Source: Methanosphaera sp. (lineage in GTDB: Archaea; Methanobacteriota; Methanobacteria; Methanobacteriales; Methanobacteriaceae). Taken from it: 64,000 nucleotides of DNA. The position numbers and the translations under genes are program-made. Where the stretch lies: contig NZ_JALEKL010000008.1 of NCBI RefSeq assembly GCF_022768985.1, positions 1 to 64,000 on the forward strand, given 5' to 3'. Numbering within the stretch: position 1 is the first letter of the stretch; each line of letters starts with the position of its first letter. This document shows positions 1 through 64,000 of the stretch, one piece after another. The notes below the pieces were generated by a model that made no database searches, was not told the DNA's origin, and was given only the letters and a program-made list of their open reading frames with translations.

Positions 1-551
1 AAGTCTGCTATTTTTCTTTGTTCATTAAGGGAAGGAGTTGGTATTTGTTGTGATAGTAAATTTTCAAATGATATTCTTAAGCGTATTTCCAGTATTCCAT
101 TTGCATATCGTCTTAATTGTTTTTGAAATGATTCTGTTTGAAAAATATAATTGATAAATCTTAAATCATTTTCTTCATTTGATTTAAACACATAATAGGC
201 AGGACTTACACATCCATTATAATTAGATATTCCAACAGAACCTATTATTACATTCATACTATTTGCAATTATTGTATCTTTATAGGCTATTTTATATTGT
301 GTTAAATCCTCTTTTGATTTATTCCCCTGATTTCCTTTATTTTCATAAGGAATAACACCTTTATCTTTTGTTAAAGATAAAACATTAGTCATTTTAACTG
401 GATTATTTTTTTCATTAATTTCAATAATACATCTTTTTAACTTCTTAATATTCCAATCAATAGGTATTTTACCAATCCATTCAATACCACTATCTTTCAT
501 ACTCTGATTTGATACTGATTGCTCTTTCATATATTTATCAAGTGTATTCAT
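1..551 (-). CDS. hsdS: Type I restriction HsdS specificity subunit, partial
   Basis: This is the N-terminal part of a DNA-recognition subunit of a type I restriction-modification enzyme; it continues past the left edge of the window, so about 183 codons are visible. The protein starts MNTLDKYMKEQ and then has the segment DSGIEWIGKIPIDWNIKKLK, which is the usual opening of HsdS target-recognition domains (I know it as 'SGIEWIGEIPEHWEVKKLK'). Near the window edge it has LNEQRKIAD, the conserved start of the helical spacer that follows a recognition domain. Its ATG overlaps the stop of the upstream HsdS gene (ATGA at 548-551), so the two are probably translationally coupled. I infer a role in choosing the methylation and cleavage site. 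The methylase and nuclease subunits are not in the window. Confidence 0.8.
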   Translation of the reverse strand, partial: MNTLDKYMKEQSVSNQSMKDSGIEWIGKIPIDWNIKKLKRCIIEINEKNNPVKMTNVLSLTKDKGVIPYENKGNQGNKSKEDLTQYKIAYKDTIIANSMNVIIGSVGISNYNGCVSPAYYVFKSNEENDLRFINYIFQTESFQKQLRRYANGILEIRLRISFENLLSQQIPTPSLNEQRKIAD

Positions 552-1201
552 ACAAACATCCTCTGCATTAATCCTTTTTTCATCTGTTTCATATCTTCTA
601 ATTTATTTTGATTTAATTGAATTTGTTGATCTATTTTCTTGAAGAATTCACCTATTTGTTGTTGTTCAGGTAGTGATGGTATATTTAAATTAATTCCCAT
701 CATTACTTCTGCATTAAGTTTACTTCTTCCTCCACCTACTAAATATGGTCTTATTTCTGCTTGATTAATACAAAATGATAAAAAGTTAGTATTACATATT
801 TCTGATTTTCCTTGTAATACATGTGCATGATTATTAACCCAAATTTTACCTTTAACATATTGAACTGGGTAATTTATAAGATCACTAGCTCCATCTTCTG
901 CAACTAAAACAAATTCTCCATCATGAGTAAATCCTTCAACATGATCTTGAATACCATTAGCACCATAATAAGGAGTAGAACCTGAAATACGAAGATTAGC
1001 AGTAATAGGTACTCGTTGTTTATCAAAATTATTAGCAATATCTTTAATTTTATATTTCTGCCATTCTTCTGTGTATTCTGGATATCTTATTTCTGGTGTT
1101 TTTCCCTGTTTTTGTATTGGTTCATCTATATGTTCTACTTGTTTTTCGCCTATTTCACTTGTTTTGATGTATCCATCTAGTGTGTTATTTTTCATTACCA
1201 T
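548..1201 (-). CDS. hsdS: Short (half-length) type I restriction HsdS subunit
   Basis: This 217-residue protein has one target-recognition domain followed by one conserved helical region (PSLPEQQQIGEFFKKID, then a Gln/Lys-rich helix ending KKGLMQRMF). That C-terminal pattern closes each half of an HsdS protein. A full HsdS has two such halves and about 400 residues, so this is a half-length subunit that would have to dimerise, or half of a split gene. The first 45 residues (to about PEIRYPEYTEEW) resemble the usual HsdS lead-in 'PELRFPEFTEEW'. The start ATG is preceded by AAGGGA. It overlaps the next HsdS gene by four bases. Nothing frame-shifted is visible inside it. I am sure of the family, less sure that it is functional alone. 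Confidence 0.8.
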   Translation of the reverse strand: MVMKNNTLDGYIKTSEIGEKQVEHIDEPIQKQGKTPEIRYPEYTEEWQKYKIKDIANNFDKQRVPITANLRISGSTPYYGANGIQDHVEGFTHDGEFVLVAEDGASDLINYPVQYVKGKIWVNNHAHVLQGKSEICNTNFLSFCINQAEIRPYLVGGGRSKLNAEVMMGINLNIPSLPEQQQIGEFFKKIDQQIQLNQNKLEDMKQMKKGLMQRMFV

Positions 1202-1543
1202 CTTGTTCCCTTAAGTTTTCTTATTATTTATTTATATTTTTATTGCTATTTAGATATTTAGAATTAAATTTTGTGTTATTATTTTCTTAATTTTTTATGA
1301 TTTTTGGGGGTATTTTTTCTAATTTTCCACATAATACCTACTTATAACCTATTTCTTCTGCTTATTTTTCATTTTTTTGTAATTTTTTGTTCATATTTTT
1401 TCTTATTTTCTTGTTTTTCTTTTTGATGGTTTTGTTTTTCCTATTTATTATGGGTTTATTATATGTATTTAGTTTTAATATTAACTAACTATAATGTAGT
1501 GTTTTTTCACACTTATTAATGGAAAATGGAGGTTTATAGTTTT
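1202..1543. other. AT-rich intergenic region
   Basis: This spacer lies between divergent genes (hsdS to the left, an adhesin gene to the right). It is very T-rich on the plus strand and shows no convincing reading frame. A TATA-like stretch near 1455-1465 and the ribosome-binding sequence GGAGGT at 1528-1533 belong to the adhesin gene. Confidence 0.5.
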
Positions 1544-4500
1544 ATGCGTAAGTTTATTTGGATTTTTACGCTTATTTGTCTTGTGTCGTTGTCGTGTCTT
1601 TATGCAGCTGATAATAATATAACAAATGAGAGCATTACAAACGGTAATAATGATAATATTGTAGTTAATAGTTTTGATGAATTATGTGATAGTGTTAATG
1701 ATGTTAAAGGTAACACTCAAGTTCACAGATCTTATAAATTAGATTCTGGATGTTATAATATCTCAAATAGTACTATTAATTGTAGTGGTGGTGTTAATTA
1801 TTCATTTGATGGTAATGGTCAAAATATAACAGGTACTGGTAATAATTCCAGGTTTTTATATGTTGATGAAAACTCATGTGTTAATATTTCAGGTATTAAT
1901 CTAGTAAATTCTACATCTCGTGGTGGTCTTATCATAAATTATGGTAGTTTATGTATCTGTAATTCATCTTTTATTAATAACTCAGCTATTGTAGAGGACT
2001 CTTATGCTGATGGTTTTATTGTTGAGGGTTGTGGTGGTGTTATTATTAATTATGGTAATGTTACAATTATTAATTGTAATTTCACAGATAACACGGCAGC
2101 TTCATCTGGTGGAGTACTCTATAATCATTATGATTCACATGCTACTATCACAAATTCATACTTCACATCTAATATGGCATATGGTGATGGTGGTGTTTGT
2201 TCAAATTATGGTACCTTGAATGTTTCAAATTCATCTTTTAGATCTAATTGTGCTTGTGTGTATGATGATCCTGTTGATATTTATGCAGGTTATGGTGGTG
2301 TTTTTAGTAGTTATGACACATTAGATATAAACAGTTGTAATTTCTCAGATAATAGTGCTGCTTATTGTGGTGGTAGTATTTATAATAGTTATGGTAGTTT
2401 AATTGTTAATAATTCAAATATCATAAGTTCTCATGCTGAGGATGGTGGTGCTATTTATAATGAGGATGTATTTGAGATATATAACTCAATTATAGAAAAT
2501 AGTAATGCATACTATTATAGATATTATAATGGTTTTGGTGGTGCAATTTATAATAATTATGGATTTATAACATCATCTAATACAATATACATACAATGTA
2601 GTGCTCTTTGTGGTGGAGTAGTCTATAATCGTAATGGACACCTTGATATTAATGGTTGTAGTTTTAGTAGTAACATTGCATATGAATATAACAGTAGTGA
2701 TGTTATATCAGATCTTGGTGGTGTTATCTTTAATAATGATGCAACATGTAATATTACAACATCAAATTTCACAGATAATAATGCAACACTAGGTGCAATA
2801 TTATATAGCATATATTCATCAAGTATAATATCTATAGATAACTCAAATATTACAGATAATACAAATACACCATTTTATATTGAAGAATGTGGAGAATTTA
2901 ATCTAACAAACACCACCATAAAATATACAATAATAACAAATCAAACAGACATAACACTAACAGCCCCTATAATTATAAATGACTCCTACATGACATACTA
3001 CAGGGGTGAAAGTACAGATAACACCACATGTGTATTATTTAATATAGCAAATGATACAATTACCACATACTACACACCAGATATGATGGCAAAATGCAAC
3101 TATACATTCACACAACATGGACACATACCTGTTGATATAAAATATGCTGGATATGAACATAACAATAATACAATAACAATAGATGTATATATAAAACCAA
3201 ACACAAAACTAGGCACAAATACAACAGAAGGACCAGCAATATATACAGTAGATGTAAATACACCACAATACATGGACATACTAGATGTAGAAACAATACA
3301 CAACACAGATCAGGGATATGTAATCTATAAAATAGGTGGATGCACACTAAAAGATGAAAATGGAAACACAATAAAAACAAAGCCCACAAATACAATAGCA
3401 CAACTAAAATACAAACTACCAGAGAACCTAAAGCCAGGCAAATACACACTAAACATAATACACATACTCAGTGATAATAAAAGACATACAAAAAACATAG
3501 AATTTAACATAACAAAAGCACAAATAAAAGATGACATGGACAATAACATAACAATAAAACACCAACAAAACCTAACACTAAACTATACACTACATGATAC
3601 AAACAACAACCAAATAACAGGAACAACCAAGATAGTAATAAAAATAAACAACAAAACAATAACACAAACAAACACAACACTAAACATACAACTAAGAAAT
3701 GCAACAATAACAATAAACACACAAACTAGTGTATATTCAAAACAGCCACTTGATGTAAATATAACAATAGTTGAAGATATGAAACCTGTAAATGGTGGAT
3801 ATGTAATCTTTAAAATCAATGGATGTACAATAAAAGATGCAAATGGAAAAACAATAAAATATGCTGTAGTAAATGGATGTGTTAATGCACAACTAAATAC
3901 AACCAAAAAAGTAGGAGCAGGTAATATAACAGTAATATATTCAAATGACAAACTCTACAATAAAACAACTACAACAGAAAATATTACAGTAAATAAAACA
4001 CCAATCATAATACCAGAAATACCAGAAATTACAATAAAACGTGGAGAAAATATGACACTAAACTTCACAATATATGACATCTACAACAATACCATTGATG
4101 GAAACACAAAAGTTACAATAAAAATCAACGGAAAAACACAACTTGACAAAGCAAAAGTAAATGGTGGAGTAGTAAATCTATCTGTTAACACACAAGATAT
4201 GACAACAGGAATCTACAAAGTTGAAGTAATTATACAAAACAGTCAATATGAAACAATAAAAACAAACACAACACTACACATAACACTAAAAACAGCAATT
4301 GTAACAATAGATGTAAAACCAACAGAAGTATATACAAAAGATCCAGTAGATATAAATATAACAGTATTTGATGGTGTTGAACCTGTAAGTGATGGACAAA
4401 TAATACTTAAAATCAATGGAAATACACTAAAAGATAATGATGGTAATACAATAAAATACAATCTAACAGATGGATGCTTAAATACAACACTTGATGTGAT

Positions 4501-4885
4501 AAAACCTGCAGGAAATGTTAATATCACAGCAATATATACAAATGATAAAACATACCAGAAAGCAGAAGCAACACAAAACATTACAGTAAATAAAACACCA
4601 ATAAAAACATCAACAATTGCTGAAATAGAAACACAACTTGGCAGCAATACAACGCTAAACTTTAAAGTATTTGACATCTACAACAATCCTGTTGAAGGTA
4701 ACAGTAAAGTTGTAATAAAAATTAACAATAAAACACAACTTACAACAACAATAACAGATGGTATAGCAAATATAACCATAAATACACAAGATATGAAATG
4801 TGGAAATTATACAATGGATGTATTAATATCTGAAAATAATATTTATGCACAGAAAAATTGTAAAATTCCACTTGAAATAATATAA
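1544..4885 (+). CDS. Adhesin-like surface protein, beta-helix plus Ig-like modules
   Basis: This is a large secreted Asn/Thr-rich protein of 1113 residues. An upstream ATG at 1526 is in frame, but GGAGGT at 1528-1533 lies inside that extension and points to the ATG at 1544, which opens directly with a signal peptide (MRKFIWIFTL, cleavage probably near LYA-AD, residue 21). Residues about 80-450 are short repeats with GGVIYN / GGAIYN turns and Asn-Ser ladders, typical of a right-handed parallel beta-helix. The C-terminal half carries repeated Ig-like modules, each with a core such as VIFKINGCTIKDANG (near residues 575, 746 and 945). There is no C-terminal membrane segment, so how it stays on the cell is not visible. 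This reading frame is intact. The proposed adhesion role comes from the family, not from a specific motif. Confidence 0.85.
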   Translation: MRKFIWIFTLICLVSLSCLYAADNNITNESITNGNNDNIVVNSFDELCDSVNDVKGNTQVHRSYKLDSGCYNISNSTINCSGGVNYSFDGNGQNITGTGNNSRFLYVDENSCVNISGINLVNSTSRGGLIINYGSLCICNSSFINNSAIVEDSYADGFIVEGCGGVIINYGNVTIINCNFTDNTAASSGGVLYNHYDSHATITNSYFTSNMAYGDGGVCSNYGTLNVSNSSFRSNCACVYDDPVDIYAGYGGVFSSYDTLDINSCNFSDNSAAYCGGSIYNSYGSLIVNNSNIISSHAEDGGAIYNEDVFEIYNSIIENSNAYYYRYYNGFGGAIYNNYGFITSSNTIYIQCSALCGGVVYNRNGHLDINGCSFSSNIAYEYNSSDVISDLGGVIFNNDATCNITTSNFTDNNATLGAILYSIYSSSIISIDNSNITDNTNTPFYIEECGEFNLTNTTIKYTIITNQTDITLTAPIIINDSYMTYYRGESTDNTTCVLFNIANDTITTYYTPDMMAKCNYTFTQHGHIPVDIKYAGYEHNNNTITIDVYIKPNTKLGTNTTEGPAIYTVDVNTPQYMDILDVETIHNTDQGYVIYKIGGCTLKDENGNTIKTKPTNTIAQLKYKLPENLKPGKYTLNIIHILSDNKRHTKNIEFNITKAQIKDDMDNNITIKHQQNLTLNYTLHDTNNNQITGTTKIVIKINNKTITQTNTTLNIQLRNATITINTQTSVYSKQPLDVNITIVEDMKPVNGGYVIFKINGCTIKDANGKTIKYAVVNGCVNAQLNTTKKVGAGNITVIYSNDKLYNKTTTTENITVNKTPIIIPEIPEITIKRGENMTLNFTIYDIYNNTIDGNTKVTIKINGKTQLDKAKVNGGVVNLSVNTQDMTTGIYKVEVIIQNSQYETIKTNTTLHITLKTAIVTIDVKPTEVYTKDPVDINITVFDGVEPVSDGQIILKINGNTLKDNDGNTIKYNLTDGCLNTTLDVIKPAGNVNITAIYTNDKTYQKAEATQNITVNKTPIKTSTIAEIETQLGSNTTLNFKVFDIYNNPVEGNSKVVIKINNKTQLTTTITDGIANITINTQDMKCGNYTMDVLISENNIYAQKNCKIPLEII

Positions 4886-4888
4886 CCA

Positions 4889-4918
4889 CCCCCCCTCACT
4901 TTTTATTTTTTTTTTATT
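4889..4918 (+). terminator. C-run plus T-tract terminator candidate
   Basis: Four bases after the stop codon there is a run of seven C followed by TCAC and T-tracts up to ten T long. The same C-then-T arrangement follows many genes in this window, so it is a good candidate for the transcript end. Confidence 0.55.
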
Positions 4919-5343
4919 GAGAAATTATTTTTTAATATAAATTATCATACACCCCCTTTTTTTTTAATATGAAATTTAATAGCTTTAAATTTTATTATCT
5001 CGCCTATTTCATATAGTATATGGTAATTAGAATGATTAAATAGTGTTTTTTATTTAGTATAAATTTGTTTATGATACGAAAAAAGTTGTATTTAATCGAG
5101 TAGATTTTTAAAAGTTAAGTTTATATAGTTTAAAATTAAGATATATTAATTGTATATTTTTAAAATATACTTAAAGAACTTTTTAAAACTTTAAAGCCCT
5201 TTTTAAATGTTTATTTATGTTCTAATTAAAATGATTATTTTTTTTGGTAGATAATCATTTTTATTTATAAAAAGATAAAAAAAAATTTTGTTTAATTCAT
5301 TTCATAATTAAACACACCTTTTTTAATGTGAATTACCTTCTTT

Positions 5344-5387
5344 AGATATAAAATTTTTTCATATCTGATTTGTTAAATTTTATATCT
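5344..5387. repeat. Perfect 13-bp inverted repeat
   Basis: Arms AGATATAAAATTT (5344-5356) and AAATTTTATATCT (5375-5387) are perfect reverse complements around an 18-base loop. A second, outer pair, ACACC at 5314-5318 and GGTGT at 5392-5396, fits the same centre roughly. It may be an RNA hairpin, a late terminator, or a protein-binding site; no gene is adjacent. Confidence 0.6.
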
Positions 5388-5688
5388 TTAAGGTGTCACA
5401 TTTTTTATATACACATAAATTTTAAGTTATATGTGCTTTTCTTATTTTTTAGACCTTTTTTTTAATATAATAATACCTATTTTTATTTTAATCTACTATT
5501 TTGGAGTTTTTAGTTGGTATTTTTTTTGATTTTGATTTATATGAATGTATTTAAAAATATAATATTAACTATTTAAATTTATTTACTTTTTTTTAAAGTC
5601 TTATTTTATAGTTTTATCACTTATTTTTTTATTATTTATTATTTTAATTCTTATTTTATTGTTATTTCATGTATTAATTGTATATTAT

Positions 5689-5701
5689 GGAGGAGGTGAT
5701 T
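5689..5701 (+). other. Orphan Shine-Dalgarno / 16S-tail-like sequence
   Basis: GGAGGAGGTGATT contains ten bases fully complementary to the 3' tail of 16S rRNA, yet no start codon lies at a useful distance. The nearest frames are a 15-codon ORF from 5687 and a 9-codon ORF from 5719. Read on the minus strand it resembles the 16S 3' end (GAACCT, about seven bases, then ATCACCTCCT). Confidence 0.4.
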
Positions 5702-5931
5702 AAAGATAGGTTCAAGGCATGTTTTATATCCTAAATGGTGCGTTTTAATTTGTGATTATTTTTATATATTTTATTAGTTAAATATAATACATAGCTACTC
5801 AATTAATTTTAAATATTAATTTATATTATTTGAATAGTTGAAACTTAAATATATCAAATTTTAAAAAAAAATAAAAGAAATATTTAAGTTTCTATTTAAT
5901 TTAATAAACAAATAAGGAGAAGTTCTTTTTT

Positions 5932-8900
5932 ATGAATAAAAATATTAAGTTTTTATTTATAGGTGTTATGATACTCCTACTTGTATGTATGGGATCTGCA
6001 GCAGCAGTAGATGATAGTGGCAACACTACAGTTCATGCTACAGATTCAATTAAAACAACACACAATGTAGATGATACAACACTAGATGATGATATAAAAT
6101 CAACACCTAAAAATATAAACAAACAAACAAAAAAGGCAGTTGAAACAACACAAACAGCAACAGACTATGAATCACTAAAAAATGCATAGAACAACATCCA
6201 AGCAGATGGTGATAATACAACACAATACACAATCAACCTAAAAAATGGAAAATATGACTTTACACAAGAGCTAACATCAACAACTACAACAAATTCAAAA
6301 TACATCACAATAAATGGAGAAGATACAGACAACACAATATTTGATGCAGCAAACAAGACAAGATTCTTCACATTTAATGCAACAAACCAAGTAATAAAAC
6401 TAAACAACATCACATTTACAAATGGATTCAATGTAAAAAGAGGTGGTGCAATATATAATCAAGCTGATTTAAGCATAGAAAATTGTAAATTTACCAATAA
6501 CTCAATATATGCTACAGGAACCTCAGCACAAGGTGGAGTTATTTACACTATAGGTAATCTATCTGTAAATAATTCATCATTTACTGGAAATTTAATAAGT
6601 AATACAACTAAATATCCTAGTGCTCAAGGTGGATGTATTTATAAATTAACAAATGATAATACTATTAATATTAAATTTTCTACATTTAAAAATAATATGA
6701 TTTCAACATCAATAACACGTTCCATTGATGGTGTTGCAATTTATGCTAGATCTTACACTCTTGGAAATAACTCAATTAGTAACTGTTATTTTAAAAATAA
6801 CACAGCAACAAAATCAACTTCAACAGTATTTACTAATATAACAAATTTAAATCCAGTTGAAGATTCTGAAATGGTTACAAAATACTGTGTATTTGAAAAT
6901 AATATAGGTAATCTTGGTGGATGTCGTGGATTAGACTATAATTATTATGCTGATGGATCTAATAAGACTAATCTTCTATTATTAATTAATAATAATGATG
7001 AAAATAGCCTTATAAATCAGAAAAATAGTGATGTTGAAGTTAAACTTGTATTAAATAAATTATACAGCTATGAAGATTTAAAAGATATAATTGGTATAAA
7101 TTATGAACTTAACATAACTTCATCTAGTGACCTTATTAATACAACAGGTATGAAATTATCACCAGATAATAATTACAAAGTAAATATTGATATTTCAAAA
7201 CTTCCAGCAAACCATGAAAATATAACACTCTTTGCAAATGGATTTAAAATATCAGAAATATTCTGGGATTATACAAATGTCCAATTAAATAATATAACAA
7301 CAAAAGCAGGAAATACTATTGACCTAGTTGCTACATTTAAAACATCAGATAATAAAGAAATACCAAATGGAAAAGTAGCATTTAAAATAAATGATAAAAC
7401 AATAGGACATAGTAAAATAGCTAATGGAGTTGCAAAACTCACATATACAATTCCTGATAATTTCACAGTAAAAGACTATAAAATAAGTGTAGTATATGGT
7501 GGAAATGATAAATTTATCCAGGCAAGAGAAGATGCAACATTATCACTCCTAAAATCTGCAACAAAAACAACAATATCAAATAAAATAGAAGATAACAAAA
7601 TACAAATTAACATTAAAACAAACAATGAAGCAGACAAATCAGTAGTACGTGGAAAACTAACAGTGAAAATTAATGACAAAACCTACCAGAGAATCAATAC
7701 AACAGGTGATGTAACAGTTAACTACACAATCGATGAAAAACTATATGGTAAAGATGTGAAAATAACAGCAATATACAGTGAAAATACCAACTACATGGCA
7801 AGTATAGATGAAGTAGTTGAAAAAATACCAGCAAAAACACCGAAAACAAGTAAAATGCCAAAAACAGATGTAACAATAAACAACTACTATGTAGATGCAG
7901 ATACAGGATCTGATACAAATGATGGATCACAATCAAGTCCATTTAAAACAATAGCAAAAGCAATAAGTATGGTAAACATGACAAAAACACCATCAAACAT
8001 CTATCTTAAAGGAGTATTTAAAGGAATGGGAAATACAAACCTTACCATACCAGGAGATCTTACAATTACATTCATAGGATTAGAAGATGCAGCAATAGAT
8101 GGTGAAGTAAACTACACAATAAAAGAAAAACTAGATCTTGATGAATACTACTGGGGATCAAGTCGTATCTGGTGGCCATACCTTAATGGTACAGGAAACT
8201 GGGCAATGAACATAACACGTGGAAATGGACTAATTAAATTAGAAAACTTAACAATAAGAAACTGCTGGTCACCTGGTAGAAGTAGTATTAACTTATATAA
8301 TACATCAACTGTTGATAACTATGGAAATCTTGAAGTTAACAATGTAAGTTTCATCTACAACCATGGTGGAGTAGGTGCAGGTATACGTAACAATAATGGT
8401 GCAACAGTAGTAGTTAATAACTCAATATTTGATTCAAACCGTAAATCATCATCAACAGGAAACTATGGTGCTGGTATATATAACAATGGAACAGCAACAA
8501 TCATTAATTCAGTATTTAAAAACAACTATGCACGTTGGGGAACAGTGACAAACGATAAAAACATGACAATTATCAACTCAACAATACGTGATAATATTGG
8601 ATATGATGGTGGAAGTACATATAAAACAGGTAGTGGAATAACAATAAATACAGCTTCAACTAACTTCTATGAAGGAGGAAATGTTGAAAATGTTACAACA
8701 GTAATAGATGGATGTACATTTACTAATAATGATCAACTAGACATATATGCTGATAAATCAAATAATATAATTAAAAACAATCTCTTTAATAAATCAAAAG
8801 GAATTGTAATACCACAACCATCAAGCACTACTGGAAATAATTATAACTTCACAATTACAAACAATACATTCCTCTCACCTATAGGATCATCACTCTATAA

Positions 8901-11900
8901 TGCACTTTCAAGCAAAGATAACATAACATTTACAATAAGAGCATATGCACCATACAACTACATAATAGAAAACAACACAGTAACTGATCTTAAAGGAACA
9001 AATTCAAAAGCATTAGAAGTAAAATCAAACAATGCAATAATAAGAAACAACACATTTGACAGAATCATAGAAGTCAGCGGAAATAATAATACAATAACAA
9101 ATAACAATATTACAACAACACAAGATATATATGCTATAAGTATATCCAGAACATCTAAAAACAACACAATAACAAACAACAATCTTCAAACAAAAACATA
9201 CACAGGAAATGCAGCAATAAATGCAACATTCACATTAAATACTGTTGAAAACAACACACCTGTAACAAAATCCATAAAAATCGATGATGAAACATTTAAT
9301 AAATACTTCAACAATGATGGAACACTACGTCCAATATTTAATGAAGTTCAACAAATAGAAATTGCAGGACCACTAAACAATCGTAACATTACAGTTGATC
9401 GTGAAATAAAAATAACACAAACAAATAAAAACATCTCAACAAACATAACAATAACAGTAACAAACACAGGAAAACTAACAATAAATAGCGTAATAATAGA
9501 AAATACTAACCAACAACCAGTTATTATAATAAACAGTGAAAATAACACAATTGAAAACTCAAACCTAAAAACAGACAACAACTACACAATTGTACTAAAT
9601 TCAAAAAATAACACTATAACAAAAAATCAACTACTAGCAGATGTTCTTGTAGGAGATAACTCAGTCAAAGCAATTGAAGAAAACAATATCACATCAAACA
9701 CACCAACATATACCAACTATGTAATATCTGAAGATACATACTCATTATACTTTAATAATGATGGAACAATGAAACCAATTGAAACAACAGGAGACATACA
9801 CTTCCTAATAAAAGATATAATATCAAATAAAAACTTCATACTAAATAATAACAAAACAATAACAATAACAAACTACAAAAATTCACAACTAATCAACACA
9901 ACAATAACAACAGTCGACTCAACAAAACTCAACCTAACAAATATAACAATAACAAACAACAACAGCAAACCAGCAGTAATAATCAACTCAGATGAAGCAA
10001 ACATAACCTATAACAACATAACAGTACAAAATAATGCAATAGAAATAACAAACATATCAAAACTCATAATAGTAGGAAATAACATTAAATCAAACTACAA
10101 CAAAAACACAACAACAATACTAATAAAAGATTCACAATTTACAAATGCAACAATAAAAGAAAATAATATAACAACACAAAATACACCAGAAATAACAGGA
10201 AATGATATTAAAGTAGTGTCAATTGGAATGTATAATACAACACCTATAAACATGACTTACAACAACATAACAACAAAACTCGATACAACAGCAAATATAT
10301 CAGATAAAATATATGCAATAGAACTAATAAACCCAGAAATAAAAACTATTAACTCTAGACGTAGTTCTTCAACAAGTTATAATAATATAGAAGTTGTAGC
10401 TAAAAACTATGCATGTGCATTAAATATTAAAAATAATACTGCAACAGAATTTAATTCCAACAACATCACATTATCTGCAAAAAATACAGCAGCAATAATA
10501 ATAAATTCATCAAAACAATTGAACCTTTCAAGTAATAATATAAAATCAGAAAATTCTGGTTCATCAAATATGGTGGAAATACAAGATTCTGAAAATATAA
10601 TAATATGGACTATTCGAACAACAATAACAAACAATAACACAACAGTAATTTATATTAATAATTCAAAAAATTTAACTCTAATGAATAATAATATTAACTT
10701 AAATAGTATGGATTCATCAGCAATAAAACTTATTAATACAAACACAGTATTAGTTAATAATAGTTTTATAATAACAAAAAATACAAACAAATCACCAATA
10801 ATACTTAATAATTCAACAAAAACCACACTTACAAACAATAGAATTATCACAACAAGTCCATATACAATAACAATAGATGAACAATCACAACAAAATAGAG
10901 CAGAAAACAATACATTATATGCAGATGAAAGACTAGGTGATGAATCAATAGAAAAATTAAATAATAATGTAATGATACGTCATAATAATCCTGTAGTTAA
11001 ATCATACCTATATTTAAATGAAAAAACATACACTCAATTCTTTGATGAAAATGGAAATCTACGCAGTGAAATACCAGAAAATATAACAATACAACTAACA
11101 GGAAACTTAGAAGATAAAATACTAAACATAACAAAACCAATTAACATAATATCAGAACAAATAACACTTATAAACTCAACATTAATCATAGATCAACAAG
11201 CAAAATCATCAAATATAACAGGAATAAGATTTGAAGGAGAAAAAACAAAAATAATTATCAAAGCAGATAACTGTAACATAGAAATTCCAAATATTTCAAT
11301 AGTAAATACTGAATCCTTAAACCTAACACCATTTACAGTAGAAGGAAACAACAATAACATTATAATAGATTCATACACAGCAACAAGCAATAAAGAATTA
11401 AATTCAAACATCACACTACTAAAAATAGAAGGAAACAATAATACAATACTTGGAGAACCTACAAAATCCATTGCAAGTTATTATACTATAAGTAACTTTA
11501 ATGATGTAATTGGAATTTTATTTAACAATGCAGATAAAAACATACTAAGATATGAATCAATTACAATTTCAAATTCAAATAATGCAAATGGAATCTACCT
11601 TAATAATTCAAAACAAAATCTTATTCAAACAAATCTAAATGGCGGTACTCTTAAAATAAATAATGCTCTTAAAGCAGAACTTCTAAAACTATCAAACTCT
11701 TCAAATAACACAATTACAGTATCTTTAACTTCAAATCAAGTAGAAAATTCAACATCAATACTAGTTGAAAATAATTCTAACTTCAACAATTTCATTAAAA
11801 TTAGTGATTATAGTAATGTTTTAACAACACCAATTATTATTGACAATTCAAATAATAATATAATCACTGCATCAATATTTAAATATCAACAACTTGAAGG

Positions 11901-13233
11901 ATTTGCAATAGAACTTAATGAAGCAGTAGGAAATAGAATAGAAAACAATACAATATTAACAAAAAATCTTGATGGAGACAAATGTATACTACAAGAAAAT
12001 ATTAATGATACAGTAAATAACTTTGTACAAAACAATAAAGATATTGAAGGATATCTATATTTAGCTTTAGTATTTAGCAACACCATAAATACAGCTAAAT
12101 TATCTGATATAATAAATATATCTGTTAATGTAGCAAATCCATCAAGTGGTAGTAATATTACAGCAGGAAATGTTATCTTTAATGTTAATGGTGTTAATGT
12201 AGGAGTTGTTGAAGTAGCTGATGCTACAGCATCAATTAACTATAAAATAACTGGTCTTGAAGGAGATAAATTATATGTAACTGTATATATTTATGATCCA
12301 AACTTCACATACAGAATTGCAGCAAGCTCAATGACTATTGATATTGAAAAACTTGGCTGTAAAGTTTTACTTCCTGATGTTATAAATAATGGTATTACAT
12401 CTACTATTACCTCTATTGTTGTTGGTGAAGATGGTAATATTGTTGAAGATGGAAATGTAACATTTAAATTAAATGGTGAAGTTATTGGTATTAAAGCTAT
12501 TCGAAATGGTGTTGCACAGCTTGTATTTGACAGTAGTTGTTATTCACTTAAAAACTATACAATAGAAGCTGTATATAATGGATGCAGTGTTTATAATTCA
12601 CAAAATGCATCAGCAACTCTTTCACTTATGAAGTATGATGTTGACTTTGAAGTTGAAGATGTAGTAGTAAATAATGGTAACATGGCAACACTCAGAGCAT
12701 ACGTCTATGATAGTTATGGTCATGCTCTTAATACTGGTCGTGTAGTATTTAAACTTAATGGTAAAACACTCAAAGATACAGATAACACAACATTATATGC
12801 TGATGTAATAGGTGGAGTTGCAGAAGTTAAATACATGATACCAGCAAATATGCAACCAAAAGACTACACACTAACAGCAGTAACAGAATCAGATAAATAT
12901 AACAAAGCAACAGAAAATGCAACACTAAAAGTAATGAAAACAACACCAAAAATAGTAGTATCACCACTAAATGTAAAAAGATCACAAAATACAACAATCA
13001 CTATAAAACTAGTAGATGACAATGAAAACAACATAGTAGGAAATACAAATATTGCAGTAAAACTTAATGGAAAAACAGTGATAAAACCAATGAAAATAAC
13101 AGATGGAATAGCACAAATAACACTTAACTTAACAGAATATAAAAACAGTAACTATAACATAACAGTAGTTGCAGGTGCAAATAAGTTATATGAATCATGT
13201 AGTATGACTGATGTACTTACAATAGAAGGATAA
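5932..13233 (+). pseudogene. Giant adhesin-like protein gene interrupted by an in-frame TAG
   Basis: The frame from ATG 5932 runs to 13233 (2434 codons including the final stop) with one internal stop, TAG at 6187-6189, codon 86. Upstream is AAGGAGA and a clear signal peptide (MNKNIKFLFIGVMILLLVC). Right after the TAG the frame continues with family-typical sequence (NNIQADGDN, then beta-helix turns such as RGGAIYNQ), so it is one gene. Restored, the order is signal peptide, first beta-helix (about 95-260), Ig-like modules (about 440-640), a second large beta-helix opening with DTGSDTNDGSQSSPFKTI (about 650), long NosD-like NNTITNNN repeats to about 2030, then Ig-like modules to the end. The remaining 2350 codons are uninterrupted, so the stop is recent or is read through. 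A change of TGG or CAG to TAG would explain it. No pyrrolysine system is visible here. Confidence 0.8.
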
Positions 13234-13250
13234 AATTAGTTTTTATCATT

Positions 13251-13272
13251 CCCCACTCTCCTCCCCCTTTTT
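13251..13272 (+). terminator. C-run plus T-tract terminator candidate
   Basis: CCCCACTCTCCTCCCCC followed by five T lies about 20 bases after the adhesin stop codon. It matches the pattern after other genes in this window. Confidence 0.5.
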
Positions 13273-13360
13273 ATATAAATATATACTTTTTTTATGAGGA
13301 ATTTTTAAGTGAAAAATATTTTGTATAATAATTTTATTTATTAGAAATAGAGAGTAATTC

Positions 13361-13437
13361 ATTTGCTGGGAGAAATATTAATTATATATGTGATGAGTTA
13401 TGGTGATTTTAAATTGTTTTTTTTTCTCCCAGCAAAT
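13361..13437. repeat. Perfect 15-bp inverted repeat around a 47-base loop
   Basis: ATTTGCTGGGAGAAA (13361-13375) and its exact reverse complement TTTCTCCCAGCAAAT (13423-13437) enclose 47 AT-rich bases. The arms are GC-richer than their surroundings, so chance is unlikely. The element sits between two convergent transcription units. It could be a small structured RNA, a strong terminator or a tiny non-autonomous insertion; I see no target-site duplication. Confidence 0.75.
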
Positions 13438-13848
13438 ATGAGTTAAATAAAGGTGTGGGGTTTATATGGCTTATTACCTTAATAAAAAGATGTGCATTCT
13501 TTTTAACTTTTTTATTATGTGTGTTTGGGTAATAAATATCTTTTTTCTTAAGAAATACTATTTTATGTGCATCATAGTAGTCTTTTTTCCCAGGATCTAT
13601 TTTTTTTGTGCATTCTTTTTATTTCCTAAAATATTATCTTTTTTAGGGAATATTAATTTTAGGTGATGTGATAAATTAAATATTGACTTTTTTTTAGATG
13701 CTTCTTTTTCCTTTTAAAATATAATCTAAATTTTTTTTTACTTTAACTTATAATATTTGAGTTTTCCTAAGACATTAATAGTATTAGGATGATGATTTAT
13801 CATTTCATTTTTTTTTAACTTTTTATACTAAATTTTAAGTGATAAATA
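13438..13848. other. AT-rich intergenic region
   Basis: A low-complexity ORF (13466-13666) rich in Phe, Ile and Cys is present, but its composition is what T-rich DNA gives by chance and I do not call it a gene. Nothing else recognisable is seen. Confidence 0.4.
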
Positions 13849-13856
13849 GGGGGTGG
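13849..13856 (-). terminator. C-rich end signal of the nifS-nifU unit
   Basis: On the minus strand, about 30 bases past the nifU stop, CCACCCCC is followed by TATTTATC. This is a weaker form of the C-run plus T-rich pattern seen elsewhere. Confidence 0.35.
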
Positions 13857-13885
13857 AGAAAGAGTATAATTATATATTAAATATT

Positions 13886-14266
13886 TTATTGTTGTGCTGT
13901 TTTTTTACGATAATCTTCTATTGCTGCTTGTAGTGCATCTGCAGCGAGGTTTGAGCAGTGTAGTTTTACTGGTGGTAGTCCTCCAAGTTCGTCTGCTACT
14001 TGGTTTCTTGTTATTTCATATGCTTCATCTACATCCATTCCCATTGCCATTTGTGTTATCATACTGCTTGTTGCTATTGCTGCTCCACATCCAAATGTGC
14101 TGAATTTGATGTCTTCGAGTTTGTTGTCATCGTCTACTTTGATATAGATGGTCATGATGTCTCCACATGTTGGATTTCCTACTGTTCCTTCTCCATCTGC
14201 ATCTTCTATTACTCCTGTATTTTGTGGGTTTGTATAGTTGTCTATTACTTTTTGTGTATAATCCAT
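13886..14266 (-). CDS. nifU: IscU/NifU-type iron-sulfur cluster scaffold
   Basis: This 126-residue protein is a complete IscU-type scaffold on which Fe-S clusters are assembled before transfer to target proteins. The three cluster-ligand cysteines are visible in their usual settings: GNPTCGDIM (about residue 34), STFGCGAAIA (about 61) and KLHCSNLAADAL (about 104), with the conserved Asp after the first Cys. It lacks the C-terminal domain of full NifU, so it is the short form. The ATG is preceded by GGAGGAAT. It lies 40 bases downstream of nifS on the same strand, so the desulfurase and scaffold are very probably one operon, driven by the promoter described at 15672-15757. Confidence 0.93.
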   Translation of the reverse strand: MDYTQKVIDNYTNPQNTGVIEDADGEGTVGNPTCGDIMTIYIKVDDDNKLEDIKFSTFGCGAAIATSSMITQMAMGMDVDEAYEITRNQVADELGGLPPVKLHCSNLAADALQAAIEDYRKKTAQQ

Positions 14267-14306
14267 AATCTTATTCCTCCATATATATTGTATTTTATTT
14301 TTTTTT

Positions 14307-15557
14307 CTATTCTAGGTAGCAGTGTTCGTCTTCTTCATCCATTGGTCTTTCAAATCTGTCTCCAATGTATTCATCTGTTTTATTATCCCATAGTGGTGAT
14401 ATGCTTCTTAGATATCCTACTGTTTCATCTATTGCATCTACTATGTAGTCTACATCATCTATGCTGTTTTCTGGTCCTATTGATAGTCTTAGTGATCCAT
14501 GTGATAGTGCTGGTGTTATTCCTAGTGCTGCAAGAACGTGTGATCCTTGAAGGTTGTGTGTTGAACATGCAGATCCTGTTGCTGCATAGATTCCTTTTTG
14601 TGCAAGTTTTAGTATGAGTGATTCTCCTTCTACTCCTGAAAATCTTAGGTGTACATTGTTTGGTAGTCTTTCATCAAGACTTCCATTTACGTAGGTGTCT
14701 TTTATTCTAGCTGTTGTTTTTTCAATTATTGCATCTCGTATTTGTTGGTTGTGTTTTATTGCATCATCCAGATTTTCTTGTGCAATTTGTGCTGCTTTTC
14801 CTAGTCCTACTATTGCTGCTACATTTTCTGTTCCTGATCTTTTTGAGTTTTCTTGTCCTCCTCCGTGTATGTATGGGTCGAGTTTTACTCCTTTTTTGAT
14901 GTATATTGCTCCTATTCCTTTAGGTCCATTGATTTTATGTCCTGAGAGTGATAGTATGTCGATGTTTTGTGCTTCCACATCTACTGGTACTTTTCCTACA
15001 CTTTGTACTGCATCACAGTGGAATACTATTCCGTGTTTGTGTGCTATTTCTCCGATTTGTTTTACTGGCTGGATTGTTCCTATTTCATTGTTTGAGTGCA
15101 TTACTGATATGAGTATTGTATCATCACGTATTGCATTTTCTAGTTCATCAAGACTTATTAGTCCTTCTTCATTTACAGGTAGGTATGTTATATCAAAGCC
15201 GAATTCTTCAAGGTATTTACATGTATTTAGTACTGCTGGGTGTTCTATTTGTGTTGTGATTATGTGTTTTTTTGGGTTGTCTGTTTTAAGTTGTGCTAGT
15301 GCTGTTGATTTTATTGCCATGTTGTCTGATTCTGTTCCTCCACTTGTGAAGGTTATTTCATCGTCTTGTGCATTGATTAGTTTTGCTACTTGGATTCTTG
15401 CATTGTTTATTGCTCTTTTTGCATGTATTCCTAGTGTATATAGTGTTGATGCATTTCCATATTCTTCTTTTAGATATGGTAGCATTGCATCAAGTACTTC
15501 TGGATTTATTGGTGATGTTGCAGAATTGTCCATGTAGATTATTTTTTCTTCACTCAT
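14307..15557 (-). CDS. nifS: Cysteine desulfurase NifS/IscS family
   Basis: This PLP-dependent enzyme removes sulfur from L-cysteine as a persulfide for Fe-S cluster assembly. The 416 residues begin with the family signature IYMDNSATSPINPEVLDAM. The cofactor lysine is in LSLSGHKINGPKGIGAIY, and the persulfide-forming cysteine is in the mobile loop ATGSACSTHNLQGSHV. FTSGGTESDNMAI is the phosphate-binding region. The ATG has AGGAGAC upstream. The protein carries an acidic C-terminal extension (PMDEEDEHCYLE) that includes an extra cysteine and goes beyond the usual end of about 390 residues. It is first in an operon with nifU. Confidence 0.93.
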   Translation of the reverse strand: MSEEKIIYMDNSATSPINPEVLDAMLPYLKEEYGNASTLYTLGIHAKRAINNARIQVAKLINAQDDEITFTSGGTESDNMAIKSTALAQLKTDNPKKHIITTQIEHPAVLNTCKYLEEFGFDITYLPVNEEGLISLDELENAIRDDTILISVMHSNNEIGTIQPVKQIGEIAHKHGIVFHCDAVQSVGKVPVDVEAQNIDILSLSGHKINGPKGIGAIYIKKGVKLDPYIHGGGQENSKRSGTENVAAIVGLGKAAQIAQENLDDAIKHNQQIRDAIIEKTTARIKDTYVNGSLDERLPNNVHLRFSGVEGESLILKLAQKGIYAATGSACSTHNLQGSHVLAALGITPALSHGSLRLSIGPENSIDDVDYIVDAIDETVGYLRSISPLWDNKTDEYIGDRFERPMDEEDEHCYLE

Positions 15558-15671
15558 TTTTGTTATGTCTCCTTTTTATGTTTTTTTTGTAATGTTATTA
15601 TTTTGTGTTGTTTTTTTCTTCATTTTGGGATGTTATTGGGGGTAATGTGTGGGGGGTTATGGGTGTTTTTT

Positions 15672-15757
15672 TTTATATAAACTTTCTAAAAAATTAACCT
15701 TGTTATATTGTTTTTTTAAAAAAATTAACATTGTTATGTACTTATTAACAATGTTAT
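15672..15757 (-). promoter_or_regulatory. nifS promoter with three operator-like repeats
   Basis: On the minus strand a TATA box (TTTATATAA, 15672-15680) preceded by AAAG lies about 120 bases before the nifS ATG. Just upstream are three copies of a near-palindrome: TTAACCTTGTTAT (15694-15706), TTAACATTGTTAT (15725-15737) and TTAACAATGTTAT (15745-15757), centres 31 and 20 bases apart. The TTAAC-N3-GTTA symmetry suggests binding of a dimeric regulator next to the TATA/BRE element. Which regulator is unknown; an iron- or sulfur-responsive one would fit the operon. Confidence 0.6.
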
Positions 15758-15827
15758 ATTTTCATGTCTTAGTATATAAACTTAACTATAAAAAAAATAA
15801 AAAAAAGAAAAGAAAACCTAAAAGCTA

Positions 15828-17720
15828 TTATCCATCAAAAAAGGTAGGATAAAGCCTGATTCTTTTAATATCATCCACAACAACATCACTAACTACAACA
15901 TGAAGCGTATCAAAGCCTAAAAACAACTTAGTATTAATAACAGATGATCTTGTATCAATAATATGATTATCCTCATCATAACAAGTCGTTGCAATTTTTA
16001 TATCACGACACTTCTCAGGATTTTCAATGTGAATTTCACCAACAACCTCAAGACGATCAGAAGACTTAATAAGAACAGAAGTATTATCAATACTCATACC
16101 AATTTTACGCTCAATATCCTTCATCTGTTCAAGATAAATACCAGAAGCACCACCACTACTCTTAGTTGCACCACTACCATTATTAAATAGACGATCCTTT
16201 ATAGAACGTTTAGACTTAGATTGTCTACCACCATTTCTTGTTTTTGATTCAACAGGTGATGATGCCTTAAGTCTATCATCTTTAGATTTAACACTACCAT
16301 TATCTTGTTGTGATTTTATATTATCTTTAATAACATCATCTTTTGATTGAGACTTTAATTTATTAGCCTTTAGGTGTCCTCGTACATCACCAGGTGTGAT
16401 AGATATAAGTTCTGGAACAATAATCATAATATAAATATCACAAATTTTAACATCACTAAATGTTATATCAAATTCATTAAACTCACGCAAGTGATCAACA
16501 GGCAAGATAGATGAATCCTCACAAAGAACATTCTTATTTCTATTAAAGCATTTAATGGTAATTTTAACAGCATTTTTAGGCTTAGCAGACCTTTTAAGTG
16601 TAACATTACCAAATATATTAAATGGACCTGTTGTATCTTTAAGTATAAGTTCTACATTTGAAATATCAATACCAAGACTATCTTCCAGATGCTTATTTCT
16701 CTTAATTTTACATTTAAGATTAGCTTCAGCCTCATCAACATCTTGTCTGTGCATAATTTGCTCATCAGACATTATATTACTATTATCATCAATTGTAATA
16801 TCTGATGTTTGATCATCTGTTATAAACTCTTCATCTTCAATAAATTCATTATCAGTAATGTATTCATCAGAATCTCTCTGGTAGATATAATCATCATCAC
16901 TACTGTGATCTACACTGATGTCCTCTTCACTACCTTCAATGTATATTTCATTTTCCTCCTCAAAGAGTGCATCATCAACATCCTGTTGGGGAGTAGATTC
17001 AGAGTAGATGTCATTAGTTTCTGCTTTATTTCTGAGTTTTTGACGTCTTTTAGCCTCCTTATATTCAGCATAAAGCATGTCAGGTTCATCTGAAAATTCA
17101 TCATTATGATCAGGGTAGATGTCATCATTATGATCAGGGTAGATATCATTACTACTACGTCTTTGAGCACTACCTCTTGTGTTTTCAACATCTCTTTCAT
17201 AATAATTATTAGAAGATCTGCTATTTTGTGATGTTTTCCTTTGTGATGTTATGTTACGCTTAGCCATTGGCTTTTTAATACGATCCTCTTCATAAATATC
17301 ATCAAATTCATCATCATGATATACATCACGTGCCATCTTTTTAGGATTTCTACCACCTTCAACTCGACGACCATGCTTAGGAGCAGATGCTTTTTCATCA
17401 ACATATCCTACATCATCATCTGTGGGATATTCATCATCAAGCACACCACCATCATCTTCAAATGAAACACCATCTTCCATTGAAAGTAATTCCTTTGCAA
17501 AATCATCCAAATCATCAAACAAGTTAGGCTGTTTTTGCTGTTGTTTTCTACGTTCATCTTCAAGTAACTGCTCAGCAATCTTTGCAGCATACTGACGATT
17601 AAGCTCACGTTCTGATAAATCATCACTATGATCTACCTCAATATATAGATCCTCTCCACAGTAAATACACTGATCTGTAATATCATCATTTAACTGACCA
17701 CAAAATCGACATCTTTGCAT
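15828..17720 (-). CDS. Zinc-ribbon protein with long acidic linker and two C-terminal beta domains
   Basis: I do not recognise this protein as a named family. A longer start at 17741 is possible, but GAAGGGATGG just before the ATG at 17720 favours the 630-residue form MQRCRFCGQ. Residues 1-30 hold two CxxC pairs (CRFCG and CIYCG), a zinc ribbon. Residues about 30-330 are highly acidic and low in complexity, with a repeated IYPDHND, and are probably disordered. Two C-terminal regions (about 345-430 and 535-630) resemble each other: each starts DISNVELILK / DNTSVLIKSS, has a beta pattern with 'CFNRN' / 'CYDEDN', and ends with a 'VSDV' / 'FSDV' strand. They look like FxLYD-type Ig domains, joined by a basic Lys/Ser-rich linker. 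No signal peptide or membrane segment is seen, so it is probably cytoplasmic. Confidence 0.75.
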   Translation of the reverse strand: MQRCRFCGQLNDDITDQCIYCGEDLYIEVDHSDDLSERELNRQYAAKIAEQLLEDERRKQQQKQPNLFDDLDDFAKELLSMEDGVSFEDDGGVLDDEYPTDDDVGYVDEKASAPKHGRRVEGGRNPKKMARDVYHDDEFDDIYEEDRIKKPMAKRNITSQRKTSQNSRSSNNYYERDVENTRGSAQRRSSNDIYPDHNDDIYPDHNDEFSDEPDMLYAEYKEAKRRQKLRNKAETNDIYSESTPQQDVDDALFEEENEIYIEGSEEDISVDHSSDDDYIYQRDSDEYITDNEFIEDEEFITDDQTSDITIDDNSNIMSDEQIMHRQDVDEAEANLKCKIKRNKHLEDSLGIDISNVELILKDTTGPFNIFGNVTLKRSAKPKNAVKITIKCFNRNKNVLCEDSSILPVDHLREFNEFDITFSDVKICDIYIMIIVPELISITPGDVRGHLKANKLKSQSKDDVIKDNIKSQQDNGSVKSKDDRLKASSPVESKTRNGGRQSKSKRSIKDRLFNNGSGATKSSGGASGIYLEQMKDIERKIGMSIDNTSVLIKSSDRLEVVGEIHIENPEKCRDIKIATTCYDEDNHIIDTRSSVINTKLFLGFDTLHVVVSDVVVDDIKRIRLYPTFFDG

Positions 17721-18010
17721 GATTAAAGCCCATCCCTTCAAAATTTATTTAACATAAAAATAATGTTTTATTAATATATAATATATTTAAAAATTGTTTG
17801 TTTAATAGTTTTTTATAATTTAACAAAAAACAATGAAAAAAGAATAAAAAATCATATACAAAAAAATACAACAATAAAAAAAATACTTCACATAACAATA
17901 AATATACACCATTTAAATAAATCATTTATATAACATTAACATATAATCAAATATGGGGAAAAATAAAACATTCACCCTAAAATTAAAAACAAAAGGAGAT
18001 ATAGCCTAAA

Positions 18011-18424
18011 ATGTCAAGCAGAAGCGAAGTATATGATTTCATGGAAGAAGCAGGAATGCTATTTTTTGCAACAGTAAAAGATAACAAACCAAAACTAAGA
18101 CCAATAGGATTTAGAATGATGGAAGATGAACAAATATATTTTGTAACAGGAAACAAAAAAGACTTCTACAATCAAATGGTAAAAAACAGCAACATAGAAG
18201 TAGTAGGACAATCAGGAGGAAAATTCCTAAGATACTATGGACATGTAGCATTTGATGAAGATGAAGATAAAACATTAATTAAAAAAGCATTCGAAAAAAT
18301 GCCAATGCTTGAAAAAATGCTACAAGGAAAAACAGGACAACCACAAGTATTTCATATAACCAAGGCAACAGCAGAAATAAGAACACATACAGGAATAGTA
18401 AAATCATACAACTTCCTAGACTAA
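18011..18424 (+). CDS. Pyridoxamine 5'-phosphate oxidase-like FMN-binding protein
   Basis: This 137-residue protein has the split-barrel flavin-binding fold of the PNPOx-like family. The N-terminal segment (EAGMLFFATVKDNKPKLRPI) and the 'QIYFVTGNKKDFYNQM' strand-helix are the typical hallmarks, followed by NSNIEVVGQSGG and a C-terminal strand. It is much shorter than true PdxH and is probably an FMN- or F420-binding reductase-type protein of unknown substrate. An excellent ribosome-binding site (AAAGGAGA) lies before the ATG. It stands alone between divergent and convergent neighbours, so context gives no clue to its substrate. Confidence 0.8.
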   Translation: MSSRSEVYDFMEEAGMLFFATVKDNKPKLRPIGFRMMEDEQIYFVTGNKKDFYNQMVKNSNIEVVGQSGGKFLRYYGHVAFDEDEDKTLIKKAFEKMPMLEKMLQGKTGQPQVFHITKATAEIRTHTGIVKSYNFLD

Positions 18425-19319
18425 AAGTATGTAGAAAAAAAAGTTACCCACATATTTTAGTTAAAAAAAAAGAGATAAAAAAAACTCAAATAAATTCAAA
18501 AAAATCCCTAATTAATATATAATATTATCCCAAAAAAAGAGAGTATAATAATAATTTTTATACTTTAAATTTTTTTACTTTTTTTATATACCCCCCAAAA
18601 AAAGGGGGATTATAGTCCACCTAATTCTTTTTTAAAATAAAAAAAAAAATAAAGTTACACAACTATTATTTTTGAGTAATACTTCCCATCAGGAGACATC
18701 CTTTTATTTACCAGTATTATTAGCATCAGATGTTATTACATTATTATATTTTACCTGTTTTTCACACAAAAATTGGCACTTGTTATTTTCAATGTTTCCT
18801 TTCACTTAATTTCCCCCACACCCTCCAATTAACATTAGATAAATAATATATTTTAGGATGTTACATTTTAGTTTTTATTTTTTTAGTTTATGAGGAGGAA
18901 AGCTTATTAGAGGTTTTTGATATTGTTTTTTCTACTAATACTTCTTTTTTTTACTACTAGTTTTTTGTTATTATTTCAACCATATCATATACATCATTTG
19001 ATATAAAATTTATAGAATAATTAAGAAAAAAAAAGAATTAGTTTTCAAAGAAAAATATTATATGAAAAATTAATAGTATATTAGATAAATCTTCCATAGA
19101 AAAAAAGGGTTTGCAGGTGGTGAGGTGTGAGAATAATTCAATTTATTTTAGATTCTCATCATTTTTTTTAGAAAAAACATTTTTTTATTGATTTTAGTAT
19201 ATATAAAAAAAGAAGAATATTATTTTATCTGAAATTTCCTTTCTATGTTAATCTTCTCTTTTTATATTCCTATCATTTTTTTTTGTATTCATTCAAATTA
19301 AATCTAACATGTTATAGTC
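18425..19319. other. Intergenic region of about 0.9 kb, hairpins only
   Basis: I find no credible gene here. Three small inverted repeats are visible: AGTATAA / TTATACT (about 18542-18564), a run of six C, seven A and five G that can pair (about 18591-18608), and TGAGAAT / ATTCTCA (19128-19134 and 19152-19158). The first two may terminate the PNPOx-like transcript. The rest, including the less AT-rich part around 18685-18840, holds nothing I can name. Confidence 0.45.
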
Positions 19320-19532
19320 TTATTTTGATGCTTGAAGTGCTTCATAACATCTTTGACATAAGATCCTTGGTAGTGTTACATCTAATTTTTCTGCTGGGAA
19401 TGGATATCCTCCGCTCCACATTTCAATTTCTTCATGTACAAGGTGTTCTTCACATAAGCCCATACCACATACTATACATATTGCTACTGCTTCTGTGTCT
19501 TTCCCCATACTTTTACATACATAACATTTCAT
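19320..19532 (-). CDS. DUF2180 small zinc-binding protein
   Basis: This 70-residue protein carries paired cysteines in a two-site arrangement: CYVCKSMG at the N-terminus, CIVCGMGLCEEH in the middle and CQRCYEA near the end. This matches the archaeal DUF2180 family, which is widespread in methanogens and of unknown function. The HIS in LCEEHLVHEE may join the metal site. The ribosome-binding site GGAGG is eight to nine bases upstream of the ATG. It precedes no obvious partner; the histone gene lies upstream on the same strand with about 230 bases between. Metal binding is inferred from the cysteine spacing. Confidence 0.8.
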   Translation of the reverse strand: MKCYVCKSMGKDTEAVAICIVCGMGLCEEHLVHEEIEMWSGGYPFPAEKLDVTLPRILCQRCYEALQASK

Positions 19533-19764
19533 AATTTATGCCTCCAGTTGTTTGTATGTATTTAATAGTATTTAATAGTTTTAGATATTTAATAGTAATA
19601 TAATTAAAAAATAACATAAAAAATAAGAAAAAAGTGGGGTTTATTTTGAAAAAAGATAAAAAACTGTTTAATATTTTATTTTAAATGAGAAAAATCTATT
19701 AATTTTAGGATTTTTTTCCTAAAAAATTTAATATAAAAAAAGAAAATTTTATAATATTTTTTTT

Positions 19765-19977
19765 TTATTCTCTACTATTTTTTACAGCAAGTTTAATATC
19801 TTCTACTTTTACAGTTTTACGTCCAGCATGTTTTGCAAATGGTACTGCTTTTTTACCTACATCTTCACCTATTTCTTCAAGTACTCGTGCAAGTTCTAAT
19901 TTAGCACCTTCACTTACTCTTGTTGCTCCGGCATTTTTTAGTAATTTTCCCATTGTTGCTTTTGGTAATTCAGTCAT
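19765..19977 (-). CDS. Archaeal histone (HMf family)
   Basis: This is a 70-residue minimal histone fold that wraps and compacts DNA in the cell. A longer in-frame start exists at 20025, but the ATG at 19977 ([17 protein letters not shown]) gives the normal histone length and has AAAGGTGA upstream. The three-helix fold is easy to follow: helix 1 after [13 protein letters not shown], the long central helix [19 protein letters not shown], and helix 3 in [14 protein letters not shown]. The 'GATRVSEGA' loop is the DNA-contact and dimer region of HMfA/HMfB. It is divergent from an adhesin/peptidase gene with a 455-base spacer holding an operator-like TATA palindrome. Confidence 0.95.
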
Positions 19978-20243
19978 AATTTTTTCACCTTTTTTTATTG
20001 AAATTTTTAAAATTTCCTTATTCATCTTTATTTTTTTAAATTAAATTATTTAATAGTTTTTAAAATAAAAAAGCTATGAATTATCAAATAGAAATTAATA
20101 TAAATGATTCTACATTTTTTAATTGGTGATTAAAGTATTATTTAAATTATTTGTGTTTAAATGAAAATATTTTTTTATAAACAATTAAAATTAGCAATAT
20201 TTAATTATAAATTATTAAAAATTAAAATATAATTAAATAAGAC

Positions 20244-20269
20244 TTTAATTCGTATATAATCGAATTAAA
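20244..20269. promoter_or_regulatory. TATA box flanked by a perfect 9-bp inverted repeat
   Basis: Arms TTTAATTCG (20244-20252) and CGAATTAAA (20261-20269) are exact reverse complements flanking TATATAAT. A dimeric protein bound to both arms would cover the TATA box. The site lies between the divergent histone and peptidase-adhesin genes, 163 bases before the latter; which gene it serves is not certain, and the histone has a nearer TATA candidate around 20173-20182. Confidence 0.6.
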
Positions 20270-20529
20270 TTCTATTTTGATAAAATACCCTAATATTAAA
20301 ATATATATTCACATCCTCATATATAAAATATTATATAAAATTTTTTTTATCTAAAAAAATAAGTAACTACTACAAAAAATACAATAAAACAATTTCTAGA
20401 AAATTGAAATTAAAATAAATAGGGTTTAGATTATGAAAAGAAAAGTTTCATATTTTCTATTACTTATGATCATACTACTATTAATTCCTATAACAACAGC
20501 ATCAAATAATGATAATGTTAAAATAGATG

Positions 20530-20535
20530 AAAAAA
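20530..20535 (+). repeat. A6 tract at the first frameshift
   Basis: Six A after GATG. Removal of one A joins the signal-peptide frame to the downstream frame (DEK then VVHPYNGN). The tract is short, so it is a weaker slippage site than those at 21428 and 40377. Confidence 0.5.
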
Positions 20536-21427
20536 GTAGTACATCCTTATAATGGAAATATAGATGATAATCATAAAAGTAGTATAACAGGTGAAGATGA
20601 TCAACTAAGTGATGTAATCCCACAATATAAAGATATAAATTCAGATATAAAAGATGACTTTAAAAATATAAAAACAATCAATGAACTAGAAGATGATAGT
20701 AATTCATATTTTGATCCATCAGATGAAGAACTTAAAAAAGCACCAATAGTACATGTTGTTCAAGATGGAGTCTATGAATTTGAATCATTTAAAAGAGAAC
20801 CATTCAAAAAAGCAACAATTGTAGGACAAGGTCCTGATAAAACAACAATAACAGTATCAAATACAATAGAAATAAAAGAAAATAAAGGTCTTAGCTTTGT
20901 AAATGTTACAGTAATAGGATCAAAAGATGATCTTATTAAAAATCATGGAAATTTCTCACTAATAAACTGTGTTGTTGAAAACATAACAGCACAAGACAAT
21001 ACATATGGATACATAGAAAACTATGGAAATGTAACAATAAATAATACAATAATGCAAAACATATCCTTCTATAGCAATGCAATAATAAATGATAAATCAA
21101 CAAAACATACAAATAAAATTTCAATAAACAATTCAACATTCATAAATAACCATGTACGAGACCATGCAGGACTTTTCAGAATAAGAAATTCTAACTTTAC
21201 AATGGAAAACTCATTAATAATGAATCATGAAAATCTAACAAGATTCAAAGAACTAATAGATCTAAACAATACACAAAATGCAACAATAAGAAATACACAA
21301 TTTATATCAAATAAAATAACAACATCACTACTATATGTTGAAAATACAACACTAACTGTTGATAATGTAACATTTATAAACAATAAAGTAAAACAGTTCT
21401 CATCATGTATCTGTGCAATAGATTCAA

Positions 21428-21441
21428 ATATATATATATAT
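21428..21441 (+). repeat. (AT)7 dinucleotide repeat at the second frameshift
   Basis: Seven AT units sit inside beta-helix coding sequence. With seven the frame ends in TAA at 21442; with eight, or five, it reads Ile-Tyr repeats and then NNSVFENN, the expected family sequence. Confidence 0.75.
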
Positions 21442-24400
21442 TAACAATTCAGTATTTGAAAATAACACATCAATTGATGATATTGGTGGTGCAATAACAG
21501 CACATAACTCAAATTTATATATAAACAATACAAACTTCACAGGAAATAGTGCAAAAGATGGAGGATCAATTGTATCATTTAATGGAACAGCCCAATACTA
21601 TGATATGATAGAAGTTCCAAAAGAAGTAATAATTGAAAATTCAAACTTCATAAATAACACGGCAAGAAATTATGGTGGAGCAATATATAATGAATATACA
21701 AAACTTAAAATAAACAATACAAACTTCAAAGAAAATAAAGCCCAAAACATAACAACACTATATGCATATAATGCAAATATAACACAACAAAACACAAAAT
21801 ACACAAAAAACACAGCACTCATTGCATGTGACATATACATGCCATTTTCAACAATAAATGAAACAAACATAACATATACAAATAACAATTCAGTTATAAA
21901 AAGATACATAGTAAAAAGAAGCAGTGATGAAAACAACTATGACACATCATATCAAATACCACCAATAATACCATCACATTATAACTCAGCAGACTATGGA
22001 TATGTAACACCATCAAAAGATCAAATAGAAAGTGGAAACTGCTGGGCATTTGCATCACTATCAACACTAGAGACATGCTACATAAAAGCTACAGGTAAAA
22101 CAATAGACTTATCTGTAAATAACATGAAAAATCTAATGACACTATATTCAAAAAATGGGTGGAACAAACTACCAAATACTGGTGCATTTGATGACATGCA
22201 AATATCATACCTAATAAACTGGCTAGGACCAGTACTAGATGATGATAAATACAACACAGACAATCACATATCATCAGAACTAGAAAATGTAATACAAGTA
22301 AATTACATCTATGGAGTACCAATACGTTCAGGACCACTAGATAATGAACAGCTAAAAAAAGCAGTGATGCGATATGGAGCTGTATATACAACAGTATATG
22401 TATCAGATCGTAATCATAACATCTACAGAAATGACACATCATCAATAAACCATGCAGTGTCAATAATAGGATGGGATGACAACTACAGTCGTGAAAACTT
22501 CAAAAATAAACCAGCAGGTGATGGAGCATTCATAGTAAAAAATAGTTGGGGAATATCAAAAACAACATCTGAATACTACTATGTATCATACTATGATACA
22601 ACAATACTTACAGGTATAGATAACATGATAGAATGTGGAGGAATAACCTTCAAATTTGACAATGAAAAATATGACAAACAATACCACTATGACTATTCAG
22701 GAATATCAGACTGGTATATACCAGTTGATAACATTGCAACCTATTCAAATGAATATGAAATAGAAGAAAATGAAATAATAAAAGCATTTGGAACATATGT
22801 ATTTGATATAACAGCAAATGTAAATTATACAGCAAAAATATACCTAAATAACAAACTTCAATCAATAAAAATTGGAAGCTTTGATCAAAACTATGTATAC
22901 CAGAAAATAAATATAAATCCTGTAAATGCAAAAGCAGGAGATATGGTACGTGTTGAATTAACAGTACAATCAGATAAAACCACAGGAATTCCAGTTGAAA
23001 GTGCATACTATTCAAGATTTGTGCCAAATAATCTTTCAAAAATAAATAATAAATCATATCCTGACACAATAGCAGTACTTAAAATATATTCACAAAAAGC
23101 AACAACACAGATAAACATAGAAGAATACACAGAAACACAGATAACAGTAAATGTGATAAATCCAGACTATGAACCAGTAGATGAAGGAGAAATACAGATA
23201 AAATATGAAGATGAAATACTTGATGAAATAGCTGTAAATTCAACATCAACAATAATAGATACAACAGTATATGACAAACCTTCAATAACAATAAATTATA
23301 ACTATGCACAAAGCAATTACATTGCAGATAAAACAGTAGAACTTGAATATACACCAAAAACTACAAAACTAACAACTGATGAAATAGAAGATGCAAAAGT
23401 TAACAAAACAATACAAATAACAGGAACACTAACAGATGAAAACAATACAATAGTTGCAAATAAAAAAATAATACTAATCATAGATGATAACATAACAACA
23501 ACAAAAACAGATAAAAATGGTAGATATACATTTAACTACACAGCAAAATCAATGGGAAAATATGAAGGTAGTATATACTTCCTTGGTGATGCAGAATATG
23601 AAAAATCAAATACAACAATAAAATTCATGACACAAAAACTAGATGTACATATTATACTTAAAAAAATATATGCAACAGTAGGAGAAAACATCACATTTAG
23701 TGCCCAAGTTATTGATGAAAATGGAAACTATGTAAATGGTGGAAATATGGTCTTTAAATTAAATGGAATAACACTAAAAGATGATGACTCCTTTAATCAA
23801 AGTCGCAGTCCAATGAAATTTAATGTTGAAGGATGTGAAATATCAAAAACAATAGTTGCAACAATATATATACGTGATGCAAAAAACTTAACAGCATCAT
23901 ATAGTGGAAGTAGTATCTATAATGGATGTACATCAGATGTATCAGTTGTAGATATTGCAAAACGTTATGCAAATATTACAGCAACAACAGATGTTGAAAA
24001 TATAAATCAGGGACAGACAATAAAAATAACAGCAAATATATGGGACACAACAAAAAATTCAAATAATTCACTTGTTGATGTAAATGGATATATAATAATA
24101 AAAGTTGATGGAATTACACTAAAAGATAAAAATGGAAATCAGCTGAAAGTCAAAGTTGAAAATGGAAAAGCAGAGTACCTATATAATATTGGTAATATGA
24201 AATCAACAAGTAATGGTAAAGTGATACAGCATGAAATTGTTGTAATATTTACAAACAACAACTACTATCCAACAGCAAGAGATACAACATACTTCACAGT
24301 AAATAAAACACCAGTTGAAATTGATGAAGTAGATGCAACAGTAAATACAACAAACAATGAATTAACACTAAAAGCAATAATTAGAGATTCAACATTTCCT

Positions 24401-24661
24401 GATGACATCATACTTGTTAAAGAATCAATTAGTCATATAATAAAAATTGACGGCAAAACACTTAAAGATATAGAAGATCAGACAATTAAATTTGAAGCAA
24501 CAGATGGAATAATTGATGTTAATGTAGCAGTACCAGAGCAGAACAACTACAATAATATAACAATTATACTTCAAGATTCACCATACTATCAGTCAGATAG
24601 AATAACAGAAGAAATAAAAACTGTAAATTAGTAGTAGTAGTGAAAAACCCTGTTTATAATT

Positions 24662-24690
24662 CCCCCCCCCAATTTTTACTTTTTTTTTAA
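24662..24690 (+). terminator. C9 plus T-tract terminator candidate
   Basis: A run of nine C, then AATTTTTAC and nine T, about 30 bases after the stop codon. It is the clearest copy of the C-then-T pattern in the window. Confidence 0.55.
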
Positions 24691-24826
24691 AATTAATATT
24701 TTATGTTACTTTAATTATTTGAAAACTATTTATATTATTTATTTTAGATATTAATACAACAAATAGGGAGGATAAAAACCTTTCTCCTAAAATTTTATAT
24801 AATATAATATGGGAATCAAGATTATT

Positions 24827-27800
24827 ATGAAGAAAATATTAATTTTCCTATCTCTTATTATTATAATAGTTGGACTTTCAACAACAACAGCAGCAACAGA
24901 TGAGATAAACACAACAACAACATCATCTATAATATCACATAATACAACAACACAAGATGTATGTGATAATGCTGTTAATGAAATAAAACTTAAAGATAAT
25001 AATAGTAATAAAATAAATGCACATACAAATGTAGAGATAAAAACACAAAAATCCGGCATACAACAGGTAAAACAAGCAAAATATACAACAGATACAGAAG
25101 TTAATACTAATGAAAGCTATGATGATATAATCTATCTTGAAGATGGAATACACTACTATGACTTTCTTAATATTACAAGAAATACCCATATAATAGGACA
25201 ATCACAAAACAATACAATAATAGTAAATAAAAATACACACAAAAATGCAATGATACAAAATAATGCAAATCTTAAAATTACCAATCTAACAATAACAAAT
25301 TCACAATACCTTACAATACGAAACTATGGAAACTTAACACTAGATGGAGTGATACTTACAAATTCAACAGGAGAATATATATCAGATGGATTTATTAAAA
25401 ACTATGCAAATATAACAATAAACAATTCATACATTACAAATATATTCTATCATGAATCATCAATAATAAATGATGTATCACAAACACCAGATAACTACAT
25501 TAAAATAATAAATTCAAACATTAAAAACAATACAGCAATGTATAATGCAGCATTATTTAGAATAGAAAAAAGTCATTTTATTATGACTAATACAACAGTT
25601 GAAAATCATATAAGTAATATAACACCAAATCTCATAATATTTAAAGATACAAACGATGTAACTATTGAAAATTCAACATTTAAGATGAACAGTATTTTAA
25701 AATCAATTATAAATACTCAAAAAGCAACACTGAACATTATAAATACAAAATTTGAAAATAACAAGGCAAATAATTCTGCTGTATGTATCACATCTGATAT
25801 GTCAAATATTATAATAGATGGATGTGAATTTATAAATAACACATCAGTAAATGATGCAGCAGGTGTAATATTATCATATAATAGTAACTTATCTGTAAAT
25901 AATTCAAAATTTATACAAAATAGTGCAAAAGATGGTGGTGTTATTGTTGCAGTTAATGGATCAGCAGATGATGATTTTAATATAATAAAAGAACCATCAA
26001 AAATAACAATATATAACTCAGATTTTATGGAAAATACTGCAAAATATATGGGTGGTGTATTATATATTGAATATGCAGATTTAATAGTTAACAATACAAG
26101 CTTTAGAAAAAACTGTGCACTTAATGGTGCTGTAATATATACAGATCATAGTAGGGTAATATTAAATAATACAAATCTTACACAAAATAATGCATATAAT
26201 ATATCAACAGCATACTTTTATAACTCAAATATAACACAAAATAATTGTAACTATGATGAAAATACTGCATTATATGCAACAGATATGTATATGCCATATA
26301 ATATTGAATTTAAAGACAACAACAATACATATACAAGTAGTAATTCTAAAGTATTTGATTTAATAATTAAAAAAAGCTGGGATAATCACATATACAATGA
26401 AAATATAACAATACCAGAAACACTACCTCAATATTATAACCTTGCAGATTATGGATATATAACACAAATAAAAAACCAGGTAAGTAGTGGTAACTGCTGG
26501 GCATTTGCTGCAATTGCAACAGTTGAATCATGTCTAATAAAATCAACAGGTCAGGTATATGACTTATCTGAAAATAATATGAAAAATATAATGGCACTAT
26601 ATTCAAAAAATGGTTGGATAAAACAGACAAATGATGGTGGATTTGATGATATGCTACTAGGCTATCTACTAAACTGGATAGGACCAGTACTAGAAGTTGA
26701 TGATCAATACAATCCATATGGCTATATATCATCTGAAATATCAAATATAATACAACTATCAAATGTATATGGAATACCAACACGAAAAAATGCAACAGAC
26801 AACACACAAATAAAACAGGCAATAATGAAGTATGGTGCTGTATATTCACCAATATATACATCATATTCATATAATGGATGTAACCTGTTTTATAATCAGA
26901 CAACAAATATTAACCATGCAATTACAATAATAGGATGGGATGATAACTACAGCCGCTACAACTTCAGAAATACCCCGGCAGGAGATGGAGCATTTATTAT
27001 CAAAAATAGTTGGGGTGAAAATGCAGGAGATCATGGATACTTCTATGTATCATACTATGACACAACAATACTAAGCAGTATTGATGATATGACAGGCTGT
27101 GGAGGATTCACATTCACATTTGACAACATGAAATTTGACAAACAATACCACTATGACTACTCAGGATACAATACATGGTTTTGTGAGAACACCAATACAA
27201 TCACATACTCAAATGAATATAAAACAGTTGAAAATGAACAAATAAGTGCATTTGGAACATACATCTATGATATAACATCAAATGTAAATTATACAGCAAA
27301 AATCTATGTAAATAACAAACTAAGATATACACAAAGTGGATGTTTTATGAAAAACTACATCTATGAAAGAGTAGATTTGAAAAAACCTGTATATACAAAA
27401 GCAGGAGATGTGGTATGTATTGAATTAACAGTTAAATCTGATAAAATTGCAGCCGTACCAATAGAAGTTGATACATACTCACGCTTCATTAAAAACAGCA
27501 ACTCAAAGATAAATAATGAATCATATACTGATGCTGTAGTATCACTAAAATTATATTCAAAAAAGACACAAACACACATACAAACAGAAAAAACAGACCA
27601 TAACACATATACCATAACAGTATATAGCCCAGATTATGATATACTAGATAATGGAACAATAACCATAAAATACAACGAAGAAATACTTGATATAATAGAT
27701 GTTATAGAAGAACATACAACACTAGACACATCAAAATATATGACACCTGAAATAATACTAGAATATAACAATGGTATCTATAATACAACATCAACAATAG

Positions 27801-29095
27801 AACTTACAGATAAAAGACAAACACAAATTACAATAAATACAATTGAATCAGTAAAATACAATACAACCATTAATATAAATGGAAAACTACTCGATACTAC
27901 AAATGGCAATAGTATGGGAAACTATAACTTAAATATAAAAGTTAATAATAAAACATATACAACAACAACAGACAATAATGGATACTACAACTTTAAATAT
28001 AAAACAACAACCATAGGCTTAAATAACATAACAGTAACATACAATGGTAATGAAGTATATGAACAATCAACTAACATGACATCCTTTATAACACAGAAGC
28101 TTGATGTAAAAATTATTCTAACAAAGATTAACTCAACTGTAGGTGAGGATATAATACTTAATGCAACATTTATTGATGAATATGGCAACTACATAAATGG
28201 TGGAAATATGGTCTTTAAGATCAATGGAATAACACTAAAAAGTGATGATTCATTTAACAAAACAGCACCTGTTATGAAATTTAATGTAAATAATGGTAGT
28301 GTATGTAAAGTAATTGTTGCAACCATATATATTCGTGATGCAAAAAATCTAACAGCCACATATAGTGGAAGTAGCATCTATAATGGATGTACATCAAATG
28401 TATCAGTTGTAGATATTGCAAAACGATATGCAAATGTATCCATAAATGTTAATACAAAAATACTCAACCAGGGAGATAAACTTGAAATTACAGCTTCAAT
28501 TAATGATATTACACCTAAATCTGATCGTAGCCTTATAGATGAGGGTGGATATATCATGATAAAAGTTGATGGATGTACACTAAAAGATAAAAATGGAAAT
28601 CAGCTGAAAATTAAAGTTGAAAACAATAAAGCCCAATACATATATGAACTGCCATATCCAATGAAAGCAAAAACAACAGATGGTAAAAATATAGATCATG
28701 AAGTCATTGTGATATATACAAACAATAACTACTATCCAACAGCACGAAGTAATATGACATTCAATGTTAATTTAGCACCTACAAGTATTATAAATACAAA
28801 TGCGGTGGTAAATAAGACATCACACACATTATCATTAAATGCAACAATATATGATACATATAATTGCAAGACAATATCTGGTGGTGTTGAATATATTCTT
28901 AAAATTAATGATAAAACACTGAAAGATCCAAAAGACAATAATACCATGATATTTAAAGCAAAAAATGGAATTATCAATATAAGTAATTTAATAATACCAA
29001 AATCAAATAATTATAATAATATTACAATCATTCTTAAAGATTCACAGTATTATCAAACAACACGAAATACACAGGCAATTAAAACAATAATATAG
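24827..29095 (+). CDS. Surface papain-like cysteine peptidase with beta-helix and Ig-like modules
   Basis: This is the intact member of three tandem paralogues, 1422 residues. An in-frame ATG at 24809 would add six residues; the start at 24827 opens directly with MKKILIFLSLIIIIVG and a cleavage site near TTTAA, which suits a signal peptide, but no strong ribosome-binding site separates the two. Residues about 80-500 are beta-helix turns. The C1 peptidase domain follows: oxyanion Gln in KNQVSSG, Cys at 26495-26497 (GNCWAFA), His at 26915-26917 (NINHAITIIGWDD), Asn at 27005-27007 (KNSWGE). Next come a beta domain and three Ig-like modules. It should be secreted and held outside the cell. Substrate unknown; a surface or host protein is conceivable. 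It differs from pseudomurein endoisopeptidases (C71), whose motifs I do not see. Confidence 0.85.
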   Translation: MKKILIFLSLIIIIVGLSTTTAATDEINTTTTSSIISHNTTTQDVCDNAVNEIKLKDNNSNKINAHTNVEIKTQKSGIQQVKQAKYTTDTEVNTNESYDDIIYLEDGIHYYDFLNITRNTHIIGQSQNNTIIVNKNTHKNAMIQNNANLKITNLTITNSQYLTIRNYGNLTLDGVILTNSTGEYISDGFIKNYANITINNSYITNIFYHESSIINDVSQTPDNYIKIINSNIKNNTAMYNAALFRIEKSHFIMTNTTVENHISNITPNLIIFKDTNDVTIENSTFKMNSILKSIINTQKATLNIINTKFENNKANNSAVCITSDMSNIIIDGCEFINNTSVNDAAGVILSYNSNLSVNNSKFIQNSAKDGGVIVAVNGSADDDFNIIKEPSKITIYNSDFMENTAKYMGGVLYIEYADLIVNNTSFRKNCALNGAVIYTDHSRVILNNTNLTQNNAYNISTAYFYNSNITQNNCNYDENTALYATDMYMPYNIEFKDNNNTYTSSNSKVFDLIIKKSWDNHIYNENITIPETLPQYYNLADYGYITQIKNQVSSGNCWAFAAIATVESCLIKSTGQVYDLSENNMKNIMALYSKNGWIKQTNDGGFDDMLLGYLLNWIGPVLEVDDQYNPYGYISSEISNIIQLSNVYGIPTRKNATDNTQIKQAIMKYGAVYSPIYTSYSYNGCNLFYNQTTNINHAITIIGWDDNYSRYNFRNTPAGDGAFIIKNSWGENAGDHGYFYVSYYDTTILSSIDDMTGCGGFTFTFDNMKFDKQYHYDYSGYNTWFCENTNTITYSNEYKTVENEQISAFGTYIYDITSNVNYTAKIYVNNKLRYTQSGCFMKNYIYERVDLKKPVYTKAGDVVCIELTVKSDKIAAVPIEVDTYSRFIKNSNSKINNESYTDAVVSLKLYSKKTQTHIQTEKTDHNTYTITVYSPDYDILDNGTITIKYNEEILDIIDVIEEHTTLDTSKYMTPEIILEYNNGIYNTTSTIELTDKRQTQITINTIESVKYNTTININGKLLDTTNGNSMGNYNLNIKVNNKTYTTTTDNNGYYNFKYKTTTIGLNNITVTYNGNEVYEQSTNMTSFITQKLDVKIILTKINSTVGEDIILNATFIDEYGNYINGGNMVFKINGITLKSDDSFNKTAPVMKFNVNNGSVCKVIVATIYIRDAKNLTATYSGSSIYNGCTSNVSVVDIAKRYANVSINVNTKILNQGDKLEITASINDITPKSDRSLIDEGGYIMIKVDGCTLKDKNGNQLKIKVENNKAQYIYELPYPMKAKTTDGKNIDHEVIVIYTNNNYYPTARSNMTFNVNLAPTSIINTNAVVNKTSHTLSLNATIYDTYNCKTISGGVEYILKINDKTLKDPKDNNTMIFKAKNGIINISNLIIPKSNNYNNITIILKDSQYYQTTRNTQAIKTII

Positions 29096-29123
29096 ACTAA
29101 ATAATTTAAAAATACACAATTAA

Positions 29124-29140
29124 CCCCCTTTTTCTTTTTT
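29124..29140 (+). terminator. C5 plus T-tract terminator candidate
   Basis: CCCCCTTTTTC followed by six T about 30 bases after the stop codon. Confidence 0.5.
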
Positions 29141-29170
29141 AATTTATTTTTTAAGATTTTTTAAACTAAT

Positions 29171-29192
29171 TTTTAGTTAGTTTTTACTAAAA
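29171..29192 (+). promoter_or_regulatory. Inverted repeat shared with the 45324 site
   Basis: TTTTAGT and ACTAAAA flank eight bases, about 100 bases before the third peptidase gene. Nearly the same site in reverse orientation lies before the adhesin gene at 45448. A shared regulator-binding site is possible but unproven. Confidence 0.35.
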
Positions 29193-29291
29193 CCTTTAAT
29201 ATATGGAAAAACAAAAGAATATAGTATATAACTATAAGTATTATTTTTATAATTTTTTATAGGAAATTATGGGAGGAGGTAGTATAATATT

Positions 29292-32200
29292 TTAAATAAG
29301 AAAATATCAATTTTTCTTACAATGACAACAATTCTACTATTAACAATGACAGCAACTACAGCAGCACAAGACAATATTACAGATAATACTGTTAATCCAG
29401 AACTAGAAAAACAATATACAACAACATCCCAAATTAATGAATATGAAAATAGTAGAAACAATAGTGATAATAAAATAATAAAAAAAGAACAAACTAGACG
29501 TGAAATATCATTAATTCTACCTGAAGGTAGAAAAGCATATTAAACAAACAAAACATACGTCAAGATACAATAATGCATGGAAAAGACAGAAACAAAACAA
29601 TAATCTATGCAGATAACACAAATGATAGTTCAATACTATTTGATATTGGACGAGATAAAAAACTTACACTGACAAATCTAACACTACAAGGACAACAAGG
29701 AATTCTAATACGAAACTATGGAACAGTAATACTAGAAAATGTAACAGTACGAAATTCAAGAGCAAACATAATTGAAAACTATGGAAATATCACAATACGA
29801 AACTCAAACTTCACATCAATTTCATCACAACATATTATAACTGATAAATCATCAGCTACAGGAAAAAACATAGAAATCATAAATACAGAATTTAACAACT
29901 GTAATGTTGATAAAAACACAGTATTTCTAGATATTAAAAAATCAGATCTAAAAGTTGAGAATGTATCATTTAAAAACATAGATAACATAAAAAACATAAT
30001 AACACTACGAAATACATCAAATGTATTACTTGATGGAGTATATATGCTTAAAAATACACCAAGTGAGGTGCAATTGTATCATATTATTCAAACTTCACAA
30101 TTAGAAATTCAGTATTTGAAGAAAACAAGGCAGTAAATTCAACAATTATACTACATAATGGATCAAACCTAAATATAGATACTACACGCTTCATTAAAAA
30201 CAAACAAGCATTAATGCTTAATAAATCAGTAGCATATATAAACAATAGTCAATTTATATCAAACTTCATAAAAAGTGAAGGTGGAGCAATAGCATCAATA
30301 AATTCAAATTTAACAGTTAACAATTCAAACTTCACAAACAACACTGCAGAATATGGTGGAGCAATAGTAATTGTAAATGGAACAAGCCAAGAAGCAGTAA
30401 GTTCATATGTAAATATTATTGAATGTCCATCTGAAACATACATCTATAATACAAACTTTAATGGCAATATTGCAACAAAAGCTGGTGGATGTATATATGA
30501 TGAATATTCAAATATTGTAGTTGACAATTCAAATTTCACAAACAACACTGCAGAAGATACATCAGCAATCTATACAGATAAAGTAAAATTCACACTTAAC
30601 AATACAAACTTCATAAAAAATATTGCAAATATAACAGTATATGCATATGAAACAGATATTATACAACAAAATACAAACTACATACAAGATGTTGCAGAAA
30701 AAGTAGTTGACATGTACATACCATATAATGTTGGATTTATTGATGAAAACAACACATATTCACGTGATAATTCAATAATTAAAACATTTATCATAAAAAC
30801 TAATGATATTGATACAAACAACTACACCTATAATATGACAATAGCTGATGTACTACCAAGCTATTATAATCTTAATGATGATGGATATATAACACCAACA
30901 AAAGATCAGCTAGATGGTGGAAACTGTTGGGCATTTTCAACATTATCAGCACTAGAGTCAAACATACTTAAAGCTACAGGAAAAACATACGACCTATCTG
31001 AAAACAACCTTAAAAACCTAATGGCACTATATTCAAAATATGGAGCAAATAGTGTACAAAACATGGGTGGATTTGGATTAACAATGGGTGTTGGATATAT
31101 CATTAACTGGCTAGGACCAGTACTAGAAGATGATGATGTATATGATCCACATGATATTATTTCATCAGAACTTAAAAATATAATGAAAGTATCAAATATA
31201 TACAAACTACCACAACGTATGAATGCAACAGACAATAATGCAATAAAACAGGCAATACTAAAATATGGAGCATTAGGATGTTCAATAATGGTTGATGATT
31301 CACAACTAGGACATAACTTCTATGTAAATAATACAACAAATATTAACCACTTAGTTATGATTGTTGGATGGGATGACAATTATAGTCGTTATAACTTTAA
31401 AAATACACCAGCAGGTGATGGAGCATTTATTATTAAAAATAGTTGGGGAGATAAGGGTGATAATGAATTCTACTATATATCATACTATGACACCTCAATA
31501 AATTGTAAATCTATAAGTCAGATAAATACATCAGAAATATGGACATTTATTCTTGATAATAATAACTTTGATAAACAATACTTCTATGATATAAGTGGTT
31601 GTAACTTCTATTCATTTAATAGTAAAAATATCACCTATTCAAATGAATATGAAATACAACAAAATGAACAAATACAGGCATTTGGAACATACATCTATAA
31701 TCCTACAGTAAAGACCAACTACACAGCTCAAATCTATGTAAATGGAAAACTTAAAACTACACAAAAGGGAGTATTTAGTAAAAACTACTACTACCAGACT
31801 ATAAAACTCGCAAATCCAGTAGATGTAAAAGCAGGAGATGTGGCAACTATAAGACTAACACTAAAAAGTAATGAAATTGTAGGAGTACCTGTTTCAATTG
31901 CAAACAATCAACATATAATATCAACAAACAATTCAAAAATAGAAGATGAAATCTGTGAAGGCTATGTAGTTTCACTAAAACTATACACAAACACCAAAAA
32001 GACAGATATGCAAGTAAAAACAACAGGAGATCATGAAGTTACAATTAAAATAACAGACAAAGACTTCAAAACATTAAACAATGGAAAAATAACACTAAAA
32101 TATAACAATAAAACACTTGACGTGGTAGATGTAAAATCTGATGAAACAAAGATAAACCTATCAGAATATGATACACCTAAAATAACATTCTACTACACAG

Positions 32201-33186
32201 GTTATGGTGATGATAGCACAAATTACACAATAAACATGAATATCTTCAAAGATACAACAAAAATAACACTAAACATAACAGATACAAAGATAAACCAGAC
32301 AATCGCAATACGAGGAAAACTAGTTAACTCAGAAAATCAGGCAATAAAAAATGCAAACATCACAATACAAATAGATAACAAGATATACACAACAACTACT
32401 GATAAAAATGGACAATACTCACTTAACTACACCTCACCTAAGGCAGGACTTAGAAATGTATATGTAACATTTGCCGGTGATGAAAACTATCAGAAATCAG
32501 ATATAAAATCATCATTTAAAGTAAATAAACTCAACATAAACTTTGAAATACAGGAAATTAAAGGAGTAATAGGTGATACTATTACAATAAAAGCCATACT
32601 TCGTGATGAAAATGGAAACACATTCACTGGTGGAAATGTAGTATTTAAATTTAATAATGTAACACTAAAAGAGGATGGAACATTTAGTCGTGATGTAAGT
32701 CCACTTAAAGTATCAGTAGAAAATGGAATTGTAACAATAACACTTCCTGCAACAAAAGAGATGCGTGATGCAAAAAATCTTACAATAGTCTATAGTGGAT
32801 CAAGTTACTATAATAATGCAACATCACAGCCAATATGTGTAGAAATTGCAAAAAGATGTGCAGACATACACATGAACATAATACAAAATACTACAAAAAA
32901 TATGACACAAGCTATAATAACAGCAACAATAAATGAAACAACAAAAAAATCAGAAAATACCATGATAAATAATGATGACTATGTAATAATTAAAGTTAAT
33001 GGATGTACAATCAAAGATAAAACAGGAAAACCAGAAAAAATCAAAGTCGAAAACAACAAGATACAATATGTATATAAAATACCTGCAAATACTAAAAATA
33101 CACAATACAAATTTGATGTAATATACAGTAGTCCATACTACTATCCAAATTGTCGTGATAGTGAAATTATCACAATTAAAAACTAG
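29292..33186 (+). pseudogene. Decayed third papain-like peptidase/adhesin gene
   Basis: The third paralogue appears degraded. A strong GGAGGAGGT (29272-29280) is 11 bases before codon 29292, which reads TTA and is followed by NKKISIFL, so the original ATG seems lost; the next ATG is 29322, inside the signal peptide. The frame stops at 29541-29543 where one T is missing, and again breaks near 30062-30070, where a G of a GGAGGTGCA appears lost. The rest (30214-33186) is a long open frame with beta-helix, C1 peptidase (Cys 30925-30927, His 31348-31350, Asn 31438-31440) and Ig-like modules. Neither break is on a simple repeat. The catalytic residues remain intact, so decay is recent or the domain is still used. 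Confidence 0.8.
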
Positions 33187-33194
33187 ATCTTTAA

Positions 33195-33236
33195 AAGAGG
33201 AGTTTTAGATTAAAGAGAGAATCTACATCTCCTCTT
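33195..33236. terminator. Bidirectional hairpin terminator between convergent genes
   Basis: AAGAGGAGTTTTAGATT (33195-33211) pairs with AATCTACATCTCCTCTT (33220-33236): eight outer and five inner base pairs around an internal loop. It lies between the end of the third peptidase gene and the end of the MarR-like gene, with a T-run after it. Confidence 0.65.
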
Positions 33237-33248
33237 AATTACTTTTTT

Positions 33249-33767
33249 TTATAATACACATTTCTTATTTTTTTCATGTGCATAGCTGTATGCTATTGCA
33301 TTTTTTGAAACTTTTTGAAGTAGTGCTATTAGTTCTGATTTTTCATCAAAGTCTGCACATACTTTATCTTCCCATGTTTTTGAAAGTTCACTAATTTCAT
33401 TTAGTACTTCATTTCCTTTATCTGTAAATGTAAGTTCATATGGTAGATCATCTACATCCATCTTTATTGTTATTAATCCCTTATTTTCTAGTTTTTTATA
33501 CCTGTTAAGGTAGATTTTCTTATGCATTTCATATTTTTTACATATTCCATCTTCATCTTGCATCATTTTTGCATATTTTGCAACTCTTGCCTTTTTGTGG
33601 TGTGGCTTGTTGTGTTTTTTTATGTCAGCTATTAGTGTTAATTCACGACTGTGAAGATGTATTGATAAGTTTGATTTTATAAAGCTTTCCTTGGATTTTG
33701 CAAGAAGATCTATTAGTTCTCCCATATTTTCATTGTTTTCTATTACCTGGTTATGTTTATGTGCCAT
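33249..33767 (-). CDS. MarR-like winged-helix transcription regulator
   Basis: This 172-residue protein has the arrangement of a MarR-family DNA-binding protein. An N-terminal helix is followed by LHSRELTLIADIKKH, the recognition region with IYLNRYKKLENKGLIT, and the wing DVDDLPYELTFTDKG, with long dimerisation helices at both ends. The ribosome-binding site AGGAGAG is ten bases before the ATG. The gene lies 178 bases downstream of an adhesin gene (33946-36921) on the same strand and converges with the third peptidase gene. I infer that it could regulate surface genes, but no ligand or target is visible. The family call is moderately sure; the middle section around residues 55-80 is unusually basic. 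Confidence 0.65.
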   Translation of the reverse strand: MAHKHNQVIENNENMGELIDLLAKSKESFIKSNLSIHLHSRELTLIADIKKHNKPHHKKARVAKYAKMMQDEDGICKKYEMHKKIYLNRYKKLENKGLITIKMDVDDLPYELTFTDKGNEVLNEISELSKTWEDKVCADFDEKSELIALLQKVSKNAIAYSYAHEKNKKCVL

Positions 33768-33905
33768 AATATTTTTCTCTCCTAGTTATTATTTTCATTA
33801 CCATTTTTTAATTTTTTTTTCTATGAAATTTTATTAGTAATTAATATTATATGGACTAGTTAAATATTTAAAAATTTAGTAATTTATAGTAGAAAAATTA
33901 GTTAA

Positions 33906-33939
33906 AAAAAATATAAAAAAAAGAAAAAAAGAAGGGGGT
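33906..33939 (-). terminator. C-run plus T-tract terminator candidate
   Basis: On the minus strand, a few bases past the stop of the 33946 gene, CACCCCCTTC is followed by T-tracts of seven and eight. Confidence 0.5.
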
Positions 33940-33945
33940 GTATGA

Positions 33946-36921
33946 TTATATTACAGTCATCTTAATTTGTATTTTATATGTTGATGATGGATATGTAATT
34001 TTCACAATCTGACTTCCACGGTTTTTAAATGCATAGTTGAGTGTAAATGTATCATCTTTTGATTTTGTTACACCATATGTTTTTGATTCTACATTAAATG
34101 GTATTGCAAGTCTTGGTGAGATTGTTGTTTCTTTAAGTGGTGATACAATTTTTGTTCTAACTCCACGATTTACTTTGTTTGGATTTGTTAGGTTAAATGT
34201 GTTATTTTGTATTCTTAATGGTTTATTTGAATATATTTGTATGTTGTTTTTGTAGTTTGATTTTGTGAAGTTTGAGTTGATGATAAGTGTGTTATTTCCA
34301 TAGTTTACTATTACATCTGCCATGTTATCTGCTGAGTTGTCAATGAATGATGTTGAGTTAATATAGAGTGTACCGTAGTTGTTTAGTGTATCTCCACCAT
34401 ATTCTGCATGGTTTGCTTTTGAATATGAATTCATGAAGATCATTACTGCTGATTTATTGTTGTAGTTTACAGCACCATATCCTGCAATGTTTTGTTCACT
34501 TGCAAGGTTATACATCTGTGCTGTTGCCTGGTTAAATGTTACTCCTCCACGGTTTGCATAGTTACCAGTTGATGATGCACCATATATTTGTAGACTTCCA
34601 TTGTTGTATGTTACTCCACCATTGTTTGTTGCTCTGTTGTATCTGAATGTTGACTGTTGTATGATAAGTGCTGAGTTTTTATCATTATAGTTTACTCCAC
34701 CATTGTTTGTTGCTTTGTTGGATGAAAATTTAGAGTTTGTAAGATATAATGTTTTTCCATTGTAGTTTGCTGCTCCATCTGTTGCATTGTTATAGTCTGC
34801 ATAGCTGTTTTTTATCTGCATTAGACCAAAGTTTGCATTTGCTCCACCATATTTTGCAACGTTATAATTTAGATTTGATGTGTCAATATATAATGTTCCA
34901 TTAGGATTGTTGTAGTTTACTCCACCAAAGTTTACAGCTGTATTGTTTATAAATATTGAGTTGTAGATGTTCATACGTTTGGTTCTGTCATTGAAGTTTA
35001 CTCCACCATTTGCTTTTGCTGTGTTGTTTGTGAAGTTTGAATTGTTAAGTGACATGTTACCATTGTTGTATGTTACACCACCACGTATTGCTGTGTTATT
35101 TGAGTAAGTTGATGTGTTTATTATCATTGCACCATTGTTATAATTTACTGCACCATTAATTATTGCTTTGTTGTAGTTGTATATTGAACTTGATGATACT
35201 ATATCTTTGTTGTTGAAATTAACTCCACCTTTATCAGCACTGTTGTATGTGAAGTTTGACATGTTAATATCTATGCGTCCATAGTTTGCATTTACTCCAC
35301 CATTAAGTGCACCATTATTTTTAAATGCTGAGTGTGTAATGTTAAGTGTTGTATTCTTATTTTGGTAGTTTACACCACCTTCTTTTTGTGCTCTGTTTGC
35401 TGTGTATGTTGAGTTGATAAGTGTCATGTATTTTTTGTTGATGTAGTTTACTCCACCATGGAATGATGCATAGTTATTATTAAATGTTGAATTTGCAACT
35501 GCAATATCATTGTTGTTATAGTTTACTCCACCACGTTTTGCAATGTTATTGTTAAGTTTTGATTTAATAATCTGTATTCTTCCATTGTTGTTGTAGTTTA
35601 CTCCACCATTTTCTGTTGCTTTGTTGTAATTTAGTGTTGAGTCAATCATTGTAGTGTTAAGTTTATCATTATAATTTACACCACCATGTGTTGCTGTGTT
35701 TTCATTCATTGTTGTTTTTGAAATTATAAGTGTATTAGCATTATAATTTACACCACCACGTACAGCTGTGTTATTGAAGATGTTTGATGATATTACTTCA
35801 AGATATCCATAGTTAACATTTACACCACCAAATGATTTAGCTGTGTTATTTATCATTTTTGACTGATTAATTGATGCCATGGTGTTATTTCCAATATAGT
35901 TTACACCACCCATATTTGCAATATTACCCATAAATTCAGATTTAGAAATGGTAATTGTATATTTATTGTTATAATTTACACCACCATTTTTAGATGCTGA
36001 GTTATTTATGAAATGTGATGATATGATGTTTATGTAACGGTTGTTGTAGTTTACTCCACCACGTGTTGCAATATTAGCAATAAAGTCTGAGCCATTTATT
36101 AACACTGTACCATTGTTGTTGTATATTACTCCACCATTTTCATTTGCAGTATTTTCAATAAATTTTGAGTTTATAATATTTATACTACCTTTATCTGAGT
36201 ATATTACTCCACCATGAAGTGTTGCTGTGTTATTTTTAAATGTTGAATTTTCAATATTAACATTACCATTGTTATAAATTGCACTTCCACGATCAGATCT
36301 TGTATTTACTACTGTAACATTATTTAAGTTAAGTGTAAATCCACTACGTACATTAATTAAATGTTTACCATTACCATCAATTGTAATTTTATTACCATTA
36401 ATTGTTAAGATCTTAGTTTTCTGAGATGAACTACCCCAACTTAAGATTTTTGTAACATTATAATCACCAGGATTTAAGTTAATAATGTACTCTGTTGTAT
36501 TTTTAAGCTTTTTAGCCTCTTCAATGGAATTGTATAATTCATCAAAGCTTGAAACATTAGAATACTTTTTAGTTGTATTTGTTATGTTAGCTTTTGGTGT
36601 TGTATTAGTTACTGTTGTATTATTTTTAGTTGTTGTCACTGTTGTTGAATTTTTACTATCGTCATTATCATTGTTGTTATCTTTTGTTTGTATATCACTT
36701 TTTATGTCATCACTCGGAGTTGTCTTTGGTGTTCCATCAGATATTTCATAATAAACACCTATATAAGAAGGTTGTTCATTACCACTAACAGCATGTCGAT
36801 GCACAATATCACTTGCATCACCCATATCGCTAGAATCATCAGCAGCTACTGCTGAAAGACCAATAATTAATCCGAAAATAACAGTTAAAAAGAGAATACA
36901 TGCTCTCTTATTTTTTAACAT
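33946..36921 (-). CDS. Adhesin-like surface protein, GGVNYNN beta-helix repeats
   Basis: This intact 991-residue protein starts with a signal peptide (MLKNKRACILFLTVIFGLI, cleavage near AVAAD) after the ribosome-binding sequence GGTGA. A Thr/Asn-rich linker leads to a capping motif (SSFDELYNSIEEAKKL) shared with other adhesins here, then about 25 repeats of 22-26 residues built on GG[VA]NYNN followed by a strand such as 'ITISKSEFMGNIA'. This is a right-handed parallel beta-helix. The C-terminal 90 residues are a single beta domain ending SSTYKIQIKMTVI; there are no Ig-like FKINGKTLKD modules and no C-terminal anchor, so it differs from most neighbours. It is a paralogue of the gene at 37278-40593, with which it could form a pair. 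The function, probably adhesion, is inferred. Confidence 0.85.
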   Translation of the reverse strand: MLKNKRACILFLTVIFGLIIGLSAVAADDSSDMGDASDIVHRHAVSGNEQPSYIGVYYEISDGTPKTTPSDDIKSDIQTKDNNNDNDDSKNSTTVTTTKNNTTVTNTTPKANITNTTKKYSNVSSFDELYNSIEEAKKLKNTTEYIINLNPGDYNVTKILSWGSSSQKTKILTINGNKITIDGNGKHLINVRSGFTLNLNNVTVVNTRSDRGSAIYNNGNVNIENSTFKNNTATLHGGVIYSDKGSINIINSKFIENTANENGGVIYNNNGTVLINGSDFIANIATRGGVNYNNRYINIISSHFINNSASKNGGVNYNNKYTITISKSEFMGNIANMGGVNYIGNNTMASINQSKMINNTAKSFGGVNVNYGYLEVISSNIFNNTAVRGGVNYNANTLIISKTTMNENTATHGGVNYNDKLNTTMIDSTLNYNKATENGGVNYNNNGRIQIIKSKLNNNIAKRGGVNYNNNDIAVANSTFNNNYASFHGGVNYINKKYMTLINSTYTANRAQKEGGVNYQNKNTTLNITHSAFKNNGALNGGVNANYGRIDINMSNFTYNSADKGGVNFNNKDIVSSSSIYNYNKAIINGAVNYNNGAMIINTSTYSNNTAIRGGVTYNNGNMSLNNSNFTNNTAKANGGVNFNDRTKRMNIYNSIFINNTAVNFGGVNYNNPNGTLYIDTSNLNYNVAKYGGANANFGLMQIKNSYADYNNATDGAANYNGKTLYLTNSKFSSNKATNNGGVNYNDKNSALIIQQSTFRYNRATNNGGVTYNNGSLQIYGASSTGNYANRGGVTFNQATAQMYNLASEQNIAGYGAVNYNNKSAVMIFMNSYSKANHAEYGGDTLNNYGTLYINSTSFIDNSADNMADVIVNYGNNTLIINSNFTKSNYKNNIQIYSNKPLRIQNNTFNLTNPNKVNRGVRTKIVSPLKETTISPRLAIPFNVESKTYGVTKSKDDTFTLNYAFKNRGSQIVKITYPSSTYKIQIKMTVI

Positions 36922-37177
36922 AAATTCACCGATTAAAAAAAAAATTTACTTATATTTGATTAAAAAAAAAATTCTAATTTAAAACAAAACACTCCACACC
37001 TAAAAATATTAAAATAATAAGTGTAAAATGAATAATAATTAAAAGTAAATAAAACTTCTTTTAATTAAATTAAATTAAATTTTATAGTTAATATATCTAT
37101 TAAAAAAACAATATAAATCTTACCTAAATAAGAAAAAAAGACTTAAAAAACCTTATAAAAAAAAGAAAAGAGTGAAG
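36922..37177. other. Upstream region of the 33946 adhesin gene
   Basis: AT-rich spacer with AATTA-type direct repeats around 37060-37085 and TATA-like motifs. No gene is seen; the promoter of the adjacent adhesin gene must lie here. Confidence 0.35.
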
Positions 37178-37198
37178 AAATTAGATATTATCTAATTT
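37178..37198. repeat. Perfect palindrome, 10-bp arms
   Basis: AAATTAGATA and TATCTAATTT meet at a single central T. It lies about 80 bases past the stop of the 37278 gene and 257 bases before the next adhesin gene on the same strand. It may be an operator or part of a terminator. Confidence 0.5.
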
Positions 37199-37238
37199 AA
37201 AATTGAATATAAATTGTTTAAAAAAAAAGTAGTTATGA

Positions 37239-37260
37239 AAAAAAAAATAAAAAAAAGGGG
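37239..37260 (-). terminator. C4 plus T-tract terminator candidate
   Basis: On the minus strand, CCCC followed by eight T, A and ten or more T, about 17 bases past the stop codon. Confidence 0.5.
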
Positions 37261-37277
37261 AGAAATATAATTAAAAT

Positions 37278-40200
37278 TTAATAATAATAATAATTATTTC
37301 TCACAGTTAAATCATCAGTTGATTCGGGTATTTGGTTATATGATGGGCTATTACTAATTATTCTGTTGTTTGAAATTTCACCACGAGCATATTCTTCACA
37401 TATTGCTCCACCATAACTTGAAGCACTATTATATTTAAAGGTACAATTTTTAATTATTGATTTATCAGGTTCTACATGTGTACCATCACCTGACCATGAA
37501 CCTTCTATTGATATTGCTCCACCACATTCTGCTGAATTTGATTGGAATGTAGAGTTTTTAATACTTAGAAGTTGTATATTTGATACTGCTCCACCATATG
37601 TTCCTGCTTTATTTGAAGAGAAGTTTGAGTTTGTTATTGTTACATTTGCTTTATTTGTAAAGTTTCCACTATCAATTACTCCTCCTGAGTAGTAAACTTC
37701 ATTATTATTAAATTCGGAGTTTGTTATTGTTACAAATTTATTGTTATAGATTACTCCACCTGCTGAAGCATAGTTACTTGTAAATTCAGAATTTTTTATG
37801 TTAAGTGTTCCATTATTAAAGAATACTCCTCCAACATAATCATAACGTGTTGAATAGTCACTATATACTTCTGAGCTGTATTTTCCACATCCTTTTATTT
37901 CTATGTTTTCTATGTTTACTTTGTTTCCTTTTGCTATGTTCATAAATCTGTGACTGTGTGTTCCTGTTATTGTACTTTTATTTGGTGATTTGATTGTAAG
38001 TGTTTTTGAGTATGAATTTTTCCAGGTTATTTCATCATATACATAAATGTCATTCATTACATTTATTGTTGTATCTTTTGATGATTTTTTTGCATTGTTT
38101 ATTGCATTGTAGAAGTCATTTTCTGTGTATACATTAATTTCTCCTGCTTTTTTAACGTTGTAGTTGATTTCTATTGTATTTGTATAATCACTTGGATATG
38201 ATATTGTCACTATTTTTTGTCCTGAGGTTGTGAATGTAAGTGTTTTTGAAACAAGGTTGTTGCTTGATTTTTTTACTGAGTAGGTTGTTGATCCTATGTT
38301 GAATTTAACATATGCATTTCTTGATAGTGATGAATCTTTTATTGGTGAGGTTATTGTAACTTGATTTCCTGTCATGATCTGTTTTGTACTATTTAGTGTG
38401 AAGTAGTTGTTTTCTAGTTGCATTTTTTTATCTGTTAATATTTCAATTCCTGTTCTAGTTGGTTGTGTGAATTCATTGCCATATATGTAGCAGTTTCCAC
38501 CATAGTTTATGATTGTGTTTGCTTCATATGTTGCATTGTTATCTGATATTGTTGAGTCTTCTATTGTTAGTGTTCCTTTGTTGTTGTATGTAAGTCCTGC
38601 TCTTATTGCTTCATTATTTCCTGCTGTAACATTAATTAGTGTAAGATTTCCTCCATCATTGTAGTTTACTCCACCATTTGCTTCTGCAAAGTTTCCATAT
38701 ATTTCAAAGTCTCTCATTTTTAATGTTCCAAGGTTGTAGTTTACTCCTCCACGTGTTGCCCTGTTAGTATTTATCCAGGAGTCATCACCATTCATTATTA
38801 TTGTTGCTGATCTTTTATTGTAATTTACTGCACCATTGTTTTGTGCAAAATTATAAAAGTATGAATCAGCTTCTGAGTTTATTGTTCCATAGTTGTAGTT
38901 TATTCCACCATTGTTTTTTGCATTATTTTTTCCATAGTAGTTATTATATGAATTGATTGTTCCATAGTTGTAGTTTATTGCTCCATCTGTTGCATTGTTA
39001 CGTCCAAATGTTATATTTTTCATTGTTATTGTTGCATCTTTACAATTAAAGTTTACTCCACCTATTTTTGCATAACAGTAGTTTATTTGTGTATCACCTT
39101 GCATTGTTATTGTTGAACCTTGTGAGTTATAATTTACTCCACCTTTATTTGTTGCATTTGCTGATTCAATTTCTATATTTTCCATGGTGATTTGTCCATT
39201 GTTATAGTTAAATCCACCATTTTCTGCTTCTCCTGTCATTTCATAGTATTCATCTTCATATACTGAATTTTCCATGTATAGGTTTGCTTTATTGTTGTTG
39301 TAGTTTGCTCCACCATTTTTTGCATATCCTTTAAGTTGTGTACTTTTAATATAAAGGTAGCAGTTTTTATCGTTATAATTTACTCCACCATTCATTGTTG
39401 CCTTATTTGAGGTAAGATTTGATGTGTAGATGTACATTTGTCCATTGTTATAGTTTACTCCTCCACGTTTTGCAATGTTTTGTGTTGCATTTATACGATA
39501 AATTGAGGTATTACCATTGTTAAAGTTTACTCCACCATTGTTTGTTGCTTTGTTGTTGTATGCTTCAATTTCTACAATTTTAGTTTCAGCATTCTTGTTT
39601 GTGTAGATTACTCCTCCAAAGTTTAATGCTTGGTTGTTTGATATGGTTGATGTTTCAAGGTCTGTGTAGAATTTATCATTATAGATTACTCCACCATTTT
39701 GTGTTGCTTTATTGTTTTTAAATGTTGAATTTTTAATATATGTAGATCCTAGGTTGTATACTGCTCCTCCACGTACTGCTGTGTTATATGAGAAATATGA
39801 ATCTGTTATATCCATTTGTCCATTGTTGTTGTATTGACCATTGTTATTATATACAGCTGCACCATTTGTAGCGTAGTTGTTTGAAAATGATGAATTTTCT
39901 ATTGTTACATTACCTTGATCATTGTATATTACTCCACCATTTTTAGATGCTGTGTTATTTAGGAATATTGAATCATAAACATTTAATGTTCCTTTGTTGT
40001 ATATTACACTTCCACGTTGTGCTGATGCATATCTTACTTTGAAATCATTAAGTGTGAGTGTGTATCCTTTTTCTACTTGTATAAATTGGGTGTTATTTCG
40101 TCCATCAAATAAGTAGTTATTTGCATATATTGTAAGTTTTTCTGTATAACGTGAATTTCCCCATACTATTGGTTTTGTTATGTTGTAATTTCCATAGCCT

Positions 40201-40593
40201 AGGTAGATTATTTCATGGTAATTGCCGTAGTAATAATTGTTATTTTTTATTTTTTCAATTGTATTATAGAGATCATTATACCCATATACATAACGGTAGG
40301 ATTTTGTTGTTTTATTGGTTGTTAGTTTTGTTTTATTTGCTGTTTTTGTTGTGTTTTGTTTTTGTGTTTTTACATCTTTTTTTTTCTATATTTTTAGTTT
40401 CTGCTATTTTATCTGTATTTTCTACTTTTTGTTGCATTTGATGTACATCAGGTGTCATATCAGCTGTTGTTATTTGTGCTTGTGTTGATATTTCATTTTT
40501 ATCATCAATATCTGCAGCATTTACTGCTGATACACCTAGTATTATCACAACTAAAGTAACTAAAAATAGCATTGATAGTTTTTTAGTTTTCAT
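37278..40593 (-). pseudogene. Adhesin-like gene switched off by an A9 tract frameshift
   Basis: The gene begins at ATG 40593 (GGGAG upstream) with the signal peptide MKTKKLSMLFLVTLVVII and, as written, ends after 86 codons. At 40377-40385 the coding strand has nine A. With eight A the frame continues GEKK-DVKTQKQ-like sequence, through the shared 'YNDLYNTIEKI' motif, to a stop at 37278, giving about 1104 residues. I checked this frame from 40376 to 39815 and it is open but lacks an ATG. The product would be a beta-helix of GGVNYNN repeats, a middle beta domain (SYPSDYTNTIEINYN) and a second beta-helix. The tract lies just after the signal peptide, the classic place for phase variation, so I prefer 'OFF phase' to 'dead gene'. 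Confidence 0.82.
40377..40385 (-). repeat. A9 homopolymer tract, candidate phase switch
   Basis: Nine T on the plus strand (nine A in the coding strand). A8 (or A11) restores the 1104-residue adhesin frame; A9 truncates it. Confidence 0.8.
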
Positions 40594-41004
40594 AAAAGTT
40601 GTTTTGCTCCCATAAAATTTTTTTATAAAATAAACTTTAATATCCCACAATTAATAAAAAAAATTCCATATTTTAATCAAATAAATTTTTAAATAACTAA
40701 AATAAAACAATTATTTTAACTAAATTTAAGATATTATAATATTATATATGATATAACTATTAATTTATATTTTATATAGAAATTAGTAAGATTAAATTAT
40801 AAAAAATAAAGTTAAGTGCATTTTCTAGAAAGTGTGTGAAAGTAAATATGTTACACTAGTTTTCTTTAGATTCTACTATATTTAAGGCAATTAAGCTTCA
40901 ATTTAGCTCTTTTATTATGATAACCTATAATTAATTAAGAATAATAAACATTACAACTATAATAAGTTTAATATTGAACTAATTAATTTAATAGATATGA
41001 ATAA
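40594..41004. other. Divergent promoter region of two adhesin genes
   Basis: An AT-rich spacer between the start of the A9 gene (minus) and the adhesin at 41005 (plus). It holds a TTTCTAGAAA palindrome (40822-40831), also present at 20393-20402 before the first peptidase gene, and a number of TATA-like motifs. No gene is seen. Confidence 0.4.
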
Positions 41005-44000
41005 ATGATTAACATGATACAAAGAAGTAAATTAATCCCTTTTATGTTTATTTTATTATTTTTTCTGGCAATAACAACTGTAAATGCAGCACAAATAGAT
41101 GATACAGGCAATAATACTCAATTGTCACATAAAAGTAGTGAAGTAGTAACAGCTGTTGTATCACAGCCAGATATAAAAGTAGATGAAAACATAAAGATGC
41201 AAAAAAATATAAAAAAAGAACAAACACGTAATGTATCAAGTTTTGATGAATTATATGATACAATAGAGGATATAAAAACAAATTCAAATGAAACATCACA
41301 AACTATTAACCTTAATGCTGGAAACTATAATATTACAAAGACAATAAACTGGGGAAATACAACACATACAACAAAAACACTTACAATTAATGGAAACAAT
41401 ATAAAAGTTGATGGACAAAGACAATACCAGTTTATGAGTATATCAAATAATTACACACTTAATATCTACAATATCATATTAGAAAACTGTAGTGGTTCAG
41501 TATTTAAATCAAGTGGTAATTTAACAATTATTAACTCAAACTTCAAAAACAACAATGCAACAAGTGGCGGGGTTGTATATAATGAAGGATTTTTAGTTCT
41601 TAGAAATTCAAACCTTACAGACAACCATGCAACTAATAGTGGAGCATCAATATATAACAAGGCAAATGCTAGTATTACAAATACCTTATTTAAAGACAAC
41701 ACAGCAAAAACAGCTGCAGGTGTATATAATGATGGTGGAATGACAAATATTATAGATTCAAACTTCATCAGTAACATTGCAGATAATGGTGGAGCCCTTC
41801 TAAATTCAAATAATGGTACTATGAATATTATCCAATTATACTTCTTTGATAATAATGCAACAGTAGATGGTGGAGTATTATATAACAAAATAGGAAATTT
41901 AAATATTATACACTCAAATTTTACAAATAACAATGCAAAAAATAAAGCATCTGTAGTATACAATAGTGGAAGTCTACTAGTTGATGGATGTATACTAAGT
42001 GATAACTATGATAAAGAAAATTCTAGCATAGTATAAGATAACACAGCAGATAGTAGCATGGTATGTAAAAATAATATAATATCAAATACCTACACATCAA
42101 AGACAAAACAACAAATACGTATCTATTCACCAGTAAATAGAATAGATGAAACAGATGAGGTAATCTTCACAGTTGACGGTAGTAACATCACAGCTATAAA
42201 TTCAGATGATGGATCATATATTGACTATACATATAACACAGCAGGAAGAAAAACAATACAAGTTACATCACCAATACTACCTGAAAATAATACAATAACA
42301 TTAGTTGTTAAAGTTGAAGTAGAAATTGACGCGATAAATCTTAACACAATAGATGACACACCAGTATTTAACAATATTACACTAAAAGGAAACATAACAA
42401 ATAATGGAATACTTGTAGGTGATGATGTACCTGTTATAATACAACTAAATGGAAGATATTATAATTCAACAGTAAAAAATGGTATTATTAATGAAACTAT
42501 AGATACATCAAATCTTAAATCTGGAATGTATATAATAGCAGTAATTGCAAATCCTGACACTTCAAATGTAAAAGTTGAGACAACCATACTAAACATGATA
42601 AAACGTGAAATAGACAGAATTGATCTTAGAGTTGATAATGTAAATAAACAGCCAATCATAATTACAACCACAACATATAATGAGAATAATAATACCATAA
42701 ATTCAGGACGTGTAATATTTAAAGTTGATGGTAGTGTAGTTGGTAGTGTAAATGTAGATGAAAATGGAGTAGCAGTACTTAATTACACAGATATTCTATG
42801 GGCAGGAAACTATGATATAAGTGTAGAATATACAAGTGACTACTACAACATGAAGACAAATAAAACAAAAATAGCAACAAGAAATGTGATTGACACACCA
42901 ACTATTGAAACAAAAACTGTGACATATTCAACATCATCAACAATAAAAGTAAATCTTACATCAAATGGAGCAAAAGTTGCAGGAAGTATAGATTGTGATG
43001 CAAAGATAATTATAAATGGAGTAGAACGACAGCTTAATACAACATTTAGAAGTGGAAAACTTACAATAAAAATACCAAATGACATACCAGCAACAGGTAA
43101 TGAATCTGATGGATATGACATCATAGTAAATATCAAAGAAAATGACATGTATGATGCAAAAGAGTTTATGGCTAAAGTATATATCCAGAAATCAAATGCA
43201 ATACTACTACTTGATGTAGCAAATAAAAATATAACAACACTTGACACTCTCAAAGCAACAGTACAGATAATATCACCATCAGAACTTGATGGAAAAATAG
43301 CATTTACAATACTTAATAAATCCGATGTTATTACAACAATATATGCAGACATCATAGATACACAATCAACACTAAACTATGACCTTAATGGAACCATTCC
43401 AGCTGGTGAATATACACTAAAAGCTGCAATTACATCACCTAACTTTGAAGCAGCACAAGACATGACCAAAATAAACATAACACCTGTTGATGTAGCAGAC
43501 CATGAAATCATAATAGGTGAAATAAAAACACTAGAGAACATTAAAATCAATGAAATACTTCTTGATGTAAATGGAGATGAACTAAAAGGAACCTCAAATA
43601 TTGAAGTACTAATAGGCAACAAATCAGTACTTAATGTGACAATCACTGGTGGTAATTTAACTATTGAAATTCCAACAAATACACTAAAAGCAGCAACATA
43701 TAATACAACAATAGTACTTAAAAATGTAGCATATAACATGAAAGTATTTATGACACAATTTAATATAACACGTCGTGATGTAGATATAACAATAGCACAC
43801 AACAATCCCAAAGTACTCGGTGTACTTCAAATAAATACAACAATCTACAGTGCTATGAAATCTGTTGAATGTGGTGTTGTAACATTTAAAATCAATGGAT
43901 GTACACTAAAAGATACAAATGGAAATACAATAAAAGTAGCAGTAAATAGTGGTGTTGCACAACTTAACTACACACTACCTGAAAGTATAGGACAAGGACT

Positions 44001-44970
44001 CTACAATATAACAGCACTATATTCTGATAAAAACTACTACAACAGTAATATAAAAACAGTAAATAATACACAAATTACAAGAGTTGACATGGAAGATATA
44101 ATTGTTGAACCAGTTGAAATAAGAAAAGGTGAAAATACAATAATTGACATAACACTCAGAGATACTAATGGAAATACTATAGTTAAAGATGTTAAAGTTG
44201 TAATTAAACTTAACAATAAAACATTTATTCAAACTAAAACAACAGATGGAATATTAAACCTTGAACTTAACACATCAACACAAAAAGCAAAACAACACAC
44301 AATAGATGTAATATTTGATAAAAATAGCCTCTACAACCAGCAAAGATGCACCATAAATTTAACAATCAAAAACAGAATAGCTGATATTAAAATAAATACA
44401 CTCAACACAAAAACCACACAAACACTACCAATAGTTGTAATAGTACAAGAAGATGGTCAAAGTGTAAATGGTGGATTTGTAACATTTAAACTTAATGGTA
44501 AAACACTAAAAGATACACAAGGTAATGTGATTTATGCTGAAGTTGTTGATTCAAAAGCAATACTTTCATATAAACTACCAACCACCCTTGGATCTGGAAA
44601 CTACACATTATGTGCACAATTTAGAAATAGTGACTTTGAAAGCACAGAAGCTGAAACAAGCCTTGAAATTACAAAATCAATAATAAATAATGAAACACTT
44701 GATTGTATGGTTGTAAAGTATGGATCTGACCTCACTATTAATTCAGACATATTTGACATGGCAGGAAGTAAAATTAAAGCAACAACCAAGGTGACAGTTA
44801 AATTAGATGATAAAACATTTATAACTACAGCAATTGTAAATGGAAAACTTAGACTTAAAGTTAATACAACCAATATGAAAGTTGGAAATCATACAATAAT
44901 AGTTAAACTTGGTGAAAACTCATTATACTCATCTGCTAGGATTGAAATTCCAATTATTGTTGAAAATTAG
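41005..44970 (+). pseudogene. Adhesin-like gene interrupted by an in-frame TAA
   Basis: One frame runs from ATG 41005 to 44970 (1322 codons) with a single internal stop, TAA at 42034-42036, codon 344. The start has a signal peptide (MIQRSKLIPFMFILLFF after MIN, cleavage near VNAA) and the shared motif SSFDELYDTIEDIKTN, then beta-helix turns such as GGVVYNEGF and GGALLNSNNG. The stop falls near the end of the beta-helix. Beyond it are one to two capping strands and about eight Ig-like modules with FKINGCTLKDTNG-type cores. No frameshift or repeat tract is near the stop. No ribosome-binding site is evident. It could be a nonsense mutant; read-through or a truncated beta-helix product is the alternative. 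Confidence 0.8.
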
Positions 44971-45020
44971 GTGTTTTATTATATAACACCTTTAATCTCC
45001 CTTTTTTACTTTTTTTATTT
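44970..45020 (+). terminator. Hairpin followed by C and T tracts
   Basis: GGTGTT (44970-44975) and AACACC (44985-44990) form a stem just at the stop codon, then CTCCC and two T-tracts of six to seven. The combination is the most intrinsic-like terminator here. Confidence 0.6.
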
Positions 45021-45323
45021 CAATTTTTATTTTATTTTTGTTTTTAATTTTTTATTTGATTTTTTTTATCTATTTTTTGTGTTGATTTGTTATTTTTTTG
45101 TTGTTTATGGTGTTGTTTGTTATTTTTTTATTTTAAATATTTTTTATAATTTTTCTTGTTTTGTTTTAGTATACTATTTTTTCTCTTTATAATTAAACAC
45201 TTTTTTAAAGCTTATTTTCTTGTTTTATTTATTTTTAAATATTTAAATATTATTTTATTGAAATTATTTAATTGTAGTTGATTTTTAAGAATTATAAGTG
45301 CTTTATTTTAGAAATAAATAAGT

Positions 45324-45344
45324 TTTTAGTAAAACTAACTAAAT
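45324..45344 (-). promoter_or_regulatory. Inverted repeat shared with the 29171 site
   Basis: TTTTAGT (45324-45330) and ACTAAAT (45338-45344) flank seven bases, about 105 bases before the adhesin ATG at 45448. Reverse-complemented it closely matches the site before the third peptidase gene. Confidence 0.35.
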
Positions 45345-45447
45345 TAAAGTTTTATAATAATCGTACTTTCTAAAATATTTGCTTAAATTAAAATTAAACT
45401 ATGGTAAGTATTTAACAATTTAATAAAAAAAGTGGGATGAAAAAATA

Positions 45448-48400
45448 ATGATAAATAAGAAAAAAATATTTTCTTTTATATTTATCTTAATATTTTTCAT
45501 AATGATAATATCAGCAGCAAATGCAGCAGATACAAATGCTACAAATGATATTAAAAAAGATACAACTGCTAAATTATCACCTGAATTAGACGATTCAGTA
45601 GCAGAAGTATCACAAAAAGACATTGTGCAAAATAAGACACAAAAAGAAAATATAAAAGAAACAACAAAAACCCAGAAAAATGCTAAAGAAAATACAATAA
45701 AACAAACACAGAAAAATTCTAAACTAAACACCATAAAAGAAACAAAACAAGATACAATAAAAGAAACAACAGTAAATAACTACCAAGAATTATATAATAA
45801 AATCGAAGATATTAAGGCAAACTCAACAAATCTTGAGGAAGTAATCAACCTAAATCCTGGAGACTATAAAATAACCGAGACAATAGTATGGGGAAATGCC
45901 GCTCATACAAAAAAACTAACAATCAATGGAAACAACCAGACAATAAATGGACAAGACAAGTACAGATTCTTACATATACTAAAAGGAAGCACATTATATC
46001 TTAACAATATAACAATAGATCACTGCTTCATAAATCGTTCAACATCAACTAATGGTGGAGGAGCAATATATAATGAAGGTGAAACCACAATAAATAACAC
46101 AATTATAAAAAATACTTGTTCATCAAAAAGTACAGAATCCTTTAGTGGTGGAGCAATAAGAAACGATGCAAATCTAACAATAATCAACTCAAAAATAGAC
46201 AATTGTCATGCACTAAATGGAAGTGGAGGAGCAATATATAGTAGTGGATACTATGAAAGTGATCAATATATTGAATCAAAGCTCATAATTGAAAATTCAA
46301 CAATAAACAACTGTACAACAGCACCAAATGGTGCAGGTGGAGCAATATATAGTAGTGGATATGCAGTTATTGAAAATTCAAACTTCACAAATAACTGGGC
46401 TCGTAACGGAGGAGCATTATATATTATCAATGAAACTATAAAAGCACCTAATGGAAATTACATTATTCGAAATTCAAACTTCATAAATAATACGGCAAAC
46501 TGGGCAGGAGCAATATTTAACTACCGAGAATCAAATGTAACAATAACTTCATCAAACTTCACAGGAAACAAAGCATCTGATATAGCAGGAGCAATTTTTG
46601 GTCATATGTTAGTTACAAATACAACAATTATAAACTCAACATTCACAAATAACACAGCATTAAATGGTTATGGTGGAGCTGTTAAAAATGATAATAATAT
46701 GACAATAATTAACTCAACCTTCATAAATAACTCAGCATTAAATGGTTCAGGTGGAGCTATTGACTCTGAGCATAACATGACAATAATTAACTCAATATTT
46801 AAAAATAACAGAGCAAAAAAAGCTGGTGCAATTGTAATTTATGGTGAAAATATGAATATGACTGGTTTAATTATTGAAAATAACAATGCAACTAGCCGTG
46901 AAGGAGCAATATTTACAGGTATGTCTTGTAATATTACAATTAACAACTCAACAATTATAAATAATTATGATATGAATGGAACATCAGTATATCTATATAC
47001 AAATTCAGCAAGTAACATAACAATATCAAATACAACAATCAATAATACATATAAAGCAAATGCATCAGAGCCTGTAAATATAACATCACCTATACAAATG
47101 GAAAATCTTGATATAAAAGAAGTTAGATTTACACTTGAAGATAAAACAATTACAACAACAAAAGATAAAAAAACAAACATGGTAATGATAAACTATACAT
47201 TCTACAATGTAGGTATAATTCCTGCAAATGTTAAGTTTAGTTCACTTTTTACCCAGAATAATGACTTTAATGCTATAATGGATGTAAGTCCTGTTGATAC
47301 ACAAATAAAAATATACTCCTATAACACTACAATAAAAACACTAAATAACTTTACAATAATTGATGCTACAATAAAAACAATAAACAATAAAAATATTGTG
47401 GGTGAGATACCTGTTGACTTCCTTATTAATGGAGTAAAAGTACATAATATAACAACAGTTGATGGTAAAATCTACAGAATAATACTACCTACAGATAAAT
47501 ACATTGCAGGTGAATATAACTTCACAATACAATCAAAACAGACACCAATATATAATCCATCAAATGCAACAAGAACATTTAAAATAAAAAATAGAACAGC
47601 AACAATCACAATAAATACAAACACACCAAAAGTAGAAGGAGAACTTACAGCAAACATAACAATACGTGATGAGACAGGTCTTGTAAATCGTGGAAAAATA
47701 ATAGTACTTGTAAATGGAACACAGATCTCAGAGCCAATAAGTATAGATAATGGAAAAACATCAATAGAATACACACTTCCATCAACAATAAAAGCAGGAA
47801 AATCAGACATTACTGTTCAATATATTGATAAATATACAAACTATGCAGAAACAACAAAAGCATTCAATGTAGAAAAATATGACATTAATGCTGAAATTAA
47901 AGATATTACAATAAAAACACTACAAAATACAACAATAAACACACAAGTAGTAGACACTCAGGGAAATATAATAACACAAGATATGGACGTTGAAGTATTC
48001 CTAGGTAATGTGTCTGTTTTAAATACAACAACAAGAGACTCAAAACTTGATATTACAATTCCAACAGACAAATACCTTGCAGGAAAATATGATCTAACAT
48101 TTAAATTTAAAGGAAATGAAAAATATAATCCTCTTGATAAAACAGTAAAACTCACAATAGAAAATCGTGATGCAATAGTAAACATCATAACAAACACTCC
48201 AAAAACACTAGAAGAACTTGAAATAACAGTAAATGTTAATGAAAATACAACACCACTAAATGGTGGATATGTGGTTTTATTAATCAATTCAAAAACACTA
48301 AAAGATACAAATAATAAAACAATAAAACTCCCTGTTGAAAATGGAGTAGTAAAATATAATTATAAATTACTCGGCTTATACAAAGCAGGAATGCATAATA

Positions 48401-49356
48401 TCACAGCAAAATACATCAATAAATACTACAACACTGCAATAAATACAACTAAATTCAACGTACTTCTAACAGACATTACAGGAGAACTTAATCCAATAAC
48501 AGCTAAAACACTCGAAAAAATAACAGTAAACATTCCAATAGTTGATGAAAATGGTAACAAATTAATTAAAGATACAAAAGTTGTAGTGAAACTTAATGGA
48601 AAAACCTACCAGAAAATGGAAATTAAAGATGGACAACTAGCATTTAACATATCATCAGAGAGATTCAGAGCAGATAAAACATACACACTAAAAATAATCC
48701 TTGGTAAAAACTCCATATACAATAACCTATCACTAAATACAACAATAAACATGCAAATACGTAAAGTAAACATTGAAATTGAACCAATAGTTGACATACA
48801 CACAACACAACTAATACCAGTAAATGCACTAATAAAAGACATGGAAGGCAATCCTATAGATGGACGTGTTCTCTTTAAAATTAATGGAAAAACACAACTT
48901 GATGAAAACTTAAAACCAGTATTTTTCGAAGTAAGAAATGGAGTAGTTGATGCAACATATAAACTACCTGTAACAATAAATCGAAACTACAAAATAGAAC
49001 TAGTACACTCAGCAATTGGATATGAAAGATCAGCAGCAAGCATAACATTTAAAGCACAAAAAACAGATCTTGCAGATCCAACAATAAAACCAATAACAAT
49101 AACAAAAGGATCAAATACAACAATCACTACACTACTTGAAGATATTTATGGACAAAAAATAGCAAGAACATCAAAAATATCAATAAAAGTCGATGGAAAA
49201 ACACAACTAAGTGGAGTAGAAATTACATCAGGACTCATCAATAAAACAATTGATACACAAACACTAAAATCTGGAAATCATAAAATAACACTAGTAATAG
49301 GAGAAAATACAGTCTATAATAAGAAAGTTGTGGAAGTACCACTCACTGTTGAATAA
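45448..49356 (+). CDS. Adhesin-like surface protein, beta-helix plus Ig-like modules
   Basis: This intact protein of 1302 residues begins with a signal peptide (MINKKKIFSFIFILIFF, cleavage near AANAA) and a Lys/Thr/Gln-rich linker. GTGGGATG before the ATG is the likely ribosome-binding site; an ATG at 45437 is followed at once by a stop. The shared motif 'NYQELYNKIEDIKAN' precedes about 330 residues of beta-helix with GGAIYNEGE, GGAIYSSGY and GGAVKNDNN turns. From about residue 600 onward there are five or six Ig-like modules, such as GGYVVLLINSKTLKDTNN and GRVLFKINGKTQLD. No C-terminal hydrophobic segment is seen. It is one of only four uninterrupted adhesin genes here. Adhesion is inferred from the family. 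Confidence 0.87.
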   Translation: MINKKKIFSFIFILIFFIMIISAANAADTNATNDIKKDTTAKLSPELDDSVAEVSQKDIVQNKTQKENIKETTKTQKNAKENTIKQTQKNSKLNTIKETKQDTIKETTVNNYQELYNKIEDIKANSTNLEEVINLNPGDYKITETIVWGNAAHTKKLTINGNNQTINGQDKYRFLHILKGSTLYLNNITIDHCFINRSTSTNGGGAIYNEGETTINNTIIKNTCSSKSTESFSGGAIRNDANLTIINSKIDNCHALNGSGGAIYSSGYYESDQYIESKLIIENSTINNCTTAPNGAGGAIYSSGYAVIENSNFTNNWARNGGALYIINETIKAPNGNYIIRNSNFINNTANWAGAIFNYRESNVTITSSNFTGNKASDIAGAIFGHMLVTNTTIINSTFTNNTALNGYGGAVKNDNNMTIINSTFINNSALNGSGGAIDSEHNMTIINSIFKNNRAKKAGAIVIYGENMNMTGLIIENNNATSREGAIFTGMSCNITINNSTIINNYDMNGTSVYLYTNSASNITISNTTINNTYKANASEPVNITSPIQMENLDIKEVRFTLEDKTITTTKDKKTNMVMINYTFYNVGIIPANVKFSSLFTQNNDFNAIMDVSPVDTQIKIYSYNTTIKTLNNFTIIDATIKTINNKNIVGEIPVDFLINGVKVHNITTVDGKIYRIILPTDKYIAGEYNFTIQSKQTPIYNPSNATRTFKIKNRTATITINTNTPKVEGELTANITIRDETGLVNRGKIIVLVNGTQISEPISIDNGKTSIEYTLPSTIKAGKSDITVQYIDKYTNYAETTKAFNVEKYDINAEIKDITIKTLQNTTINTQVVDTQGNIITQDMDVEVFLGNVSVLNTTTRDSKLDITIPTDKYLAGKYDLTFKFKGNEKYNPLDKTVKLTIENRDAIVNIITNTPKTLEELEITVNVNENTTPLNGGYVVLLINSKTLKDTNNKTIKLPVENGVVKYNYKLLGLYKAGMHNITAKYINKYYNTAINTTKFNVLLTDITGELNPITAKTLEKITVNIPIVDENGNKLIKDTKVVVKLNGKTYQKMEIKDGQLAFNISSERFRADKTYTLKIILGKNSIYNNLSLNTTINMQIRKVNIEIEPIVDIHTTQLIPVNALIKDMEGNPIDGRVLFKINGKTQLDENLKPVFFEVRNGVVDATYKLPVTINRNYKIELVHSAIGYERSAASITFKAQKTDLADPTIKPITITKGSNTTITTLLEDIYGQKIARTSKISIKVDGKTQLSGVEITSGLINKTIDTQTLKSGNHKITLVIGENTVYNKKVVEVPLTVE

Positions 49357-49458
49357 AATCTTAAAAAAAGGAAAGAGGGTGGAATTGGATGAAAAGTGGT
49401 GATGATAAAAATTAAAATTTCTAATTAATTAAAATTTCAAAATAAGAAAAAGTTCTTT

Positions 49459-49496
49459 CCCCCTAACTTCTCATCTTCCCCCCATTCTCTTTTTTT
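49459..49496 (+). terminator. C-rich and T-tract end signal
   Basis: Two C-runs (five and six C) and a T-run of seven lie about 100-140 bases past the adhesin stop, between convergent genes. Confidence 0.4.
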
Positions 49497-49513
49497 CATT
49501 ATTTAATTTTGTA

Positions 49514-49993
49514 TTAGATTCCATTGTGCATGGTTTTTGCTAGATTTTGTGCATATTCTAGTGGATTTTTTGGATTATTTATTTCAATTTCAGGATCAAT
49601 TTTATTTAAACTACTTGCATATTCTGGATTTTCGCTTTTTTGCTGATCTATTTTATGGTTTTCAACTTCTATGTAGAGTGCATCTATTAGGTTTCTGATT
49701 GATTCATATATTACTAGTTCTCCTTTAAATTTATTATCATCTAGCATTAGATTTGTTAATGTTTTAATTAACTGTTTTATCTCAGAAATACCACACCTAC
49801 ATCTACATAGCATGTCTTCAACTTCATAGTATGCATCGATGAGTGAATCTATTTCATCTTTGTTGTGTCTAAATACTACTCTTATATTAAAAAGTACCAT
49901 TTTAAGGTAGTGATTTGTGTTTTTATTTAAGTTTTCATTACTAGCATTTAGTATGTCATCAATTTCTAGAACTTCAAGCTTCTTTGTTTTCAT
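49514..49993 (-). CDS. Hypothetical helical protein with CRCRC motif
   Basis: I do not recognise this protein. The start at 49993 (MKTKKLEVLEIDD) has AGGATAT upstream and is preferred over the ATG at 50008, giving 159 residues. Most of it looks alpha-helical (NTNHYLKMVLFNIRVV, EVEDMLCR, SEIKQLIKTLTNLM). It has a compact CRCRC cluster around residue 90 and a Pro/Asn-rich C-terminus. No signal peptide or membrane segment is evident. It converges with the adhesin at 45448 and is divergent from the RqcH gene. Composition resembles the housekeeping genes here, not the adhesins. Confidence 0.6.
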   Translation of the reverse strand: MKTKKLEVLEIDDILNASNENLNKNTNHYLKMVLFNIRVVFRHNKDEIDSLIDAYYEVEDMLCRCRCGISEIKQLIKTLTNLMLDDNKFKGELVIYESIRNLIDALYIEVENHKIDQQKSENPEYASSLNKIDPEIEINNPKNPLEYAQNLAKTMHNGI

Positions 49994-50173
49994 ATATAAT
50001 ATCCTCATCTAATTTTTTTAATTACTTTATCTAGTATTATCATTTATTTTTCTAAATTTAAATTACTTTAATTAATAATGTTTTATAGATGTATTATAAT
50101 AGAAATACAATACAAACGAAAAAACAGAAAAAGCATATTATTTTATTTATTATTTTTTTTTAAGTGATTAATT

Positions 50174-52204
50174 ATGAAGTCAATGTCAAATGTAGATATA
50201 TACACAATAGTTAAGGAATTAAATGAACAAATTACAGGAGCACGTGTTGATAAGGCATATCAGCCATCATATGATACAATACGTATAAAACTCAGAAAAC
50301 CAGGAGAAGGAAGAGTTGACCTACTAATGCAAGCAGGTGTACGTATACATCTTACAGACTATCCTCAGCCAAATCCTACAATTCCACCAAACTTTCCAAT
50401 GCTTCTAAGAAAACATCTTAGTGGTGGAATAATAACATCAATAAAACAGCATGATTTTGATAGAATTGTAGAAATAAACATTAAAAAGAAGGATACACAG
50501 TACACCATTATTGTTGAGCTTTTCAGTAAAGGAAATGTAATTCTTCTTGATGGTGATAAGAATATTATCTCACCACTTAAACATAAACAATGGCAGGATC
50601 GTAAAATAACAGCACACCAGCAATATAAATATCCACCAGAAAAGGGTATTATTATAAGTGATACAAACTTTGATGAAATAAAAAGTATTTGTATGGAATC
50701 TGACCGTGATATTGTACGTACTCTTGCAACAAATGGTCTTGGAGGACTATATGCAGAAGAAATTATAACATACACAGATCTTGACAAGAATGCCATGGCA
50801 AATGAACTTACAGATGCACAGATTAAACAGTTAAGTGATGCTGTTGCTACATTATTTAATAAAATAGAAGATGATTTTAATGCACAAATCATCAAAGAAT
50901 CAAATGATGATAACTCTAAAAATAAGGATTTTGTTGCAATAAACCTAAATAAATACGCAGACTTTAGAAGTGTTACATTTGACACATTTAACAAGGCAGC
51001 TGATGAATTTTACAGCAAACAGATAAATAAGGATATAAAATCAGAGGAAGAAAAAGCATGGGCAAAACGTATTGGTAAGTTTGAAAAAAGACTTAAAATG
51101 CAACAAGAAACCAAGCAGGGATTTTATGATACCATTGAAAAATCACAGAAACGTGGAAATATGATCTATGCATACTATAGTGATATTGAATCAATACTTG
51201 CTATTATTAACCAGGCACGTTCTAATCATTCCTGGCAGGAAATTGCATCAATCATTAAAAAATCTAAAAAAGATAAGGAAAATGGTATTGCAGAGCTTGA
51301 ACATATTGAATCTGTAAGTAAGATGGGTGTTTTAACACTAAAATATGATGATGTAGTATTTGATGTTGATGCAAATATTCCAATTGCTGAGAGTGCTGCC
51401 ATATACTATAATAAGGCAAAAAAGGCTAAAGGTAAAATTAGTGGTGTAAATACGGCAATTGCAAATACAGAAGCTGAAATTGAAAAGCTTCAAAAGAAGA
51501 AGTCTGTTGCAATTGAAAAACTTGAAGAAACACAGAAAAAACGTAACCAGAAACGTAAACTTAAATGGTTTGAAAAGTTCCGCTGGTGTATTAGTCGTGA
51601 TGGCTACATGATTCTTGCAGGACGTGATGCAATAAGTAATGAACAGGTTGTAAATAAGCATTCAACAAATAATGATATTTACTTCCACTGTGATATTCAT
51701 GGTGCTCCATCAACAGTTATACAAAACACCCAGGGTGGTGAAATTCCAGAAACTACACTCTATGATGCTGCATGTCTTGCTGGAAGCTATAGTAGTGCAT
51801 GGAATGATGGCTTTTCATCATATGATGTATACTGGGTAGGTATGGATCAGGTATCTAAAACTCCTCAAAGTGGAGAGTTCATAAAGAAAGGATCATTTAT
51901 TATTCGTGGAAAACGTAACTATGTACGTAATGTTCCACTACTCATTGCTATTGGAATTGTTCAATATGATGGTAATGAACATGTAATGGCAGGTCCTGTT
52001 GAATGTATAAAGGTGATGTGTGCAAATTATGTAATTATTAAGCCAGGATTTACCAAAAAAGAGGCAATATCTAAGGAAATTCTTCATATTATTGATCCTG
52101 AACATAAATTTATGCTAGATGATGTTGTACGTTGTCTACCTAGTGGTAAGTGTGATATTTTAGATGAACGTGAATATGAACAGAAATACTTACGTAAATA
52201 TTAA
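50174..52204 (+). CDS. rqcH: RqcH/NFACT ribosome quality-control protein
   Basis: This 676-residue protein belongs to the NFACT (FbpA/RqcH/Rqc2) family, which binds stalled large ribosomal subunits and, in bacteria and by inference in archaea, adds C-terminal tails to stuck nascent chains. The NFACT-N domain opens MSNVDIYTIVKELNEQI and includes PPNFPMLLRKHLSGG; a long coiled-coil middle (about 290-460) carries EIEKLQKKKSVAIEKLEE; the NFACT-R domain starts at about 469 (FRWCISRDGYMILAGRDA) and contains DIYFHCDIHGAPS and KGSFIIRGKRNY. Length agrees with the archaeal family. Start choice between 50174 and 50183 is open; AAGTGATT upstream is weak. It is a housekeeping gene. Confidence 0.88.
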   Translation: MKSMSNVDIYTIVKELNEQITGARVDKAYQPSYDTIRIKLRKPGEGRVDLLMQAGVRIHLTDYPQPNPTIPPNFPMLLRKHLSGGIITSIKQHDFDRIVEINIKKKDTQYTIIVELFSKGNVILLDGDKNIISPLKHKQWQDRKITAHQQYKYPPEKGIIISDTNFDEIKSICMESDRDIVRTLATNGLGGLYAEEIITYTDLDKNAMANELTDAQIKQLSDAVATLFNKIEDDFNAQIIKESNDDNSKNKDFVAINLNKYADFRSVTFDTFNKAADEFYSKQINKDIKSEEEKAWAKRIGKFEKRLKMQQETKQGFYDTIEKSQKRGNMIYAYYSDIESILAIINQARSNHSWQEIASIIKKSKKDKENGIAELEHIESVSKMGVLTLKYDDVVFDVDANIPIAESAAIYYNKAKKAKGKISGVNTAIANTEAEIEKLQKKKSVAIEKLEETQKKRNQKRKLKWFEKFRWCISRDGYMILAGRDAISNEQVVNKHSTNNDIYFHCDIHGAPSTVIQNTQGGEIPETTLYDAACLAGSYSSAWNDGFSSYDVYWVGMDQVSKTPQSGEFIKKGSFIIRGKRNYVRNVPLLIAIGIVQYDGNEHVMAGPVECIKVMCANYVIIKPGFTKKEAISKEILHIIDPEHKFMLDDVVRCLPSGKCDILDEREYEQKYLRKY

Positions 52205-52256
52205 CCACCCTATTTTATTTTTTTTTCTATTTTTTCTATTACTTTTCATGATAATT

Positions 52257-52306
52257 TTTAGGCATAACTTAATTTTAACGGAGTTATATTTTTAATAGAA
52301 CCTAAA
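52257..52306 (+). promoter_or_regulatory. Nested inverted repeats upstream of the metal exporter
   Basis: TTTAGG (52257-52262) pairs with CCTAAA (52301-52306), and inside it ATAACT (52264-52269) pairs with AGTTAT (52282-52287). The structure lies 145 bases before the CDF gene, upstream of its likely TATA box (TATATAATAAATATATAA near 52405). A metal regulator site is possible. Confidence 0.4.
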
Positions 52307-52450
52307 TTTCAAATTAAATTAACTAAAAAAGCATGTATAATTTTAAAAAACTCCAACTAAAATATAAATTTAAGCATACTTAAAAAAAGACACTTATAAA
52401 GCCCCTATATAATAAATATATAAAACAGAAACATACTTAAAAAATTATCA

Positions 52451-53377
52451 ATGGAGGGATCAGCAAAGTTGATAAATCAAAACAATGAAAAAGATGGATA
52501 CTACAATGAAGTAAACAAAATTCTGATTTTAATTTTAATACTTAACCTAATAGTAGCAGCAGCAAAAATAATAACAGGAGCAGTATTTAACATACTAAGT
52601 ATGATGTCAGATGGATATGACTCCTTCTTTGATGGAATATCAAACATAACAGGAATAATAGCACTAGTAATTGCAAGAAAACCAGAAGATAAAGAACACC
52701 AGTATGGACATTCAAAAGCTGAAACATTTGCATCAATATTTATAGCAATACTACTACTAATAGTATCAGCAGGAATTGTAAAATCAGCAATAGACAGATT
52801 CTATGGAGTAGGAATACCAAACATAACACTAATAAGCTTCATAGTACTAATCATAACACTACTAATTAATGTATTTGTCACACGTTATGAATACAAAAAA
52901 GGAGTAGAACTAAAAAGTGACCTACTAATATCAGATAGTAAACATACAAAATCAGACATATATGCAACATTAATGATACTAATAGGAATGGTATTTATAA
53001 AACTAGGATTTCCAATACTTGACCCAATACTATCAATAGTAATGGCAATAATAATCCTAAAAACAGGACTAGAAATACTAAAAGACAACATAAACATACT
53101 AATGGACAAATCAGTACTAGATGAAAACCAGATCAGAAACATAATCTATGAAGAAGATGAAATCATCAATGTACACAACATAAGAACAAGAGGAACACCA
53201 GCAATGGTATATCTTGACATGCATCTTGTAATATGTGGAAGTCTACCACTAAAAGATGCATATAACATAGTATGCAAATGCCAGAAAAATATAAAAGATA
53301 AAATACCAGAAATAAAAGACATCGTAGTACACCTTGAATCAGAAGAAGGACTAAAAGATGAAATACACTACGAATAA
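52451..53377 (+). CDS. Cation diffusion facilitator (CDF) metal transporter
   Basis: This 308-residue membrane protein exports divalent metal ions using the proton gradient. Six membrane helices are visible from about residue 25 to 200, and a cytoplasmic C-terminal domain follows. The transport-site residues are readable: TM2 has SDGYDSFFDG (DxxxD) and TM5 has DSKHTKSDIYA (HxxxD), the same D-D-H-D quartet as the E. coli YiiP exporter for Zn/Fe. HQYGHSKAE at the TM2-TM3 loop is the family hallmark. A GGAGGGAT sequence overlaps the ATG. The metal is likely zinc, iron or manganese; the sequence alone does not settle it. Confidence 0.88.
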   Translation: MEGSAKLINQNNEKDGYYNEVNKILILILILNLIVAAAKIITGAVFNILSMMSDGYDSFFDGISNITGIIALVIARKPEDKEHQYGHSKAETFASIFIAILLLIVSAGIVKSAIDRFYGVGIPNITLISFIVLIITLLINVFVTRYEYKKGVELKSDLLISDSKHTKSDIYATLMILIGMVFIKLGFPILDPILSIVMAIIILKTGLEILKDNINILMDKSVLDENQIRNIIYEEDEIINVHNIRTRGTPAMVYLDMHLVICGSLPLKDAYNIVCKCQKNIKDKIPEIKDIVVHLESEEGLKDEIHYE

Positions 53378-53396
53378 AGTGTGTACTATACATAAT

Positions 53397-53418
53397 CCCC
53401 CTTATTATACCTTTTTTT
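53397..53418 (+). terminator. C5 plus T7 terminator candidate
   Basis: CCCCC, then TTATTATACC and seven T, shortly after the CDF stop codon. Confidence 0.5.
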
Positions 53419-53557
53419 AAAATTTTCAATACCTATAAATTCACTATTTTTTTACATTAAATCTTAAAATTTTAATAGAAATATTAAACAAATATAATAA
53501 TACTATTCAAATTTAGGATAACTTTTCAAATAATTTAATAAAGGGGAATAAAAAAAT

Positions 53558-56500
53558 ATGAATCAAGATGAAAATTACACAAAACTATCACATATACTAA
53601 AAGATACAAAACTCTTCAATGAAGACTACTACCGCAAACACAACCAAGACCTACCAATAGGTGAGGATGCAGCAAAATACTACATAGAAAACAACAGAAC
53701 ACAACTAAGATGTCCAAGCCAATACTTCCACCCAGGATGGTACAAAAACCACTATGAAGACGTGAAAAAAAGCAACATAGAACCACTCATGCACTACCTG
53801 CTTTTTGGACAATATGAAGACAGACTATACAGATATGCACCAGTAGACTTTAAAAAACTAGACATACCAAACAAAGCAGAAGTAAAAAAGTACTATGATA
53901 CAATATTTAATTCCCCACTATTTGACATAAACTACTACCTAAAACACAATGGAAACATAGACCTTGAAGGATACGACCCAATAGTACACTACATACTAAA
54001 AGGAGCACAAATGGGATATAACCCATCAAAAAACTTCAACACACAAAAATACTTGCTTGAACATAAAACAGACAAACTAATGACAAACCCACTATATCAC
54101 TACATAAAATATGGAGATAAAATAACAGATAAAAAAGTTATCAATGAATTTGACAAACAAACAGGACTCATATCAAAGAAAAGATATCCAAGAGGAACAG
54201 TAAAAGACATACTAGAACACCTAGAAAAAAAGGTATCAATAATAATACCAGTATATAATGCATATGAAGAAACATGTGACTGTATCCGTAGTGTACTACT
54301 AAATACTGATGCAAACTATGAACTTATCATAATAAACGATGCAAGCCCTGATGAACGCATAAAACCACTACTTGATTCCCTCGAAGGAATTGAAAATGTA
54401 CGCATAATCCACAACGAAGAAAATCAGGGATTTGTAAAAAATGTAAACAAGGGGATGGTACTTGCAGCAGACAACGATGTTGTACTACTAAATAGTGATA
54501 CAATAGTAACACCACGCTGGCTATCAAAAATGGTAACAGCAGCATATAGTGACTCAACAATAGCAACAGCAACACCACTATCAAGTGCATCAGACATAAG
54601 TGTACCATCACTTGGTGAGAGTAAAGATCAACTCTTTTTAAATAAAAATGCATATCAGGTATCAAAAATAGACTATGACTCATACCTTGAAAGTCCAACA
54701 GGAAATGGATTTTGTTTATATGTAAAAAGAGGAGCAATAAGAAAACTAGGAATGTTTGATACAATCTTTGAAAAAGGATATGGAGAAGAAACAGACTTCA
54801 CAAGCCGAGCACATAAGGCAGGATGGAAAAACATACGAGTACTAGATGTATTCATATACCACAGACGCCATGCATCATTCACATCAGAAAAATCAAACTA
54901 CTACAAAGCACGAAACAAGAAAATAATACAACAAAGATACCCAGAAGTATATGACATGTGGGATAATTTTGTTAAAACACCACACCTACAAGATACACTA
55001 GAGAAGATAAAAAAGAATGTAATGCCATATTCTAATGGAGAAAAAATACTTTTTGTTACAGAAATGAAAGACAGCCAACCTGTCATAACAGATGAATTCT
55101 ACAAAATAGCTGAAAAATATGATACACATATTTTAGCATTAGATAAAGAGGGAATGGCATTATTTATATATGATGGAATCTCAAAATTCACACCAATATA
55201 CTCAAATAAATTAATGCAGAAAAGTAAATTAGATGCACAAAGATCTTACTTTAATATACTGGTAAATCAGAGATATGACCTAATGTTTATAAGACAATTT
55301 AAGTACTATCTTAGTTATGAATTTAGTAATTTAAATGAATTTATTAAATATGCAAAACCACTAGAAATTAAAACAATTAATGAAGGAATGTATCATGAAG
55401 ATTTACTAAGTTTAATTGAGAAAAAACTTAATCCTATTAAATCACTAGATGAGATAGTTGAAGATAAGAAAAATGAATTTAGCTTCAAAGACAAAAAAGT
55501 AGCAGTATATACAGCAGTAACAGGTGGATATGATGATGTTATAATACCATCTGTTGTTGAAGAAGACTTTGACTACATATGTTTCACAGATAATGAAGAC
55601 TTTAAATCTGACTTCTGGGAAGTACGATATATTACAGATTCAGATGATCTTGACAATATCAGAAAAGCACGTAAATGTAAAATACTTCCACATAAATACT
55701 TACCAGAATATGATTGTAGCTTTTGGATAGATGGAAACTTTAACACTATCGGATCTCTTAAAGATTATGTTAAAAAATACTATAAAAATAACAAATTACT
55801 TGCAATAGAACATGAAGAAAGACGTTGTATATATAGAGAAGCTCAAGCATGTATAGATCAAAATAAAGATTCAATAGAAAAAATTGAAAACCAGATTAAC
55901 AGGTATAAAGAAGAAGGATATCCTTATCATAATGGTCTAGTTGCAAGTGGAATACTCTTCCGTGAACATAAAGATAGTGAACTTATTGATGTAATGAATA
56001 CATGGTATGATGAAGTTAAAAATTACAGCTACCGTGACCAGTTAAGTTTCAACTATGCATGTTGGAAACATAACTTTAAATTTGATCTTAGTGATCTTTA
56101 CTACTTTAAAAATGAGTACTTTGAAAGACTTGGACATACAAAAAATAAGAAGTTTGATGGAAAACTTAGACATTTACGTTATGATAATGAAACTAAAGAT
56201 CAAATACTTACAAAGCTACAAGAGCCAACAACAATTATCATCCCAATATATAATGCATATGATGATACACAAAAATGTATAAAATCTGTGATAAGAAATA
56301 CAAAACTACCATATGAACTATTACTTATTAATGATAATAGTCCTGATGAACGTATTGAACCAATGCTTCGTGACTTCGAGGAAAGATATGAAAATATTCA
56401 TGTTATATCAAATCCAGTAAATAAGGGCTTTGTAAAAAATGTAAATATTGGATTACAATATGATGATAATGATGTATTACTTCTAAATAGTGATACTATT

Positions 56501-58465
56501 GTTACAGAAAAATGGCTTATGAAACTTAAATGTTGTGCATATGAAAGTAGTGATATTGCAACAGTAACACCTGTTTCAAATAAGGCTGGTGCATTTTCTG
56601 TACCTGTTATGAATTATTCAAATTGTATTGCACCTGAAGTTGGACTTAAATCAACAGCAAATATCATAGAAAAACTCAGCTCTGATTCAATTGATACACC
56701 GACAGCTAATGGATTTTGTATGTTTATTAAACGTGAAGTTATTGATAAAGTAGGTCTTTTTGATCTTAACTTTGGACGTGGATATTGTGAGGAAAATGAT
56801 TTCTCAATGCGTGCATTAAATGCTGGATATAGAAATGTTATAGATACAACAACATACATATTCCATAATCATAGTAGTTCATTTGGTGAAGAAAAACTTA
56901 AACTAATGGAAAAAAACAGACAATATCTTGATGCAAAACATCCAACATATAAAGCTAAAATTACACAACTTGTTAATGATGAAAAATATGCTCAAATTCG
57001 TGCAGATATTTCAGATGCATTAAAGCCTGAAAATATAGAAGATTATGATACTAAAAATCTGTTATATGTAATGCATGAAGGAAAAGGTGGAACACTCTAT
57101 ACATCAGTAGATTTAATGCAACATGTATCTGATGAATATAATATTTATCTTCTAACTGCAAGTCGTCGAGATATGAAACTATTTAAGTATCAGAAAGTAT
57201 CTGTAGATGATGGTGGAATTGAAAATGATAGAGAGTTTGAAAAACATCTAAAGCAAATTGAACAATGGGATTTCAAATCAAAATACACAATAGCTGAAGC
57301 ATCAAATCCTGAATTTGAATTAATATACTTTAATGTCCTAAAACAATTAAATATTGACTTAGTTCATACACGTCATCTTGTACGTCATACATTTGATCTT
57401 CCAAGAGTTGCAAATTTAATGGGAATTAAAGTTCTTTTATCATTCCATGATTTCTACTTTGTATGCCCATCACATAATCTTATAGATGATAAAGGTAAAT
57501 ATTGTAATGGTATATGTACACCAATGACAACAGAAGATCCAGATGAAGGTCAATGTAGTGTTATGTTAGGTCTTGGTGTTCCTGTTGCTAAAAGATTTAA
57601 TGAAACATGGCATGAACTTGTCTCTGAGATGTTTGAGAACTGTTCAGAATTTATAACAACATCAAAATCAGCATATGATATCTATACACGAATATATCCA
57701 CAACTTAAAGAGAAGCCATTCCATATCATTGAACATGGACGAGATCTTAAAATACCAGATAATATTGAAATAACAACAGATATAGAAAATGATGATCCTA
57801 TACGTATAGTTGTACCTGGTAATATTAGTATAAGTAAAGGTGCAGATTATGTCTATGATCTTAAAAAATGTGATAAGGATAATAAGATTGAACTTCACTT
57901 TATGGGTGATGTATATGGAGAATATGACTTTGAAAAAGTAGGAGTTGTTCATGGTCGTTATAAACGTTCTGAATTTAATGATATTGTTCATTCAATAAAT
58001 CCTCATTTCATTGGTATTTTCTCGATCTGGCCTGAAACTTACTGTCATACATTAACTGAGGCTTGGAGTAGTGGTGTTCCTGTTTTATGTCAGGATCTTG
58101 GTGCTCCTGGTGAACGTATTAGGGCTAATGGTGGAGGATATCTCATATCATCTGATCCAAAAGAGGCATATGAGCAGATTATCTCATTTAAAGATAAACC
58201 TGCAGAATATGAAGAGATCATGAAGTCTATTGAGGATATAACAATTAAGTCTACAAGGCAGATGGCAGATGAATATCTTAGAATTTATAATAGTAATATG
58301 AAAAATGTATTATATCTTCAAAATAGTAATGATTTGAAATTAAGTAGTGAAGTAGGTAAGCTTTCATCTAATTCATATGTTCTTACCTCTGATGAAAATA
58401 GTATAAAACTTTATATGTATGATGAAATTGAACCAGATTATGGAGAGTTTGGTCGAAATTTTTAG
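53558..58465 (+). CDS. Giant multi-domain glycosyltransferase, 5' fragment of a broken gene
   Basis: This 1635-residue frame should act in the cytoplasm on surface glycan or glycoprotein. Domains in order: about 1-210, repeats of 'HYILKGAQMGYNPS' type common before polysaccharide glycosyltransferases; GT2 domain (224-470, VSIIIPVYNAYEE and LLNSDTIV); a DUF616-like domain (646-855, TAVTGGYDDVIIP, CSFWIDGNFN); a second GT2 (889-1130, TIIIPIYNAYDD, LLNSDTIV); a GT4/GT1 domain (1166-1580, with E-x7-E in PETYCHTLTEAW); then the start of another GT4. The start has AAGGGGAA upstream. It stops at TAG 58463-58465 on a T5 tract; one extra T joins it to the next frame (VGRWNTTQLHG). The stop is therefore probably not natural. 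Confidence 0.85.
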   Translation: MNQDENYTKLSHILKDTKLFNEDYYRKHNQDLPIGEDAAKYYIENNRTQLRCPSQYFHPGWYKNHYEDVKKSNIEPLMHYLLFGQYEDRLYRYAPVDFKKLDIPNKAEVKKYYDTIFNSPLFDINYYLKHNGNIDLEGYDPIVHYILKGAQMGYNPSKNFNTQKYLLEHKTDKLMTNPLYHYIKYGDKITDKKVINEFDKQTGLISKKRYPRGTVKDILEHLEKKVSIIIPVYNAYEETCDCIRSVLLNTDANYELIIINDASPDERIKPLLDSLEGIENVRIIHNEENQGFVKNVNKGMVLAADNDVVLLNSDTIVTPRWLSKMVTAAYSDSTIATATPLSSASDISVPSLGESKDQLFLNKNAYQVSKIDYDSYLESPTGNGFCLYVKRGAIRKLGMFDTIFEKGYGEETDFTSRAHKAGWKNIRVLDVFIYHRRHASFTSEKSNYYKARNKKIIQQRYPEVYDMWDNFVKTPHLQDTLEKIKKNVMPYSNGEKILFVTEMKDSQPVITDEFYKIAEKYDTHILALDKEGMALFIYDGISKFTPIYSNKLMQKSKLDAQRSYFNILVNQRYDLMFIRQFKYYLSYEFSNLNEFIKYAKPLEIKTINEGMYHEDLLSLIEKKLNPIKSLDEIVEDKKNEFSFKDKKVAVYTAVTGGYDDVIIPSVVEEDFDYICFTDNEDFKSDFWEVRYITDSDDLDNIRKARKCKILPHKYLPEYDCSFWIDGNFNTIGSLKDYVKKYYKNNKLLAIEHEERRCIYREAQACIDQNKDSIEKIENQINRYKEEGYPYHNGLVASGILFREHKDSELIDVMNTWYDEVKNYSYRDQLSFNYACWKHNFKFDLSDLYYFKNEYFERLGHTKNKKFDGKLRHLRYDNETKDQILTKLQEPTTIIIPIYNAYDDTQKCIKSVIRNTKLPYELLLINDNSPDERIEPMLRDFEERYENIHVISNPVNKGFVKNVNIGLQYDDNDVLLLNSDTIVTEKWLMKLKCCAYESSDIATVTPVSNKAGAFSVPVMNYSNCIAPEVGLKSTANIIEKLSSDSIDTPTANGFCMFIKREVIDKVGLFDLNFGRGYCEENDFSMRALNAGYRNVIDTTTYIFHNHSSSFGEEKLKLMEKNRQYLDAKHPTYKAKITQLVNDEKYAQIRADISDALKPENIEDYDTKNLLYVMHEGKGGTLYTSVDLMQHVSDEYNIYLLTASRRDMKLFKYQKVSVDDGGIENDREFEKHLKQIEQWDFKSKYTIAEASNPEFELIYFNVLKQLNIDLVHTRHLVRHTFDLPRVANLMGIKVLLSFHDFYFVCPSHNLIDDKGKYCNGICTPMTTEDPDEGQCSVMLGLGVPVAKRFNETWHELVSEMFENCSEFITTSKSAYDIYTRIYPQLKEKPFHIIEHGRDLKIPDNIEITTDIENDDPIRIVVPGNISISKGADYVYDLKKCDKDNKIELHFMGDVYGEYDFEKVGVVHGRYKRSEFNDIVHSINPHFIGIFSIWPETYCHTLTEAWSSGVPVLCQDLGAPGERIRANGGGYLISSDPKEAYEQIISFKDKPAEYEEIMKSIEDITIKSTRQMADEYLRIYNSNMKNVLYLQNSNDLKLSSEVGKLSSNSYVLTSDENSIKLYMYDEIEPDYGEFGRNF

Positions 58466-59376
58466 AAGTTGGAAGATGGAATACCACACAACTTCATGGA
58501 AATGACGTAGTTTATGACTATGATGATGTATTTAATGAAATAATTGAGAAGTTTCATATAGACTTAGTTGTTATTAAACAATTAGATCATCATAGCTTTA
58601 ATGTAGCTAGAATTGCACATAAATTAAATGCTAAAGTTGTATGTCAACTATGTGATTTTAGCTATATTTGTCCATTATTTAGCCGAAGTGCAGATAAATG
58701 TATTTGTAATGGGAACTGTCTTCCAATAAAAATTAAGGACAATATATGTGATAAATGTAATGAAAATATCACACATGAATATAAAGATTTCATAGATGAA
58801 TATAGATCTAAAATTAGTGATATGTTTAGTTTCTGTGATGAATTTATTACATCATCAAACTATGCATATAAGATATATAGACAGGTTTATAATATTCTTA
58901 ATAATAAACCATTTAAGGTAGTAGAGCCTGGATTTAACAAAGTTTTATGTACTTCTAGTAGTGGCATGTTTGATATAAGATGTGCCAATAAGATAAAAAT
59001 TGCAGCTATTATTTATAATAATTTTGATATGCAATTTATCCATGAAATTGAAAAATGTGATGTAAACAATAAAGTTGAAATATATCCAACAAGTCTTGAT
59101 AACTTAGATGTTACTGTTAACTTAAATAATCCTCACTTTATTGGATTGTTTTCACAAATTCCAGTGGTTTATCCATACACTATTAGCAGACTATTTAAGT
59201 ATAGTATTCCTCTTTTATGTCTTGATGGTATAAATTCAATTGTTCCAAAAAGTCTTGGTGGATGTTTCATCTTGCCATCTGATGCAAAAGGTGCATATAT
59301 ACGCATTTGTAAAATATCTGAAAATAAGATACGTTATAATGTTGCACAAAATGAAATTGCAAACATTAGAATTTAA
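58466..59376 (+). pseudogene. Broken middle GT4-like glycosyltransferase domain
   Basis: This piece reads in the frame starting at 58468 (VGRWNTTQLHGNDVV) and is the middle GT4-like unit of the 53558-60673 gene. It ends at 59374-59376, where a one-base shift leads to the next frame. Unlike the units before and after, it lacks the catalytic E-x7-E: the position that reads PETYCHTLTEAW elsewhere is PVVYPYTISRLF here. So even in the full-length gene it was probably not an active transferase but a structural or binding domain. Many cysteines (CICNGNCL, ICDKCNE) could bind metal. The region upstream has no start codon with a ribosome-binding site, so it is unlikely to be translated alone. Confidence 0.7.
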
Positions 59377-60673
59377 TTCAATTAATAATTCTACAGATAA
59401 CACTATTGAGGTATATAGAAATAATCTTAATTTTAATGTTTTATATGTTCTTCATGATGGTGGTGGTGGAGTATTATATGCAATGTATGATATTATACGT
59501 AATCTACCAAGTAATTTTAATGTTTATATTCTCAGGGGTGGTATTGATAAGTTCAGATTATATAAATATAGATCAGGTAGTGATTATGAACTTTCAAGTG
59601 ATGATAGATCAATATATCATAACTTCAAATTAATAAGTGAATGGAATATTAAACATAAATACACAATTAAAAGTGAGAGCATAAGACAATACAGACAGAT
59701 ATACAGACACATACTATTTGAGTATCATATTGATGTTGTTCATATTCATCATTTAATTAAACATACATTTGACATTGCACATATTGCACATGATATGAAT
59801 ATTAAGACAATACTATCAATTCATGACTTCTACTATGTATGTCCATCTTATAATCTCTTTGATGATAAAGGACAATATTGTGGTGGTAGATGTAGCCCTA
59901 TTATGACAAATGATCCAATAAAAGGTCAATGTTATGTTCCAAAAAATATACGACCACCTCTTCTTAAGGAATTTATAGCTCAGTGGAGAGAACAGGTAAG
60001 AGATATGTTTAGTTGTATATCTGAAATAATTGTTCCATCACAGTTTGTATACAATCTATATACTAACTTCTATCCTGAAATTAAGCAAAAGCTTCACATT
60101 ATAGAACATGGATATGACAGTAGTAGTTATGAAATAACACCAGCAGATAACCTGAAAACAAGACCAATACGTATTCTTATACCAGGAAATATTGGATATC
60201 ATAAAGGTGCTTGGTTTATCACCAAACTTAAAGAACTTGATGTTGATGGTAACATTGAACTGCACTTTATTGGTAAATTAAGCAGAGAATATGAACTTGA
60301 AAAAGTTGGTATATATCATGGAGAATATGAAAGAGGTGACTTTAACAAGTTTGTTGATGAAATAAAACCACACTTTATTGGAATATTTTCTATATGTGCT
60401 GAAACATACTGCTACACCCTAACTGAGGCATGGAGTAGTAAAACACCAGTAGTTGCCCTTGATATGGGAGCAGTGGGTGAGCGTATACGCACTAATGGTG
60501 GAGGATATCTACTATCTAATGATCCAAATGTTGCATATCGTGAAATTATAGAACTATCTGGTGATGTTAAATCATATCTTGACATGAAAGATGAAATTGA
60601 AGATATTAAAATTACTTCAACAAGTGATATAACAGGTGAATATGTTGATCTTTACATGAAAAATATAAAGTAA
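59351..60673 (+). CDS. GT4 glycosyltransferase, 3' fragment of a broken gene
   Basis: This open frame encodes a complete GT4-type retaining glycosyltransferase of about 440 residues if started at ATG 59351 (MKLQTLEFNS). No ribosome-binding site precedes that ATG, so I treat it as the 3' part of the 53558 gene. Visible features: VLYVLHDGGGGVLYAM (N-terminal Rossmann-like start), HIHHLIKHTF, LSIHDFYYVCPSYN, donor-binding RILIPGNIGYHKGA and the catalytic E-x7-E in AETYCYTLTEAW, then RIRTNGGGYLLSND. It is very similar in layout to the GT4 unit of the first fragment (residues 1166-1580). It probably finished a surface glycan made by the preceding domains. Confidence 0.75.
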   Translation: MKLQTLEFNSINNSTDNTIEVYRNNLNFNVLYVLHDGGGGVLYAMYDIIRNLPSNFNVYILRGGIDKFRLYKYRSGSDYELSSDDRSIYHNFKLISEWNIKHKYTIKSESIRQYRQIYRHILFEYHIDVVHIHHLIKHTFDIAHIAHDMNIKTILSIHDFYYVCPSYNLFDDKGQYCGGRCSPIMTNDPIKGQCYVPKNIRPPLLKEFIAQWREQVRDMFSCISEIIVPSQFVYNLYTNFYPEIKQKLHIIEHGYDSSSYEITPADNLKTRPIRILIPGNIGYHKGAWFITKLKELDVDGNIELHFIGKLSREYELEKVGIYHGEYERGDFNKFVDEIKPHFIGIFSICAETYCYTLTEAWSSKTPVVALDMGAVGERIRTNGGGYLLSNDPNVAYREIIELSGDVKSYLDMKDEIEDIKITSTSDITGEYVDLYMKNIK

Positions 60674-60783
60674 TTCTTCTTTCATCTTATTTTACCTTTT
60701 TTTTCATTATCTATTAATATTAGTAAAATGTATAAATAGGAATTAATATATATTAAATATAGTATTTATTAATGGAATTATTT

Positions 60784-60801
60784 CCTCGAATTTAATTGAG
60801 G
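60784..60801 (+). other. Small hairpin in a gene leader
   Basis: CCTC and TGAGG-type arms (CCTCGA with TTGAGG) form a five- to six-bp stem, between a TATA box (TGTATAAATAGG near 60729-60740) and the gene at 60862. It may affect translation or be fortuitous. Confidence 0.3.
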
Positions 60802-60861
60802 ATTTTATATTTCATAGGGACGAAAAATTGAATAAATTAATTTTTTTAAATAGTTGATAAA

Positions 60862-61164
60862 ATGAAAGCAATAACAGTAATGTCTTATGAACACTTTATA
60901 GGTGGATTAATAGCTGGTATTATTTCCGCAGTATTCAGTCTTAAAGGTATTCTTCCTATTACAAACTCTGTACTAGGTGTTATTATATCTTTAATTATTG
61001 TTTACTTACTTGGAAAACATGCAGAAAATAAGTTTGGACGTGAAGAAATATCACTCGGTACATGGGTAATGAATGGTGTTGTACCATACTACTTTATTTG
61101 GATGGTAGTTTGGATTCTTCTTTTAAACTACTTACCTGTATTTATACCTGGTGTAGTATTATAG
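60862..61164 (+). CDS. Small membrane protein of unknown function
   Basis: This 100-residue protein has three or four hydrophobic segments: ISAVFSLKGILPI, LGVIISLIIVYLLG and VVPYYFIWMVVWILLLNYLP, with KHAENKFGREE as the likely cytoplasmic loop. I recall similar small membrane proteins in Methanobacteriales but cannot name a function. The start at 60862 could be replaced by ATG 60880 (MSYEHFIGGL); neither has a strong ribosome-binding site. It follows the broken glycosyltransferase and is followed by its own terminator-like C/T signal, so it is probably a single-gene unit. Confidence 0.65.
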   Translation: MKAITVMSYEHFIGGLIAGIISAVFSLKGILPITNSVLGVIISLIIVYLLGKHAENKFGREEISLGTWVMNGVVPYYFIWMVVWILLLNYLPVFIPGVVL

Positions 61165-61177
61165 AAACTTATTTATC

Positions 61178-61202
61178 CACACCCCACTTTTAATCTTTTT
61201 TT
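61178..61202 (+). terminator. C-run plus T-tract terminator candidate
   Basis: CACACCCCACTTTTAATC followed by seven T after the membrane-protein stop codon. Confidence 0.45.
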
Positions 61203-61291
61203 AAAATTTTACTTTTTTTTATTTTAGATGAACTTTCTTTTTAGAGATCTTATTTTTTTTTATATTATTTCATGGGAGATATTGAAAATTT

Positions 61292-62728
61292 ATGTGTTCT
61301 ATAGTTGGTATTAATGGAAAATTTAGTTGTAGTGATGTTGAAGTTATGCTTGAAACTCTAAAGCATAGAGGACCTGATGGATATGGAATTTATACAGATG
61401 GTAATATATACTACAACTGTTTTGATGATATAAATAGTTGTGATGATGGATTTATTATGGCTCATAACTTACTTTCTATTGTTGGTGATGTAAAACTTCA
61501 ACCATTTAAGTGTGGTGATCTTACAATAGTTGCAAATGCTGAGTTATACAATTATAAACAGCTTATAGATGATTTTAATTTAGATATTGATGCTAGTAGC
61601 TGTTCTGATTGTGAAATTATTGTTGAAATTATTGAAAGAAATTATAATGGTAATCTTTATGATGCTGTGATAAAATCTATTGATGTTTTTGATGGTGATT
61701 ATGCATTTGCTATTACTGATGGATGTGACTATATTGTTATGCGTGACAATTATGGAATTAAGCCACTATATTATGGATGTAACAGTGATAAATTTGCATT
61801 TGCATCAGAGCAGAAAGCATTAAAAAGCATTGGCATAACAGATATTGAAAATCTTAACCCACGATGTATGATATATAATGATAAAATCATAAAATATAGA
61901 AGTGAACCCAAACGTGACATATTCTATGATGACTACAACACGGCAGTAGAAGATCTTAAAGATGCACTAACACAATCAGTAGCAAAACGTGTTGAAGATC
62001 TTGAAAGTGTTGCAGTACTGTTTTCTGCTGGTGTTGATAGTAGTATTGTTGTTCAAATACTAAAAAATCTAGAAAAAGACATACAACTCTACACAGTAGG
62101 TGTTGAAAATAGTCAAGACTTAAAAGTTGCACGAAATGTAGCAAGCGATATGCACCTGCCCCTTAATGAATGGGTAATAGACCAGGAAGTTGTAGAAAAC
62201 TACTTCTATGATACAATAGATACAATAGAAAGTAATAATATCATGAAAATAGGTGTGGGTATGACAATTAAATTAACATCAAAACTTGCACATGATGATG
62301 GATATAAGGTAATGCTAACAGGACAGGGTGCTGATGAACTATTTGCAGGATACAACCGTTATGCAAAAAAATACGACACACCAGATTTACTATATCAAGA
62401 ACTTGAATGTGACCTTAATAACATCTATAATGTAAATCTTGAACGTGATGATAAATCAGCAATGTCAAACTCTGTAGAACTTAGAGTACCATTTCTAGAT
62501 TTTAATGTTGTAGATGTAGCAGTACAGATGCCATATAACTACCTGATACATTCAAATGATGATAAGATACGAAAACATATTCTTCGTGATGTAGCCCTAA
62601 AACTTGGATTACCAGAAGATGTTGCAAAACGTCCAAAAAAGGCTGCACAATATGCAACAGGTATTGATAAAACAATACGAAAAAAACTACTAAAAAAGGA
62701 TGAATATAGAAAACTTATTGAAAACTAG
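61292..62728 (+). CDS. asnB: Asparagine synthase (glutamine-hydrolysing)
   Basis: This enzyme makes asparagine from aspartate using glutamine nitrogen and ATP. The 478 residues begin MCSIVGINGK, with Cys2 as the glutaminase nucleophile. HRGPDGYGIYTDG and the AHNLLSIVGD segment are the usual glutaminase features. The synthetase half has the pyrophosphate loop FSAGVDSSIVVQIL and LTGQGADELFAGYNRY, and ends SVELRVPFLDFNVVDVA. It is shorter than E. coli AsnB (about 554) and matches compact archaeal forms. The ribosome-binding site is GGGAGAT. It precedes GatC-like, ACT and homoserine dehydrogenase genes, an order I recall from Methanothermobacter, so it fits the aspartate-family pathway. Confidence 0.93.
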   Translation: MCSIVGINGKFSCSDVEVMLETLKHRGPDGYGIYTDGNIYYNCFDDINSCDDGFIMAHNLLSIVGDVKLQPFKCGDLTIVANAELYNYKQLIDDFNLDIDASSCSDCEIIVEIIERNYNGNLYDAVIKSIDVFDGDYAFAITDGCDYIVMRDNYGIKPLYYGCNSDKFAFASEQKALKSIGITDIENLNPRCMIYNDKIIKYRSEPKRDIFYDDYNTAVEDLKDALTQSVAKRVEDLESVAVLFSAGVDSSIVVQILKNLEKDIQLYTVGVENSQDLKVARNVASDMHLPLNEWVIDQEVVENYFYDTIDTIESNNIMKIGVGMTIKLTSKLAHDDGYKVMLTGQGADELFAGYNRYAKKYDTPDLLYQELECDLNNIYNVNLERDDKSAMSNSVELRVPFLDFNVVDVAVQMPYNYLIHSNDDKIRKHILRDVALKLGLPEDVAKRPKKAAQYATGIDKTIRKKLLKKDEYRKLIEN

Positions 62729-62860
62729 ATAAACTTATTTAAGTAATTTTAAACATAAATATGATACAGTAATAAGTATATATTTTAGATAAAAACTATG
62801 AAGATAACTAATATTTATTAAAACTTAATAATAAAAAAAATTAATAGGAGCATAAATACT

Positions 62861-63076
62861 ATGGAAATTAATCAGGAAGCAGAAAATATATTAAAAAAGT
62901 TTTCAGAAGAACTTGATCAAATACCTGATCTTGAAGAAACACAATATCTCGTAGATAACCTTAATCGTATGCGTGAAGATAAATCTTCAAACTCTGATTA
63001 TGAAAAAATACTACGTAATGCACGTGTTGACAAAAATGGAAGTATAGTATCAGAAAAAGGGAAATGGACAAAATGA
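62861..63076 (+). CDS. GatC-like small protein (tRNA amidotransferase subunit C family)
   Basis: This 71-residue protein begins MEINQEAENILKKFSEELDQI and ends IVSEKGKWTK. It resembles the archaeal GatC-type subunit annotated at this place in methanogens: helical N-terminal half, 'YLVDNLNRMREDK' central segment and a C-terminal 'VDKNGSIVSEKG' strand. GatC subunits stabilise the GatA part of the tRNA-dependent amidotransferase. AATAGGAG lies before the ATG. Its TGA overlaps the ATG of the ACT protein (ATGA at 63073-63076), so these two are coupled. The family match is good by position and length, but no catalytic residues are expected, so I rate it moderate. Confidence 0.65.
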   Translation: MEINQEAENILKKFSEELDQIPDLEETQYLVDNLNRMREDKSSNSDYEKILRNARVDKNGSIVSEKGKWTK

Positions 63077-63561
63077 GATTAAAACTATTAATAGAATTGC
63101 CAGATACACCAGGGCAACTTGTTAATATACTAAGACCACTTTCAGGACTTGGTGCTAATATATCAACAATAATCCATGAACATGATAATCGTACAGCAGA
63201 TGGAAGAATACCTGTACATTTTACAATTGAAGGATCACGTGAAATACTCAAACGTGGACTTGAAGTAATACGTTCAGAGGATGTTAATATAATAGAAATT
63301 GATGGTGTTCTACAAAAACAAAAACAAACACTACTACTTCTTGGAAGTTCTTCAAGTCAAGACATTATGAAGACAGTATATAAGATTGAAGATTTAAATG
63401 ATATAAAAATTACAGGAGTAGATCTTAGTATTGGTAGTGATCTTGAAGAATCAGTATGTAAACTCATTATTGAAACAACAAATAATAAACAATTAGAAGC
63501 AGTTCGTCAAATACAAGAAATTACAGATGAAGATGGACTAGTATTAATTAAGCAAATCTAA
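63073..63561 (+). CDS. ACT-domain regulatory protein
   Basis: This 162-residue protein consists of an ACT domain (residues about 3-75; LLIELPDTPGQLVNILRPLSG, then NISTIIHEHDNR) and a second ACT-like half (about 85-162). ACT domains bind amino acids and regulate biosynthesis. The start at 63073 is preferred over the in-frame 63064 because it overlaps the GatC-like stop (ATGA). It lies directly before homoserine dehydrogenase with 18 bases between, so it probably senses an aspartate-family amino acid such as threonine or methionine; that is inference. No catalytic domain is attached. Confidence 0.8.
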   Translation: MRLKLLIELPDTPGQLVNILRPLSGLGANISTIIHEHDNRTADGRIPVHFTIEGSREILKRGLEVIRSEDVNIIEIDGVLQKQKQTLLLLGSSSSQDIMKTVYKIEDLNDIKITGVDLSIGSDLEESVCKLIIETTNNKQLEAVRQIQEITDEDGLVLIKQI

Positions 63562-63579
63562 AATAGGGAGTAAAAAAAT

Positions 63580-64000
63580 ATGAGTGTAAATAAGCTTAGA
63601 TTATGTATTCTTGGTTTTGGAGCAGTAGGACAGGGTCTTGCAAAAGTTATCTTAATGAAGCATGATGAACTTATTGAAAGATATGGACTTGACCTTGAAA
63701 TAACAGCAATATCAGACAGTAGTGGAGCTGCAATATGCCCTGATGGAATTGATCCACAAGTTGCTCTTGACATAAAAGAAGAAACTGGTAAAATATCCAA
63801 CTACCCAGACTATGGAGTAGAATCAATAGATGGTATTGGAGTACTAGAGGAATGTGAATATGATTGTCTTGTTGAAGTTACACCAACAAATATTGATGAT
63901 GGAGAACCAACACGCAGTAATATTCTAAAGGCAATGAATGATAAAAAACATGTTGTTACATCAAATAAAGGACCTCTTGCTTTAAACTTTAAAGAGTTAA
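63580..64000 (+). CDS. hom: Homoserine dehydrogenase, partial
   Basis: This is the N-terminal 140 residues of homoserine dehydrogenase, which reduces aspartate semialdehyde to homoserine in threonine and methionine synthesis; the gene continues past the window. The NAD(P)-binding loop is clear (ILGFGAVGQGLAKVI), followed by AISDSSGAAICPDGID, VEVTPTNIDDGEPT and HVVTSNKGPLAL, all typical of the family. AGGGAG is ten bases before the ATG at 63580. It sits immediately after the ACT protein, which fits regulation by the pathway end product, as methanogen homoserine dehydrogenases often lack their own ACT domain. Confidence 0.92.
   Translation, partial: MSVNKLRLCILGFGAVGQGLAKVILMKHDELIERYGLDLEITAISDSSGAAICPDGIDPQVALDIKEETGKISNYPDYGVESIDGIGVLEECEYDCLVEVTPTNIDDGEPTRSNILKAMNDKKHVVTSNKGPLALNFKEL

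Follow-up and report, generated by a model that had tools for sequence, protein, structure and literature searches.

In a Methanosphaera genome, nine consecutive adenines (A9) throw the adhesin-like gene at 37278-40593 out of frame, and the gene could in principle flip back on. We interpret it, with moderate confidence, as an OFF allele that arose through slippage by one base and belongs to a repertoire of adhesins in which genes are being lost through several types of mutation. The window, i.e., the whole stretch of 64,000 nucleotides that was analysed, corresponds to positions 1-64000 of contig C8 in the source genome (G000, a 15-contig draft of 1,608,130 bp with 29.4% GC), which was read entire, in stretches. 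The coordinates of the features discussed are collected in Table 1.

Read directly from the minus strand, the window DNA gives tatagAAAAAAAAAgatgta, with the nine A occupying 40385-40377. Starting at the ATG at 40593, frame 0 translates as MKTKKLSMLFLVTLVVIILGVSAVNAADIDD...TKNIEKKRCKNTKTKHNKNSK* and closes at 40333 after 86 codons, and the base just past the A9 opens a second frame, offset by one base from the upstream ORF, which runs for 1032 codons to the stop codon at 37278-37280. The change of frame is confined to a 53-nt interval in which the A9 is the longest run, a coincidence beyond chance given how strongly A9 is under-represented inside the genes of this genome; both frames and this interval agree with the original prediction that the tract interrupts the gene. 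Removing one A joins the 86-codon ORF to the 1032-codon frame in a single frame of 1104 residues, as had also been predicted. The gene therefore combines a mononucleotide repeat in the 5' part of its reading frame with a body that is otherwise intact (1032 clean codons), and a one-unit change of the tract toggles the frame between open and closed. No further disabling lesion was found in this gene, and the claim that nothing but the A9 interrupts the gene is thus correct for this locus.

The body is rich in Asn and Thr with repeated GGVxYN motifs, and gives weak matches to the Pfam families Chlam_PMP repeat (22.8, cut-off 20.6) and Beta_helix (20, below the cut-off of 25.9). With its signal peptide, its Asn/Thr-rich repeat body and its membership of a multicopy family, the product is an adhesin-like protein of Methanobacteriales, and its relatives are encoded in all 20 genomes of the genus examined. 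It shares the signal peptide, the Asn/Thr-rich beta-helix-like repeat body and the multicopy nature of the adhesin-like proteins (ALPs) described for Methanosphaera and Methanobrevibacter (PMC11532034), and differs from them in that its frame is broken; the main text of that paper uses none of the words frameshift, pseudogene, phase and homopolymer.

Table 1. Features of the window and of related genomes, with coordinates in the window unless a locus is named
Feature	Position or locus	Strand	Remark
A9 homopolymer, site of the frame change	40377..40385	-	sequence and homopolymer scan
Upstream ORF, 86 codons	40333..40593	-	signal peptide and charged K/T/Q-rich linker; adhesin body out of frame
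Signal peptide MKTKKLSMLFLVTLVVIILGVSAVNA	40516..40593	-	hydrophobicity criterion; cleavage site by eye
Adhesin body, 1032 open codons	37278..40376	-	repeated G-G-V-x-Y-N beta-helix-like motifs
Intact paralogue, 991 aa	33946..36921	-	adjoins downstream; 37% identical over the alignment
Nonsense codon TAG in adhesin 5932-13233	6187..6189	+	Trp in homologues; 2347 clean codons behind
Frame-change interval of adhesin 20433-24631	20527..20552	+	past the signal peptide; holds A6
Second frame change of adhesin 20433-24631	21422..21444	+	at an (AT)7 repeat
Frame-change interval in adhesin 29573-33186	30067..30136	+	no long repeat
In-frame nonsense codon TAA breaking adhesin 41005-44970	42034..42036	+	
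C9 tract before adhesin 24809-29095	24662..24670	+	31 nt past the preceding stop, 147 nt before the start
Poly-G tract loci of G001	L156, L165, L168, L169, L170, L171, L174, L175		
Poly-C tract loci of G016	L178, L201, L211, L212		

We propose that DNA polymerase slipped during replication and added one A to an in-frame A8 within the lysine-rich linker. Translation of the A9 allele would then stop after 86 codons and yield a short secreted peptide in place of the adhesin, and the open frame would be regained if one A were lost, presumably at the raised rate typical of such runs. Translation from 40593 ends early, and a start at 39815, where the long frame has its first ATG, would give a product without signal peptide, so no surface adhesin should be made from this allele. 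We infer the direction (A8 to A9) and recency of the change, as well as its reversibility in practice and any benefit.

The case for slippage draws on two further genomes: G001, from a related species, which was read in parts, with regions partly picked for long G runs, and G016, a finished relative of the genus on a single contig of 1,767,403 bp, of which 800 kb were read; comparisons across species thus involve one genome per species. Four frame breaks in linkers behind adhesin signal peptides were found in G001, at A9 in L165, A9 in L159, A8 in L175 and A7 in L165. Among the signal-peptide adhesins of G000, of the parts of G001 and of the 800 kb of G016, called by simple composition rules, 5 of the 12 genes with a broken frame had a run of at least eight A in the 5' region, against 4 of the 58 intact ones (Fisher P = 0.0056, resting on these 12 broken genes). 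The recurrence at linker A-runs and the excess of long runs in broken genes make slippage the likely cause of the A9 frame break, and a mutation of this origin would be revertible in principle. For 7 of 11 frame changes the longest homopolymer lay within the interval concerned, where 1.7 were expected (P = 2e-4), and for 5 of 11 when only runs of at least eight were considered (P = 0.014), with ties ignored and genes treated as independent. Taken together, the association and the interval tests suggest that slippage is a main cause of frame breaks in signal-peptide adhesins.

A scan of all long homopolymers in G000 revealed only a handful of true frame breaks: the A9 described here, a G8 in the adhesin at C7:14610, a G8 in the restriction-modification gene at C9:64138 and an A9 in a copper ATPase gene. 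Three apparent OFF genes (C1:24248, C1:111891 and C3:29144) were discarded, being by eye intergenic tracts before ordinary starts. The scan also gave a candidate break at an A9 (C4:54878) in an mvhD-like gene, whose relatives match only the MvhD part.

At least four more adhesin loci of the window (5932-13233, 20433-24631, 29573-33186 and 41005-44970) are broken without a long homopolymer, and adhesins of G000 outside the window carry further single-base indels and one nonsense codon. Near the 5' end, 7 of 30 adhesins are broken in G000 versus none of 12 in the 800 kb of G016, and most broken adhesins of G000 have nonsense or indel lesions without long runs. Slippage at homopolymers would be one frequent route of adhesin loss among several. 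The original prediction had also taken the roughly 1000 clean codons downstream of the tract as an argument against a dead gene. That argument fails, because the neighbouring adhesin 5932-13233 keeps 2347 clean codons after a plain nonsense codon.

It is doubtful that the tract is a dedicated contingency locus, in which the A-run would be kept because on/off switching of a surface protein pays. Such a locus would be expected to look much like this one, with the tract just past the signal peptide of a surface gene and a single revertible lesion in an otherwise intact gene; breaks recur at linker A-runs in G001, and other homopolymer tracts lie at adhesin and restriction-modification genes in the genus. 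On the other hand, most breaks in sister adhesins are lesions outside such tracts, the G11-G14 runs of G001 are much longer than the A9, and runs of at least eight A are avoided in adhesins as in all genes. Against expectations obtained by shuffling synonymous codons, no enrichment of A-tracts was found in the adhesin frames of G000 (A8: 4 seen, 10.7 expected; A9 among open frames: 0 seen, 0.5 expected), and the non-adhesin genes of that genome hold 6 A9 where 60 were expected and 60 A8 where 216 were expected. We therefore rejected A-tract enrichment in adhesins as a signature of selection, since runs of at least eight A are rarer than expected. In M. stadtmanae, mononucleotide runs of at least eight are extremely under-represented in coding DNA and over-represented in intergenic DNA (PMC4060949). 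We see no sign in these sequences that the A9 tract is maintained for switching. A true on/off switch at the A9 is possible, and only possible, because the same genome holds many adhesins broken in ordinary ways. The proposal of slipped-strand phase variation at the A9 is thus partly supported: the break does fall at a slippage-prone tract past the signal peptide of a surface gene, a pattern that recurs in another species, and it is the maintained switch that finds no support, given the avoidance of long A-runs in adhesin frames and the sister adhesins broken by nonsense codons and non-tract indels.

The gene might instead be intact, the true tract being A8 and the ninth A a consensus or assembly error, a caveat that the original prediction had itself raised. 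Homopolymers are the commonest site for such errors and G000 is a 15-contig draft. An error at the A9 is nevertheless possible but unlikely, because none of 388 conserved genes of G000 changes frame, even though some 70 in-frame A/T runs of at least eight sit in its non-adhesin genes; the adhesins also bear clear nonsense mutations, which are not an error of the homopolymer type. We equally regard it as improbable that the adhesin is expressed in spite of the A9, through slippage of RNA polymerase that would leave some transcripts with A8. Such transcripts could yield a little protein, nine-A runs being prone to slippage during transcription in many bacteria (PMC1088944), and a copper-ATPase gene of the genus has a conserved frame change at a junction that is A9 in G000; in G016 the junction is A10 and the frame is kept. 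We know of nothing on RNA polymerase slippage in Methanosphaera itself. The ribosome would be of no help here: the locus shares with programmed frameshifting an A-rich slippery site ahead of the frame change, but the direction needed is +1, and a programmed -1 shift at the A9 was ruled out because the -1 frame reads AAG ATG TAA and stops at once.

The copper ATPase deserves separate mention. In 18 of 20 genomes of the genus, the first HMA domain of CopA and the rest of the protein are encoded with a constant -1 offset, whereas G016 (A10) and apparently G018 have CopA in a single frame; in G000 the A9 is followed by TAA. The junction, for which the DNA was read in G000 (L097:2931-3185, minus strand; C11:22934) and G016 (L190 near 3024, minus strand), resembles a conserved site of -1 frameshifting or slippage. 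In E. coli, copA contains a frameshift/slippage site making CopA(Z).

Other tracts may be better placed for switching than the A9. Runs of G11-G14 stand ahead of nine adhesins in G001, and in seven cases the run precedes a conserved AACTATTC element, common to these loci, by 79-93 nt; the P value for poly-G placement in this genome is biased, because the regions were partly chosen for such runs. The 800 kb of G016 contain six G/C runs of at least eight, four of which are C9-C11 tracts located 128-228 nt before adhesin starts, so that 4 of 12 adhesins have one upstream. The probability of this placement by chance is 7e-11 for any position, and allowing eightfold for a bias towards intergenic DNA raises it to 3e-7. 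For the poly-G and poly-C loci named in Table 1, the tract lies 105-235 nt ahead of the adhesin start codon. Lying about 100-260 nt upstream of adhesin starts in both genomes, the long G/C runs are better switch candidates than the A9 and would act by phase variation in the promoter region. The picture is less clear in G000, where the two adhesin-upstream C-runs of at least eight follow a stop codon at a distance of 31 and 41 nt. Among 23 intergenic C-runs of at least seven in this genome, including those at 4889-4895 and 24662-24670 of the window, 11 follow a stop codon of the same strand by no more than 45 nt (background 4%, P = 5e-10). The C9 at 24662 is therefore ambiguous as a promoter tract, being 31 nt past a stop, where C-runs cluster, and the two runs may be 3'-end signals instead. 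T-rich DNA often comes after the C-runs of G000, which may thus signal 3' ends.

Several tracts lie within genes. A G8 right past the signal peptide puts a 1589-codon adhesin of G000 out of frame (L046:14610-14617, minus strand; C7), and another G8 interrupts the frame of a type IIG-like restriction-modification gene immediately ahead of the FDVIIGNPPY motif (L056:4138-4145; C9:64138). The latter gene encodes Eco57I methylase and HsdR N-terminal domains, and its intact paralogue at C1:87430 has NDGGFDVVIGNPPY at the position of the G8. These two G8 runs are stronger switch candidates than the A9. An HsdS-like specificity gene that runs off its contig has an in-frame A10 close to its 5' end (L059:17683-17692; C8:101683), and an in-frame A9 is found inside a type IIG-like gene (L052:1835-1843; C14). 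In G016, A9 tracts occur at frame changes of an integrase-like gene (L204:5963) and a carbonic-anhydrase-like gene (L210:11159), and in G001 a G10 lies in frame within the Gly-Gly-Val repeat motif of an adhesin (L167:3450; C23). It is tempting to speculate, though we put this forward only tentatively, that Methanosphaera practises homopolymer phase variation through upstream poly-G/C tracts together with tracts in adhesin (A8-A9, G8) and restriction-modification genes (G8 OFF, A9/A10 ON). The A9 at 40377-40385 would be a weaker member of such a system, which to our knowledge would be the first in archaea.

Slipped-strand frame switching is of a known kind, and an archaeal adhesin case would add a member to it. 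With Helicobacter SabA and similar bacterial systems (PMC2715451), the likeness lies in a 5' mononucleotide tract in a surface gene, where one base toggles the frame and the gene body is intact. The present case differs from those systems in its archaeal host, in its short A9 in place of a long G/C tract, and in that the A-tract class is avoided, not enriched, in adhesin frames. The GeneTack survey (PMC3711429) has a comparable category, with a frame transition at poly-A of at least seven in a surface gene, and classes frameshifted poly-A/T genes as phase variation or pseudogenes; the word adhesin is absent from its text, and the A9 case concerns a single genome. The original prediction called such switching hardly described in archaea, in agreement with a 2025 review that names archaeal loci as a future expansion (PMC11868660). 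Text searches for accounts of homopolymer phase variation in methanogens gave none, most subscription journals being outside their scope. One of the main means by which bacteria vary their coats is slipped-strand switching of surface proteins, and the pmp genes of Chlamydia pneumoniae undergo homopolymer slipped-strand phase variation. If adhesins of Methanosphaera do not switch, the window records an archaeal adhesin repertoire lost gene by gene; if they do, a gut archaeon would vary its surface by homopolymer length, as commensal bacteria do.
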